Assembly (NCBI GenBank): GCA_029204225.1
Contig: CM055113.1
Location: forward strand, 23,084,405-23,148,404
Direction of reading: 5' to 3'
DNA: 64,000 nt
Source: Diphasiastrum complanatum
Lineage: Eukaryota; Streptophyta; Lycopodiopsida; Lycopodiales; Lycopodiaceae
Position numbers and translations under genes: made by a program. Below, piece by piece: positions 1 through 64,000 of the stretch; within the stretch, counting starts at the first letter, position 1, and each line of letters begins with the position of its first letter. The notes under the pieces were generated by a model. It did no database searches, was not told the origin of the DNA, and saw only the letters and a list, made by a program, of their open reading frames with translations.

Positions 1-478
1 GGCTAACATTTCGTTTCTTCAGGGTGGAGATCAAGACACTAGACGCTTTACAAGTGGACATTGCTTTTTCTATGAAAATTTTACAATTTCGTGGTCAAGT
101 AAAAAGTAGCCCACTGTTGCTACTTCTTCTAGTGAGTCAGAATATAGAGCGATATTTTCAGCCACAATAGAGTGTTTATGGCTGAGAAGACTACTTGTTG
201 ACATGAAGTTTGGGGAGCCCTCAGCCACTCTTATCTTGAGTGATAGTCAAAGTGCTATTGCCATTGCACGGAATCCTGTTTTTCATGCAAGGACGAAGCA
301 CATCGAAATCCATTATCACTTTGTTCGGGAGAGACTTTATGATGGCGACATTTTACTTGAATATTGTCCTACGGAGGATAATATTGTGGACCTCTTCACT
401 AAGGCATTGCCTAGAGTCAGATTTCAAGCTTTATGCAAAGCTTTAAATTTGATACCACGTGTAGGTTTTGTTACATAG
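1..478 (+). pseudogene. Ty1/copia RNase H, C-terminal fragment
   Basis: This is the last part of a copia polyprotein: the end of the reverse-transcriptase/RNase H module that degrades the RNA template during retrotransposition. The frame reads through SSSESEYRA, ECLWLRRLL, the catalytic-region segment LSDSQSAIAIARNP, then HARTKHIEIHYHFVRE and DLFTKALP, which are hallmark copia C-terminal motifs. The frame is open to a stop at 476-478. An in-frame TAG at 107-109 replaces the glutamine of the usual SSKKQP motif, so the copy is broken. The element continues off the left edge. A polypurine tract and an LTR start follow immediately. Assignment to copia is secure; the subfamily is not. Confidence 0.9.
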
Positions 479-507
479 TGAAGATTTTAGTTTTTGCATT
501 GTCATTT

Positions 508-530
508 AAGGAGGGTGTTAGAAATAAATG
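508..530 (+). other. Polypurine tract and start of 3' LTR
   Basis: A purine run (aaggaggg) lies 30 bases after the copia stop codon and is followed by TGTTAGAAATAAATG, a typical copia LTR start. Plus-strand priming and the 3' LTR would begin here, at about 517. The far end of this LTR is not identifiable; sequence to about 1000 is probably LTR, interrupted by a CT tract. Confidence 0.6.
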
Positions 531-856
531 ACTATGCTAAAATTAATCCATAGGTTACTTTGACCCAAAAGGTCGAGATTTGTGTAACCATGGGTATTTA
601 GTTATTTAGGTCATCTTAGGTTTGTCTTAAGTTGAGTTGGACCTAATTTTGGTCATGTACTGACTCGTGGGTCCTTAGAGGTCTAATTTTGTTAAGGGGC
701 CCTATCTTGACTTTTGGGGGTGCCTTACATTTAGTAAGTGGTTAACCTTAGGGTCTGGTGGCATTTGGCCACATCCAGGTAGAGTACTTAGATGCTCATT
801 GTGTATTCCATTTTAACCGTTTGGCTAAGCATTGTTCTCCATTGCTCTTGTTGCCG

Positions 857-861
<5 letters not shown>

Positions 862-921
<60 letters not shown>
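862..921 (+). repeat. (CT)n microsatellite
   Basis: About 60 bases of uninterrupted CT dinucleotides, probably inside the LTR that starts at 517. Open frames across it on either strand are artefacts of the repeat. Confidence 0.97.
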
Positions 922-923
<2 letters not shown>

Positions 924-1041
924 GAGTTGGGCACCCAGCCTCTTCTCTCTTGTTTTCTGTGGAGATTGATTGATAACTAGATCTTGGTGACTTGACTCTT
1001 GCTTTCCTACATGTTAGAAATCCATAAATCATAATAGGGAT

Positions 1042-1113
1042 GGATAGACTAGGATTCGAACCCAGGACCTCCCTCATACCGGATGGGATGCTTTACCACT
1101 GAGCTATCCGCCC
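1042..1113 (-). pseudogene. tRNA-like sequence (tRNA relic or SINE head)
   Basis: On the minus strand a 72-base stretch begins GGGCGGATAGCTCAGTGGTA, which is a tRNA 5' end with an A box, and ends with GGTTCGAATCC, a canonical B box/T arm, at 1052-1062. Spacing and length match a tRNA. The acceptor stem pairs imperfectly (GGGCGGA with TCTATCC), the D stem has one mismatch, and the anticodon loop lacks a clear T33, so a working tRNA is unlikely. It could be the head of a tRNA-derived SINE; no clear tail was found. Confidence 0.7.
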
Positions 1114-1376
1114 TGTTTGATAGTTCTCTCTAGAGTGTGGATTGATATTCCAACATTCATACGATCCAACAGGAAGGAAAAGTATTATGATCATCTATCA
1201 AAAGCCGATGTGGGTTTTCCCAAAGTGAGGTTCCTACAGCTCATTATGATTGAACTTTTGAAAATTATATACAAGGCCACGATCGAATTGACCTTAGCGA
1301 CGAGTTAGATCCGACGTCTGGAATCGACGAGTTGCATACAAATGTCTTTTGTGCTAGAAGGAAAGCCATTAGGGCG

Positions 1377-1377
<1 letters not shown>
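1114..1377. other. No gene seen
   Basis: Unremarkable non-coding sequence between the tRNA-like fragment and the compound microsatellite. Confidence 0.6.
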
Positions 1378-1423
<46 letters not shown>

Positions 1424-1473
1424 GCATGCACGCTCGTGCACGCACGTTCGCCATCGGCGGGCACACTTTACTA

Positions 1474-1539
<66 letters not shown>
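1378..1539 (+). repeat. Compound microsatellite (CA)n-(TA)n-(TG)n
   Basis: A (CA)n tract at 1378-1419, a short CG-rich purine-pyrimidine alternating piece to about 1450, a (TA)n tract at about 1475-1512 and a (TG)n tract at 1513-1539. The CA and TG arms are complementary, so the block can fold on itself. Confidence 0.97.
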
Positions 1540-2169
1540 TGCAATATCATTTCCACATAAGACATTGCATGACAAAAAACAACAAAGTGTAATACAAAAT
1601 ACAATCAATCATTTTGTACACTTTATAAGATTTTTTGTCATCGCATAATATCAAACCTTTATACATGTCAATAAAGTACGACTCATTTCTATTATGACCA
1701 TATCAATATTTATAGTAATATATTTTAACCAGATGGAATAAATGTAATCAAAAGACTGTTTTTTCACAGCATATCATCTTAGTAAAAATAAATGATATCC
1801 ATGAAAGTGTAGAGAACAAGGAAAAACAGCAAACGTGTGGAAAGAAATAGAGCAGAAAACAACCAAACCAAAGAAAAAACAAGACCGAACCTGATCAAAC
1901 CGAACAAAAGAAAAACCCACAACAACAAAAAAAAACCCAAGGAAATTAAAACTAAGAAACTCATGGAAACAAAAACTAGAAATAACATGACGTACATACA
2001 AAAATGTAGTCAACAGAAACAACTAAACTAAAAAAGAACGTCCCAAAAGAGGGTCAACAGGGACCATAGAAAAAACATAGAGAGAAAAAATCATAAAGCA
2101 AAATAATTAAGAAAGAAGAACCAAAGCAAAACATACACAAGGCAAAGAACACCTTTTTGAATAATCATT
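1540..2169. other. No gene seen; A-rich
   Basis: Strongly A-rich on the + strand, especially 1840-2110. Open frames here are lysine/asparagine-rich and look like composition artefacts. This stretch replaces the rest of pol of the neighbouring minus-strand copia, so that element is truncated near 2170. Confidence 0.6.
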
Positions 2170-3640
2170 GATAAATGTAATAAAGAATTTTGCACCAAGT
2201 AAAGATGGTGTATGCATCAGGCCACATATATCAGTATGCACAACATCTAGCAAATATTTAGACATACGTTATTGATTCGACTTAAATGGCTTTCTTGTCT
2301 GCTTTCTTATGATAGTTTAGATCAACAGCTGAAGAATGCTTGTAGATGCAATCAATTGACTTATGATTAAGGTGGCCAAGTCTATAATGCCAAATCAATT
2401 TTTTATTATAAGGTGTTGAACTGCTTAAAGCATGTACAATCATAGAATAGCAATGAGAAAGTCTATAGAGATAACCTTACCTCTTTCAGAGTGCAAGGAC
2501 TCTTTTACTTATCAAGAATTTTACATGAGTCTGTCTCAAACTCTACCTTATGTCCTAAGTCAGTAATTTGACTGATCGACAATAGATTTGTCGTCAGATT
2601 CGGGACATACAATACATTTGGTATCAACTTCGACACCTCATGCAGAAAGTTTAGTCTTACAGTACCTTCACCTTTAATTATATGTGAGCTTTTGTCTCCA
2701 AGGTGAACAAATCTTTTAGTGCTGTAGGCCGAATAATTTGAAAACCCTTCTTGATGATTTGTCATATGTTGTGTCGCTCCAGAATCAAGGAACCATTCCT
2801 CGGATCGATCAACATGGTGATGCTTCACCATGAAGGCTTCTTGCTTGTCGTCGACTTCGAGATTCTGCTTCGTATTGATAGCTGCATTGGCTTGTTGATC
2901 CTGCTGTTTCTTTTTGTTGTTGTTGAACTTCAAAATTCGACAGTTTTGACTTTGCTCTGTGACTGCTCTGATTGCTATCGTTTTTCTTGGCAGCTTTCTT
3001 CTTCTGTTGCTTCTTTGTCTTCTTGGAGAACAAAGCTTGCAAGTCATTGATGGAAGACGATGACGCTCCATTCCTTCGAGTTTCCTCTTGCAGCAGCATA
3101 GTTATGATTCTGGTTAAAGTTATTTTTGAGTGAGTGGAAATCATCATCACCTAGTTTTCATAAGAGGATGACAGACTAGACAATAAAATCATGACTGCAT
3201 CAGAATCTTCAATTGCTGAATCTATGGCTGCCATCTGCTCTAGTAGAGTTTTGAATTGATCTATATGATTCTGAACAGAATCACCTTCTGACATTCTGAG
3301 GGAGAAGAATCTTTTTTCTCAGATGCAGCTTTGAAGTGACATCTCTCACTTCATAGAGTGTGCTCAATATGTCCCAAACTTTTCTTGAAGATTTAGCTTG
3401 TCTGATATGGCCAATCTGTGTGCCAGAGATGTTAAGGGTGATCAAGGCAAAAGCCTTGCCATTTTTGAGCTTCCATTTAGAAATGGCTTGCTCATTGACA
3501 TTGGGAACTAGTTTGATTCCAATGACTATTTCCCATAGTTCTTTGGCCATCAAAACTACTTTCATCTTAAACTTCCAGAGGTGGAAATTCGAACCATCGA
3601 GTTTATCTACCATTATAGCAAATTGTGATTGCGAATCCAT
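2170..3640 (-). pseudogene. Ty1/copia gag-protease, truncated
   Basis: Minus-strand copia polyprotein, 5' half only. Gag starts at the ATG at 3640 (MDSQSQFAIMVDKLDG, then NFHLWKFKM and VWDILSTLYE) and breaks at about 3281. A lysine-rich linker follows, then the aspartic protease at 2760-2810 with the active-site motif WFLDSGATQHMT intact, then VLYVPNLTTNLLSISQ. Scattered gag-pre-integrase residues (RLGHLNHKS-like) persist to about 2300, with frameshifts and stops, and the frame fades near 2170. No integrase core, RT or RNase H is present. A primer-binding site and an LTR lie just upstream, so this is the 5' half of an element truncated at its 3' side. Confidence 0.88.
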
Positions 3641-3780
3641 TTAAAAGTTAGAGATTTATGCGGATAGTAGATTATATGACTGGAAACAATTATAATGAGT
3701 GTCTACAATATTTCAGAACAACACTTCTGACAATATAAGCTCTATAAAAGTATCAAATAGTAGAGACTATAGGAACTATT

Positions 3781-3792
3781 GCTCTGATACCA
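3781..3792 (-). other. Copia primer-binding site
   Basis: Minus-strand TGGTATCAGAGC, complementary to the 3' end of plant initiator-Met tRNA, sits directly after the LTR terminus ...CCAACA. It marks where minus-strand DNA synthesis would start for the element reading leftward from here. Confidence 0.9.
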
Positions 3793-4778
3793 TGTTGGAA
3801 ATTGACCAGTGCAAGATCTCTCAGTGCGTGTACAACGTCTACCAGTAAAGGTTCCATTGGCAAACACAAAATAAATGTGCTTTGTAGAAGTGTTATTAGT
3901 CTAAGAGCTAGAGCTTGTGATCAACACAAATTATCAATCATATGAGTATCTTAATCTATGAATAATTTATCTGCATGGCATGAATCAGTGAATCAGAACT
4001 AAATGATAATGAATTGGACAAAGTACGACACGATTCAGATTGATGGAATAGAAATTACAAAATCGCAGATAGTACAAGTCTGAATGCAGATACAAGGCGC
4101 TTTCTTCTTGAAACAATATTATGATATAACTGAGAGGAAGAACGAATTATTGCGCTCTTGCTAATCGTCCGATCACTCGATCTTCTTCTTCGACTCATTA
4201 TCTTATTTACAAATCTTATGTATATGTAATTTTACAATGGCAAATGTACGTGAGAGTAGTTGGTGTATATCTGATTGGTGGAGAGAAGAGTGGATAGCCA
4301 TGCTACTGCTTTCTCCTTTAGGCACCGTCACTGCTTTGGGCTGTAACCGCCTTGCTTTTGCGGTGACCTCTATTTAAAATATGTACTTCACAAACGAGAT
4401 TAAGGCACCATGTTGTTGTTATCAATCACCAATTATACAAGTCGTTTTTGCTTTGGAAAGATGTTGATGACTTCGATGTCCGACTTGCTCTTGATAAGAT
4501 GTCGATGATTTCGATGTTGGAGACTTCGATGTCGAGCTTGGTCTTGAGAAGATGTCAATGACTTCGATGTCGGAGACTTCGATGTCGATGACGTGGATAT
4601 CAAGCTTGCTCTTTACAAGAGCTCGATTTTGAATAGTAACCTTCGACAATCGTTGAAGACTTCGGGCAACCCAATAAGTCGGACACTTCGATGTCGAGAA
4701 AGTCGAAGGAAACACTGTCATCGACTTTCTTTGTATTTCTGCAAGCTGTGCCACTTTTAGAAGTATTTACATACAACA
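3793..4778 (-). repeat. 5' LTR of minus-strand copia
   Basis: On the minus strand it starts TGTTGTATGTAAA at 4778 and ends TTTCCAACA at 3793, giving a ~986 bp TG...CA LTR next to the primer-binding site. Positions 4450-4720 contain a degenerate minisatellite of 'acttcgatgtcg(g)a' units. No partner LTR remains in the window. The right boundary is inferred from the TG terminus only. Confidence 0.65.
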
Positions 4779-4931
4779 AATGAATGGATCTAGATTAGTG
4801 AAGAGATAAGGGATGAAGAGGATAGAAATCCAACAAAAAACCATACAACGATGGAGGGAAAATAGCTAGCAGAGCAGGACAAAGGAAGAGCAGAACAAAA
4901 CCATCGAAGGGAGCAGTGCGCCAATGCCCAA

Positions 4932-4934
<3 letters not shown>

Positions 4935-5028
<94 letters not shown>
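4935..5028 (+). repeat. (GA)n microsatellite
   Basis: About 94 bases of pure AG/GA dinucleotides. Confidence 0.97.
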
Positions 5029-5030
<2 letters not shown>

Positions 5031-5509
5031 TGTTTTTTCCACAATCAAAAAATCATAACATGTCACATCAAACATAAAGCAAAAAGCAAAAAGCATCGTA
5101 TCAAAAAGCACCCCAAAAAATAGAATGAGGAAAAATGCCAGCGAAAGGGAACACAAAAACCACGAAGCATGACTAAAAAATAGCACAATGCACTCTAGCT
5201 AATGTCCAGCTATAGAATGAGCCTCACGCATCATCCTTGTGATCTGCACCTTTGCAAAAAAATCCATCATATTAGAATAGTTAGAAAAAATAGAAACAAA
5301 TAGTAGTAGCTTAGATTCTTTGAAATTGTTCAGTACAATTACATATAGTATAGGTAGCACATTAGGAGTATGTCCCAAACATGCTAAAAAGTTAGATTAG
5401 GACATAAGTTTATATCTAGCTATAGTTCTAACACTTCATTCATCAATTATTTATGGATTAACATCTAGCGCTCCCCCTTTAATACATGTGTGTACTTTGT
5501 ATACAATTC
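5029..5509. other. No gene seen
   Basis: AT-rich sequence with no supported coding region. It ends in 'agcgctccccctttaa', which resembles the pyrimidine-rich complement of a copia polypurine tract, but no LTR could be confirmed beside it. Confidence 0.5.
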
Positions 5510-7055
5510 TTGCTTCATCATGGCATTAATAGAATCTTTCTTTTTGGAATCAAGTGAGGGATTAGCTTCATCTAAATATTTTATTTGGAAAGTTAGAATT
5601 GAATCAATTCTAAGACTTTGAAATCTCATAGATATAGTAATGGGTATCTAGTGAGAGCCTCAAATCCTTCAAAATAATGTGAAATTCAAGAAGAGATCTA
5701 AAATGGCACTTCATTACTTAAAGGTGAATGTGTCCAATGAGATTTTTAGGAAGATAGGAGCATGTGTTTCTCCAAAAGTCCACATTGAAAACTATTTATA
5801 AGTCTAAAAATACGTCAAAATTTCTCACCTTGAGAAACAAAATCCTCCAAAGCTATGAAAGCAAAGGGTTAACTATAATAGAGAGCAAACATATAATGAG
5901 AAGACTATAATAGAGAGCTAACATGCATTGAAAAGCCAACCAACCAAAGAGAGCTAGTTCAAATAGTCTTGAATGGAGTTAATGAAGATCATTCCAATCT
6001 GGTTCAATCATATGCGATTCAAAAAAATCTTTCTTGAATAGAGAGCCTACAAGGAGTCCTTGTGGCTAAGGAGAGTAGACAAGCTAATGTGTTGTCTAGA
6101 TTTGGACAACTCTCTCTCAAGGATGAAAGAGATGCAAAAGCTCTTTTCACACATGAAAAGGAAATATGCAAAGTAAAAGGACCATTCAAGAAGAGGGTCG
6201 AGCTGTTCAAGGGTGAAAGTGATGATCGACCATCATCTTCATTGCCTTCCAAAGGAAAGAAGGACAAATCCAAGTTGAAGTACTTCTTTTGTAGTAAGAA
6301 GGGACACTTTGCAACTGAATGCTTCAAGAGATGGACGCACAAGGAAGTCAAGCAAACTTCAACAAAGTAAAATGTGATGATTCTTACATTGAGAAAGAGT
6401 CACTAACGGTGCCCAACTTTCCATCAACAAGCCTCAAAGGTGAGGAAGAACCTTGGTGGATAGATAGTTCACATGACAATTCAGAAAGAATATTTTCTCT
6501 CAATTCTTACCTTTTGATGGATCTAATAAGCCTATTCATAGATCAAATGATTTTAAATGCAAGATTGGAGTAAGATTGGTTCTTATGTGTCTTGAATATA
6601 CCAAAAGTGTCATGCTTGAGGGTGTGTTGTATGTTCTTAACATTACAAGGAATTTGCTAAAAAGCATTAGTGGACAACTCTTGGACAAGGGCATCTTTGT
6701 TACATTTGATGAAAATGTTTGTTTCATAATGAGAAGTGAAAATGTCATTGCCAAAAGAACTAAATTTGGAAAGCTTTTTAGATTGATGCTTTTATGAAAG
6801 CTAATTGATGCGGATTGATGGCGAAGGAGATGATAACACAAGTGGAGCCATAACACAAGTGGAGCGATATCACAAGAGAGGGAGGCATGTGCTTTGGCTA
6901 AAACACCTAAGTTGCTTTTTCCAAGATCTATCACAAAAACATCAATATGCTTGCAATCACTCCACTCAAGAATGGACTTTTTAAGTGTAAGAAGCAATGG
7001 TGGATCTACTATTTTTTAATCTTTCATAGATTATGGTAGTAGATATTATCTTAGT
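5510..7055 (+). pseudogene. Degraded Ty1/copia gag-protease on + strand
   Basis: A heavily broken copia copy of the same family as the minus element at 8.6-10.6 kb. Gag remnants run from about 5510. The longest open piece (6062-6370) carries LKYFFCSKKGHFATECFKR, a CCHC zinc knuckle whose first cysteine has become tyrosine. The protease active site reads PWWIDSSHD (6450-6480), so the Gly-Ala of DSGA is lost. VLYVLNITRNLLKS follows, then a trace of the integrase start (RSNGGST, then DYGSRYY) at 6990-7045. It ends where the LTR at 7059 begins. Frameshifts and stops throughout make it non-functional. Confidence 0.8.
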
Positions 7056-7058
7056 CAG

Positions 7059-7869
7059 TGGGAAATTCAGCACGTTGAAGTGTCCTTTCAATGCCATAAT
7101 GATCTAAGTGATGTGCTTGCACAATGATCAAGAATAGATTGACAATCAAGATTTATCTCAATTTCTAAGGCATAGACACATTACAACATGCATACATTTA
7201 TCATACAAGTGCACACACATGTAAGGAAGATGTACTTTGAAAGAACTAAGTATGAAAAGCTCCTCTCCTCGGGTAGAGAGAGAATGCATCCAATAAGCCT
7301 CAGGTAGAGAGAGAAGACACTCAAGATGACTAGAACTCCCAAAATCACATAGATTTTCAAAATCTCAATCACATCAAATGAAGTGGATTATCCTACAAGT
7401 AGTAACATGAGGTAGTCCATCCTCTAATGCTATTGGACCTCTTCTTAGCACCTATTTAATCCTATTGGATGAGTGACTTCACATCCCTTGATTTTGATTG
7501 GACCCCCTTCTAATGATTTTCTCACATATGATTGTACCCTTGACTTTTTGCCAACACATAGGGAGCATCACTCAACAAATTACATCTATACATGTGTCAC
7601 AAGCCTAACTAGCTCGACCTATGTCACATTTGACTTTTGGCCTAATGATGACAAAACATGTGTACTTGACTATTTGACCTCAAATGCCAAAATTGGCCCT
7701 ATCAACTAGTGACACCAAGAAGCTTGATTACAAAACTTTATGACACCCCAAAAGTCAACATGAAGAAACTATTTTGACTATTTTACAGACGTGGGAACAT
7801 GCTCCTCATGTGTGAATTTCAAACTAGAGACATAAAAATTACCAAGATAGATTTTGACAATTTTTCACA
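7059..7869 (-). repeat. 3' LTR of minus-strand copia (left copy)
   Basis: About 811 bp that align almost throughout with 11323-12076 in the same orientation. Shared landmarks are GAAGTGTCCTTTCAATGCC near one end, ACATGCATACAT, the doubled GGGTAGAGAGAGAA motif, and AGATAGATTTTGACAATTTTTCACA at the other end. It is ~57 bp longer than its partner because of indels around 7640-7690. On the minus strand it begins TGTGAAAAATTG. No convincing target-site duplication was seen at 7054-7058 versus 12077-12081. Confidence 0.85.
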
Positions 7870-8139
7870 CTCTTCAAAAACTAGCTTGGTAAGGTACTAA
7901 ATCAATCAAGTAGTTTGTAAAACTTTTTGAGTGGATCTCTTGGTATGCATATGAAGTGAAGATCAGCCAAGGGATCCATCATAGCAAGACCCTCACCATA
8001 TCCATGATAAGATCTCTTTGGTAGAAATCTCTTGCCAACACCTTTGAAGAGTATTCCACAAATTTGCCACTATTTCAATGTGCTTCCTCCATGCTTGATG
8101 ATGATCTTTGATTTGAAAGTTGCACTTGCATGAAGATGG
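7870..8139. other. Internal region beside 3' LTR, no recognised coding
   Basis: Lies between the left LTR and an unidentified reading frame. Minus-strand translation shows short open pieces but no copia RT or RNase H motif and no clear polypurine tract. Confidence 0.5.
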
Positions 8140-8583
8140 CTACATCATAGATAGAGAAATCTGAGGCTTCCATGCCTCATAAATATCACAAAGATCATAG
8201 AGATCAAGATCATTAGATGAGCGAAAGTGTTGATTATCAAAATTAAGCATTCTAGCTTGACTAGTCCACACACTATGGACTTTATCCATGATGGATCTAA
8301 TCTTGATATCAAATGCAATCTTGATCTTCTTGAGGCTAAATACTTGCTCAAGGATGTAAGTGTCCTCTTTGGATGCTTCACTTAATCTCAAGAGAAGTCT
8401 ACAAAATGACTCATAACATGTAAAAACATGATTTTCCAAACTATGAGTATCAAACTCAATCTTGCTCTTACTAGATCCAAGAGCACACTTTTGATGACGC
8501 AATCTCTTGCTTTCAAAATGTTTTGGAAACATATCTAAGCCATCAATGACAAGAAATATGTCCATACAATAGGCATCATCCAA
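8140..8583 (-). CDS. Unrecognised reading frame inside copia element
   Basis: A 147-codon frame, open further upstream without an ATG to about 8640, with mixed amino-acid composition rather than a repeat artefact. The segments ILVLDDAYCMD, LRLSEASKEDTYILEQ and NSNDLDLYDLCDIYEAW-like acidic text look protein-like. I recognise no family. It occupies the position where copia reverse transcriptase and RNase H should be, downstream of an integrase remnant and before the 3' LTR. It could be captured host sequence, an unusual non-autonomous ORF, or chance. No splice evidence is visible. Treat as hypothetical. Confidence 0.35.
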   Translation of the reverse strand: MDDAYCMDIFLVIDGLDMFPKHFESKRLRHQKCALGSSKSKIEFDTHSLENHVFTCYESFCRLLLRLSEASKEDTYILEQVFSLKKIKIAFDIKIRSIMDKVHSVWTSQARMLNFDNQHFRSSNDLDLYDLCDIYEAWKPQISLSMM

Positions 8584-8644
8584 AACTAGAATTGCCTTAC
8601 TTGAACTTTGAGATGTAAAAATCTCAATAAAGTAAGATGGTACA

Positions 8645-10566
8645 TCAAATAATGGAAGAGAAGCATAAGTGAAAATGTTGGAGTAGATACCGCCTGAAAC
8701 TTGCCTTCTTTACTATGAAAAAAGAGCCATAAAGACTTGGCCATGCCTCTTGAAGATCCCTTGAAATCATGTGTTGAGGATACTCCTCCTCAAACCTTGA
8801 CCCCATTTCAACTTGACTATCTTCAATAGAAATAATTTGTGATGCACCTTGAGATGCCTTGATCTCGGCCCCTTCCAAGGTTGAATGTTGATCTTCATAA
8901 AATATGACATCTCTATTCTCAATCACCTTTGAGGTAGAGAGTATGAAGGCTTTATAGGCCTCCTTGGTGGATAAGCATCCAACTATGATCCATGAACTTG
9001 AATCACCTCTCTTCCTTGTTTCCAAGGAAATATATGCAAAGCATGAACTAGGACTCTAAGGTGTTCAACCTTAGGCTTCTTTTTGAATAGTACTTCATAT
9101 GGTGTATTTCCTCCAAGAGCTCCATCGCGCTTCAAAGCTTTGATCTTCAATGAGAATTCCATCTCAACATATGCTTTGAATAATAGGAAATCATCATGCA
9201 CCATAAATCTCAAAGAAAGAAGATATAAGCATGTGCATCTTGTGTGATCATCCTCCTTTGAAAGCTTGGACACATAAGAATTTGTACTTTCTCTTGGATC
9301 CAATTGTAGATGCCTTCATATCCAGATCCATGTGCAAAGGATCTCATCCTTCTTGATCACACAGTTGTCAATATAGAAATTGACATCAAGGCCACCATCA
9401 AGTTATTGGCCAACACCTATAAGATTCTTTGCAAGCTTGGGAACAAAAAGAAGAGATAGGATTTTGGAAGATGCAAGCTTCAAGGGAATAGTCCCTACTC
9501 CTTCAATTTTGCACCCTTGATCACTTGCAATATATATGGAACTTTTGATTCCTTTATAAGGCATAATAGATGAGAAGGAATCCTTGGAGCTACACATATG
9601 AGATGATGCTCCACAATCAATATACCAAGAGCCATCCTTTTTGAAGGTGAAAGAGGAGAAGCTTGATGCCATAAGAGAGCCTTCTCCATCACTTGCAATA
9701 AAGTATTCTTTCTCATTAGAGATGTTGGCTTGCTTGAATTGGTTTTTCTTCCTGAAACAATTGGTGGCATAATACCTTTCTTGCCACAAAAGAAGCACTT
9801 AATAATCTTTTTCTTCATCTTTGAAGTAGAATCTTGAGAGGAATCATCCTCCTCTTCATCTTCATCTTTGTCTTTTGCTTTGTCTTTAGAGAAGTGTTGG
9901 TGTTGCTTCTTGCTCCTCTCTTTGTGCTTGTCTTTGATAAATAGTGCTTTGCCATCTCCAATATGATTTGAGGGATAATTTGTCCATCCTCATAAGCTTT
10001 TCTTCATGCTTTGACTCATCAACAATAAGAACACCTTGTAATGCCTCCAAGTTTGGTAGCTCTTCCTTGATAGCATAGGATTGGACAAGATTGTCATAAT
10101 CACCTTTCAAGCCATTGAGTATGACTTGAACTAGCTCACTTTGTTTGATAGGATCTCCAATACAAGCAAGCTCTCTATGGATGTCTTTGACTCTCAATAC
10201 ATAATTGCTTGCACTCTCATCACTCCTTTGGCAACTTTGAAATATTTGGTTCCTTAGAGTGAGGAGCCTAGAGGTATTCTTGGAAATAGCTTTGAGTGAA
10301 TCCCAAGCTTGCTTGGCTGAGTTGCAATTACCAATCTCTCTCAAAATCTCATTAGAGACATTCATCTTGATATAATGGAGAGCCATCCTAGCTCTCTTAT
10401 ATTTTTGTACTTCTTGAAGGACCTGAGGCTCCTCCTCAATCCCAAGTACAATGTCCATCACACCTTGGAGTATCAAGATTGACTCCATTCTAACCTTCCA
10501 AATAGAATAGTTGGAGGTAGATAATCTTTCACTAGATTCCAATAAGAAGGAACCCATAGATGCCAT
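8645..10566 (-). pseudogene. Ty1/copia gag-protease-integrase, internally deleted
   Basis: Minus-strand copia polyprotein. Gag opens at the ATG at 10566 (MASMGSFLLESSERLSTSNY, then IWKVRMESIL, KQAWDSLKAI and LTLRNQIFQSCQRSDES) and stays open for 226 codons to 9886. After a frameshift comes a zinc knuckle CFFCGKKG (about 9775-9800), broken by another frameshift. The protease follows at 9600-9650, with the active site reading YIDCGASSHM, i.e. Ser/Thr of D(S/T)GA is Cys. Only ~100 bases later (9303) the integrase C-terminal part appears (NTPYEVLFKKKPKVEHLRV), so the gag-pre-integrase and catalytic core are missing. A linker piece runs to 8645. RT and RNase H are absent. Confidence 0.88.
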
Positions 10567-11310
10567 GAAATAGTGAAGACTCCTTGTAATGAGAAAATAA
10601 AATGTTGCTTCTCTCTTACTATAGGATCCTTGAAAGGTGTACTACCAAATCCAATGCAAGATCTTGCAACAAAATGTGAGATGGATCTCACTAGCTTTTC
10701 CAATCTCTCTCAAACTAGATCAACCTCTCATCAAAAGATGGAGTATAGACAGAGTTAGGATCAAACTCACTTAGCACATGGGAAACACACTAAGAATCCA
10801 TATTTGACTCAAATAGAATGAATTTGTATGAAACAATATGGCTAAGATCTCAAAACCGTAACTAGATCTCAAATAGATGGGATTGGCAAGCATACAACTA
10901 AGATTTGGGATTAAAAAAACAAGATATTGATCAAACCAAATGTGCCCACACATGTCTAGTGCCCTACCTAACCCTCTTCAAAAGCTTATAACTTTTGATT
11001 GGCTCCACCAAATGGATTGAAACAAATTGCTACAAAAATTAGACAGTCTAGCTTTCAAACAAGCCATCAAGCAAGATTTTTGGATCAAATATGAGAGAGG
11101 ACTCCCAAACTGAAATTGGATGTTTCTCACACATGTGTGAGCACCTGATTTCGTATAGTACCAGGTCAGACCCAATCAATGCCCTATTGATCTCTTTTGA
11201 TCCAAAATTGAACAAGATAGCTAGGAAAATGGGCCTAGTCACTTTCTAGTTTGATTTTGATGCAAAATTTTTCATACTAATGATGATAGATGCATGGTAA
11301 CCTTAGGTAG
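10567..11310. other. Copia 5' leader, no gene
   Basis: Untranslated leader between the primer-binding site at 11311 and the gag ATG at 10566. Open frames here have no recognisable content. Confidence 0.65.
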
Positions 11311-11322
11311 GCTCTGATACCA
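11311..11322 (-). other. Copia primer-binding site
   Basis: Minus-strand TGGTATCAGAGC directly abuts the LTR terminus ...GCTTAATTCACA, matching the initiator-Met tRNA 3' end. It confirms leftward orientation of the LTR-bounded element. Confidence 0.92.
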
Positions 11323-12076
11323 TGTGAATTAAGCACGTGTGAAGTGTCCTTTCAATGCCATAATGATCTCCTACGTGATGTGCTTGCACAATGATCAAGA
11401 ATAGATTGACAATCAAGATCTATCTCAATTTTTAAGGCATAGACACATTACAACATGCATACATTCATCATACAAGTACACACACATGTAAGGAGGATGT
11501 ACTTTGAAAAAACTAAGTATGAAAAGCTCTTCTCCTCGAGTAGAGAGAGAATGCATCCAATAAGCCTCGGGTAGAGAGAGAAGACACTCAAGATGACTAG
11601 AACTCCCAAAATCACATAGATCTTCAAAATCTCAATTACATCAAATGAAGTGGATTCTATTACAAGTAGTAACACGAGATAGTCCATCCTCTAATGCTAT
11701 TGGACCCCTTCTTAGCACCTCTCTGATCCTATTGGATGAGTGACTTCACATCCCTTGATTTTGTGATTGGACCCTTGCTTTTTGCCAACACATAGGGAGC
11801 ATCACTCAACAAATTGCATCTATACATTTGTCACAAGCCTAACTAGCTCGACCTATGTCACATTTGACTTTTGGCACCTCTGATGTCAGAATTGGCCCTA
11901 TCAACTAGTCACATACCAAGATGTTTGATTACAAAACTTTATGACACGCCTAAAGTCAACATGTATAAATGTTTTTGACTATTTTACGCACGTGGGAACA
12001 TGCTCCACACATGTGAATTTACTCACAAACTAGAGACATGAAAACTAACCAAGATAGATTTTGACAATTTTTCACA
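11323..12076 (-). repeat. 5' LTR of minus-strand copia (right copy)
   Basis: A 754 bp TG...CA LTR on the minus strand (TGTGAAAAATTG ... CTTAATTCACA), partner of 7059-7869. Together they bound a ~5.0 kb element. The LTRs differ by many substitutions and some indels, so the insertion is not recent. Confidence 0.87.
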
Positions 12077-12640
12077 ATTCTCTTATTTTCAAGAGTTATA
12101 GTATTTAACACATTATTTGGATATAACAAAGCAATGAAATTGACTAGTTTTTTACATACATTGTGTTTTGATGAAGCAACTCCATATGATAACTAGTTTT
12201 GTAATAGTTTGTGGTGTCATAAACACCATGTAAGATATTTTATGTAAAGATCTTTGAGTCTACATACTCTGTGCATGATAATTTCAATGTAAGGATAAAA
12301 AATATCTTCAATAAAAGGTAAAATGCTAGGACATAATTCATCAAGCAAAGCAATTAGAACTTTCATTCATTCTTGAAGAAAATGGGTTTTTATGAAGGAA
12401 TATTGTGTAACCTTGATGAAAAATCTTCAGATCATCAACCCATCATACAACTCATCGAAGGAGAGGAGCCGTGTCAAGAAGAAGAAACAACTCAAAATCA
12501 AAAGCCCCAAGGTCTTTAGGGGCACAAATGGAGCCATTAAGACTCACATGAGACAACAAGAGACAACAATATGAGAAGAATAATATTTCAGATCCATCCA
12601 TAACTTCATTTATCGTGCCACTTGTTAAAAATAAGGATTT
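12077..12640. other. No gene seen
   Basis: AT-rich. A short lysine-rich open frame at 12392-12574 shows no recognisable motif and is not supported as a gene. Confidence 0.5.
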
Positions 12641-12716
12641 ATGGACCTTGCATAGATCTAACACGACCTACATGCATGAGACTTTGCATAAGATCAATCA
12701 AAACTAGATCAATTAT

Positions 12717-12778
12717 AACACACTTTGAATCTAGGCAAGAGCTATCTAACACACTTTGAATCTAGGCAAGAGCTCTAT
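12717..12778 (+). repeat. 31-bp tandem duplication
   Basis: Two adjacent copies of a 31-base unit beginning aacacactttgaatctagg (12717-12747 and 12748-12778), nearly identical. Confidence 0.9.
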
Positions 12779-13027
12779 CGCACAAAAAGTTGTCATCATC
12801 CAAAGTGAAGCAAGTTTCATACATGTCTTTGAAAAAACAAAGTAAAATTCACTGTGGAAGAGCCATACAAGCACCTTGCTCTCGGGTAGAGAGAGAAAAT
12901 AAGTGAGTTCTCAGGTACAGAGAGAAACTACAAAGAGATTGCAAGTCAAAAACCTGTTCAAAAGGTTGTATGTACAATGAGAGCTTACTTCCATATAGCA
13001 GTGGCTTGAGTTATTGCTACCAAAAGC

Positions 13028-13262
13028 ATGTGACAACCTCTAATTTTAATTGGACCCCATAGATTGCACCTCACATCATGATTGGACCCCAAGATTTGCA
13101 CCTCTCAAAGATGATTGGGCCTCATGATTTGCACTTTATAATATGATTGGGCCACATGATTTACACTTGTTAATGTAATTGGGCCACATGATTTACACTT
13201 CGTATTGTGATTGGCCTGATGGTCTACACCACTTAACATGATTGGACCTCATGAGCCAATGA
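13028..13262 (+). repeat. Degenerate ~30-bp minisatellite
   Basis: About seven imperfect units, each containing 'attgg(a/g)cc' followed by 'atgatttgcac' or variants. It lies in the LTR-like block, and an inverted relative occurs at 43850-44070. Confidence 0.8.
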
Positions 13263-13270
13263 GATTTGGA

Positions 13271-14336
13271 TTTGGACTCATTACTAGCAAATTTGCAATC
13301 CTTACATTTTGTGAAGTGGCATTATCTCACTAGAACTCGAGATGGAAGCCTTTTCACTTTTCTCAATCATCATAAAAATATGTACAAGGTGGTGGTGGAC
13401 ATGAATCCAATCCCATGATAACTAGCACGCAAAATAACTAGTCTACTTTTATCTATTTCACACCACTATGTGTCCATAATGCTTTTGAATCAAATGATTA
13501 GGATAATCATATAGTAAGTACCAAGATCATGAAGGAAGCACCAAAATCTCAACATGATCAACCCAATATTTTTAATTGATTAAGATCTTCTTAGTTATTG
13601 CCAAGTGACACCAGTATGGATGGCTAAGTGTCACACATTCTTGCACATAGTTAAGGGTTCACTTGTAGGTGACTTAAACCCTCTTGTTGTCAGAATATGT
13701 AATTCCTGTTTATCTGGAAATTCGACCTGTATTTTCATTTTCATTAGTTTCTCTACTTTACTTTGTACATACGGTACGTGTCAGTATCACTTTCACGACA
13801 CAACTAGTAGCGAGTTGTGACACATCTCGTAATGGGTCTGACTTGCCATGCATCGAACCCCCTAAAATACTGATGATTATATGTACAATAATGTTAGCAT
13901 TTGAATTAACTGATGTTTACTACAAGAATGATCCTCGACATGGTATTAGAGGCTACATCATAAGCAGTTCATGGTTAGTTGGGAGCCAAATTTTCGGAGA
14001 ATTAAAAAATCGATTGGTTGAACAACCTTGAAGCTGCTAACGGAAAAGTACTCGTAAGAGAAGCAATTCTCCATGGATTCATGAGTTTTTTATTGCGAGA
14101 TAGAGCTAGCAATTGGTGCTGGATAGTCATGATCATTGTGGTGATTCAACGCACATAGGGTGCATGACAATCAACGAAAAATATGTTCGTAATCTATAAA
14201 AAGCTATAGATGGGCATTTTTGGAGGGTTACCTGGTTTGTATGTGGTCGTGGACAAGCATAGAGGCATACAGAAGTTGCAACTATCTCTCTTGTGGAGGT
14301 TTATTTCAGCTAGGGTTTATAGCTAGAAAACTCGTG

Positions 14337-14372
<36 letters not shown>

Positions 14373-14395
14373 AAGCCATTTTTGGATCTGTGAAT
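13271..14395. other. No supported gene; short TC/TA tract
   Basis: Non-coding-looking sequence. Overlapping open frames at 13605-14031 have no recognisable domain and low-complexity hydrophobic content. A (TC)n-(TA)n microsatellite lies at 14338-14371. Confidence 0.5.
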
Positions 14396-15360
14396 TCATA
14401 GGTAGGGGTGACCACATGAACATTTTGTCAAACCTGTCAGCACTGGATGAGGGAGACCCAACTTAACTCGAAGAGCGGTAACAAAAAGCTCCAAAGAAAG
14501 GCGCAAGTGTGGAACAACAGGGCGCACGACAAGCCAAGCACCAGCACCTGGTCCTGCACAAGACATAAGACGAGCCCGAGTCTCATCAGAAGGTGAATCA
14601 CTGAGAAATTGAGTTAAAGCATGTGAGTGGAAGCACTCCAAAAGATACTTTTGAAAATGAGCATGTTGATGGCTAAATGAAGTCTCAAAGGGAGGCAAAT
14701 AAGCTCACACAGGTGGAGGGATGAGATCCTTGGCCACACGAAGATGTTGTTGGAAAGGAAGAGTGTCTGTTTCTACATGAGCTACTGAATCAAGAAGAAT
14801 GGGCTTGTTGTCCTGTTGAAACCAAGAGATAAGTGCAGAGGCAACAAGGGCCCAACTTCCCAGAAAAGCAACTGGAGCAATAGAAGCTGTGCAAGAAAGA
14901 CCGGCACCTCCGGAAGAAGTGGGAAGAGAGACTTGTCGCTTAACAAACTGACCATTGGGAATATGAAAGGATTCTGAACCCATCAAGCGACCCAAAAAAA
15001 CCTGATAAAGTATTATCGAAATCCTGTAACAAAGCCAAAACATCAAGAGAGAGGAACACACCGTAGAATATAATTTGGCCGTTGAGCGAAGCATTGAGTG
15101 AGAATTCCTAGAGCAACTTGAGCGTTGCCAAGCTTTGGTAGCAAATCAGCGTGACGAAGATGTGCGTCCAAAGTGTTCCGCAAAGAGGAAGTCACAAAGT
15201 CCGAGAAACCTATTGGAATACCAAGCGCTCGAATCCCATCAGCCGGAGTATCGAAACATGTAGGTAAAGGGAGCTCAGGAAGGAGGTCCTGAGAACACCA
15301 AGCAACGCACTTAGAGGGACATCAAAAGTCATTTGCCCCTTTAAGAGAGTAGGTAGTTGG
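14396..15360 (-). pseudogene. Reverse-transcriptase-associated relic
   Basis: Minus-strand fragments in several frames match the C-terminal region of a plant retroelement or RT-like protein type that I recognise by pattern. First comes a segment around 15340-15120 (DGIRALGIPIG, then GNAQVALGILTQ and QRPNYIL), then LPTSSGGAGLSC with AFLGSWALV (14810-14960), then GAGAWLVVRP, FVTALRVKLGLP and a Cys-rich CSCGHP end (14400-14580). Frameshifts separate the pieces. In related proteins this region follows the RT domain and ends in a zinc-binding motif. No catalytic RT residues are present here, so this is a 3' fragment of a dead copy. The exact class (LINE or a domesticated RT family) is uncertain. 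Confidence 0.7.
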
Positions 15361-15402
15361 CAATGTATGGCGGAAAGCATTTTTAATTTTGAAGTAATCT
15401 TT

Positions 15403-16084
15403 GTTGGAATTTAATCCAATTCCTAGTCCCAACAGCCCTCCTTTGTTCTTTAATTTTTACTCTATCAAATGTAACCTGTAGAAAATGAATAAACAGTCTG
15501 CATTTTTGAACTGATTGTTGCTACAGTCTGGATTTTTACACATGTTTTATGACAGCCGAAAAATGCGGAAAACTTGACACTGTGTTTTTACACGGGTTTT
15601 CTAACAAGCAAAAAATGCGACACTTGCCCTACAAAAAGCCGAAGGTGTCTTTATTGGCAATAGAAAATATGGGAAAAAATGTGACTTTCTGATAGAAAAC
15701 AGACAAAATCTCTGAGATAGGATTTGCGGAGCTGTTGGAGGACCGATCTTGATGAGATCTAGCCTCAGTGAAGCCAACGAATTCTACGACAAAGATTTGG
15801 GTGAAAAATAAGGGATTTTGACAGTATATCAGGCTACTTTCTCAGAATCTGACCATGGTCAGAATTCATGGAGGTGATAAAATGAAAGATCAGGATCTGT
15901 TAGGGCTGCAGACAGATTGGTAAATTTTGATATACCTGTTTGGTTTGGAAAAATGTCACTTGGGTCACTTCTTTTCAAAGAAAATATCCAAGTTGACTCT
16001 TTTGTTACTTCTCCCTAGCTTGATAAGTTGCTCTGCAGCTCATGTAGGACCTGGAGAGAAGACTCGTGCTGTGGTTGGAAGATA
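15403..16084 (+). repeat. LTR-like segment
   Basis: Starts TGTTGGAATTTAATCC, close to the LTR start TGTTGGAAATTAAGCC seen on the minus strand at 63588, and shares the short text 'aaaagccgaaggtgt' (15634 and 63119). It stops where the inverted-repeat arm begins at about 16085. No coding frame is seen in it. A solo or truncated LTR is the best reading; similarity to the 63 kb copy is patchy. Confidence 0.4.
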
Positions 16085-16579
16085 GACATTAGAGAAAATA
16101 TGGGCCCAAAAAGGGCCCTATAAAAAATTTCATGTAGGAGCGAGAAAAATAACTATAAAGTAATTATAATATCAATTTCTAACTTCTTTACACATCTGTC
16201 CGCACTACTTTCCATGTAAATGAATGCACCTTAGTTTAGTCACATCAAACTTCACTAGTGCTTAACCATAATTAAAATATAATTTTTTAAAATGTTGAAA
16301 TATTCCCTCTTAATAGTTGGGAACACTCAAAAATTTGAATTAGAAGTGACATTTCTGAAAAAAGCCTACACCATCTCTATCTCCAGGGTCAAAAACAAGT
16401 GTTTAGCGCCATCTCTATTTCCAACAGAGTCGTTAGCGCCATCTCTAGCTTTGTTATTGTCATTGTGTTGTTTGTTACTATACTACTGTACTGATGATAA
16501 AGCTTTATCATCTTCATGTGAATTTGTCACCAGAATATGCTCCGCTCATGACAAGAAATTCAAAGCAACCCAAATTGTC

Positions 16580-19058
16580 AATTTTGATATGGTTCGATAC
16601 AGGGAGGAAAAGCTAAAGCATGTAGATTTATGGTCATCAGGAATATGGTATTTTAATGATCCATGTTCATTGCAACATCCAGATTTTCATTCGGTGAGTC
16701 AGTTAATAATCTATATGTGTCATGGTAAAAATGGCCTTTTGGGTTACTGTGAGAATTTGATGCTCTATGGGAATGCACATTCAATGCAAAGAATACATTA
16801 TTTGGAAGAGGAATTAAGGAAAATATCAAAGGAGTGCGAAGAAAAATCTACAAAGATGAAAACTTGTTTGGATGAAAAATTAAATGCTCAAGGAGGATTC
16901 ATTCATAATCAATAATTTTGCTATTTATTCATTTCAACTTTCTGTCGATTTGCTTATTATATACTGCTATGAATACTATGAGTGTCCTTATTTCTACTGA
17001 CATTTTCATGAACATTATGTTTGCAATGCAGATCAGCATTGGTTGTTGAAGACCATCTGGCCGATGAGATTTCAATTGGAAACTCACTAGGCTCTATCTT
17101 GACTTATAAATCTATGAAATCAATGTTAAATAATAACAAAATGAAAAAGATTGAGGCTTTAATTACTGATAGCATTATGGATGAAGTTGGAAAAACATTA
17201 GACACTACATTGCTTCAGGGGGCATGTGACTTTTCTAGCATCAGTAGGGAAGCATATGCAACAATGTTTAAGATGATAAAGGAGGCATTTGCACAAGTGA
17301 ATATTAAAAAGTTTCCAATCCCACGACCATTTCATCTTTTAAAAAAAAAGACATGTTAAACCATGGTATGCAGACAATAGTTGGTAATCCATCTCATATC
17401 AATGAAGTGTATTGCTCGAAAGGAGAAAGTCTAGCTTATAACAATTCCAACAATCTATTTATTGACATTAATCAATTATTCATCATAAATTTTTACAGTA
17501 TTACAAATGAGAATGTCAATAACAAGTTGATAGTTGTTCTCAAGTCAGATGAGTCTGAAATTATAAAAGGACAAAAAATGGAAAGAGTCAGTTTCACGAT
17601 CATGAATGGAGCACTTTCAAATTCAGAAGACTCAGAAAGCCTCAATATTAGTGTTCAATTAGAAAATGATATCTGGTGGTTAGCAGCATTTCAGGTATAG
17701 TAATTCCTTCGCATAATAAATAGGGATAATCATTTGAATATGAATTTCATATCTAAAATCTTATCTGTGTTAATATTATGAGGATAATCACGTTTTTATA
17801 TTCTCTTATAGGTGCTGAAAGAAGACCATGACATTCTCTCATAGATATTTAATAGAACATCATATCCTGCCACCAAAAAAAATCACATGGAGGGAGTTCC
17901 ACTCAATATTCCTGGAATTGGCACTTTCAACATCGAATGACATTTAGCCGGAGATCTGAAGACATTAAAATGTATGTCCAATGTATCTCATGGCGCTAAC
18001 TTTAAACACCCTTGTTTGTACTGGATGAAAACAACAAAAGACATGACAAGGAGTACATGAATATCAAGAGATCGAGAAGATCCTAATTGGAAACCTGTAC
18101 TACCGATTCCTCTACGAAATGTTCATATCTGTACATTGCATGCGGAGGTGCATATTATAGAAAAAATAATATATCTTCACGCCTTGTTTGCATGGAATTC
18201 CGAGCCAGAGGCTTCTATGAAGGAAGCTATTTCCAGATTAGAGGATGTGTTGTCCAAAGCAGACTTACATAAAGACCACTTTAAAATAAAAATAGATGAC
18301 AAGCTATCAGGTAACACAAGAAATATTCCATGCAAGCCGAGCATTGGAGGATCTAAAGCTCGAATGTTTTTATCAAATTATTCTGGCAAACAATCTAAGG
18401 TTCAATACATGGTTTGGAAAGAAATTATTGCAGCAACTCAAGATTTCGAAGAAGAAGGTTCTACTCATATACACAAAGTAGAAGTTAGGAAAAAGTTAGA
18501 CAACATGGTGAAATACTTGAGAAAAGATAAAATTTCAAATACTGATTCACAAATGATACAGAAAACAACCAATGGATTTGTGGATACAATTCAAATGGCA
18601 TGGGGTGTTGATCATATAACACATTATATGGTAAGATTTTGATTTTACACTACGATGGACAAATATGTGCAATTAAACTAGATACTTTTGGTACTGATAT
18701 AGATTATGTTTTTATGATATGCAGCACATATTACGACATCATTCGACATTCTTTGCAAGAAATAGTGGAAGTCTTAGCATATGGTCATCGCAAGGAATGG
18801 AAAAATATCATTGGCAAGCAAGAGCGGCATTTCATAAAAGTGCACAACATGGCGGGACTAGCACAAAAAATAGCTATATATTGTAACTTTTCCAATGGTT
18901 TTACAGAAGAATCCAAATTCGTCATAATACAAAATCGACGGATTATAAAAAATTTCAAAAAGCATGCAAATTTATACAAGCCAATAGGCTATAGACACAC
19001 AATAAAATTTTGTATATTAAATAAAAATATTTACAAAGTACAATTGAGCAATATCTAA
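16580..19058 (+). pseudogene. Transposase-like gene, copy A (broken)
   Basis: Multi-exon gene homologous to the minus-strand copy at 26634-29389. Pieces are: exon with DMVRYREEKLKHVDLW and HSMQRIHYLEEE (16590-16915); exon from an acceptor near 17031 with SALVVEDHLADE to LENDIWWLAAFQ (to 17694); exon from about 17815 with EGVPLNIPGIGTFNIE, HLAGDLKTLKC and KHPCLYW; then RNVHICTLHAEV and a helical region to a GTAAGA donor at 18631; and a last piece (18726-19058). Breaks are TAG at 17842-17844 (Trp in copy B), TGA at 17938-17940 (Trp in copy B), the second Cys of CLYC changed to Trp, and a TGA at 18058-18060 shared with copy B. The domain order and Cys/His pairs suggest a DDE-type transposase relative, family not identified. 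Confidence 0.65.
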
Positions 19059-20554
19059 TCTGCTTCCGATATTTTTTCCAATGAAAGTTGCAACTTAGAA
19101 TCATGCAACAATTTTCTTCTTTTGTATGGATCCAAGAGCTCATAGTTTTCATGCTTACTCAGATCAACGTAAGCAGCATACACTGCAAAATGAGATGATC
19201 TGAGCATGTAATTCACTGGTCCATATCCTAAAATTTTAACCGCAATAGTTTTTATTACAAAAATTATTTTATGCACCTTTATTGAAATTATGTCCTCCAA
19301 GAAAATGAGACAGTGCCTTATTGCCATAATCATAGTTTCACCATGTTGATGGAACTTTGAATGAGCAACACTTATATCATTATTCTTGAAGGACTTCAGA
19401 TAGTGCCCTAGTGCATGATCTCTTGAAAATTCTCCATCAAAAGATCTTTGCCCTCCTCGACGAATTGCGAAATCAGCAAGAAAAATTGTTTTCTAAAATG
19501 ATAAAAAACAAAGTAAGCTTCAGTATATAAACTGACATAATGAATCTACTAGTACTTGATAAGATACAAAAATTTACGCATTTGGCTTTGTCTTCACAGA
19601 TTACTGTCTCTCCATCAATATTATGTCCACCTTTTGATGTCAATATTGTTGGTGAATAGACAGTTGGCTATGGAAAACCAAGTTGACTTTGGATTCTAAG
19701 AAACTCCTCCTCAGAAGGTAGATCATCTTCTTTGTTGCGCATTTCCTCCACAGTCATTTTCAAGCAATCTTTCCCTAAATAAAACTTATCATTATGTACA
19801 TCGTCAACACCAGGGAGAAGATCATCAGAATCAATTATATCCAAAAATTCATCTAGCTCTTTGCTCAAAATGCAAAGAGTCACAGCTTCAGTGAAGTAAA
19901 AAAGATCCGATATATCCGATATTGTCAAAAAGAAATTATTATCTATATTATAAGTAGGCAAAGTGATCAAAGATTTATCAGAAGGAGAAAGGGTAGTGGG
20001 GGTTCTAGGGTCTATAAACGTAGCCCTATTTCAAGCAGGATCAAAATCAGAACAATCATCTAAACAAACACGCGTATCAATAAAAAAAAGTATCTATATC
20101 TACAATCTTTGATTTTTCAGACTTTGTACCACTAAAAGAAGCTGTTTCACAAGTGGAGGGAACAGCCTCCAAATCGTCAAAAATATTTAACAAAAGAAAA
20201 AAAAACAAAAGCAAATCTACATTTCTTATTATGAATTGGGCACTCATCTACAAACTTGAAATCATTATGTAACTTGGTAAACATTCTGTCAAGCTTAGCT
20301 TTATAGATATGCTTGTCGAGTGCCACCAGGTCCTAATAATGAATCATGTTCTTATTCTGAGATCTGAATAAGGGAGTACTGAGCAGGGACTTATATCTAA
20401 GATATATCTTAGAAAATGCCTCCACACCAGGGCCCTCAGTTATAGAAGGTAGAATAAAAAGAAAAGAAGAAAAAAGAGATTTAAAGTACTCCAACCTATT
20501 AGTAATACCAAATTCATGAAAAAAAGAAAGCAAAGTAGATTCAAAATTAGACAT
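19055..20554 (-). pseudogene. Acidic-protein gene, copy A (convergent to transposase-like gene)
   Basis: Minus-strand gene starting at the ATG at 20552-20554 (MSNFESTLLSFFHEFG). It continues with LPSITEGPGVEAFS, a TAG at 20333-20335 (CAG in copy B), then the acidic segments CILSKELDEFLDIIDSDDLLPGVDDVHNDK and EEMRNKEDDLPSEEEFL (19668-19970). After a probable intron come downstream exons with IRRGGQRSFDGEFSRDHALGHYL (19440-19500) and GYGPVNYMLRSSHFAVYAAYVDLSKHENYELL-type text, ending SLEKISEAD and a stop at 19055. The 3' exons exist only in this copy. Function unknown. The two genes of the arm meet tail to tail at about 19055, as in several two-ORF DNA transposon groups. Confidence 0.55.
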
Positions 20555-20589
20555 ATTAAACAAAAACAACGAAACTAATATTTTAAATA

Positions 20590-21045
20590 TCGCTCTCAGG
20601 CACGAAACCTAGATCAGGCAAGCACAACAAGGCAACGTGCGCTCGAGAGAGATATTTTAAGTTGGAGTATCGGATCCGAGTGCAAGAACAAAGAGCACAA
20701 AAGAAAAGAGATGCGAAGCGCACTTGAATGCGATATCGGACGATGCAGTATCGGATCCAGGCGCAAAATAGTCAACGAATGGGTAATGAGAGCAAGCAGC
20801 ACGCTTGAAATCGATATCTGTCACGTGCGAGAATGACATGCATCGAGAGTGCATTCACGCACGTGTCTCAGCCCACGTGGCCTAATAATAAGGTCATCAT
20901 TGTCAATACGGACAGTCCATGTGGGCTAATAATATATCGACACGTGTCCTCGCCGTCTTTTCACATGTGCGGAAATTTCGTATATATAAGTCGAAAATTT
21001 TATATTTTTTCGCAAAATTTTCGCTTTTAGTTCCCAATATCGCTC
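20590..21045. promoter_or_regulatory. Promoter/leader region of left arm with G-boxes
   Basis: Contains CACGTG at 20822, 20860, 20874 and 20941, a TATATATAA box at about 20980 pointing right, and leader motifs with ATATCG next to GAGCGC/TCGAGCGC (20635-20660, 20735-20760, 21030-21045). Compared with the right arm it lacks ~150 bp that there hold the TATA box of the acidic gene. No H3-like frame follows on its right side. Confidence 0.6.
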
Positions 21046-22814
21046 TAAATGTGCCTCTTTAATCGGATGGATCTAAAGGGCAAAGAGGGGGTTTTATGGA
21101 TCTATTCTGAGTGAATAGTTGGTTATAGTACCGGGTTTCGATCCAATGGGGAGAGGGTAAATGGAGTAATAGGAATGGGGATCTAAGTCTACTAAGGATA
21201 TCAAGCTTAGTGTGGGATCTAAAAGTGGAATGGCTTAGATCTAAGGGTGAGATTCATTATCCTTTCTTTTTCTTTTTGGTGTTTTCTTGATTTTACTTTT
21301 CTCTTTTCTTGGTTCCGTTGCTTTTGGTTTATCTAGGCATCCTTGGATCTAGATCTTCTCCTCAAGAGGTTGATTTTCTCAAGGGAGGACCTTAGTGATC
21401 TCTCTAAAATGTAGATCTAACACCTATTTTGGTTGTGTGTGGATTTTATGGATTAGTTTTAGAAACTAGAGAGATGAATGCTTATGCTAAAGATCATTTG
21501 TAATTGTGATTAACAAAACATAACAAGCATCTATCATCCACAAGAATCACAAAAATTCAAAAGAGGAGGGCTTTTGCAAGCAAAAGATAGGAAGGAGGAG
21601 ATACTCTCTCACACACACACAACTCTATTAATGAAAAAGGTGGCTCAAAAATGGTGTCACATGCCCTTATAGAGACATTTCTAGGGTTTGGGTTTTTGTT
21701 CACCCAAACCATGTGCCATAATATAAAGTCCAATCACAAGGATCCACCAACACTAAGCAAGCCAACAATAAGCAACACAAGGAAATCGGACGGTGGACAA
21801 ACCAACCCAACCAAATCTAGATCTTACGGATCTAGCCCCCAAGCTATGGATCAATCTTCACGAGGAAAGGATGAATTACACCAGCATCATGTAGCTACTA
21901 ATCACACAATCAAGCATGCACCAATGGGTATACTTATACCCTCCAAGGCTCATCTGGACACCTATGCAGCCTATTTGGGCTGCATCATCCAGTTCCCCTA
22001 TGACTCATTGATAGACCCATAAAAATCCACCATCATGAGTTTAGGCCTCCAACCATTAATTATGACCATATGCACATGAGGGTTCCAAACCCCTCATAAT
22101 CATAATTAACTTACGGGTCGAGGTAGGTCTACTGACCTCTAGCGGGATACGCTATCCGAGACCAGTTGTGGGCATGACACATAACAACTTGACTTCACAA
22201 AGTTTTTAAAACCGAATTGCATTTTTAACTACTTGGGTCCCTTTTCACTTTGGGCCCATCTGAGAGTGAATATACCTCTAGTTCTCGCGCGCCATAGGCT
22301 TGCGGGTACAATGCACCTTCTACGGGTGTCTGACATTACATAATACATTTTACGTAGATTTAATTCTTTTGCCAACTCTGCGATGCTTTTATTCCCATAG
22401 TCGTAATATATGGTCCTTTATCTTATATGAGTCACAAGGATGTTCTCCCACCTAAAGAATTTAAATATGAACAGCTCCTAAAAGATTGGGGCCCTAAGGA
22501 ATGTGGAGATGTCAGGAATACTCCCTAGCATCTCCAGTTACCCCACTTCAGCATTTTTAAGCCAAGTCATCTACCACATTGGGGGCCTCACTTTTTATAC
22601 TTATAGTTATATAATTTTGTTTTATGACCTTGCCAAACTCATTTTGTAATGCAATGCTAGTTGCTACAAGGCACAAAAACTAGCAAGAAAGAAGAGGAAT
22701 ACTAAGAATTAGTAGTAGTAAATAGTATTCAGTAGTTCTGCTTTATTTCAGCATATGTCATTGACAAACACATCGATTCTTTGTATACTCTATTGTAGCA
22801 TTTGAATGATAAAG

Positions 22815-22986
22815 TATTCATTCATGCTTTTATCTTCATTACTACAATATCATTATAACATTCAAACACTCTTGAGATAGGTACAATCATCAATATCCAA
22901 TATTCATTCATGCTTTTATCTTCATTACTACAATATAATTATAACATTCAAACACTCTTGAGATAGGTACAATCATCAATATCCAA
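22815..22986 (+). repeat. 86-bp tandem duplication
   Basis: Two adjacent near-identical 86-base copies (22815-22900 and 22901-22986), starting tattcattcatgcttttatc. Confidence 0.95.
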
Positions 22987-24079
22987 ATGGACTGAGTGAG
23001 CCTGATAAATGTCACTGCAAAGAACTGTCAGTCAGACCATTAGCAAGGTTCTTTAAAAAGATTTGACCCAGTTCACGCTTAAGAGAGGTTACCAAAGGCT
23101 GTCAGTACTTTCTAATAGCATTTCTTTTTTGTTTGACATATTATCTATCATGTACGATAAGATTGGTGTTAACGATCTGGTCTGTGAGCAGCCAACTACT
23201 CTGATGGAATCGTCTACCCACACTTGATTCCGCTACTGCTCAGATGCTCAATTGCTATAGCCGCCTAATTAACCAGCCGGAGTGGACTTTGTCTTGGGAA
23301 CATAACACACGGCCAGGACCGGTACTACTTTGCTGTCAATGGATCAGAATCTGACAAACTTATGACAAAAACAATGCTCTTGGTCTCACAGATCTTAACT
23401 TTCACAAATCTGAATGCGATGGAGAAGACTTCTGAGCCTAGCCCCCACAAGGCCAATGCAATGTGCATGGAAAGGGAAGCGAAACTCACACACACTGGCC
23501 TTGCACTGCAGTAATCTTCAGACTGTGGGCAGCCTTATCCCAGTCATCTTCTGCTTATCTAGAATGATGCACCTCATGTCTCTCCTGCTACAGGCTCATT
23601 CAAATTGCCTTCCAGCTGCCCACGTGAATACTACACAAACTCACAGCCACTGCAGCTCCCTTGCACCTTCACGACACTCTCCTTCTTAACTGGCCCCCAC
23701 AAACTTCAACATGATGCCTCCCATTTCCAATAGGGCCTCTTTCTTTGATTATTAGGGTGGTTTCAAATCAGTTGCACTGATTAGTCCATTTTTGTGAAGT
23801 TGCCCCTGGACTAAAAAGTGGGACTGAGTTGCCCCTACGTGGCATGGGTCCTATGCCACCTCATTTGCCACATGTAAGTTTGAAAGTGGGGGAGACCCAT
23901 TTTTCCTTCGTGGACCAATGGGAGGATTCCATTTTAAATTTGCGACTCGTCAGGCACTATAGTGTGTAGCCGGCCTTAAGCTCATGTTCATTTAAAGAAA
24001 GGGCTCAACCGACGCATGAGCTAGAATTATTATGTTGAGCATTGTAAACCCTGAATTTGAATTTGAGGTCGTTGAATGA

Positions 24080-24171
24080 GAAATCCATGTCATCAAATTA
24101 GTATGGAAAAACAATTCCACCATAAGAAATCGATGTCATCAAATTAGTATAGAGAGACAATTCCACCATAA
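24080..24171 (+). repeat. 46-bp tandem duplication
   Basis: Two adjacent copies (24080-24125 and 24126-24171) of a unit containing 'atgtcatcaaattagtat' and 'acaattccaccataa', differing at a few bases. Confidence 0.93.
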
Positions 24172-24392
24172 TCCTTGGTTTCTACTACAAATATCCAAAC
24201 AATGTTCTATTACTTATCACTATACAATTATTTTGTGGCAAGTTATGACTTATCTCAGATAGTCTGCACCTTTGTTTCGATATTAAGTAATTCACGACAA
24301 ATAATAGTAAATTGCATCATAATGTCCATAAAACATATTTAAATAGGCATTACAAAGCCGAATATTTTGGGGCAATTTGAGATAGTTGGCGC

Positions 24393-24836
24393 CTATGTTT
24401 TGATATTGAGTAACTTTTGACAAACAGTACATTGCATCACAATGGCATTATCAACATGTAGACCAGAATATCTATCCCGAAGCCTTTTGAGAATGACGAA
24501 ATCCTTTGGCATGATGGTGACACGCTTACCATGCACTGCCAAAAGACAAGTATCCTCAAAAAATTGGGACAGAAAATCTTCTGCAGCACCCTGTAAGGTC
24601 TGCATGGCTGTCACGACAAAACGTACATTCAGCCCAAGTGACAGAGTGACATTCCGTACAGATCGGTCGAAAGGAGCTCTAGGGATCAACAATTCAGTTG
24701 ATCTCTAGAGTTTTTTGATCCCCCTCAGCCAGACCTGCTTCCTGCCATGCCTACGGCCAGTACCAGGGGGAACACGAGAATGGGATGGTTGTACAGTGGT
24801 TATGGCAAGGGTAGTGGATTTGGTCTTGGCCATCAT
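24393..24836 (-). pseudogene. Histone H3 variant-like gene (CENH3-like) with in-frame TAG
   Basis: Histone H3 forms the nucleosome core. Starting at ATG 24836 or 24833, the frame reads MAKTK (canonical MARTK), a divergent basic tail, LRGIKKL, then TAG at 24705-24707 where H3 has Gln. It stays in frame through RSTELLIPRAPFDRSVR, VRF, AAEDFLSQFFEDT, LAVHGKRVTIMPKDF and LKRLRDRY, with a stop at 24393. STELLI, PF..VR, FEDT and KRVTIMPKD are H3 signatures. LLIP.APF, AAEDFL and KDF resemble plant CENH3. The N-tail is ~12 residues shorter than H3 and there is a ~20-residue C-terminal extension. No intron interrupts it. It lies at the inner edge of the right arm and shares a divergent promoter with the acidic gene. 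The TAG suggests a pseudogene unless it is read through or is a sequencing error. Confidence 0.82.
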
Positions 24837-24904
24837 TCTCAGAAGAAGAAAATTAACAAAAAAAAGTTTGAACAAAAGAAAAGTGGATGGAAACAAAAAA
24901 ATTT

Positions 24905-25100
24905 GCGATAAAAGGGCGCTTGAGATCGATACCAAAACTGAATATCGGTTTCGAGCGCAAGATCTAAACAGATTATTTGAATAAAAGAGATGCGCGCTCA
25001 AAAGCGATATTAAACTACCAGCGGTATCGGACTCGAGCGCACTGTGAGAGGGCGGAAGCTTGAACGGTGAGAGAGCGCGCTTGAGAGCGATATTGGGATC
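24905..25100 (-). promoter_or_regulatory. 5' leader of the H3-like gene with repeated motifs
   Basis: Between the TATA box (about 25147) and the H3-like ATG (24836) the leader holds repeated pairs of 'ATATCG' or 'TATCG' with 'TCGAGCGC' or 'GCGC' (around 24920-24960, 24985-25040 and 25073-25093). The same motif pairs recur on the other side of the promoter (25445-25690). Confidence 0.55.
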
Positions 25101-25139
25101 GAAAACCAAAAATTTTGCAAAAAAAAATGAAAATTCCGA

Positions 25140-25415
25140 GGACTTATATATACAAAATTTTTGCACATGTGAAAAGATGGCCAAGACACGTGTTGTCAGA
25201 TGATTGGTCCATGTGGAATGTCCATACTGACAATGATGAGGCCACGTGGGCTCGAACACGTGCACCAATCCGTTCTCGACGCGTGTCATTCTCGCACGTG
25301 ACAGATGTCAGATCAATCATTCTAGGTACGACGCATTAATTTTGACCAATCACAAGTCGACACGTGTTCCTTCTCCACTCCTCCACACGTATGAATTTTT
25401 TTTTATAAATAGGTC
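25140..25415. promoter_or_regulatory. Bidirectional promoter with five G-boxes
   Basis: Two divergent TATA boxes flank ~250 bp: TATATAA on the minus strand at about 25144-25150, facing the H3-like gene, and TATAAATAGG on the plus strand at 25404-25413, facing the acidic gene. Between them lie CACGTG at 25187, 25243, 25257, 25295 and 25361, plus CCAAT-type motifs near 25205, 25265 and 25347. G-boxes are bound by plant bHLH and bZIP factors. The arrangement implies co-regulated divergent transcription. Confidence 0.7.
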
Positions 25416-25719
25416 TTTTTCGGCTCGAATTTTCATGCAAATTTATGATTGTTTGGCCGGATATCGATTTCAAGCGCGCCATATTTTCGGATTACCCTCC
25501 TTTGACTTATTTGCGTCTGGATCCGATACTCACTCGTCCGGTATTGCATTCAAGCATGCATTGCATCTCCTTTCTTTTGTGCTTTGTATTCTTGCGCTCG
25601 GATCCGATACTCCAACTTGTAATATCTCTCTCGAGCGCACATTGCCTTGACGTGTTGCCCGACCTGCAGTTTGCGTTTGAGAGCGATATTTGAAATTTTA
25701 CTTCTGTTGTTTTTGTTTA

Positions 25720-26928
25720 AAATTCTAATTTTGATTCTAGTTTGCTTTCTTTTTTTCATGAATTTGGTATTACTTATAGGTTGAAGTATTTCAAATCTCT
25801 TTTTCCTCCTTTTCTTTTTATTTTACCTTCTATAACTGAGGGCCCTGGTGTGGAGGCATTTTCTGAGATATATCTTACATTTAAGTCTCTGCTCAGCACT
25901 CAGTTATTCAAATCTCAAAATAAGGACATGATTCATTATCAGGACCTGGTGGCACTAGACAAGCATATCTATAAAGCTAAGCTTGACAGAATGTTTACCA
26001 AGTTACATAATGATTTCAAGGCTGTAGATGAGTGCCCAATTCATAATAAAAAATGCAGATTTGTTGATTTTCAGTCTGCTTTTATTTTTTTTCTTTTGTT
26101 AAATATTTCTGACGATTCGGAGGCTGTCCCTTCCACTTCTGAGGCTGCTTCTTCTAGTGGTAAAAATTCTGAAAAGTCAAAGATTGTAGATATAGATAAC
26201 TTTTTTATTGATACGAACATTAATTTAGATGATTGTTCTGATTTTGATCTTGCTCGAAATAGGGAATTGTTTATAGGCCCTAGAACACCCACTACCCTTT
26301 CTCCTTCTGATAAATCTTTGATCACTTTGTCTACTTATAATATAGATAATAATTCCTTTTTGACAATATCGAATATATCGGATCTTTTTGAATTCACTGA
26401 AACTGAGACTCTTTGCATTTTGACCAAAGAGCTTGATGAATTTTCGGATATAATTGATTTTGATGCTGATGATCTTCTCCCTGGTGTTGACGATGTACAT
26501 AATGATAAGTTTATTCAGGGAAAGATTGCTTGAAAATGGATGTGGAGGAAATGCGCAACAAAGAAGATGATCTACCTTCTGAGGAGGAGTTTCTTAGAAT
26601 CCAAAGTCAACTTGGTTTTCCACAACCAACTGTCTATTCACCAACAATATTGACATCGAAAGGTGGACATAATATTGATGGAGAGATAGTAATCAAGGAA
26701 GACAAAGCCGAATGTGTAAGTTTTGGATACTGTGTAGATAAATTTGCATGCTTTTTGAAATTTTTAATAATCCGTCGATTTTGTATTGTGACGAATTTGG
26801 ATTCTTCTGTAAAACCATTGGAAAAGTTGCAGTATATAGCTATTTTTTGTGCTAGTCCCGCCATGTTGTGTACTTTTATGAAATGCAGCTCTTGCTTGCC
26901 AATGAGATTTTTCCATTCCTTGCGATGA
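25720..26928 (+). pseudogene. Acidic-protein gene, copy B (3' truncated)
   Basis: Homologue of the minus-strand gene at 19055-20554. The frame is open from about 25712 through FHEFGITYRL, LPSITEGPGVEAFSEIYL, HYQDLVALDKHIYKAKLDRM, DECPIHNKKCRF (a possible small Cys/His cluster), a Ser-rich stretch (SEAASSSGKNSEKSK) and a strongly acidic half (DDCSDFDLA, DADDLLPGVDDVHNDK) to a frame change at about 26530, then EEMRNKEDDLPSEEEFL. The start ATG of copy A is absent (attct in place of atgtct). After about 26735 the reading enters sequence antisense to the transposase-like gene because the 3' exons are deleted. No known domain is recognised. An acidic, serine-rich accessory protein of a transposon is one possibility. 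Confidence 0.55.
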
Positions 26929-29389
26929 CCATATGCTAAGACTTCTACTATTTCTTGCAAAGAATGTCGAATGATGTCGTAATATGTGCTGCATGTCATA
27001 AAAACATAATCTAAATCAGTACCAAAAGTATCTAATTTAATTGCACATATTTGTCTATCGTAGTGTAAAATCAAAATCTTACCATATAATGTGTTATATG
27101 ATCAACACCCCATGCCATTTGAACTGCATCCACAAATTCATTGGTTGTTTTCTGTATCATTTGTACATCAATATTTGAAAATTTATCTTTTCTCAAGTAT
27201 TTCACCATGTTGTCTAACTTTTTCCTAACTTCTACTTTGTGTATATGAGTAGAACCTTCTTCTTTGAAATCTTGAGTTGCTGCAATAATTTCTTTCCAAA
27301 CCATGTATTGAACCTTAGATTGTTTGCCAGAATAATTTTATAAAAATATTGGAGCTTTAGATCCTCCAATGCTCGGCTTGCATGGAGTATTTTCTATTTT
27401 ACCTAATAGCTTGTCATCTTTTTTTATTTTAACGTGGTCCTTATGTAAGTTTGCTTTGGACAACACATCCTCTAATATGGAAATAGCTTCTTTCGCAGAG
27501 ACCTCTGGCTTGGAAATCCATGCAAACAAGACGTGAAGATAGATTATTTTTTCTATAATACGCACCTCCGCATGCAATGTACAGATATGAACATTTCGTA
27601 GAGGAATCGGTAGTACAGGTTTCCAATTAGGATCTTCTCGATCTCTTGATATTCATGTACTCCTTGTCATGTCTTTTGCTATTTTCATGCAGTACAAACA
27701 AGGGTGTTTAAAGTTAGCACCATGAGATACATTGAACATACATTTTAATGTCTTCAGATCTCCGGCTAAATGCCATTCAATGTTGAAAGTGCCAATTCCA
27801 GGAATATTGAGTGGAACTCCCTCCATGTGATTTTTTATGGTGGCAGGATATGATGTTCTATTAAATATCCATGAAAGAATGTCATGGTCTTCTTTTAGCA
27901 CCTATAAGAGAATATAAAAACATGATTATCCTCATAATATTAACATAGAGAATATATTTAAATGATTATCCCTATTTATTATGCGAAGGAACTGCTATAC
28001 CTGAAATGCTGCCAACCACCAGATATCATTTTCTAATTGAACACTAATATTGAGGCCTTTTGAGTCTTCTGAATTTGAAAGTGCTCCATTCATGATCGTG
28101 AGACTGACTCTTTTCATTTTTTGTCCTTTTATAATTTCAGACTCATCTGACTTGAGAACAACTATCAACTTGTTATTGACATTCTCATTTGTAATACCGT
28201 AAAAATTTATAATGAATAACTGATTAATGTCAATAAATAGATTGTTGGAATTGTTATAAGCTAGACTTTCTCCTTTCGAGCAATACACTTCATTGATATG
28301 AGATGGATTACCAACTATTGTCTGCATACCATGGTTTAACATGTCTTTTTTTTTTAAAAGATGAAATGGTCGTGGGATTGGAAACTTTGTAATACTTACC
28401 TGTGCAAATGCCTCCTTTATCATCTTAAACATTGTTGCATATGCTTCCCTATTGATGCTAGAAAAGTCACGTGCCCCCTGAAGCAATGTAGTGTCTAATG
28501 TTTTTCCAACTTCATCCATAATGCTATCAGTAATTGAAGCCTTAATCTTTTTCATTTTGTTATTATTTAACATTGATTTCATAGATTTATAAGTCAAGAT
28601 AGAGCCTAGTGAGTTTCCAATTGAAATCTCATCGGCTAAATGGTCTTCAACAACCAATGCTGATCTGCATTGCAAACATAATGTTCATGAAAATGTCAAT
28701 AGAAATAAGGACACTCATAGTATTCACAACAATATATAATAAGCAAATCAACAAAAAGTTGAAATGAATAAATAGCAAAATTATTGATTATGAATGAATC
28801 AAAAAGTTCAAGCAATATTCAATATCAAATAAGCTATAACTTACTTGAATGTACAGATTCATCTTTTTCTATGACCTCCTCTGGATGATAGATCACACAT
28901 ATCCTTGTTTACCAGTCTTTTCCTCTTGTTGCTTCGGACTTTTCTGTTGAGCACATCCATATCTTGAACAAGAGACAAATATGAGATACGCATGGATTGA
29001 AATGCAATTTTTATCTCATCATTACTAGTTGTATAATGATGGAAAAAAAATTTCAACCTTTGGATCTCCTCCTTGAGCATCTCATTTTCATCCAGACAAG
29101 TTTTCATCTTTGTAGATTTTTCTTCGCACTCCTTTGATGTTTTTCTTGATTCCTCTTCCAAATAATGTATTCTTTGCATTGAATGTGCATTCCCATAGAG
29201 CATCAAATTCTCACAATAACCCAAAAGGCCATTTTTACCATGACACATATAGATTATCAATTGACTCACCGAATGAAAATCTGGATGTTGCAATGAACAT
29301 GGGTCAATAGGATACAATGTTCTTGATGACCATAAATCTACATGTTTTAGCTTTTCCTCCCTGTATCGGACCATATCAGAAGTTGACAA
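26634..29389 (-). pseudogene. Transposase-like gene, copy B (better preserved)
   Basis: Minus-strand multi-exon gene. Exon 1 (29389-28859) has DMVRYREEKLKHVDLW, a coiled coil (YLEEESRKTSKECEEKSTKMK to MLKEEIQRLK region) and a basic cluster VRSNKRKRLVNK that may be a nuclear signal. After an intron with acceptor near 28665 comes a 226-codon exon (SALVVEDHLADE, NHGMQTIVGNPSHINEVYC, WWLAAFQ; 28675-27995). An intron to about 27905 follows, then LKEDHDILSWIF, FNIEWHLAGDLKTLKC and HPCLYCMK (27901-27660). TGA at 27653-27655 is shared with copy A; then comes RNVHICTLHAEVRIIEK, a helical region (27577-27071) with one break near 27330, and a last exon (STYYDIIRHSLQEIVEV) needing a frame shift. Transposase is an inference from mobile context, size and Cys/His motifs. 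Confidence 0.65.
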
Positions 29390-29915
29390 GGTTGCTTTGA
29401 ATTTCTCGTCCTGAGCGGAATATATTTAGGTGACAGATCCACATGAAGATGATAAAGCTTTGTCATTAGTACAGTAGTATAGTAACAAACAACACAATGA
29501 CAATAACAAAGCTGGAGATGGCTCTAACGACTCTGTTGAAGATTGAGATGGCGCTAAACACTTGTTTTTTACCCTGGAGATAGAGATGGCGTAGGCTTTT
29601 TTCAAAAATGTCACTCCTAATTCAAACTATTGGGAGAGAATATTTCAACATTTTGAAAAATTATATTCTAACTATGGTTAAACACCAGTGAAGTTTGATG
29701 TGACTAAACTAAGGTGCATTCATTTACATGGAAAGTAGTGCGGGCAGATGCGTAAGGAAGTTAGAAAATGATACTATAATTACTTTATAGTTATTTTTCT
29801 CTCTCCTACATGGCATTTCTTATAGGGCCCTCTTTGGGCCCATATTTTCTCTAATAAATGTCATGATTTGATCTTTTTCAATATTTGCAGAAGAGTTTGA
29901 TCTGGATGGTTGCTG

Positions 29916-30600
29916 CTATCTGCGTTGTTGTTGTTGTTGTTGTTGCGTTGAATCTGGATGCTCTGCCTTTGTCTTCTTGTAATTGAAATTCTTCTTCTTG
30001 GACTGATGCTTATTAGAGGACAATGCCATTGACTTGGTACTCGTTGTGGATAAGCTTTTTCTCCGTACTTCTTCTTGCAAAAGACTTGCTGTCAGCTTCT
30101 GAAGAGACAGCGCAGGAGTATTGCTCAAAAGCAATACTAGATTATCAAAGGAGGATGGAAGATTGGCAAGAAGAGACATCGTTGAGTCTTCTTCTGATAT
30201 AGGAAAACCTATTATAGCAAGTTGATTCAGCAACTGTTTGAACTCGTTTAGATAATCATTGACTGAGGTGCTTTCGCTCATTTTGAGTGTGAGGACCTTC
30301 TTTCTCAAGAAGAGACGAGTCAATACATTTGAGGTCTCGTAGATACTTGTAAGAATATCCCACACTTCTTTGGAGGTGGTGTTGTTTGATACATGAGCAA
30401 TCTGAGTGTCTTTTAGATTCAAGGATACAATGGCAAGTGCTTTGCCATCCTTTGCTTCCCATGCTGGGAGCAATTCAGGTTTTGCCAGTCTAGCTATTGA
30501 ACCATTTACGTATTCCCATAGCTCCTTCTCGATTAAGATCATCCTCATCTTGAATTTTCCCATGTGAAAATAATCTCCATTGAACTTGTTGATCAGACGG
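29916..30600 (-). pseudogene. Ty1/copia gag fragment
   Basis: Minus-strand copia capsid protein. NKFNGDYF leads into GKFKMRMILIEKELWEYV, then AIVSLNLKDTQIAHV, VWDILTSIYETSNVLTR, FLRKKVLTLKMSES, LLANLPSSFDNLV and SLLQEEVRRKS. It ends in a Gln run (QQQQQQQRR) at 29916-29945. The zinc knuckle, protease and pol are missing because the sequence ends at the inverted-repeat arm near 29862. The frame is open for 215 codons, but there is no LTR or primer-binding site upstream. Confidence 0.88.
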
Positions 30601-30649
30601 ATTTATGAGGTTGAACTCCCATTATAATCGAGGAACAAAGATTAAACAA

Positions 30650-30870
30650 ACAGATAAGCATGCCCTCTAGAGGTCATGTCGAGTCTCAAGAGGGCTCAAG
30701 ATGCACCTTGATGGCATGCTAGCACCTTGACCTCTATTGAGGCTCCTCAAGAAGCACCCTCTTGAGGGCATCTTGGCTCCTCTTGAACCTCAAGAATCAA
30801 GATGCCCTCAAGTGGGTCTCAAGTGGGCTTAAGATGCACCCTATTGAGCCTCAAGAGGAGCCTACACCCT
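30650..30870. repeat. CTCAAGAGG/CCTCTTGAG-rich repeat
   Basis: About 220 bases in which CTCAAGAGG, CCTCTTGAG and 'caagatgc' variants recur roughly every 15-25 bases in both orientations. The inverted copies allow many alternative hairpins. Confidence 0.8.
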
Positions 30871-31134
30871 ACAAATACTCCTTTTTGTAGGCAAGTTGCT
30901 TAGGCTGCAACAACTCTAGCAACTTGAGCTTAAGTTGCTCAGGCTACAACTACTCAACTAGGTGCTCACTGCTCAACCAGCTGCTTACCATGTCTTGATT
31001 ATATTGTTGGATTGCAATTAATATGGTTCCTTTCTAAGTGTGTGCTTCAATATTTCACTAATCTATTCAATAAATGATGGGTGTCGCAAGCATCAGAAAT
31101 TGACAAAGTAAACTTGCATCTCAAATAGGTAGTG

Positions 31135-31135
<1 letters not shown>

Positions 31136-31168
<33 letters not shown>
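31136..31168 (+). repeat. (CA)n microsatellite
   Basis: About 32 bases of CA dinucleotides. Confidence 0.95.
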
Positions 31169-31169
<1 letters not shown>

Positions 31170-32539
31170 GTTGGAGGGAACTCATGACATAAAACAAAAA
31201 GGGAGCTGGCTTTGTACATTAGAAATCATATATTTATATGTGACACTCTTACACGGGGCAATATTTACAAGGTAACTTGCTTTCATTTTTCTTTGCAAAA
31301 GCACCAAAATTGTACATGCTACTTAATCTCAAATCCTTGCTTAAGAGTCCCCAAGTTCTTTGAAGGTACTAGCTTTCAGCTCATTGTTTTATGTGTGTGG
31401 TTTTGTGTTTAAGGGTTCATTTATAGCCACAAATTTGCCTAGGGGTTTGCTTTCTATTCTCCTCCTTAAATTCTTGATTTTGAGAATATATACTGCTTGA
31501 AATCTATTATAGCCCATTTTGTTTTCTAGCGCTAGAATGTTGTTTCTTTGGCCAAGATGGGATTCTAGTACTTTGGTGATTATGTTCCTTTTTTTGTAGC
31601 GTAAATTAGGTGCCTCATCTTATTGTTGTTGAATATAATATATCCACATGTTATCTACCATTGGCTAGGAATTTTCACGCCCCCTACATCCTAATGAAAA
31701 TATAATAAAATTTTGGAATTCTCGTTTGTACCCTTGATCCCTTTCTGTGATATATTGTTTTGTGTTTTATTGAGGAGGATCAATTTAATAGTTCTTCGGC
31801 CTTTAGCATCTTATGCTTTATTTTCTACATCAAGTTGCAAGCTTTTGCCTTCAAAATTCTTGATCGTACGGTACCACACTATTGCATATTTTCTTATGTC
31901 CCTAATGGATATTGACCATTGTGTATGTCCACAAAATAAAACTTTTCCCACTTGTTCTTTCATCATAGACTTGGCCTTTGAGAGGAGTTAGATTTTTCTA
32001 ATCGTATGTCTTTATCTCATCCATCTATTGAAAGAATAATCTATGGGGAGGGCGTCATTAGTACTTGTATGAATAACGATCGTCATGTTTGATATGTTTC
32101 CAAGTTGTGAATGATATGACAAGTATGGCTAACTAGAAATGATGCAACCTTTGTTGATGCAAGACACTCTTATTTGTGCGACATGCAAATTTTTTTGCTT
32201 TTAATGTTTTTGAATGTTTTTCTTGACCAATAATCATGATTGTATGTGATCAACAGTGTACATGTTTTTAGCTTTTTTCTCTATTTTTGAAGCAGCAAGT
32301 TCATTGTTTAGCTAAGTAATCTAAGAGTTTTTCCTTGAGACATTAATTAGGGACCTTGCAATTATGACCCGCCTTAATGAGGGATGATGATGCACTATTG
32401 GTCTTCTTAAGTAAGTACAATGCTTTTGTGATCTCAAAAGATTTAAATTTTTTGCTACAAACATTCTGGTGAGTTGGTGAGGATTACCGTTCCTCTGCTT
32501 GAAGTTGGGAATTTTTCTCTTTTTTGCCATACAAATGAG

Positions 32540-32690
32540 GATAAAAGGTGACTTTTTTTTTTATATGGGTACATTTTGCACATATTATGATATTATGTTG
32601 TCGTTTTTTGCCCATGAAGATAAAAGGTGATTTTGTTATATGGGTACATTTTGCACATATTATGATATTATGTTGTCATTTTTTGCCCAG
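32540..32690 (+). repeat. ~75-bp tandem duplication
   Basis: Two copies (32540-32618 and 32619-32690), each beginning gataaaaggtga and ending ttttttgccca, differing mainly in a T run. Confidence 0.93.
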
Positions 32691-33294
32691 CTATCCACCA
32701 CATAAATGGGGGCATGCTAGGGAGACTAAATAAGAAACAAAATCATACAAGAGGAGAAAAAAGATGAAACGAACGTAGTACCACGTAATACCCCACTCTT
32801 TGTGTTCATTTTCTAACTAGTTCCTCCTTTACTCGCAGTATATTAATTTTGTATAGCAATGACTTTTGTCTCATGGGTTTAAGAAGTTCGGGCCCGAACC
32901 AACCTTGGACCCACAAGTCTTAAACCATCGTGGAAATTCCCGCTATGCAAAAACCATGCAAAGGCCCTTTCTTAACAAGGTTATCTAATGCGTACTGTGT
33001 CCATTATGAGCCCGATTTTTTTTTTTTAGAGTAACACTTATGATATACTCCAAAATACAAAACCCGCAAAGTTTTTATTGTGTCTATAATGAAATACTAT
33101 CTTTTTTTGGCCTAAGAGAAAATTTTGGGCACCCATGAGTTCACACAGATCTGATGCAGCGAGCCAGGATCAATATTTGAGTCCGGAGTTCTAGATTTCT
33201 GCAAATGGTAATGCGCAACTGCAGACAATATTGCGAATGAATACTACAAGTATATGATCAGTGTCAGGATCGCCATAATTCACTGCTTGCCAAC

Positions 33295-33420
33295 TGTGCT
33301 TCTGGACTGGACTGCAAATTGCAATCCGTGGTCTCCTTTGTGTTTTTTTCTGGACTAGACTGTGCTCCTGGACTAGACTGCAAATTGCAATCCGTGGTCT
33401 CCTTTGGCTTATTTCTGTCC
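33295..33420 (+). repeat. 66-bp tandem duplication
   Basis: Two copies (33295-33360 and 33361-33420) sharing 'tgcaaattgcaatccgtggt' and flanking bases. Confidence 0.93.
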
Positions 33421-35717
33421 AATCCATATGTTGGGTTGTCTGGCAGATCATGACAAGCAACTTTTTGTTCATTCACTACGGGAGTGAGACAGTGAGTGAG
33501 GGAGTGAGTGAGACGCTGCGAGGGAGCACTGAGACTGAGACTAGTACAATTTCTTCTTTACACCACATATGCAGTACATAGTCATCGCCCAATTCGTCAA
33601 ACTCATATCATTTAGACTGTATCCAGCATCTGGGAATTGGAGGATGTGCATTATGGGTCCCCTTTTCTTCGGCATATCCTCCTTCCTTCTTATCCCTTTT
33701 AAAGTCTAGAGACTGGAATCTTTTGCCATAATCTATCCTTTGGACAGAGATTTCAGTACCTGAATTATTTTGCATGCTTACGGTATTCCAGCCTCCGGGA
33801 GTCCGGGGCCCAGGCTCCACCTTCTGCTTAGAAGATAAGAATCAAGAGCAAGATCTGTAATCTCAGATACTTTATTTGGTTGATAGAGTTGCTAGACTAG
33901 AGTAGATGAGATTGGAAGATGATTTTCGTGCATGTTTGAACAGTGACAGTGATGAGTCATGACATGTCCTGTGTATGTGTTTGCAGATCCATGAAATCAA
34001 GGACAAAGTTCGTGCAAGCACATGCTCTTTGCAAGTGGATTGAAAATGATAGTGTTGCAATTTGGCCATCACAGTTTCGGATTTTAGTGATGTCATGATT
34101 CTTTCAAGTCATCAACCAGAAGTGGGCAGCATAATAAGACAAGTAATCAGATGAACACAAAGAAGCATGGTCGTTGAAGAAGGAAGGTAAGGATTTCCTC
34201 TTCAATCTTGGGTGGATTGTTTGTTCTCATGTTGCAAAAGGCAAGTCCATGTGATCAAATTGTTAGAGAGCATACACTTTGAAATCCAAAGAAGATAGTG
34301 AGCACAATTGTTGTCATCATGCATGGTCCTATGTGCAAACTCATGAACATGCTTATAGTTTTTTTGACATTAATGGATGAAGACTTGCCCAATGCAAGGT
34401 CATGGTGAAATGACCCATTAATGTCCTTGTTTCTAAGACTCAACGTTTGTGGTTCATATAATATCAAAGACTCTACTCAAATCTCCATGTATTGTGCATT
34501 CTACTTTGCAATGTTTGCAAACAAACTCCAAAAACTCCATCATACAAATTTGATTTACCTCCCACAATTTGTTTGCACCAAACTCATCAATTATTGTTAC
34601 CTTGTGCGTGTTAGAGGACTTTATATTATATAAAAAAAAGAGCACACCAAAGTCTTTTAGGAGGACACAAGTTCTTCAAATTTGAATTCCACTTATGAAA
34701 GACGTGCAACTTTCATAAACAAGTGTTAAGCTATGTCTATGTTATAACCAAAATAAGATTGGGCACACCATGCAAGGAGGTTGGATGTGTCATACAAGTC
34801 ATTATATACATAACCTAACAATATCCCTAGCAATGATTCAACAATTCATCGGTGTGGAGAATGATGCCCCTCCAGCAAGAACTTGATGGTATGGACTAGC
34901 CACATCAATAAACATATGATAAACAACTTGCATAGATGCAAATGCAACACCTAGTCTCTGTTAGAGGGTATATTTGTCTCCCTCATGAAAGAGATTCTTT
35001 CAAAGAAAAAGATGGAAGTCGAAAAATAGAGGTAAGGATAGTCCAAATATGGCTCCACATGGTGCTTATAGATTGGTACAATAAGTGAATATCAATTTTC
35101 TCCTCATATATTCCATTAAGAGGGTATATTTGTCTCCCTTTTCTTATTAATGTTTAGTGCCAATTACAAAACCCAATAGGAACTTGCAAGCTTGGAAGCC
35201 ATGGTCCATATGACATGGCACATTCCATGGCCTAGAATTAATCCTCAAATTTTATCAGTGTATTTCGCACCACCATTGTAGTGATAGTGGTGGGCTCCAC
35301 AGAATGAAGAGACGTTGTTATCAATCAATATTACCATTAGATGGTTGCTGCACCATGACTGAGAAATTAATCATGATATGCTCATTCCCCAAGATCTAAC
35401 TCACACATGAACACTACTCTAACTCTACTTTTATAACTCCATATAAATGCAAATGTCACATTCATAACTATATCTAGAATTCAAATCTTGCCACTCTATG
35501 AAGATTTTTTACTTTTCAAAGCCTTCAAAAGCCTTGTTTTAGCTTGAATTTGAAACAAAGCTCCACTCCCCCTCCCTTGGGGCCCTACATTGGCATGAGG
35601 AGCATACTAGGAATTTGGGCCTTTTAGCTATAGGTGTGACATTTAACTCATGAACTTGGTTTATTATACTCAACGTAAATGGAACCTAATTTAGCTAGGA
35701 GTAATCTCATCTCCTCC

Positions 35718-36010
35718 CTAGCTTGCATTGGAATATCCACTGAGCTGATGAAGATTGTCGTTGTTGACTTCTCCATAGCCAATGCACTGGTCCGTGGTAG
35801 CTCGAATATACCTCATGACTCTTATGAGAGCCTTCCAATGGGTAATGCCAAGATTAGCCATAAATTGGCTGAGTGAGCTTACTACAAAAGATATGTCAGG
35901 TCTTGTATAGACCATTGCATACAGGAGGGATCCAAGTATCGAATCGATAAGGATACTCTCTCATCTGCTCCTCTTTCTGCTTGGACAAATTCTTGAGACG
36001 CACACAAATC
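35718..36010 (-). pseudogene. Ty1/copia reverse-transcriptase end, fragment
   Basis: Minus-strand translation gives ILGSLLYAMVYTRPDISFVV, then LSQFMANLGITHWKALIRVMRYIRATTDQCI, the conserved junction between copia RT and RNase H. A stop follows. Only ~100 residues are recognisable. The rest of the element is absent and the gypsy extra frame begins 170 bases to the right. Confidence 0.85.
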
Positions 36011-36177
36011 TCTGCTCGGTCTAGTAGGCGTGATTCTGTGCCGGATGGTTGGTGCTTTAGCTGCAACTACATGTCAATTTGTGGATCAAGTTCAGGGGAT
36101 AGAGGAGGTGAAGGGTTAGTTGTAGCAATTCTTTGAGATTTGGGAGAAAATTGGTGTTAGATGAATGGAAGGTGGGG

Positions 36178-36754
36178 TTATAAGCGGAGGAAGAAAAAAG
36201 ATGGTGTAGGGAGCCAGTACTGTGCCAAAGCCTTGTGGATTGGTTGGTGATTGAGCTCCTTGCCCTTGGGGTTAGCCTTGGAATGATGAGCCTTGATTAG
36301 CAGGTTGAGTCTGTTGGAATCCTGCTCCATCTCCACCATCTGATCCATCAAAGTGAGGCCCGAAGTCATGAAACTGGGCGTGCTCTGCATGGACGGAAGG
36401 CGTTGACTGAGCAGCTAACTTCAACCTTTCTTCTAGGGTGGCGATATGTTGGTTGAGGGCCTCAACGGAGGCAGTATAGGCTTTTTGCAGTTTGGAGTGT
36501 TGCTTCGTCGTGGCTTTTAACTTTTGTGCCAGCGCTTTATAGACCACCACTAGAATTGGGGTTCCCTCGAGAATAACTGGTGGTGCAAAATCATTGAAAT
36601 CTACCAATTCCAGCTGTTCCTTCATAGCGGAATGTGCTACTTGTGCATCTGCTACGGCCTCATCTCGTTCGATAGTAAGTTGTGTGATAGCAGTCTGATG
36701 GTGGGAGATCTTCATCTGGAGTTGGTTTTAGAGGTGTCTGAGCATTTGTTGTTG

Positions 36755-36798
<44 letters not shown>

Positions 36799-38295
36799 GT
36801 GTTTGAGCATTTGTTGTTGTTGTCGATTATAAGTAGTGAGGTTATGGATCTGCTGCTGCTGTTGCTTGCTTTCCTCCTCCAACCTTACTTTTTCTTTCTG
36901 AAAATCTGCCATAGAGACATCATCAAATTGTCTCATGGTATACTGGCCCCCTAAGGTTCCGAATAAGTTATATTGGAGCTCATTTACCAACCAAACCACT
37001 TTTTGGGCTATGAGGGGTAGTTGCTCCCAAGGGCCAATATCAGAAAATGTGCGAGTATAGTTGGGATATGGCATGGGATTAAATGGGAGAAAATCTGGAA
37101 TTGGCAGAGAGCTTGGATTTTGAGAAAAGACAGGGGGTGGTGATTGAGAGATGAGAGGGAATGTTGGTGGGGGTGATTGAATGCGTGTGGGAGATGTGTG
37201 ATCGGAGGAGTTGTGATGGTGGTGGGTCAAAGGAGTTGTGATGATGGTGGATGTAGTCTGTGCTAATAATTGCAAAGCAAAATCATCTACATTGACTGTA
37301 GAGTCAAGTAGGGTGGAAGATTGTATAGGTGAGGGCTTTGGTGGAATTGTGGAATCAAAGTCCATGTTGAGTGTGAATGAGGGGGTGGATGTGGTGGTAA
37401 ATGGTGGTGGTAGTGTGGTAGAAGGTAAGGAAACTGGAACTGTGGAAGCTGGCTAAGTGGACAGAATCATGCCTACTGTACCAGAACCTAAAGCTTCGAT
37501 ATCCAACGAACTATCTGCTATTGCTACGGCTTGTCTGCATACAGGCTCGGCTGATAGTTGTGGGGTGGCGCACTTCCTGGTGCTAGGATAAATGTCGTCT
37601 AGCTCTTTGATAGCCACGGCTGTTCGATTTCCGAGTTGCTTTGTGACCAACATGTGGAAGAGCTATCCACATTTGGTGGTGGCTTTTCTAGCTTTTAGTG
37701 CCCCACATAATTTCTCTTATACTTTCTCGGCCCACTTGTAGTTATGAGTGGGTTCATCCATGGTGAGGGCTAATGAAAATAGATCGCTAGGTGGAATACG
37801 ATCCATTTTCACAGTGTGGACCTCGACCATGGCCACCAGGATTTCTGATGCTGCCCGAAGCTTAGGATCTATGATGAGGCAAATAGTGATCCCGTCATTG
37901 GTTTGGGCAGTTATTTTTCTGTCATCCATCAAAAACTTGGTGAAATACTTGGCATCATAACTGGTACCCTTACCATGGATCGTCTCGCCCAGGTTAGGAA
38001 ATCCAATGCTTTGTATATGCTCTGGAGAGATGTTGATGATGGTAGAACTGCCGCCCTTAGACATGATCCGAAAGGTCTGGAACTTGTCTAAATAAGCTGA
38101 GTAGGCAACTTGGATCAAACTCTCGCTCTGTTGATTGGTGAAGAATGTTAGATCAAAGCAAAGGTTGGTAAGAATATCCTTGGTGAGGATGAGTTGTTCA
38201 ACATAACTCTTGATGGAAATCATGAAGATGTCACATGAATAAGGCTTAGGGGCCTTATGACGATGAAGTGAGAGGGATGAGTCGCGAGAGGCCAT
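36178..38295 (-). pseudogene. Extra ~700-codon reading frame downstream of gypsy pol
   Basis: On the same strand as the gypsy element and after its integrase, a frame starts at the ATG at 38295 (MASRDSSLSLHRHKAPKPYS). It runs with few breaks (stops near 37717, 37450 and 36715) to 36178. Order: an N-terminal ~190-residue globular-looking part (SGHIQSIGFPNLGETIHG-like, IDPKLRAASEILVAMVEV), a Pro/Thr/Ser-rich middle (37365-37100), GPWEQLPLIAQKVVWLVNEL, a Gln-rich coiled-coil region (36880-36830), a (TA)n insert read as YIYIYIY, a second coiled coil (36710-36430) and a Gly/Gln-rich tail. I recognise no named domain. It resembles the extra ORFs of some plant Ty3/gypsy lineages in position only; a gag of another element is an alternative. 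Confidence 0.5.
36754..36797 (+). repeat. (TA)n microsatellite within reading frame
   Basis: About 42 bases of TA, flanked by near-identical copies of 'ggtgt(c/t)tgagcatttgttgttgtt' (36731-36754 and 36797-36821), so the tract sits between a short direct duplication. Confidence 0.93.
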
Positions 38296-38393
38296 GGTAG
38301 CAGTGATTCTAGATTGTTTCGGGAAATTTTAAAAAATTTCAGCATGAACTCAGGAGCAAAAATCTAGAATGAACTCGTAGAGGGAATGGTTGA

Positions 38394-38412
38394 GGCCTAT
38401 ATATAGACTTTT
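38394..38412 (-). promoter_or_regulatory. TATA box upstream of the extra frame
   Basis: Minus-strand GTCTATATATAGGC about 100 bases before the ATG at 38295. This is a strong plant TATA match at a plausible distance, and the intervening sequence is leader-like. It may belong to an LTR or be a private promoter for the extra frame. Confidence 0.5.
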
Positions 38413-38916
38413 TTGGATAGGAAATTGCAACTGCTCCCAAAAATGGTCCTCAGTGCCCACAATTTCCTAGTGAGGTGCACGAATTTTGAGGCACTGTTCT
38501 GAGGGCCGACGAATTCTTAAAAGTGATTTTTTTTTTGCAAAATGAGAAAAATGGCTGACAGTACAAAATCTGGTCTGATCAGAATTTGCAAACATGATAG
38601 AAAAATCATGGAGATGATTTTAAGACTCAACAAATTCTGTCAGGGAGGATCTGATGCAAAAAACTGATTTTTTTTTATTTTTGGAATTCGTGGAGGTAAA
38701 AAATGAATCATGCATACTAAAAAAGTGGTTGGACAAATTCTAGCTAAGGTGGTTTTGAGACAAATGTTCTGAAAAGAATGATTCTTGTGGTTTTCACAGA
38801 AAAAAACTGATTGTATGTCTGATCTGATGATATCTTGATGAGTCTGAAACAACAAGACAGAATAAAAAATTGTGGAAATGGCAAGCTGATAGTAAACAAA
38901 ATTAAGGAAGAAAAAT
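38413..38916. other. Spacer between gypsy pol and the extra frame
   Basis: AT-rich, no recognisable coding region. It contains A/T runs and no clear LTR termini or primer-binding site, although an LTR fragment cannot be excluded. Confidence 0.45.
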
Positions 38917-41900
38917 TTAGAAATACATATCAAGATAAAAATAGGGCTCATTGTACTTTCTCAGTCTGCTCCCATTGACCACAGTGTCTAAAAGATCGCC
39001 TTGTAGGGTTTGGAGTTGGACATATCCGGAGGCAAATATCTTTTCAATGACATAAACTCCTTGGCCAGAAAATTTAAGGTTTCCTTTGAATGCTTTGGCT
39101 TGGTATAACAGGACCTTATCTCCGACCTGGAACTCTTTGAGTTTTAAGGATCGATCATGCCATGTCTTTTGTCGACATTTGTGGACTAGTTGAGCATGGA
39201 TGCTGATCCGATGTGTTTCACACAGTTGTTCTAGATGAAATAATCTATTTGCTTGGATCTGTCGATTATCTAGCTCAAGATTATAGGCTACTCGAAGGTA
39301 TGGGATATGGAATTCTACAGGCATAACGGCATCTTGGCCATATACTAGCTGGAAAGGGGTTACGTCTGTGGCTCGCTTCGAAGTAGTGAGGTAGGCCTAT
39401 AGAGCAGCATGAAGTTCTAGTTCCCAATCGGATCGGCTGGACTCGACAGTTTTGGTGAGAACACCACATAAGATTTTGTTGGTGGATTCCGCTTGGCCAT
39501 TGTAGCATGGAGAATACGGAGAACTTTTGCGATGTACCATAAAAAATTTGGAAAGGAGGTCTGCTATGACAAAGTTAAGAAAATGTGTACCCCTATCACT
39601 GATAAGTTCTAGAGGACATCTGAAACAAATGATAACTTTGTTCATAGAGAAATTTTGCGGTAGAACGAGCATCAGCATTGCGAACAGCTCTTGATTCAGC
39701 CCATTTGTCACAATAGTCCATAGCTACTACGATATAGCGGGATTGAGCGTGTCTAGCAACGGGACTAATGGGTCCAACATAATCAATTTTTCATTTATGG
39801 AAAGCTTGATGAGTTGTGACAGGGTGCAAAGGCATGTAATCGGTCTTTTGAAATCGTGTGGTTATTTGACAAACATCACAAGCCTTAGTGTAGGTGTGCA
39901 TATCCTTGAAGAGAGTTGGCCACCAAAATCTGGCCAAGAGGATTTTCTTAGGAATCATTTCGGAAGAGAAATGGCCTGCTCCAACAACTTCATGAGTGAG
40001 GGAGATGACAGAGGGTATTTCACCTTTAGTAAGACAACGTGGGATAATTCCATCTAACCCTTGTTTGTAAAATTGGTCTGCAATGAACGTATAAGGTCTG
40101 GTTTTGAGGACCAACGCACGTTGTTCAACTTTAGATAAGGATGGACCCATCTGCACTGAAGTTAAATATTCTGTGATTTCCTTGGCCCAAACGGGTGTAA
40201 AGTCAACCTGAAATAAGATGGCATCGGGTAAATCATCGTTGATGCCTTGATCTGGGGTGGGTAGGTTAGGGATTTGAGATAGACAGTCTGCTAAAAAATG
40301 TTGAACTCTCTTTTGAACCATGAACCTAAACTCAAATTCTCACAGTAATAGGATCCCTTGAGTGATATGACCAGTCGTGCAAGTCTTATTGATGAGATAT
40401 AAGAGTGCTTGATGATCAGTGAAGAAGGCAAAAAATTTTCCCAGAAGATAATGGCGAAACTTCTGAACCACATATACCATTGCCAAAGCTTTATGCTCGG
40501 TAGTGGTATAATTGACTTCAGCAGGTATCAATTGTCTACTGAAAAATTGGATCGGACAATCTGTTTTGAATTCTCCCGGTTGGGTGAGCACTACTCCAAT
40601 GGCATACTTGGATGCATCAGTATGCACATGGAATTCTTTGGAGTAATCAAGACCCCGAAGGATAGGTGCATTGATAAGGGCTTCTTTGAGTTGATTGAAT
40701 ACAACGTGTTGTTCATCAGTCCATTTGGGGGCAACAACTACTTTGTAGATTAATCGTACTTTATTAGCAAAGTTGAAAATAAAGCATTGATAGTAGTTGG
40801 CGTGGCCAAGGAAAGCATACACTTTGCGAATGGTACGTGGTTCCGGTAGATTTTGAATGATGAGAATTTTTTTTGGGTCAGTTGCGATGCCATTTTTTGA
40901 AATGATGTGGCCTAACACATTATCATGTGCTACTCAGATCTGGCATTTTTCAGGTTTCAGGGAGATGCCGAATCATTCAAGCACAGATAGATGTCATGAT
41001 TCTTCTGAATGTGCATCTAAATCATCCAAGTAAACTTCTAGGGTGTCGCCCATCTGCTGAGAAAAGACGGCTTGCATAACACGTTGGAAGGTGCTAGGGA
41101 CATTACAGATTCCAAAGGGCATGACTTTCTAATAGAAGGTTTCCCATTCTGTGGCAAAAGCGGATTTATGTTGATCTTCTTCAGCAATTTGGATCATATT
41201 ATATCCGCTAAAGCCATCTAAGAAGGAGTAAGCCTCATCTCCGTTATCAGTCAGGGCAGTATAGATACAATCATCTTGATGTTGAGCACAAGAATCGGCA
41301 TTCACACAATCAATGGTAGCTAAACTGTGGCTCCAGTTTATGATATCAGTGGATTCAACATAATGACCTTCTTTGTGGGTGGAATGGTATGGCTCAAACA
41401 CTGAATTAGTAGTAGAAGATCCCTCATCGTGAAACCGTGCGGATTTGAGTTTGCCAGATGAATCGATGGTGACAGAGCTGTCTCTATCCCCAAAGGTGAC
41501 TCGGCCTTTGCTCCAGTCATGACTCTTGCATTAGTGAGCCATGGGCGACCAAGTAGTAGCTCATAGGAATAGGCATTTCTAGGAAGATCGAGTACGATTA
41601 GGTTTATAGAAAATTTCAGACCTCCTAGTTTGATGAGCACTTTTGGAAGGAAACCAATAGGTTGGATCACACTTTGATCAGCCATTCTACACCATCCAGT
41701 ACAACTATCCTACACCATCCAGTGCAGCTATCCTACACCATCCAGTACAGCTAGGACTTCGCGGGATTGGCGATGGGTTGCTGGAATCTTGATGTTGCCC
41801 CGTTCATTGAGTGGATTTGTCATATGTAATGGCATTTCGGGCAATTTGTCAAGGGTGGTGGTGTCAGTGGCTTGGATTTGTTGTTTCCATTTTCCCACAT

Positions 41901-42741
41901 ACCTCTAGAGAACATGGAAAGGGAGAGTCACATTGGCTTGCAATAAATCCCCCCAGACTTTAGTGCCTTCAAGTTTGGTTTCAAAAGGCTTGTGAGGTAC
42001 TTTTTGGGAGGTGGAAGAATGTTGATCTACATTGCAAATTTGTTGTCGATACTGGTGATGCAGCCTAATTAATTCAGATGGGTGAGGATAGACAATAGGT
42101 GTCAAATCTTCACTAGGAGGGACATTAAGTTGTTGGGGTTGGCTGGTGGGTGCAAGTGTAGGGGCTTGGCATTGGGTTTGTGCACGAGTAAAGACCCATG
42201 CTAGATGAGTTTCGACTGGCAATGTTTCTACTTACACGGAACAGACATGAGCAGCTGGTTTAGATCGAGATGGACAGTCCTTCACGTGGTGTTCAATCCC
42301 ACAATTTTCACAAGCTGGAGGAAAGCAAAGTTTATTGGGGGCAGCGAATACTAGGGTGTTTACCTGCGCAGATAAAACATCCTCGTATTGCTGGAAGTTG
42401 ATGCGTGGCAAACACAGCTTGGTTAGGATCATGGGTCAACCGCTTGAGCATTAGGATCATATGTATACTAAACAACAGTCTCAGTGGTGTACCTCGGTTG
42501 AGTAGTGTCTTCCACATAATATGTTGTTGGATCGATGGTATTGGGATCAAGATAGTGGACAACTTGTTGTGGAGCGGGTTGGTTGATGACAAACTATTGA
42601 TGTGGTTGGTACTGATTTGGTGCAGCTGGTCGTGGTTGGGATACCCTTGGTCATGGAATGGACTGTTGTGGAGGGTAGGGGCGGTATACTCGATACATGG
42701 GTCTGGGTGCTAACGGAAAATGATTTCGTAGTTGAGGGCAC
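38917..42741 (-). pseudogene. Ty3/gypsy gag-pol polyprotein, decayed
   Basis: Minus-strand domains in gypsy order. Gag with two zinc knuckles of form CX2CX3HX4C (CFICAGKHPSIRC at about 42360 and CENCGIEHHVKDC at about 42285). Protease region with LLGRPWLTNA (41530). RT with SFLDGFSGYNMIQIAEED, MPFGICNVPSTFQR and the catalytic YLDD (about 41030), then HIISKNGIATDPKKI and FLGHANYY. RNase H with HVHTDASKYAIGVVL and TTTEHKALAM. Integrase with the H..H..C..C zinc site (HEVVGAGHF...CDVCQ), DRGTHF and PYSPCYNGQAES, then a GPY-like end (VGDKVLLYQAKAFKG). No chromodomain is seen. Many stops and frameshifts. A 23-bp triplication sits at 41687-41752. The gag 5' end is cut by the copia LTR at 42763. Confidence 0.92.
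41687..41752 (+). repeat. 23-bp tandem triplication
   Basis: Three adjacent copies of a 23-base unit starting ctacaccatccagt, the third partial, within the gypsy protease-adjacent region. The unit is not a multiple of three, so it disrupts the frame. Confidence 0.92.
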
Positions 42742-42762
42742 TCATTAGCAGTGTGATGTTGT

Positions 42763-43488
42763 TGTGAAGTTTTTAGCATGTGTGAACTTCACCACACACC
42801 TTACAAGATCTTTATGAGGTGTTGTGATTGCACAAGAATGATCAATGAACAAATTACTTGAAATATCCAAGGTAAGAGCACAATGGCATACAACAAACTG
42901 AAAAAACTAACTCCTTAATATGAGAGATAGATATCGAAAATATTCTGAGTGCTCACTATGAGAAAACAGCCTGTTCTTGGGTAGAGAAAGAAAATCAACA
43001 CCAAAAACTCAAGTAGAGAGAGAATGAGCCAAAATCACCAGGATCTCAATATTCACAATATGGCAAAACAAGCCAAAGTTTCCCTACATCAAAGAGGCTT
43101 GAATTCCTATAGTGGAGTTGCATGGAAAGTCCACTTCATTTAGTTAACTCAACTATGATAGATCCACATGTAAAACTGCATGCATGGATATTGCATGTAC
43201 TGCATGTCAACTCTCAAAATTACCTAGACATGTGTAGATCATGTAGCTTGGTTTGCATGTTGCATGCACTGATTTCATGTTGCTTGCATGCACTCTGAAT
43301 GAATATGCATGTTATCTAAACTTTTTCATGACATCATAAATGAACCTACCTAACTCAAATTCAACCTATTCTAAGAAGGTTATGTTCTCAATTCACATAC
43401 CTCTATGTACAATAAAATATACAAAAGAAATAAGGTGAGCATAGCCCCCAAAGTCAAGATAGGAAGATATTTTTTACCATTCTTCACA
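42763..43488 (-). repeat. 3' LTR of a minus-strand copia
   Basis: On the minus strand it begins TGTGAAGAATGG at 43488, directly after a polypurine tract (AAGGAGGAG, 43489-43498), and ends ...CATGCTAAAAACTTCACA at 42763: 726 bp, TG...CA. It contains the paired GGGTAGAGA(A/G)AGAA motif (42978 and 43011) found in the 7-12 kb LTRs. Its left end is inserted into the gypsy gag. Confidence 0.8.
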
Positions 43489-43499
43489 CTCCTCCTTAA

Positions 43500-43841
43500 A
43501 ATGTATCCACCTATTCAACATAGACTTTGAGATTAAGCCAAGATTAGACCTCATCTTGACAAATATATTCTTGAGCAATGGCTTGGTGAGAATATCTGCA
43601 ACACAATTTGAAGATCCAAATGCTCCAATGAGATCTCTCTCCCAATAACTTTTTCTCTTACAAAATGATGAGCTACCTTAATGTGTTTGCTCCTTGCATG
43701 GAACACAGGATTGTTTGCAAGGGCCTGAGCCGAGATGTTATCATTCTTGATAATTGGAACAACTCGAGTTCTAGTGAGATGGTGACACTTGTCACAAAAG
43801 TTAAGAATTGCTATTTTGCTAGTATGCATCCAAATCCACAT
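43500..43841 (-). pseudogene. Ty1/copia RNase H, C-terminal fragment
   Basis: Minus-strand text IIKNDNISAQALANNPVFHARSKHIKVAHHFVREKV is the copia RNase H end, followed after frameshifts by IFSPSHCSR-like text corresponding to DIFTKPL. It lies directly before the polypurine tract and LTR. Only ~90 residues remain; the upstream part is replaced by the LTR-like block at 43842. Confidence 0.85.
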
Positions 43842-44440
43842 CTCAATGCCAAGTTTGGCCCAATCATGTTAAGAGGTGTAGATCATGAGACCAATCATAT
43901 TAAGAGGTGTAGATTATTTGGTCTAATCATGTTAAGAGGTGCAAATCACTTGGTCAATCACATTTAGAGATGCAAATCTTGTGGTCCCCCCCCAATCATG
44001 GAGAGTGGTGCAAATCTTGAGGTCCAATCATTATGAGAGGTGGTATCCATGGGGTACAATCATTTTAGAGGATGCGATTTGCAAGAACTTGAGTCACTAT
44101 TATATGGAAGTGAACTCTCTATGTACATACAACTTTTTTGAGAGATAATGCAATTTTTTACTTGAATCCACTTTGGTCTATTCTCTCTATACCCGAGAGC
44201 AAGGTGCTTGGTTTTGAGTCTCATAGTGAATTTTACTTAGTTTTTTCATGTGGACGTAAGAAAATTGCTTGTCTTTGGATGGACATAACTTTTTGTGTGG
44301 TTGAGCTCTTGTCTTGATTCACAGTGCATTAGATAGCTCTTCCAAATCCAAGTTGATCTAGCATAGATGGATCTTGTGCAAACTCACATGCATGGAGGTC
44401 ATGGTAGATGTTTGTAAGGTCCTCAAATCTCACTTTTTAA
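43842..44440 (-). repeat. LTR-like block with minisatellite (inverted relative of 12641-13270)
   Basis: Contains ~30-base units 'aatcatgttaagaggtgtagat' and variants at 43855-44070, then a 'ttctctctatacccgag' motif at 44181-44196, then text matching the start of the 12.6 kb block. Order and orientation are inverted relative to that block. The termini are not defined. Confidence 0.6.
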
Positions 44441-44449
44441 CACAGATTG

Positions 44450-44910
44450 GGCTAGAGATGTTGATAGGAGAAAGTTGACATTAGGATATGTCTTTGTATT
44501 CAACAAAGGTCGTGCCTCTTGGAACAACAAGAAGCTGAATTCGACTACCGTTTATCTTCAATAGAGGCCAAATACATTGTCACCACACATGCTGCAAAAG
44601 AACCTATCTGGCTAAGGCATATTTTGTCGGACATCAATCTTATTCATTTACAAGCAACTTCCATCTTTTGCAACAATCAGAGTACAATTAATTTATCTGT
44701 TAGTCCCAGGTATCATTCCCGAAGCAAGCACATTGAGATAAAATATCATTTTGTCCAAGACACATTACTCGAAAGGGAGATCATTATAATATTTTGAAGA
44801 ATAGAGTTCATGACAACGGATATATTTACTAGTGTTATCATTTGACCTCATTCTAAGTTTAGCAATATGCTCAACTCAACACCTTGATTTTTATGAGTTC
44901 ACATTAAGGG
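44450..44910 (+). pseudogene. Ty1/copia RNase H fragment, + strand
   Basis: The frame at 44519-44797 contains LSSIEAKYIVTTHAAKEPIWLRHIL, FCNNQSTINLS and SRSKHIEIKYHFVQDTL. This is the copia RNase H end, of a different family from that at 1-478. It degrades after 44797. A polypurine tract (aagggggag) follows at 44906-44914 and should precede the LTR. Confidence 0.87.
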
Positions 44911-44914
44911 GGAG

Positions 44915-47560
44915 TTTTCATTTCTTAAATCATTTTGTAATGTGGAACTACTCTACCATTTTACTTGCATTATTGAGATAGTGTCGAAAGTTTCGAGACT
45001 ATATGCAAAAATACACATATTGTTGACACAATGTCGAATCAATTGTCGAGGGTTACCAAATAACAATTTTAGTAGATTTGATAGTGGAGTCTTATCCACT
45101 ACATATTTGACGTCCAATCTTTTAGCTCCACATAGGACCTTCCAGGTGGATAATGTTGCATTCCATTAGAGTTGTGCCATCAACAACTATAAACAGATCA
45201 ATAGATTAGTTCATTTCAATCAATCAATCAAGTTGTTCATCAGGAGTATTCTTCTTCTTCTCCTCTCTTTGTTCTACCATAGGCGTAGTGATCAATAATA
45301 AGCTATTGCGAGTATAGGCTTTGTAAGAGTGAAATTTATAGCAGAATTAGATGTGCTATTATTATAGTGAAATTAGGGAGACATGAGTGGATGTATTTGC
45401 ACCATTTAGCAATATAGATTGCATTCGAGAAGTTGACACATGACTTGTCTTGTTCTACTATTTTTGTTATTCATGCTATTATGATCTGAGTTCTGATAAT
45501 TGGCAATGAAGCGATCTTTCTTTGTCATTCATTTTTTGCACTTGTGAATGATTATAAAGTTGAGTTTATGATAGCATTGAAATAGTTTTGTTATTACATT
45601 GACTATTGTTTTTGCTATCGACATCGAACTATCAGTGTCGAAGAATCATTGAACTATCGTTGTCGAATAGTTATTCAATTGATATACAATTTATTTCCAA
45701 TAGTGCTTGATGATGCAAGTTACCTTTACTTGATAGATCAAATACTATACCTAAGCCTGATGTGGTGGTGGTGGATTGATGATGTGAATCTTTGGGTATT
45801 CTACAAATTAATATGCTCATCATATTAACCTGATTGTTTTACTAGAATCATATAAGTCTAAGTGATATTCCAAGTATTAGATCACTATAGTACATTAGCT
45901 CACATAATTATGAGATGTTTTTGCAATTATGTCTTGCAAGTACAAATTATACAACTTATCCTTCCATCATTGATTAATCTTGATGGATCCGACTACTGAT
46001 GATGTTGATCTGATGTCTAGTAAATATGTGGATATTCTGATGTACTACACATTATCAAAAAAAGTTTTTTTTTTTTTTTTTTTTGTATCTTGATGATGGT
46101 TACATGCTAGTTCGATGTGTATCACAATTTGGAATCATAATTGGCTGGTGACATGGTGGATGACATGGCATAAATTTCAAGTCTTAATGCACTCATATTA
46201 GATTTGACACTAGATGAGGTGCGGTAATGTATCAAATACATGGAAATATGATTAAGGTCAACATTATAGATGGATGGCAGTGGCCCTTCATTTTTTAGTA
46301 TATTCATTTAATTAAGATGGGGGGAATATTTACCCCCCCCCTCCCCCCCCCCCCAATTCCCCCCGTCGCCTATCCATAAATTTTCATATTGGCTCTCAAC
46401 TTCCAATAAATGACAACAACAATACGTAGGATGCAACCATTCAATACATGAGCAAATTTATTGATATTCTAAATAAGACCATACTCATAACCAGCTTAAC
46501 ATGGTACTTGCAAAAACATCACATGTGAAAAGTCGCTTAACCATAGTGGAATATAAATAGCCGCTTAACTATGAACTGAAGTAACCAACTACAATTCCAT
46601 AACACTAAAGCTGGGCCACCAGTTGTTAGTTTAAGCATTCCATTTCAAACTTAACATCACACAATATCAATTACCATTTTAAATCTTTTTATGGTCTAGG
46701 GTACATGGTATTGCACCAGCCTAGGCTTGTCTACGCTATTTCAATAAGTCTCAAAGATTATTATCTTTCCACTGATGACATGCAATTTCCTTGCAATGAT
46801 ATATTTGGACCTTAGTTAGGATTCATATCCTGTTGATTGCCCGTTATTATTTTTCCTTGAGTAGATGCTTTGCAAAAATCCTTACAAGAATAATGTTCCT
46901 TGGTTGTTCATCAACATGGTAAGCGGCCAACAAAACATCTTTGGCACTAGAACAGTATTATGCCCTCATTACATTAGTACACAATGGCATTGATCATTCA
47001 ATAGAGGATGGCACCTCAAAGCAATGGTTTTTTCATTGCAAAAGGCATGTAGGGCCTACGATTGCACATATCATGACCTCTTGCTCTCAAATGCATGGAT
47101 ATTCTTTCAAGAATTCAATGAGAGATCCCTTGGGCCAAGGTGCATTCTATAGTGGCGATACCGTCACCCCATGATAGATTCAAGAGACAACTAGACATGA
47201 ACAACTAAACTCAATTGATTATCCTAACTCGTAGTGGCTTGTCCATCATGTCTCCTTTGCTATGTTGCAAGGCAAAAAAAACTAACTCTTTTCTCCCGTG
47301 ATAGTTAAAAAACATCATAGTTTTAAAGGACTAAAATTATAAATGTTTAGGAGGCGATAGTTTGCTATTAAGTTAATGTATCAAAAATGACTTGTAAATG
47401 AACACAAGTTCAATTTTTGATTTGAAAGACATGCAATGAAAAACTTTTGACACACTCATGATGTCTTCTAGCCACATATTATAGGCCTTGCCAATTTTGA
47501 ATGGCCTTTTGAGTTTCGTCATCTTTCTTGATCGAACATGAACTCAACATTTTGTCCATT
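44915..47560. other. Probable LTR start, then no supported gene
   Basis: The first few hundred bases are probably the 3' LTR of the preceding copia ('tgtcga' motifs at 44985-45055 and 45610-45670). The remainder has no recognisable gene. A T run lies at 46065-46084 and a C-rich run at 46334-46354. The open frame at 46941-47174 has no recognisable motif. Confidence 0.5.
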
Positions 47561-47562
47561 TT

Positions 47563-47824
47563 TTAAGATTTATTGGTACGAGTAGGAGCTTTAAGGACAT
47601 TGTCAAGTCTTGATCTTTTATTTGTCCTCAAGTAAAGAGGAATGCTTCTTGCTCCTTCTATATCACAATCACCATCATTTTCTTGGAACATGAAATTCTT
47701 AAATCCATCATAACTAGAGATAGAAGAAAAGTATACTTTGTGACTAGTCACGTGACTACTAGCACCACTCTCAATCTACCATAGATCTAAGCCATCACTA
47801 GAAGGTACAAGACAAGAAGACATC

Positions 47825-47825
<1 letters not shown>
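47563..47825 (-). pseudogene. Ty1/copia protease fragment
   Basis: Minus-strand text DGLDLW, stop, IESGASSHVTSHKVYFSSIS gives the copia protease active site, with the catalytic Asp of DSGAS changed to Glu and a stop just before it, followed by degraded protease sequence to 47563. A (TG)n tract cuts it at 47827. Confidence 0.8.
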
Positions 47826-47826
<1 letters not shown>

Positions 47827-47916
<90 letters not shown>

Positions 47917-47953
47917 GCACGTCGCGCACGCGCGAGCGTGCGTGCGTGCGTGG
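47827..47953 (+). repeat. (TG)n tract plus CG-rich alternating stretch
   Basis: About 88 bases of TG (47827-47915) followed by an alternating purine-pyrimidine CG-rich stretch (cgcacgtcgcgcacgcgcgagcgtgcgtgcgtgcg) to 47951. Confidence 0.97.
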
Positions 47954-49581
<1,628 letters not shown>

Positions 49582-50695
49582 TTGTTGAAGATATGGCAAC
49601 AATGCCATTGCTTCTAGTGTGGGAGCTAGAGGTTCTGGCTATGCAAGTTTTGACAAATCTTCAATTGTTTGGGCATCACTATTTGTGACCATGCCATCAA
49701 GATCAAGCTACACTATGATGATATCAATGACAAGACAAATTTCATGATCAAGAGTCAGTGACTCATGGCCTTTGCCTAATGAGTGGTGATGTCTTGTGAT
49801 ATGATTGAGGTATAAAATTTTATATGCTTTTCATTCCCCATTATGTGGTCGTGTGGTGTGCATACCATCGTAAATCACTCTAACGATCAAAATTTGCTTC
49901 GATTTTTTTGAGTGAGGCATCTCACAATGTGTGAGACTAAAGGTGTTATTTCTTGAGTAAAGTCATTTTGTCCAAATTTGAAACCCTCTTTAAGAATCCA
50001 GGTATTAAGTCCAAGTAAATCAAATGTAAATGATGTATAGAAATAGGTAGGCTATGATGTGTTGCTTGCTAACAATGCAAAAGAAAAAGCTCCAAGCGTT
50101 GATCTTTTGTGAATAAAATTGGACTACATATCTTTCAAGCTTGGGATGAATTTATGACATAGTATGAGATTTTTTCCAAACAAGCATTATGTTGTTGGGT
50201 GAGAACTTAAATTCACCATAACAAATATTGAGAACAATAACAAAGATAAATTACAATTATATGTTTTTTATAGTAAAGTATTGGCCCAACAATTTAATGT
50301 GCAATACATTTTGCAAAGATCGGGTTTCTTTGGAAAATTATGAGTTGTAGCAAGTTTAGGTTATGGTTCTCAAAACCTAGACACAGTTGAGGACATGCTA
50401 GAACATTATGAATCTTGAATCCTGTAGAAATTTTCATCAACATTATGTCCTAAGAATTGGGGAATAAAGGCAAAGTACGGAGGGGAATAAAAGCGACATG
50501 ATAGGACATGCTATCACATCATGAATCTTGAAGTCAATAAAAATCTTCAAATCCATTACAAATTTGAAAAGTATGCTAGGACACATAAAAACTTAAAAGT
50601 ATGGAGATAAGTTGAAGAAACATGATATCTTATAAAATGGCAAAAAATGTGAATAAATAATCAATGTTTTAATACTCAAGGTTTCATGGATTAGC

Positions 50696-50768
50696 ACCCC
50701 ATTTAACTTAAAGGGTAACATTGATTATTTTTTTAATAATCAATGTTATTCTTTAAGTTAAATGGGGT
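50696..50768. repeat. Fold-back palindrome, 34-bp arms
   Basis: Arm 50696-50729 (ACCCCATTTAACTTAAAGGG...) and arm 50735-50768 are reverse complements with two mismatches and a 5-base loop. Possible remnant of a fold-back element, or a hairpin. Confidence 0.9.
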
Positions 50769-51360
50769 AAAGAAATTGCATTTTAAAAGAATTAAAAAAA
50801 AATGATTCTAATACTGAAATAGGAGTGACACCTCACCTTTTTGCAAATCATTACAATAGCTTACCGCTATGATGACAAAGCTTAAAAAGAAAAAACAAAT
50901 ACTACATTTCATTAATCAAAAAATAAAAGATGCATTTTAATGCTCAAACTCACGTGAGAATGACACCTCAGCTTTTAGAAAATCGTCACAATAGCTCAAC
51001 ACTGTCACAACAAAGATAACTAGAGCTTTGTGTGGTCTGTGAATACTAAAGGTCCTAGCCCTTAGGTATCGGCCTCTTGCATAGGTTATTGGAACATGGA
51101 AAGCTATCTGAGTGATGTTTTTTTCACTATAGTTTAATATCTAGAACAAGGTCCCAGAGTTATTCAAATATGGATAGTCTGGAAAGGTATATAAGCTTTA
51201 CATGACAAGATTACATGCTAGAGGGTCCCCAACTAAGAGGGTGGAATGTTTGAAATATCGAGACATAGATCCTCTTAAGATACTTTTTCTTTTGTTTTGA
51301 TGTTTTAACATAATTCAATCCAAGGTTTAATAATAAGATGTCCCTAGATATTATAGACTA

Positions 51361-51646
51361 GATAATGTGTGCTTGTTGGCCATTAGAGGAATATAGTGGC
51401 TCGTTCTCTCGTCGCGCCACATTACAGGAATATGGTGGCTCATTCTCTCGTTGCGACACATTGTAGGGATATTATGGCAAGTCATGATGTTGAGCTATGG
51501 TAACGTGTGTTTGTTGGCCATTACATGAATATAGTGGCTCGTACTCTCGTCGCGCCACGACACATTGTAGGGATTTTATGACAAGTCCTCTTGTTGAGCT
51601 GCGATAGCCATTATATTCCTATAATGGCCAACAAACACACATTATC
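51361..51646. mobile_element. MITE-like fold-back element
   Basis: Forty-base ends 51361-51400 and 51607-51646 are inverted repeats with three mismatches (GATAATGTGTG...TGGCCATTA...). Inside, a direct copy of the left end occurs at about 51499-51540, and 'gtggctcgt(t/a)ctctcgtcgcgccac' is repeated. No coding capacity and no clear target-site duplication. It resembles a small non-autonomous DNA element or an inversion-duplication product. Confidence 0.6.
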
Positions 51647-52390
51647 AAGCATAATGTGTTGCAAAAAAACACCTATGGTCCATGGATTCATGTCACATGG
51701 CACGAAATAAGTATAGGGTCTAGTATGTGGGTTTAGGGCACAAGAATATCCTATAAGTTTGATATGTGCGGCTCTCAAACATATATGGTCCATAATGTCA
51801 CACATGACACAAACCTAGCAATGGACTTTGAATATGGGGGGCCCACAAAACAATGACTACATGCCACTTGGCAAAACCTTAGCCTAGCTTTTGAATGTGC
51901 GGGCCACAAACACACTCAAGTAATAGGTGGGGCCGATGAGAGGGCTATTTATTTTCAAAATTTCGTTAAAAATTCCATCCATGAAGGCTACATTTTTTCG
52001 AGATTCCATACATGAGGGCCTCCATATTTTAGATTTAAGTTCATGTGGGCTCTGTATTTTCAGGATCCATCTGTGAGGCCTACGTAGAGGGTTGAAAATG
52101 ACAACAAATCATATATGTAGAAAAAAATTAGGTTCTATTATTATGCCCCAGGTAATGGTGGTCCTTAACTCAATTTGGACTGGTGATTTAATTACGATTT
52201 GAGCTTACACACGATATGAGAATAATCAACACATGTTGATAGCCCACTCGTAATGCCAAGTGCTCTAGTTTGAGACACCTTCAAAGGCATAATATGCATG
52301 TGCTCTTCTCTCCCCTCATGAATATGCCATTCTCTCTAGAATTTCTCATTTTCTCTCTAAAATGCACATTCTCTCTTGGCATTACGTAGT

Positions 52391-52485
52391 GGAAGGCCCG
52401 GGCCTCGGGCCTTCCATCAGGTCGGGGGCCTGCCCTCGGGCAAGGGCCCTTTGTGCAAGGAAGGCCCTCGGACTGAGGGCCTTCC
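52391..52485. repeat. GC-rich hairpin cluster
   Basis: Perfect stems GGAAGGCCC/GGGCCTTCC (52391-52415, 7-base loop) and GGAAGGCCCTC/GAGGGCCTTCC (52459-52485, 5-base loop), with a third GC-rich fold (TGCCC/GGGCA) between. A sharp GC island in AT-rich surroundings. Confidence 0.88.
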
Positions 52486-52961
52486 AACCTCGATAAATCG
52501 CTAGCCAGTATTTTTGTTTGGAGATTTTTTTATCTTCACAGTCAGGAGATCCATGTTTTGAAATCGGGGATCATTTGGCCTGGGAGATTCCTCCCCCATT
52601 AATTGTTACTTTTCAGTTAAAACGCATGAGAACACAGTAAACGTAGGACAAGCATGGGCATGAGTAATACAAGAAGTGAAACGTGAAGTAAATATAATGG
52701 CCAGGGATTTACTTGGGGTCTCGCCCGATTCTTGTGCCGTCCCTCGGCTCCTGCCTACTGCGGGCCCTCAAATCGAGGGAGACCCCCATTGTGAAGCCTC
52801 CCCTCATATTGTATCACCCGTGATAAACCAGTTTGGTTCATACAGGCCCCCCAACATGCAATTCATATACCATGTTTTATCGATACCTGGCTCGTATAAA
52901 AAAATTAGCAAAATTGTAATAACCAAAATCTTAATTCTACTCTCCCGACAACCCCATCTCT

Positions 52962-52986
52962 CCCTCCCCCCCCCCCCCCCCCCCCC
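52962..52986 (+). repeat. Poly-C tract
   Basis: A run of about 20 C bases between 'ctccctcc' and 'tcctctttt'. Another C-rich run is at 53102-53110. Confidence 0.95.
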
Positions 52987-53029
52987 TCCTCTTTTTTCTT
53001 TTTAAAAGTTTATTTGGAGTAGCGAATGG

Positions 53030-54427
53030 ATGCCATGCCAACTGGCATGGCACTCGAGGCCACCAATCATCGCCATGAAAGAGACATAATCCTTTACAGC
53101 GCCCCCCCCACCTCCAATAGGCCTAACACACTATATTTTTTGAGTCCCACCGGTTGGATTCCGCCACGTGGCATACTGACACTTGGACTTTTTTAAATGG
53201 TTGAGCTTCACGGAATCTGAACGGTATTCGTGGAATCCAACGGTAGGGGACTTGAGATCTCCGTGTGTCATCAAAATACGACCTCTCTCTCTCGCTCTCG
53301 ATCTCGATTTCAATCTCGAGCTGCTGCTGCTTCATTTTATCTACTCCTGTTCATCGATCGCGTGATAATATTTGTTAATGGATGATCCTATTTCTGCCAG
53401 AGTCCTCGCTTTGATACTCCACAATCTGTGAATTCGGATGCAGTCTGTGAGTGAATATCTGATTTGCCTTTCTTTTAAGCTCGATACAGTAGATTTTCTT
53501 CCAATTTCAGAAGCTAAGCAGACTGATATTTGATTGTATAATCGCTTCTATTGTAGACTTGTAGATGTGCTTCGTGTTGATGCTAGACTCTAGTTTGAAG
53601 CAAGTTCTTGGAGAGTACCAGCAAATTGGCTTTGTAGTTTTGGTTGAGATTATTATGAGAACCAGCTTGTACGAGAATTTGAGAAATATTTATATTTCAT
53701 GATTATACAAGATATGTGTGGTTTCAGTGTTGCAGGGAAGGTTTACCGGTTGAAGATCCATTCTCATATTAACGGATCTTCAACTACTTGCAATGCAAAA
53801 GATGAATTAAGGCATTATATTGAGTAATTGATGTTAGCTAGGAGTAGAGCCTTCTTGCACGTTTGCTTAGATTGACAAAATGTTGCGGGGCTTGCAAAAG
53901 ACATTTAAGATTTCGAAGCTTACTCATTCACCATCAGTAGCTTATATTTATTAAGTTTCTTTTATACGTCCTGATTTGTGCTTGGAATTGGAGTTGAACT
54001 CCAGATTTCAAGAAGCAAAACAAAGTTCTGTACCAACTCACCACTTAGTATTGAGAATCATCCGCCAAAATGCTTGCAGGTTGCCATCTCTTTATTTACA
54101 ATCCGTCTTCTTTCTTTTTGTAGCTACCCTAATAAGAAAGGTTCTTCTAGATATAGCACATGTAGTTGCAATCTCCTTCTGTAAAGCTAGATAAATAGCT
54201 GTAACGACGAAGTTCTCGAATCATAGCTTATTTCTTACTTGACAACGTTTGTATCAACAGAAGTAGGCCGCGAATGGTCTTTTTTATTTATAATCTTAAT
54301 CTGGATGAGAGCACTCAAGCTTTCTTGCTCTTACGAAAGAGTCATTGAACATCAGACCGTTTGGCTCTTGTATGTGCCTAAACTAAGATCTACATGCATG
54401 GCAGAAGAACATAACTTTCACTTTCAG
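53030..54427 (+). promoter_or_regulatory. Upstream and 5' untranslated region of the PIF gene, with a G-box
   Basis: A CACGTG lies at 53165-53170 in a 'gccacgtggc' context. A CT-rich leader-like stretch (53281-53335, ctctctctctcgctctcg) follows. No coding exon could be confirmed to 54427, although long 5' UTR introns are common in this family. The transcription start is not fixed. Confidence 0.45.
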
Positions 54428-54600
54428 ATGTACAAGTTCTTACGGAATCCTCACACTTCAAAGCTTGATGCTCACAAGGCATTAGAACAAGATGATATGC
54501 ACAACCATCTGCATTTTCGGCAACGTTGTAGCTACCTGATCCATTGTATATCCTCTATTGATTAGCCCTTGACACATTATCAGAGAATTTTCCTTTGAGC
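54428..54600 (+). other. Possible degraded N-terminal exon of the PIF gene
   Basis: After an acceptor-like 'cactttcag', ATG 54428 reads MYKFLRNPHTSKLDAHKALEQDDM, then the reading degenerates. In a shifted frame (about 54517-54537) FGNVVAT faintly resembles the ELLWxNGxVV phytochrome-B-binding (APB) motif expected after such an acidic EQDD stretch. The frame differs from the main exon. Speculative. Confidence 0.3.
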
Positions 54601-54654
54601 GAAGGGTTTTAAGATGGTTTATTTTGTCACTTTCGAACCCACATGAATAATTAG

Positions 54655-57275
54655 AAGGCCTTCTTGCGGAAGCATTGTTTGATAAACTACGATCCCAAAG
54701 TTTGTAGATGCGAGGACAAAATGACGTCCTGGCCACAGTACTTCCTAGACGAGTCGCTTGAAGGAGGATATTGCTCTGAATTTTTTGGGGAAATCCCAGA
54801 ATCAAGCATGCAGAATTCCAGAGACTCGCTTGTGCAGTTTTCAGGAGGGTCGTCTCCACATGCTTCAGAGATTGGAATCACCAAGGTTGCTAGTACAAGT
54901 GCTGCAATGGCTCTTGGAGCAAGTCGAGCGGCGGGTTTGATTCCTCAGCTTGGTGTGGTTGAGGCTTTCAACGGAGTGCGGACCAGCATGCGACCTTACT
55001 CAAAATTGCTTACGAGTTTGGCTCCATTTACTCCCAAGAATACCGAAATGAAACAAAAATCGGAATACCCTCCCACTAATACTTTCTTGCAAAACGTCAA
55101 CGAATTGGATATGCCTACCTGCATGATGCTATCCGAACCACAACCTTTTGGTGCGATTTTTAACTTGCCACAATTGCCAGAGACAGTTCCTCCTCCACAA
55201 GTTCCACTTCTCCCGTTCATTGCTAAAGTTGACCCCGCTTGCAGTGTTAGTTTGATCAGCTCAAACCCTGCCAATTACTTCAAATTACAGTCTGATGACG
55301 GGGGTACTGAAAGGGATAGCCTTATAGAATTATGTGTGCCTGATGTACTTGCCGCTGTGAAGAATGAAGCGAAGCCTGAAATTGTAGGTTTACAGTGTAC
55401 GAATTCTCGTACTTCTCAAAATCAATGCATCTCGCAGTCGAGTAAGCCTTCGCCAGAAATTTCTTCTTTTGAGGAGCAATTTCAGAGTACATCTGTAGCA
55501 GATGACTGCAGTTTTGAAGCAAAATCTCCGTACATTGATCCGAATCACATCGCGGACGCCAAAGAAAGTGAACAGGCTGGGCTGAAGAAAAGCGTACAGG
55601 ATCGTTCAGATACTTTACACACACCTGAGCTGACTGAGACTTCCTCGGAGAGAGCACATAACAATGGTGTTCGAGGAGAGACGACTAAGAAGCCAACAAC
55701 ACCTACTGGAAAGAGGAAATTAGCCAGCGATCGCGAGATTGAAGAATCTGCAGATTGTCAATCTGAAGTGAGTTGGTTTATCTGCAATCTGAAGTGAGTT
55801 CGTTTTTATGTTGAGTAGTGCAGTTTTGGAAGAGATTTCGTAGAGTTTGCTCAGGAATATAGATTTTATTTATGAGGAAAATTTTCTGAAAGACAGACAT
55901 TCGATTAGATGGCTAACCCTTAAAATCGCAGGATGAATTTATTGAGGTTAAAAAGGTTGCGTTGGAATGCGGCCGTGGGAGAATATTAAAAAGAAGGAGA
56001 ACAGCAGAAGTGCATAATTTATCAGAACGGGTTGATGTCATTTGCTTAAAGTTTGAGATTCAAATTTCTCCATATTGCGTAGCATTCACATTGTTGATTA
56101 CCCAGTCTTGTGTAGGACTTTCTCGAAACATAAGTTTCAGGCTGCTGAAGTCAATCAGTCAGTGAGCCAGGTTACGCTTAGAAAGGTCAATATTGCTCTA
56201 ACCTTTGCTGTTTTTTGACGATACAGAGAAGAAGGGATCGAATCAATGAAAGGATGAGGGCTTTGCAGGATCTCATACCTAATTCCATTAAAGTTCGTAT
56301 TTTCCTAACTTATTTCCTTTCGGATTTAACTGATTTTTCGCACATTTTGACTGTTTTAAAGGTGACTGCATTACGTGAAATACTAGGTATTATCAGGATC
56401 TAAATTTAGTCTGTATGGAACAGACAGATAAAGCTTCCATGCTCGATGAGGCTATCGATTACTTGAAAGAGCTTCAGCTTCAGCTTCAGGTTTAATCTGT
56501 TGTTTTTTGGTCCACCAAGACTCTCTAGCTTATCATTTACGTTTTACTCAACTTGAACTACCTTAATCGGCATTTGGCGATGCAACAGCTGGCTATTGTG
56601 TATTTTTTGTGAATCTTGGTCACTTTCTCTTTCAGCATCTTGGTTAGTTGGATCTGGCTATGCAGATGATGTCAATCAGAACTGGAATGAGCATACCTCC
56701 AATGCTAATTCCAGCCAGAATGCAGCACCTTCAGCTATTGCAAATGCCGCGTCTGCCACATATGTCAATGGGGATGGGCATGGGAATGGGGTTGGGGTTG
56801 GGCAAGGTAGACATGGCTGCTGCTACCTCCGCCCAACCATTTATTTCCTATCCAGCCTCTCAGTGTGAATCAGCCTCAACAATATCGGATGACTACAATC
56901 GATTGCCCTACTCAAATCTGATGGATTCCTACAGCCCCCTCATTAATCGCCAGGTTGATTCCTTTCGAAATAAGTAAAATTTGCGATTGAAATCTGTCTT
57001 TTTGCAGCAAATTGTTTTTCTTCTGCAACTTAGGCTCTTGGAATAAAGAAATATACAATGCATAGTTATTTAGTTGTTGAAAGATTTTGTTTTCTTTGCA
57101 GCCTGTGAACATGGAAACATACAATCCATACATACAGTACCCGCAACAGCACATCCGGAGTCAATTTCCGCAGCAACTCTTACATCCCTCTCGACAACAA
57201 CAATTAATACAACCAACGACACAGCAAAACCAGCAACCTCTATTCCACCATGAGGGGCATACTAACCAGGAGTGA
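54655..57275 (+). CDS. PIF: PIF-type bHLH transcription factor
   Basis: Nuclear bHLH regulator of light responses that binds G-boxes. Exons with good splice sites, all phase 0: 54655 (or an acceptor near 54705) to 55767, with EDKMTSWPQYFLDESLEG, SEFFGEIPESS and later TGKRKLASD; 55932-56030 (RTAEVHNLSER); 56227-56292 (RRRDRINERMRALQDLIPN); 56424-56489 (TDKASMLDEAIDYLKELQLQLQ); 56666-56953 (MMSIRTGMSIPPMLIP, then MSMGMGMGMGLGLG); 57102-57275 (PVNMETYNPY, Gln-rich end, TGA). The bHLH has His, Glu and Arg of the G-box-reading signature; helix 2 is complete. PNSIK replaces the usual PNCNK. About 598 codons follow from 54655. The APB motif and true start are not found in frame, so the N-terminus may be damaged or in an unrecognised exon. 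Confidence 0.88.
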
Positions 57276-57360
57276 ATATCCCATGGTATCCCATCTGCTG
57301 TCCTGTAGCCCCTCTGTATTTGATCATGAATCCTAAAAATAAATACTTTCTTCATTAAAG
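57276..57360 (+). terminator. 3' UTR with polyadenylation signal
   Basis: AATAAA at 57338-57343, 63 bases after the PIF stop codon, followed by T/A-rich sequence. This is a plausible 3' end for the transcript. Confidence 0.6.
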
Positions 57361-58979
57361 TGATGTTAGCTCCCTATAAGCCTGTTGCTCTTCCTATTTG
57401 AATTTCCAAAGTGAGATTTTATACTCGATCCAGATTGTTGTGCAAATTTTCATTCTTACTCTCTTTTTGTTTCTGGCATGTCCAGTTTTCTTGTGCAAAG
57501 GCTTCAGTAGCGGGTTGAAATGCTTGATTCTTGTGATTTGTAATAGTCAAACAAGCTATAAAACTAGGTAATACAACATTAAGTTGCATGAGAGACTTAT
57601 ACCAAACATGAAATATGCCCCTTGTTTGGATGACTCCATGAGTCCTTGTGAGTGTAAAATTGTGTGCACTTCCTAGAATGTTGTGCATTGGTGTCCTCCC
57701 TTATGGAGAGAATGGTTTGATGCTTGTGGAGTGAATTGCTGTCCTCCCTTGTGGAGTGAATGGTTTGATGCTTGACATTTGAAGCTATAGTGCTTGTGCA
57801 TGTCTCCGAGTTGAGTTGCATGGGATGCCTATAATAAATTTGAAGATAAATACTTTCTTGTTGAATTGAATACTATTGAGCATTGTCTGTGGTGGAGCTA
57901 CTAGGTTTGTTTCGTAGATGATCGTGAATTTGGGTTTCTTAGTAGAGTTCTATGACTTCAGTATAGGGAAGTGAATATTTTAATTCTCACAAGTTATGGT
58001 CCTACACATGTACACCAAAGATTGATGGTCTATTTGAGGCATTGAGTTTGCCAACATCGAGATCAGAAGGTCGATGGTAACTTTCAAGTTGCATTGACTA
58101 GAATTGAGGTTGATGCCAAAAAGGCATCAATTGAAGCGAATACGTGCAACTATGTGGAGTTGCAAGAAAGTTGAATGAAATAGCTCATGGAGAAGCTTCA
58201 ACTAGCAACAATGAGTTGTTGGAGAGTGTGAAGGAGTTTTGGAGATGACAACTTAGTTAGAGGCTATATTGACAACGGGCAATACAATTGGTCTTAGTGT
58301 TTGCACATGATGGAGCTACAAGAATTAGCAAAATCTTGTTTAGGATCGTGAACAATGAATGCTTTACTTGATTTTCATCTTTGGAATTTTAAAGTCCTAT
58401 ACACAATACTACACACGCGCACGTGCACTCGAATTGTTCAATTTGTTGAAATCTCTTAAATTATTATTAAGATTGTTTTTTTTTTGTGGAAATCGATAGA
58501 TGTAATTCGCAATGGACTCTATGGAACACGTCATATTGTATTTGGATGGTGATTTTGGTTTTAAGGGGTAGTCCGTATAATGATTGGGTAGTCTACAAGG
58601 CAGGTACATCAAATTAATATCTTGGAATTAGCACTCACAACCAAATCAACACAAGGTGGACATGTATATTTACGGGTAGAAAACACGATAGTGAGTATGC
58701 TAAGAAGTAGAGCTTTAGAGAAAGAGTGTGTGTAATAAAAATTTTGCTTTCAAATTTCCGTATTGTATTTTCCTTGTTAGCATTAATATAATGAGAATGT
58801 TTTTACATCATAGCTCCTAATATTCATCTTGTTGAATGGTTTGTTGTTGTAAGATTTGGATAGTGCTTAAAGGTTAGGTCACATTTTGTTGCATGATCTT
58901 CGACATTGTATCAAAGCATAGGTTGTTTAGTGACTGAATTGATCATCGTTACTTGAATCCTATTTAAAGCTAGACTAAC
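57361..58979. other. No supported gene
   Basis: Contains an imperfect ~46-bp tandem duplication at 57684-57776 (tgtcctccctt(a/g)tggag...tggtttgatgcttg). No recognisable coding region. Confidence 0.55.
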
Positions 58980-59770
58980 ATTACCCGGAAGCACAAGATG
59001 AAAATAACATTCAAAGGAGAATGACTCTGGGGATTAGTCGATTGCACTAAAGTCAATCTTGTTGGAGAGGCAAAGGGTGAAGGAGGACAAGGCTGCAACA
59101 CTAATCTCTTTATCTCTACCTGAAGAAATATCTATGATCATTTAAGAATGCAATACTATCAAGTCCATCTAAGACAAGCTACAAGCCAAGTATGAGTGTA
59201 AGACAAGGTTTTTTTTTCACAATCAAGCTATGAGCATGAAGTGAAATGGTAATGACCTTAAAAAAACACATGAGTAATATGAATTTCAAGTTGCTTAGTT
59301 GGTTGTTGTAGGAGCACCACGTCAAGTTCCAAACTTGTAGCAATTTCTATATTTTGTAAACTTGCTAGTTAGTGGCATCCCAATATTTGGGAACCATCTT
59401 GATGAGGATATATGACATTTGGATGCAGCAAAAGAAGTTGTAGAAAATAGGCTAATGAGAGATGAATTTAAGAAAATTGATGGCCCAAAGTAGGTCATGT
59501 ATGCCCAACATAAAGGGAAGACTCAATGGAGAAGAAGAATTGGTACAACAAGCCCCATGATTGACAACTTGAGGGACAATAAAAGCAACAAAAATCTTGT
59601 CAACAGTTACATTACGAACCACAAAGATTCGATACTTAGTGGAGCAAAAATATCAACTGTTACTAATGCAAGTTGAAAGGGCATTTTGAGTTTGAATGTA
59701 GGAAGAAAGCTGCTAACTTGTCAAAAAAGTAGTTTTGGAAAGGTTGCAAGGACATTAGCAACTATCCATG
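58980..59770 (+). pseudogene. Degraded Ty1/copia gag
   Basis: Plus-strand translation shows ARKHKMKITFKGE-like text near 58990 and, near 59650, a CCHC knuckle-like NCY.CKLKGHFEFECRKK interrupted by a stop. Many stops and frameshifts separate the pieces. No LTR is identified. A faint but consistent copia gag relic. Confidence 0.6.
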
Positions 59771-60537
59771 AAGTTGATAAAGCTCTCAATCTTCTTCAGA
59801 AGGTAGCCATGAGGTTGACAAAGCTCTCAATTTTCTTCTTGATTGATCCATGTATGTAGATATATATCGGACATGGTCTTGGTTTTCTAATTGTATCCAC
59901 TTCATCTCTCACTTACACCTAACATCTCAAATCTAAATTTAATATTCTCTTGACCTAAGATGAGTCACCAAGTCATGTCACCTAATTTTTCTAGGTTTCC
60001 TACAAAATAGGGGGACAAGCATAATCTTTTAGACAACACATTTATCTATTTTGAAATTGCTATGAAATAATATTTCAAAATTACAAAATTGAAAGCTAAG
60101 TTAGACTTCAGACAAAATCATTCATTTGCTCGAAATACAGATAATAAAAAAACAAAAACCAGTAATTGGAATCTGCTTTTAATCAAATAATATCAAACAT
60201 GAATGATTTGTAAAATAGTGTAGCTATTGTTGTTGATCTTCGCTTATTTCAATCTTAACGTATCGTGATCCTAGCTCATTGAATAACTTGCTACAACAAC
60301 AACATCATGTCATGTACTTTTAGTACATTTACTGCTTTATAAATAAATTATAATATCTAGTGTAAGCCTTGTCAGGCCCAACATGTCAAGAGTTCATAAT
60401 ATACATAAACCTTACAATCTACAAATTGGTAGAGGTTTGGCTCCCATCCATACCAAAATATCCATACTAGTCAAGTTAATTGCAAATTAAACAATCATTC
60501 TCAAATCTAATTTGTTGAAACTATTCTAGATTAATGA
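59771..60537. other. No supported gene
   Basis: AT-rich sequence without recognisable motifs between two copia relics. Confidence 0.55.
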
Positions 60538-63030
60538 TTGATACCGAGCCACCTCAACACTTTCAAAAATATTATGGAGCAGATGACTACAATTGGCTCA
60601 ATCATTGCAGATTCTGATGCAGTGATGACTCTATTATCGAGTCTACGTGAAGCTTATGAAACCTGGGTCATGGCTATTTTGACCCAACAATATCTCACTC
60701 TATCAAGAGTCATATCGATGCTACTACAAGAGGAGATCAGACGAACTGGATACTCCTAGAGCTCATGATCGGATCCTCAAGCTCTATTTTCAAAGAAAAA
60801 TCAGAAGTTTAGTTCCAAGAGATCTACAAAGTCGGACTATCCTGACAAGAGGAGCAATATGCAACCTGAATCAAATGCAGCATCAACTTCAGAGTCTTCA
60901 TCATTCCAACCAAGACGGAATCTATTTTGTAAATACTGTAAGAGGACTGGTCATCTCATCAAGGACTGCAGAACATTGAAATACAACAACAAAAAAGAAG
61001 AAGCAATTCCAACAACAAGCAAATGCTGCTACAACCAGTCACTCGATCCAACCACAAGAGGAAGATGAAATAGCCTTCATGACCAAAGTTGGAAAACAAC
61101 AGGATATCAATTCTTGGTATTTGGACCCACCATCGAGACTGGTTCCAAGACTACAATTCATTCACCCTTTCTAGAGTTGTGCAACTAGGAGACAACTCAT
61201 CTCATACTATCAAGGGTGAAGGAACAGTCAGAATTGAATTCCAGAAAGGTGATGTAAAGTTTTTGTCCAATGTTCTTCACGTTCCAAATATTACCAAAAA
61301 TCTGCTTTCAATCAGCAGAATCATTGATTCTGGTCATAGGGTTGAATTCGATATAGAGGGTTCTACTATTCTTGACAAATCTAGAAAAGTAATTTTAGCT
61401 TTTGGTAGGAGATGTGGCTATCTTTACAAGCTAAGCCATTGTTATTCTACAAATAGTCAAGCTCTTCATACTTCAACTTCTAAATCGACTGATATGTTAT
61501 GCATTTCAGACTAGGCCATTTAAATTTCAATATAATTCAACAAATGTCGAATCAGAATTTAGTGCAAGATCTTCCATCTATTAGCAAATCAACTTCTCTT
61601 TGTGAGAGCTGTATTATCAGCAAACATACAAGAAGTCCATTTACTTCTGATTCAGTCCATTCTTCTAAAGGTTTGCTAGATCTTGTACATAGTGACATTT
61701 GTGGCCCTATGCAGACTATTTCCACAGGGTTCTAATCTTTATTGATGATTTCTCTTGAAGAAATGTCACCTACTTCTTAAAGAACAAATATGAAGCATCC
61801 AAGTTCTTCAAACAGTTCAAGACATCTATTGAAAATCAAACAGAGAGAAAGATCAAGGCCCTACGTACTAATGGAGGGGGATAATTTGTCTCTACCAAAT
61901 TCAAGGAGTTCTGCAAGGCGAATGGAATACAACAACAATATACAACTAGCTACTCACCTCAGTCCAATGGTGTAGCTGAAAGGAAGAATCAGACACTCAT
62001 TGAGAGTTCCAAGAGATATCCCATGCCTCACTTCCAAATAAATTTTGGGCAGAAGCTATCACGATTGATGCCTATCTACATAATCAATTTATCACAAAAG
62101 CCCTAAACGGAAAAACACCTTATGAGGTATGGATAGGATCGAAACCATCACTCAAACATATTTGAGTGTTTGGATGCATTGTCTACGTTCAGATCCTTGC
62201 TGATCTAAGAAAGAAGTTGGACAACACAAGCAGAAAATCGATTCTCATTGGCTACTCCCCATATCACAAGGCATACAAGCTCTACAATCTAGACACTCAA
62301 AAAGCATCCACGATCAGAGATGTCATTTTTGTGGAAGACCAATTCTTCGACCACAAGGGAAAGCTCCATCAAATTTAGATCCTAGAGACAAAACCAGCTC
62401 CAAACACATGATGGACCAGATAATCGACACAGACTTTGATAGTGAGTCAGACCCTCAAAGAGTCGAATCACATCAAAGGATCGAAGTTCAGCCCAAAAGA
62501 GCGAATCGATCCAGATAGCCTCTATCCTAATTTATGGATGGTCCAGCTTGTTACTTTGTGCAGAAACCATGCATTGTTTCAGAGGCAATGTCAACTCCTG
62601 ATGCTGATCAATGGAAAGTCGCAGTGGACACATAATTTGATTCTCTAATTGAGAATTAGACATGGACTATAACTAACCTTCCAAAGGACTGAAACCCGAT
62701 TCCATGCAAATGGATATTCAAAGCGAAGTGTGATGCTGAAAAAAGAATAAATCGAGACAAGGATAGATTGGTTACCAAAGGCTTCTCACAGATCCCAGAT
62801 CAAGATTATTCATAGACCTTCAGCCCTGTTGTCAAACATACTTCATTCCGCCTACTATTTTCCTATGCAGTTACAGCCGATCTCTAAGTCCATATGTCCA
62901 GACTACTTTCCTCAACAAGACTATCGAAGAAGAGATTTATATGTTGCAGCTAGAGGGATACAAGCTCAAGGGTAAGGAGCACCTAGTATGCAAAATCCAC
63001 AAGGCTCTATATGGTCTGAATAGTCACCAT
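60538..63030 (+). pseudogene. Ty1/copia gag-pol, decayed, truncated in RT
   Basis: Plus-strand copia: gag end (LTLSRVISMLLQEEIRRTGYS), zinc knuckle CKYCKRTGHLIKDC (60935-60975), degraded protease (the DSG triad is not readable), GDNSSHTIKGEGTVRIEF, VLHVPNITKNLLSISRI, gag-pre-integrase RLGHLNFNII and CESCIISKHTRSPF, HSDICGPM, integrase FIDDFSRRNVTYFLKNKYEASKFFK-type text in broken frames, YSPQSNGVAERKNQTLIES, YEVWIGSKPSLKH-like text, and the RT start ending at KIHKALYGLN (63024). The YVDD box and RNase H are missing because another element begins near 63030. Numerous stops and frame changes. Confidence 0.9.
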
Positions 63031-63588
63031 GCACTACCCTTGAAATAGTCTAACTTATGAAAATAGATGACCTTCGGAATTTTTCTCTCTCTTTGCATTT
63101 TTTTGGAAATATGCGAAAAAGCCGAAGGTGTTAAATAATAGTTAAACTTTTTGAACTGCACAAGTTAAACTTTTAAACTATGCAAGTGTCGCATTTCTAG
63201 GAAATGCAAAAAAAGCCAAAGCTGTTGAAAACATAGTTCATTTCTGCAGACTGTTGCAACACTTAGAGTACTTTTGCATACTGTCGCGAAAGTAATGTAT
63301 TTCTGCAGACTTATTCTGAATGCTAATTTCGTGGAAGTCCTTGAAGATGGCCAAGTCTTCAATGGTTACCCTTTGCTGGAGATCAGCCGGAAGCCCATTG
63401 TAGACGTTTTTCAAATAATTTGGTTGTCTAGGTTTGTGATTCCTACAGGTATCAGATGAGCAGTCGTAGAACTAAAGTTGGTTTCACCTGACCCTAGATC
63501 AATAATCAATGAACGTGAAGGAAGAATCATGAAATAGAAATTAGTCATTCACCAAGGAGGAAACTGTGGGCTTAATTTCCAACAGTCC
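63031..63588 (-). repeat. LTR-like segment, minus strand
   Basis: On the minus strand it starts TGTTGGAAATTAAGCCCACAG at 63588, immediately after a polypurine tract (TAGGGGGAC, 63589-63597), so this is the 3' LTR of the copia whose RNase H lies at 63600-64000. The left end is not sharply defined. It shares patches with 15403-16084. Confidence 0.6.
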
Positions 63589-64000
63589 CCCTAAAGGTCA
63601 CCGTTGGTGCCCTGGTATCTTCGTTAGGTTCAGCTTGTTGAAGAATTTCTAGTTCTTGATCCTAGGAAGTGCTTTGGTGAAGATGTCTGCGACCATTTAT
63701 GTTTTGGAGCAGTATTAAAGGATCACTTGCCCTGAAAAAACTTTCTCCCCAATGAAATGATGCTAAGTTTCTATGTGCTTGGATTTGCCATGAAATCTGG
63801 GATCCAGTGACAGTGAAATATAGCTCAAGTTGTCACACAGAATGGTGGTAGCATTAAGCTGAGTGTGATGTAAGTCGTGAATTAATAACCTGATCCATAC
63901 AACTTCTTTTGAAGCTTGACATGCTGCGATGTACTATGCCTATGTCGAAGAAAGCCCAACTGATTTCTGCTTCCTTGAGTTCCACAAAATCGGTCTCCCT
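63589..64000 (-). pseudogene. Ty1/copia RNase H, C-terminal fragment at window edge
   Basis: Minus-strand text ETDFVELKEAEISWAFFDIGI, QIQAHRNLASFHWGEKVFSGQVI and MVADIFTKALPR.K match copia RNase H with several stops. It runs off the right edge of the window. The polypurine tract and LTR follow on its left. Confidence 0.8.

Follow-up and report, generated by a model that had tools for sequence, protein, structure and literature searches.

The H3-like frame and its surroundings in the window

The window, the whole stretch of 64,000 nucleotides of Diphasiastrum complanatum that was analyzed (C22:23084405-23148404), holds a dead, truncated copy of an H3-encoding DNA element (Table 1). A minus-strand frame at 24393-24836 contains the core of histone H3 around one in-frame TAG (24705-24707), which occupies the position of the Gln in ..KYQKSTELL. 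Both the frame with its H3 core motifs and the stop replacing the conserved Gln before STELL had been recognized in the original prediction, and both are borne out. With the TAG read as X, the frame matches Pfam Histone (PF00125) at E=1.2e-22 (80.9 bits as compared with a gathering score of 26.4) and canonical H3 chains are its best matches in the PDB (best E 2.3e-17), so that a chance origin is excluded; the portion after the TAG alone still matches Pfam Histone at E=1.9e-18. Identity to Arabidopsis H3.1 is 44.5% over 119 aligned residues, which places the protein in the H3 core family, and local alignment scores amount to 201 for H3.1, 198 for H3.3, 196 for CENP-A, 174 for rice CENH3 and 169 for Arabidopsis CENH3. 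The histone-fold model CENP-T_C also matches, in the full-length copy C577 (29.1 bits, cut-off 28.1). Single-sequence structure prediction of the H3 domain returned no usable model (pLDDT 33).

Table 1. Features of the element copies and of the empty site in the window
Feature	Position	Strand	Details
Left-hand partial copy (5' terminus, gene B, gene A, control region), ending short of the H3 frame	16086..21060	+	collinear with C577 from 5' end to promoter
Frame continuation past the truncation (apparent extended C-terminus)	24393..24442	-	C577, C6 and C9 are homologous down to 24443 only
H3-like domain, part of exon 1 of the element's H3-fusion gene, TAG-broken	24443..24836	-	Pfam Histone E=1.2e-22
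Bidirectional control region between H3 gene and gene A	24910..25700	.	TATA-like, CACGTG boxes, nine TATCG-N(3-9)-AGCGC-like sites in two clusters
Gene A, acidic protein of no recognized family, decayed, divergent to H3	25742..26724	+	ORFs 25742-26533, 26530-26928
Gene B, multi-exon candidate transposase, decayed	26738..29389	-	ORFs 28859-29389, 27995-28675
5' terminal sequence of right-hand copy, ATTAGAGAAAATATGGGCCC	29836..29855	-	same terminus in C577, C16, C10b and left copy
Empty site homologous to C577 flanks	42828..42829	.	5' and 3' flanks back to back

The window H3 piece is 92% identical in DNA to C577 down to the point where homology ends, and most other copies read on as ..DNASTS.. 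where the window copy breaks off. The residues after ..LHVDNA (24442-24393), earlier taken for an extended C-terminus, thus fall past the end of element homology and were rejected as part of the protein. Likewise, the absence of introns holds for the window piece but not for the full gene, in which the H3 domain is exon 1 of several. An imperfect direct repeat (24380-24444 versus 24257-24324, 76% over 68 columns) lies at and beyond the truncation and covers the false extension. In one further copy (L012), homology to the element stops where it does in the window copy (about +262 relative to the H3 core) and the sequence beyond is different; a recurrent breakpoint is possible.

The H3 piece adjoins a large inverted repeat with arms at about 16088-21049 and 25081-29855, which align in four blocks of 77.5-95% identity. 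Each arm has the same terminus on its outer side but a different flank beyond it, so that the arms represent two oppositely oriented partial copies of a single element, neither of which has its 3' part. The transposon-like inverted repeat that had been put forward is therefore real, but it does not constitute the terminal repeats of a single element; this reading was rejected, as was an in-situ inverted duplication of a functional gene pair. A segmental duplicate at about C22:22.80 Mb, seen in two 10-kb tiles with 99.0-99.2% identity to window positions 14844-34546 in inverted order, includes both partial copies and the TAG.

Besides gene B, the element contains gene A and the H3 gene in divergent arrangement, with the H3 frame running on into further sequence. 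The divergent promoter common to the H3 frame and the arm gene, proposed in the original prediction, was confirmed and is present in both arms. On its H3 side it contains a TATA-like TATATATAAG (25143-25152), and its TATCG..AGCGC-like sites lie at 24916, 24943, 24992, 25025, 25075, 25462, 25594, 25623 and 25673. When TATCG-N(3-9)-AGCGC is searched with at most one mismatch, 14 of the 18 sites in the window lie within 16088-29855 and four in the other 50.2 kb. Upstream tiles of eight copies hold 8 to 16 sites each (in C9, six of them lie about 8 kb off), and most sites in these tiles form two clusters flanking the space between gene A and H3. In gene A, differences between the arms are even over the codon positions (21, 22 and 22), from which it follows that the arms have drifted without visible constraint since their separation. 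Gene B is a putative transposase: a D..C..C pattern, noticed by eye, is presumably of the type present in some RNase H-fold transposases. Neither genes A and B nor the frames near the 3' end of the element gave a Pfam family above cut-off or a significant PDB match, and the strongest of their sub-cut-off matches were to the unrelated families RGI1 (0.0026) and BLYB (0.0036).

Several other features surround the two copies. A Copia-type gag at 29916-30563 (Pfam 8.9e-40) adjoins position 29855, where the right-hand copy has its terminus, an arrangement such as insertion of the element into a retrotransposon would produce. A tRNA-Thr(GGT) gene is located at 1041-1113 on the minus strand, and Rfam and tRNA scans of the window returned nothing besides this one tRNA. 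ORFs at 54239-56977 bear, by eye, what we take to be resemblance to a phytochrome-interacting-factor gene; the main ORF among them had no meaningful Pfam match.

A high-copy element and the question of CENH3

A search of the genome to which the window belongs (1,744,706,496 bases, 5,176 contigs) with the H3 piece yielded 6,338 candidates, and all of the 150 that were scored match at E<=1.2e-43 with 84-99% identity, the window itself aside. Twenty 10-kb tiles from ten copies revealed collinear homology in C577 from about -5,919 to +4,009 relative to the H3 core. This copy ends in CATTAGAGAAAATATGGGCCC.. and, on the opposite strand, CATTAGAGAAACTTAGAGCCC.., the short inverted termini of the element being CATTAGAGAAA.. 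and ..TTTCTCTAATG. Searches with the two C577 ends gave 1,167 and 1,398 candidates, 40 of which were scored each; those scored for the 5' end are 99-100% identical. At least two pairs of ends in the right order and on the right strand enclose an H3 match (C577:70113-80032, 9,920 bp; C8:13166245-13176824, 10,580 bp). Dispersed copies thus share the same termini, as is characteristic of a terminal-inverted-repeat transposon. Upstream of the H3 core, 27 of 30 fetched loci (exceptions L008, L011, L028) have element DNA for 300 nt or more; downstream, 27 have more than 300 nt of it (exceptions L001, L002, L012; barely, with 306 nt, in L011 and L022), the two sets of 27 being different and the 30 loci including the window copy and near-duplicates.

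The window itself preserves a homologue of the site into which C577 was inserted. Positions 43075-42829 correspond to the 5' flank of C577 (86% over 251 bases) and 42828-42763 to its 3' flank (94% over 66). At the occupied site exactly the element lies between the flanks and no base is duplicated or lost, that is, insertion was precise in this one case, with a target-site duplication of zero length. The window sequence concerned (42763-43130) is repeat sequence and represents an uninterrupted homologue of the insertion target. Eleven element ends were searched against the fetched sequence, and both flanks were found at one place for C577 only; in C16, for which both ends are in hand, no flank duplication is longer than one base. 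Affiliation with the hAT superfamily was not indicated: there was no Pfam hAT match, and no 8-bp duplication exists at the C577 empty site or the C16 flanks.

These flanks and the copies with both termini support the original idea that the histone is encoded by a DNA element or travels with it. The simpler alternative was that the frame is a retrocopy or a diverged pseudogene of host CENH3, in which case other copies of the arm should never carry it. The opposite was found. Among 31 non-duplicate copies, 24 have the tail in frame, the window copy being one of them, and the residue at the position of the window's TAG is Gln in 19, a stop in four and His in one. An isolated intronless copy with a host gene as its nearest relative is not what we observe, as the loci have element flanks and the gene is spliced. 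Since other element copies carry the H3 frame, mostly with Gln at the TAG site, the retrocopy falls.

The resemblance of LLIP.APF, AAEDF and KDF to CENH3, which speaks for such an origin, stands. The CENH3 label itself is not supported: all nine aligned copies have a loop 1 of canonical H3 length and a Phe in alpha-2 where CENH3 has Trp. The ARTK start is common to H3 and CENH3 and is not decisive. In the tree that had been suggested as a check, the element copies form one clade (100/99) outside CENH3, the stem of which measures 0.77 changes per site; the references are six sequences without a host CENH3, of which the three CENH3/CENP-A rows do not form one group. On the grounds of the high-copy element context, the canonical loop 1, the Phe and the separate clade we rejected a CENH3 gene or retrocopy and consider its probability practically negligible.

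A whole-genome search with Arabidopsis CENH3 singled out no host CENH3. It returned 13 loci at E 3e-28 to 7e-28 (53%), which are taken for host canonical H3, and 137 loci at 1.3e-18 to 4.5e-14 (34-56%), many of them in long open frames. Four stretches among the latter (L051-L054) encode three further kinds of H3-like protein, one pair of stretches being 92% alike on two contigs. The protein of L054, an open frame of 527 amino acids, starts with ARTKQTTRPKS and hence has Pro as its ninth residue. One kind groups with the window family at 91/93, another at 78/81 and the third falls elsewhere; a grouping of all four kinds is without support (56/0).

The H3-fusion gene, its tail and its decay

Where the window copy breaks off, other copies continue in frame into a linker with many basic residues and serines. 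GT-AG junctions in C577 connect exon 1 with exons that contain RHWSL..LNS, CVQQ.DAFSCA.FVLYN and FTLEPYTPDDVY; this gene has one stop and a later frame break, and the first donor reads GC in C9. The later exons match Peptidase_C48 in four copies, all of them 2-3 bits below the Pfam gathering score of 20.7 and, being homologous, not independent: C577 (E 0.0016, 18.7 bits), C10a (0.0025, 18.1), C17 (0.003, 17.9) and C9 (0.0038, 17.5). C48 is the sole Pfam family reported for the catalytic exons of these copies, and two reversed control sequences gave none. The exons exhibit an HW..N..Q..C pattern with Asn at the expected catalytic Asp. A fifth, shorter piece from C6, which is without the Cys exon, had no Pfam match, and a PDB search with the protease-like exons retrieved no protease (best E 0.65, unrelated). 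Moreover, E-values of this order are also attained by other pieces of the element with unrelated families (RGI1 0.0026, BLYB 0.0036). An Ulp1/C48-like protease region is thus weakly supported, and the weaker values of C17 and C9 render the label more tentative. A search of open-access papers found transposon-borne H3 without such a region and no histone joined to an Ulp1-like one.

The continuity of H3 with another region in one frame would also suit a tethering factor, the H3 domain of which enters host nucleosomes and guides the transposition complex or new insertions to particular chromatin, the C-terminal part acting as effector; evasion of silencing would not be its purpose. Several histone-fold residues, which we take to be the contacts to DNA and H4, are kept in the alignment as judged by eye. 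Tethering leaves the loss of K9 and of the K14-K27 segment unexplained, and we regard it as unlikely. In all 24 tails position 4 is Lys and position 5 is Ser, whereas position 9 is Ala in 23 and Lys in one. Counted to the Gln before STELL, the tail has 13 residues fewer than in H3, and it lacks the segment that bears K14, K18, K23 and K27. Of the features of a canonical or H3.3 tail (K4, K9, K14-K27 segment), K4 alone is kept.

The copies decay in a pattern resembling that of methylated DNA. In a core of 267 bases, C-to-T changes on either strand relative to the majority of each column affect 120 of 1,054 CHG (0.114), 48 of 496 CG (0.097) and 55 of 2,232 CHH (0.025) site-copies, while the rate of the reverse transition is 0.012. 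Compared with CHH, Fisher tests return p=4e-24 for CHG and p=1e-11 for CG with site-copies treated as independent, values that are too generous because the copies share descent. Due to this decay at CG and CHG sites, element copies have probably undergone methylation. In the core (31 copies) and the tails (24), 13 of 21 in-frame stops are CAG to TAG, a change which is also the likely origin of the TAG in the window. A quasi-palindrome at 24677-24710 (CTCTAGAGATCAAC..GTTGATCCCTAGAG) spans this TAG; templated mutation is an alternative to deamination as the source of the stop.

An uninterrupted H3 domain is present in just nine of the 31 non-duplicate copies, including those picked for long frames, and gene A and B differences between the arms in the window are neutral. 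Both would be expected if an H3 exon had once been captured by transduplication and copied without use as passive cargo, and gene capture by plant DNA transposons is well documented (PMC3538342). The distribution of synonymous changes argues against this. Single-copy variants fit neutrality (22 of 73 synonymous, 0.274 expected), whereas variants in at least three copies are synonymous in 21 of 42 cases (0.288 expected, p=0.003), those in two copies being left out; measured against singletons, the synonymous excess of shared variants is weaker (Fisher p=0.028). The sampled copies were those most similar to the window protein or with long open frames, a choice that may favor conserved sequences, and recurrent C-to-T changes can mimic shared variants. 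From the synonymous excess in shared variants and the neutral singletons it seems that the amplifying lineage was constrained and that its copies then decay freely. Furthermore, dispersed copies share K4, A9, the element control region and a frame into further exons, and further divergent H3-like families exist in the same genome. Passive cargo is therefore rather unlikely in our estimation.

Proposed function and comparison with known systems

Taken together, we consider it probable that the transposon encodes its own H3 variant as an integral gene, which may serve against silencing. That the gene is what we describe is close to certain, while its predicted function as an anti-silencing histone is a realistic possibility that we hold tentatively. 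The element H3 would pair with host H4 and replace host H3 on the element, to which it could be recruited through the repeated TATCG..AGCGC sites of the control region. Plant CMT3 reads H3K9me2 and H3K18 jointly and is thereby stimulated, forming a loop with SUVH4/5/6 (PMC9256654). As the element H3 has neither K9 nor the K14-K27 segment, nucleosomes containing it would be unable to take H3K9me2 or to offer the K9me2/K18 platform read by CMT3, and the loop between H3K9me2 and CHG methylation might thus be unable to close on new copies. A possible activity of the protease-like part is the removal of SUMO or of another modifier. We infer entry into nucleosomes, targeting to the element and lowered methylation from these features; the loss of K9, with Lys found in one of 24 copies, could also be drift, which speaks against the anti-silencing reading of A9.

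Should this hold, transposons fight silencing at the level of the nucleosome by means of an unmarkable histone, and a natural K9-less H3 in very many copies provides a test of the need of H3K9me2 for CHG methylation. The wider notion that several transposon lineages in one genome encode an H3 devoid of K9 and of the K14-K27 segment and evade silencing by nucleosome replacement is somewhat doubtful.

The element shares with viral histones that selfish DNA encodes a relative of a core histone (PMC9145170). Viral histones, single H3-like ones included, are known (PMC9145170), and a multi-gene element with a divergent promoter could be derived from a virus in which the histone formerly served to package DNA, as it does in some large DNA viruses. 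In contrast to these, the present element is chromosomal, has terminal repeats and spliced genes and contains no viral Pfam family above cut-off; one scan of IMG/VR with the H3 query gave ten pattern matches and no relative. A viral origin is accordingly very improbable. With plant CENH3 the element protein has in common that it is a divergent H3 with LLIP.APF, AAED and KDF, but it is without the longer loop 1 and the Trp, has a short tail and a C-terminal continuation and is encoded in high-copy mobile DNA.

The counter-moves of transposons that were compared here, VANC proteins and fungal TET enzymes, act on DNA methylation. VANDAL21 of Arabidopsis is, like the element studied here, a DNA transposon whose non-coding DNA contains arrays of a short motif, in its case that of VANC (PMC5735166); non-CG methylation is the target there, as it would be here. 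VANC is a DNA-binding protein and not a histone, and motif binding and demethylation have been shown there, while they are proposed here from the motif array. Fungal DNA transposons encode TET/JBP dioxygenases that likely counter silencing by methylation (Kojima, 2025; PMC12730594). The role proposed for the element H3 is of the same kind; TET/JBP, however, is an enzyme acting on methylcytosine and not a replacement histone.

A transposon-borne H3 already has a precedent. Transduplication of an H3-like gene (H3L) in a hAT element was reported for the fungus Pyrenophora tritici-repentis (Manning et al., 2013; PMC3538342), which has 26 very similar H3L genes, a hAT transposase and a separate H3L gene, the function being left open. 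Both elements are DNA transposons with terminal inverted repeats that multiply an H3-like gene, and an effect on chromatin was raised there and not demonstrated. Unlike the Pyrenophora element, the present one revealed no hAT domain, exists in very many copies and caused no duplication at one empty site; its H3 starts a longer spliced gene with C48-like exons, and K9 is replaced. Host, type of element and number of copies thus set the element reported here apart from the Pyrenophora case, and so do its longer gene, its tail and the number of families.
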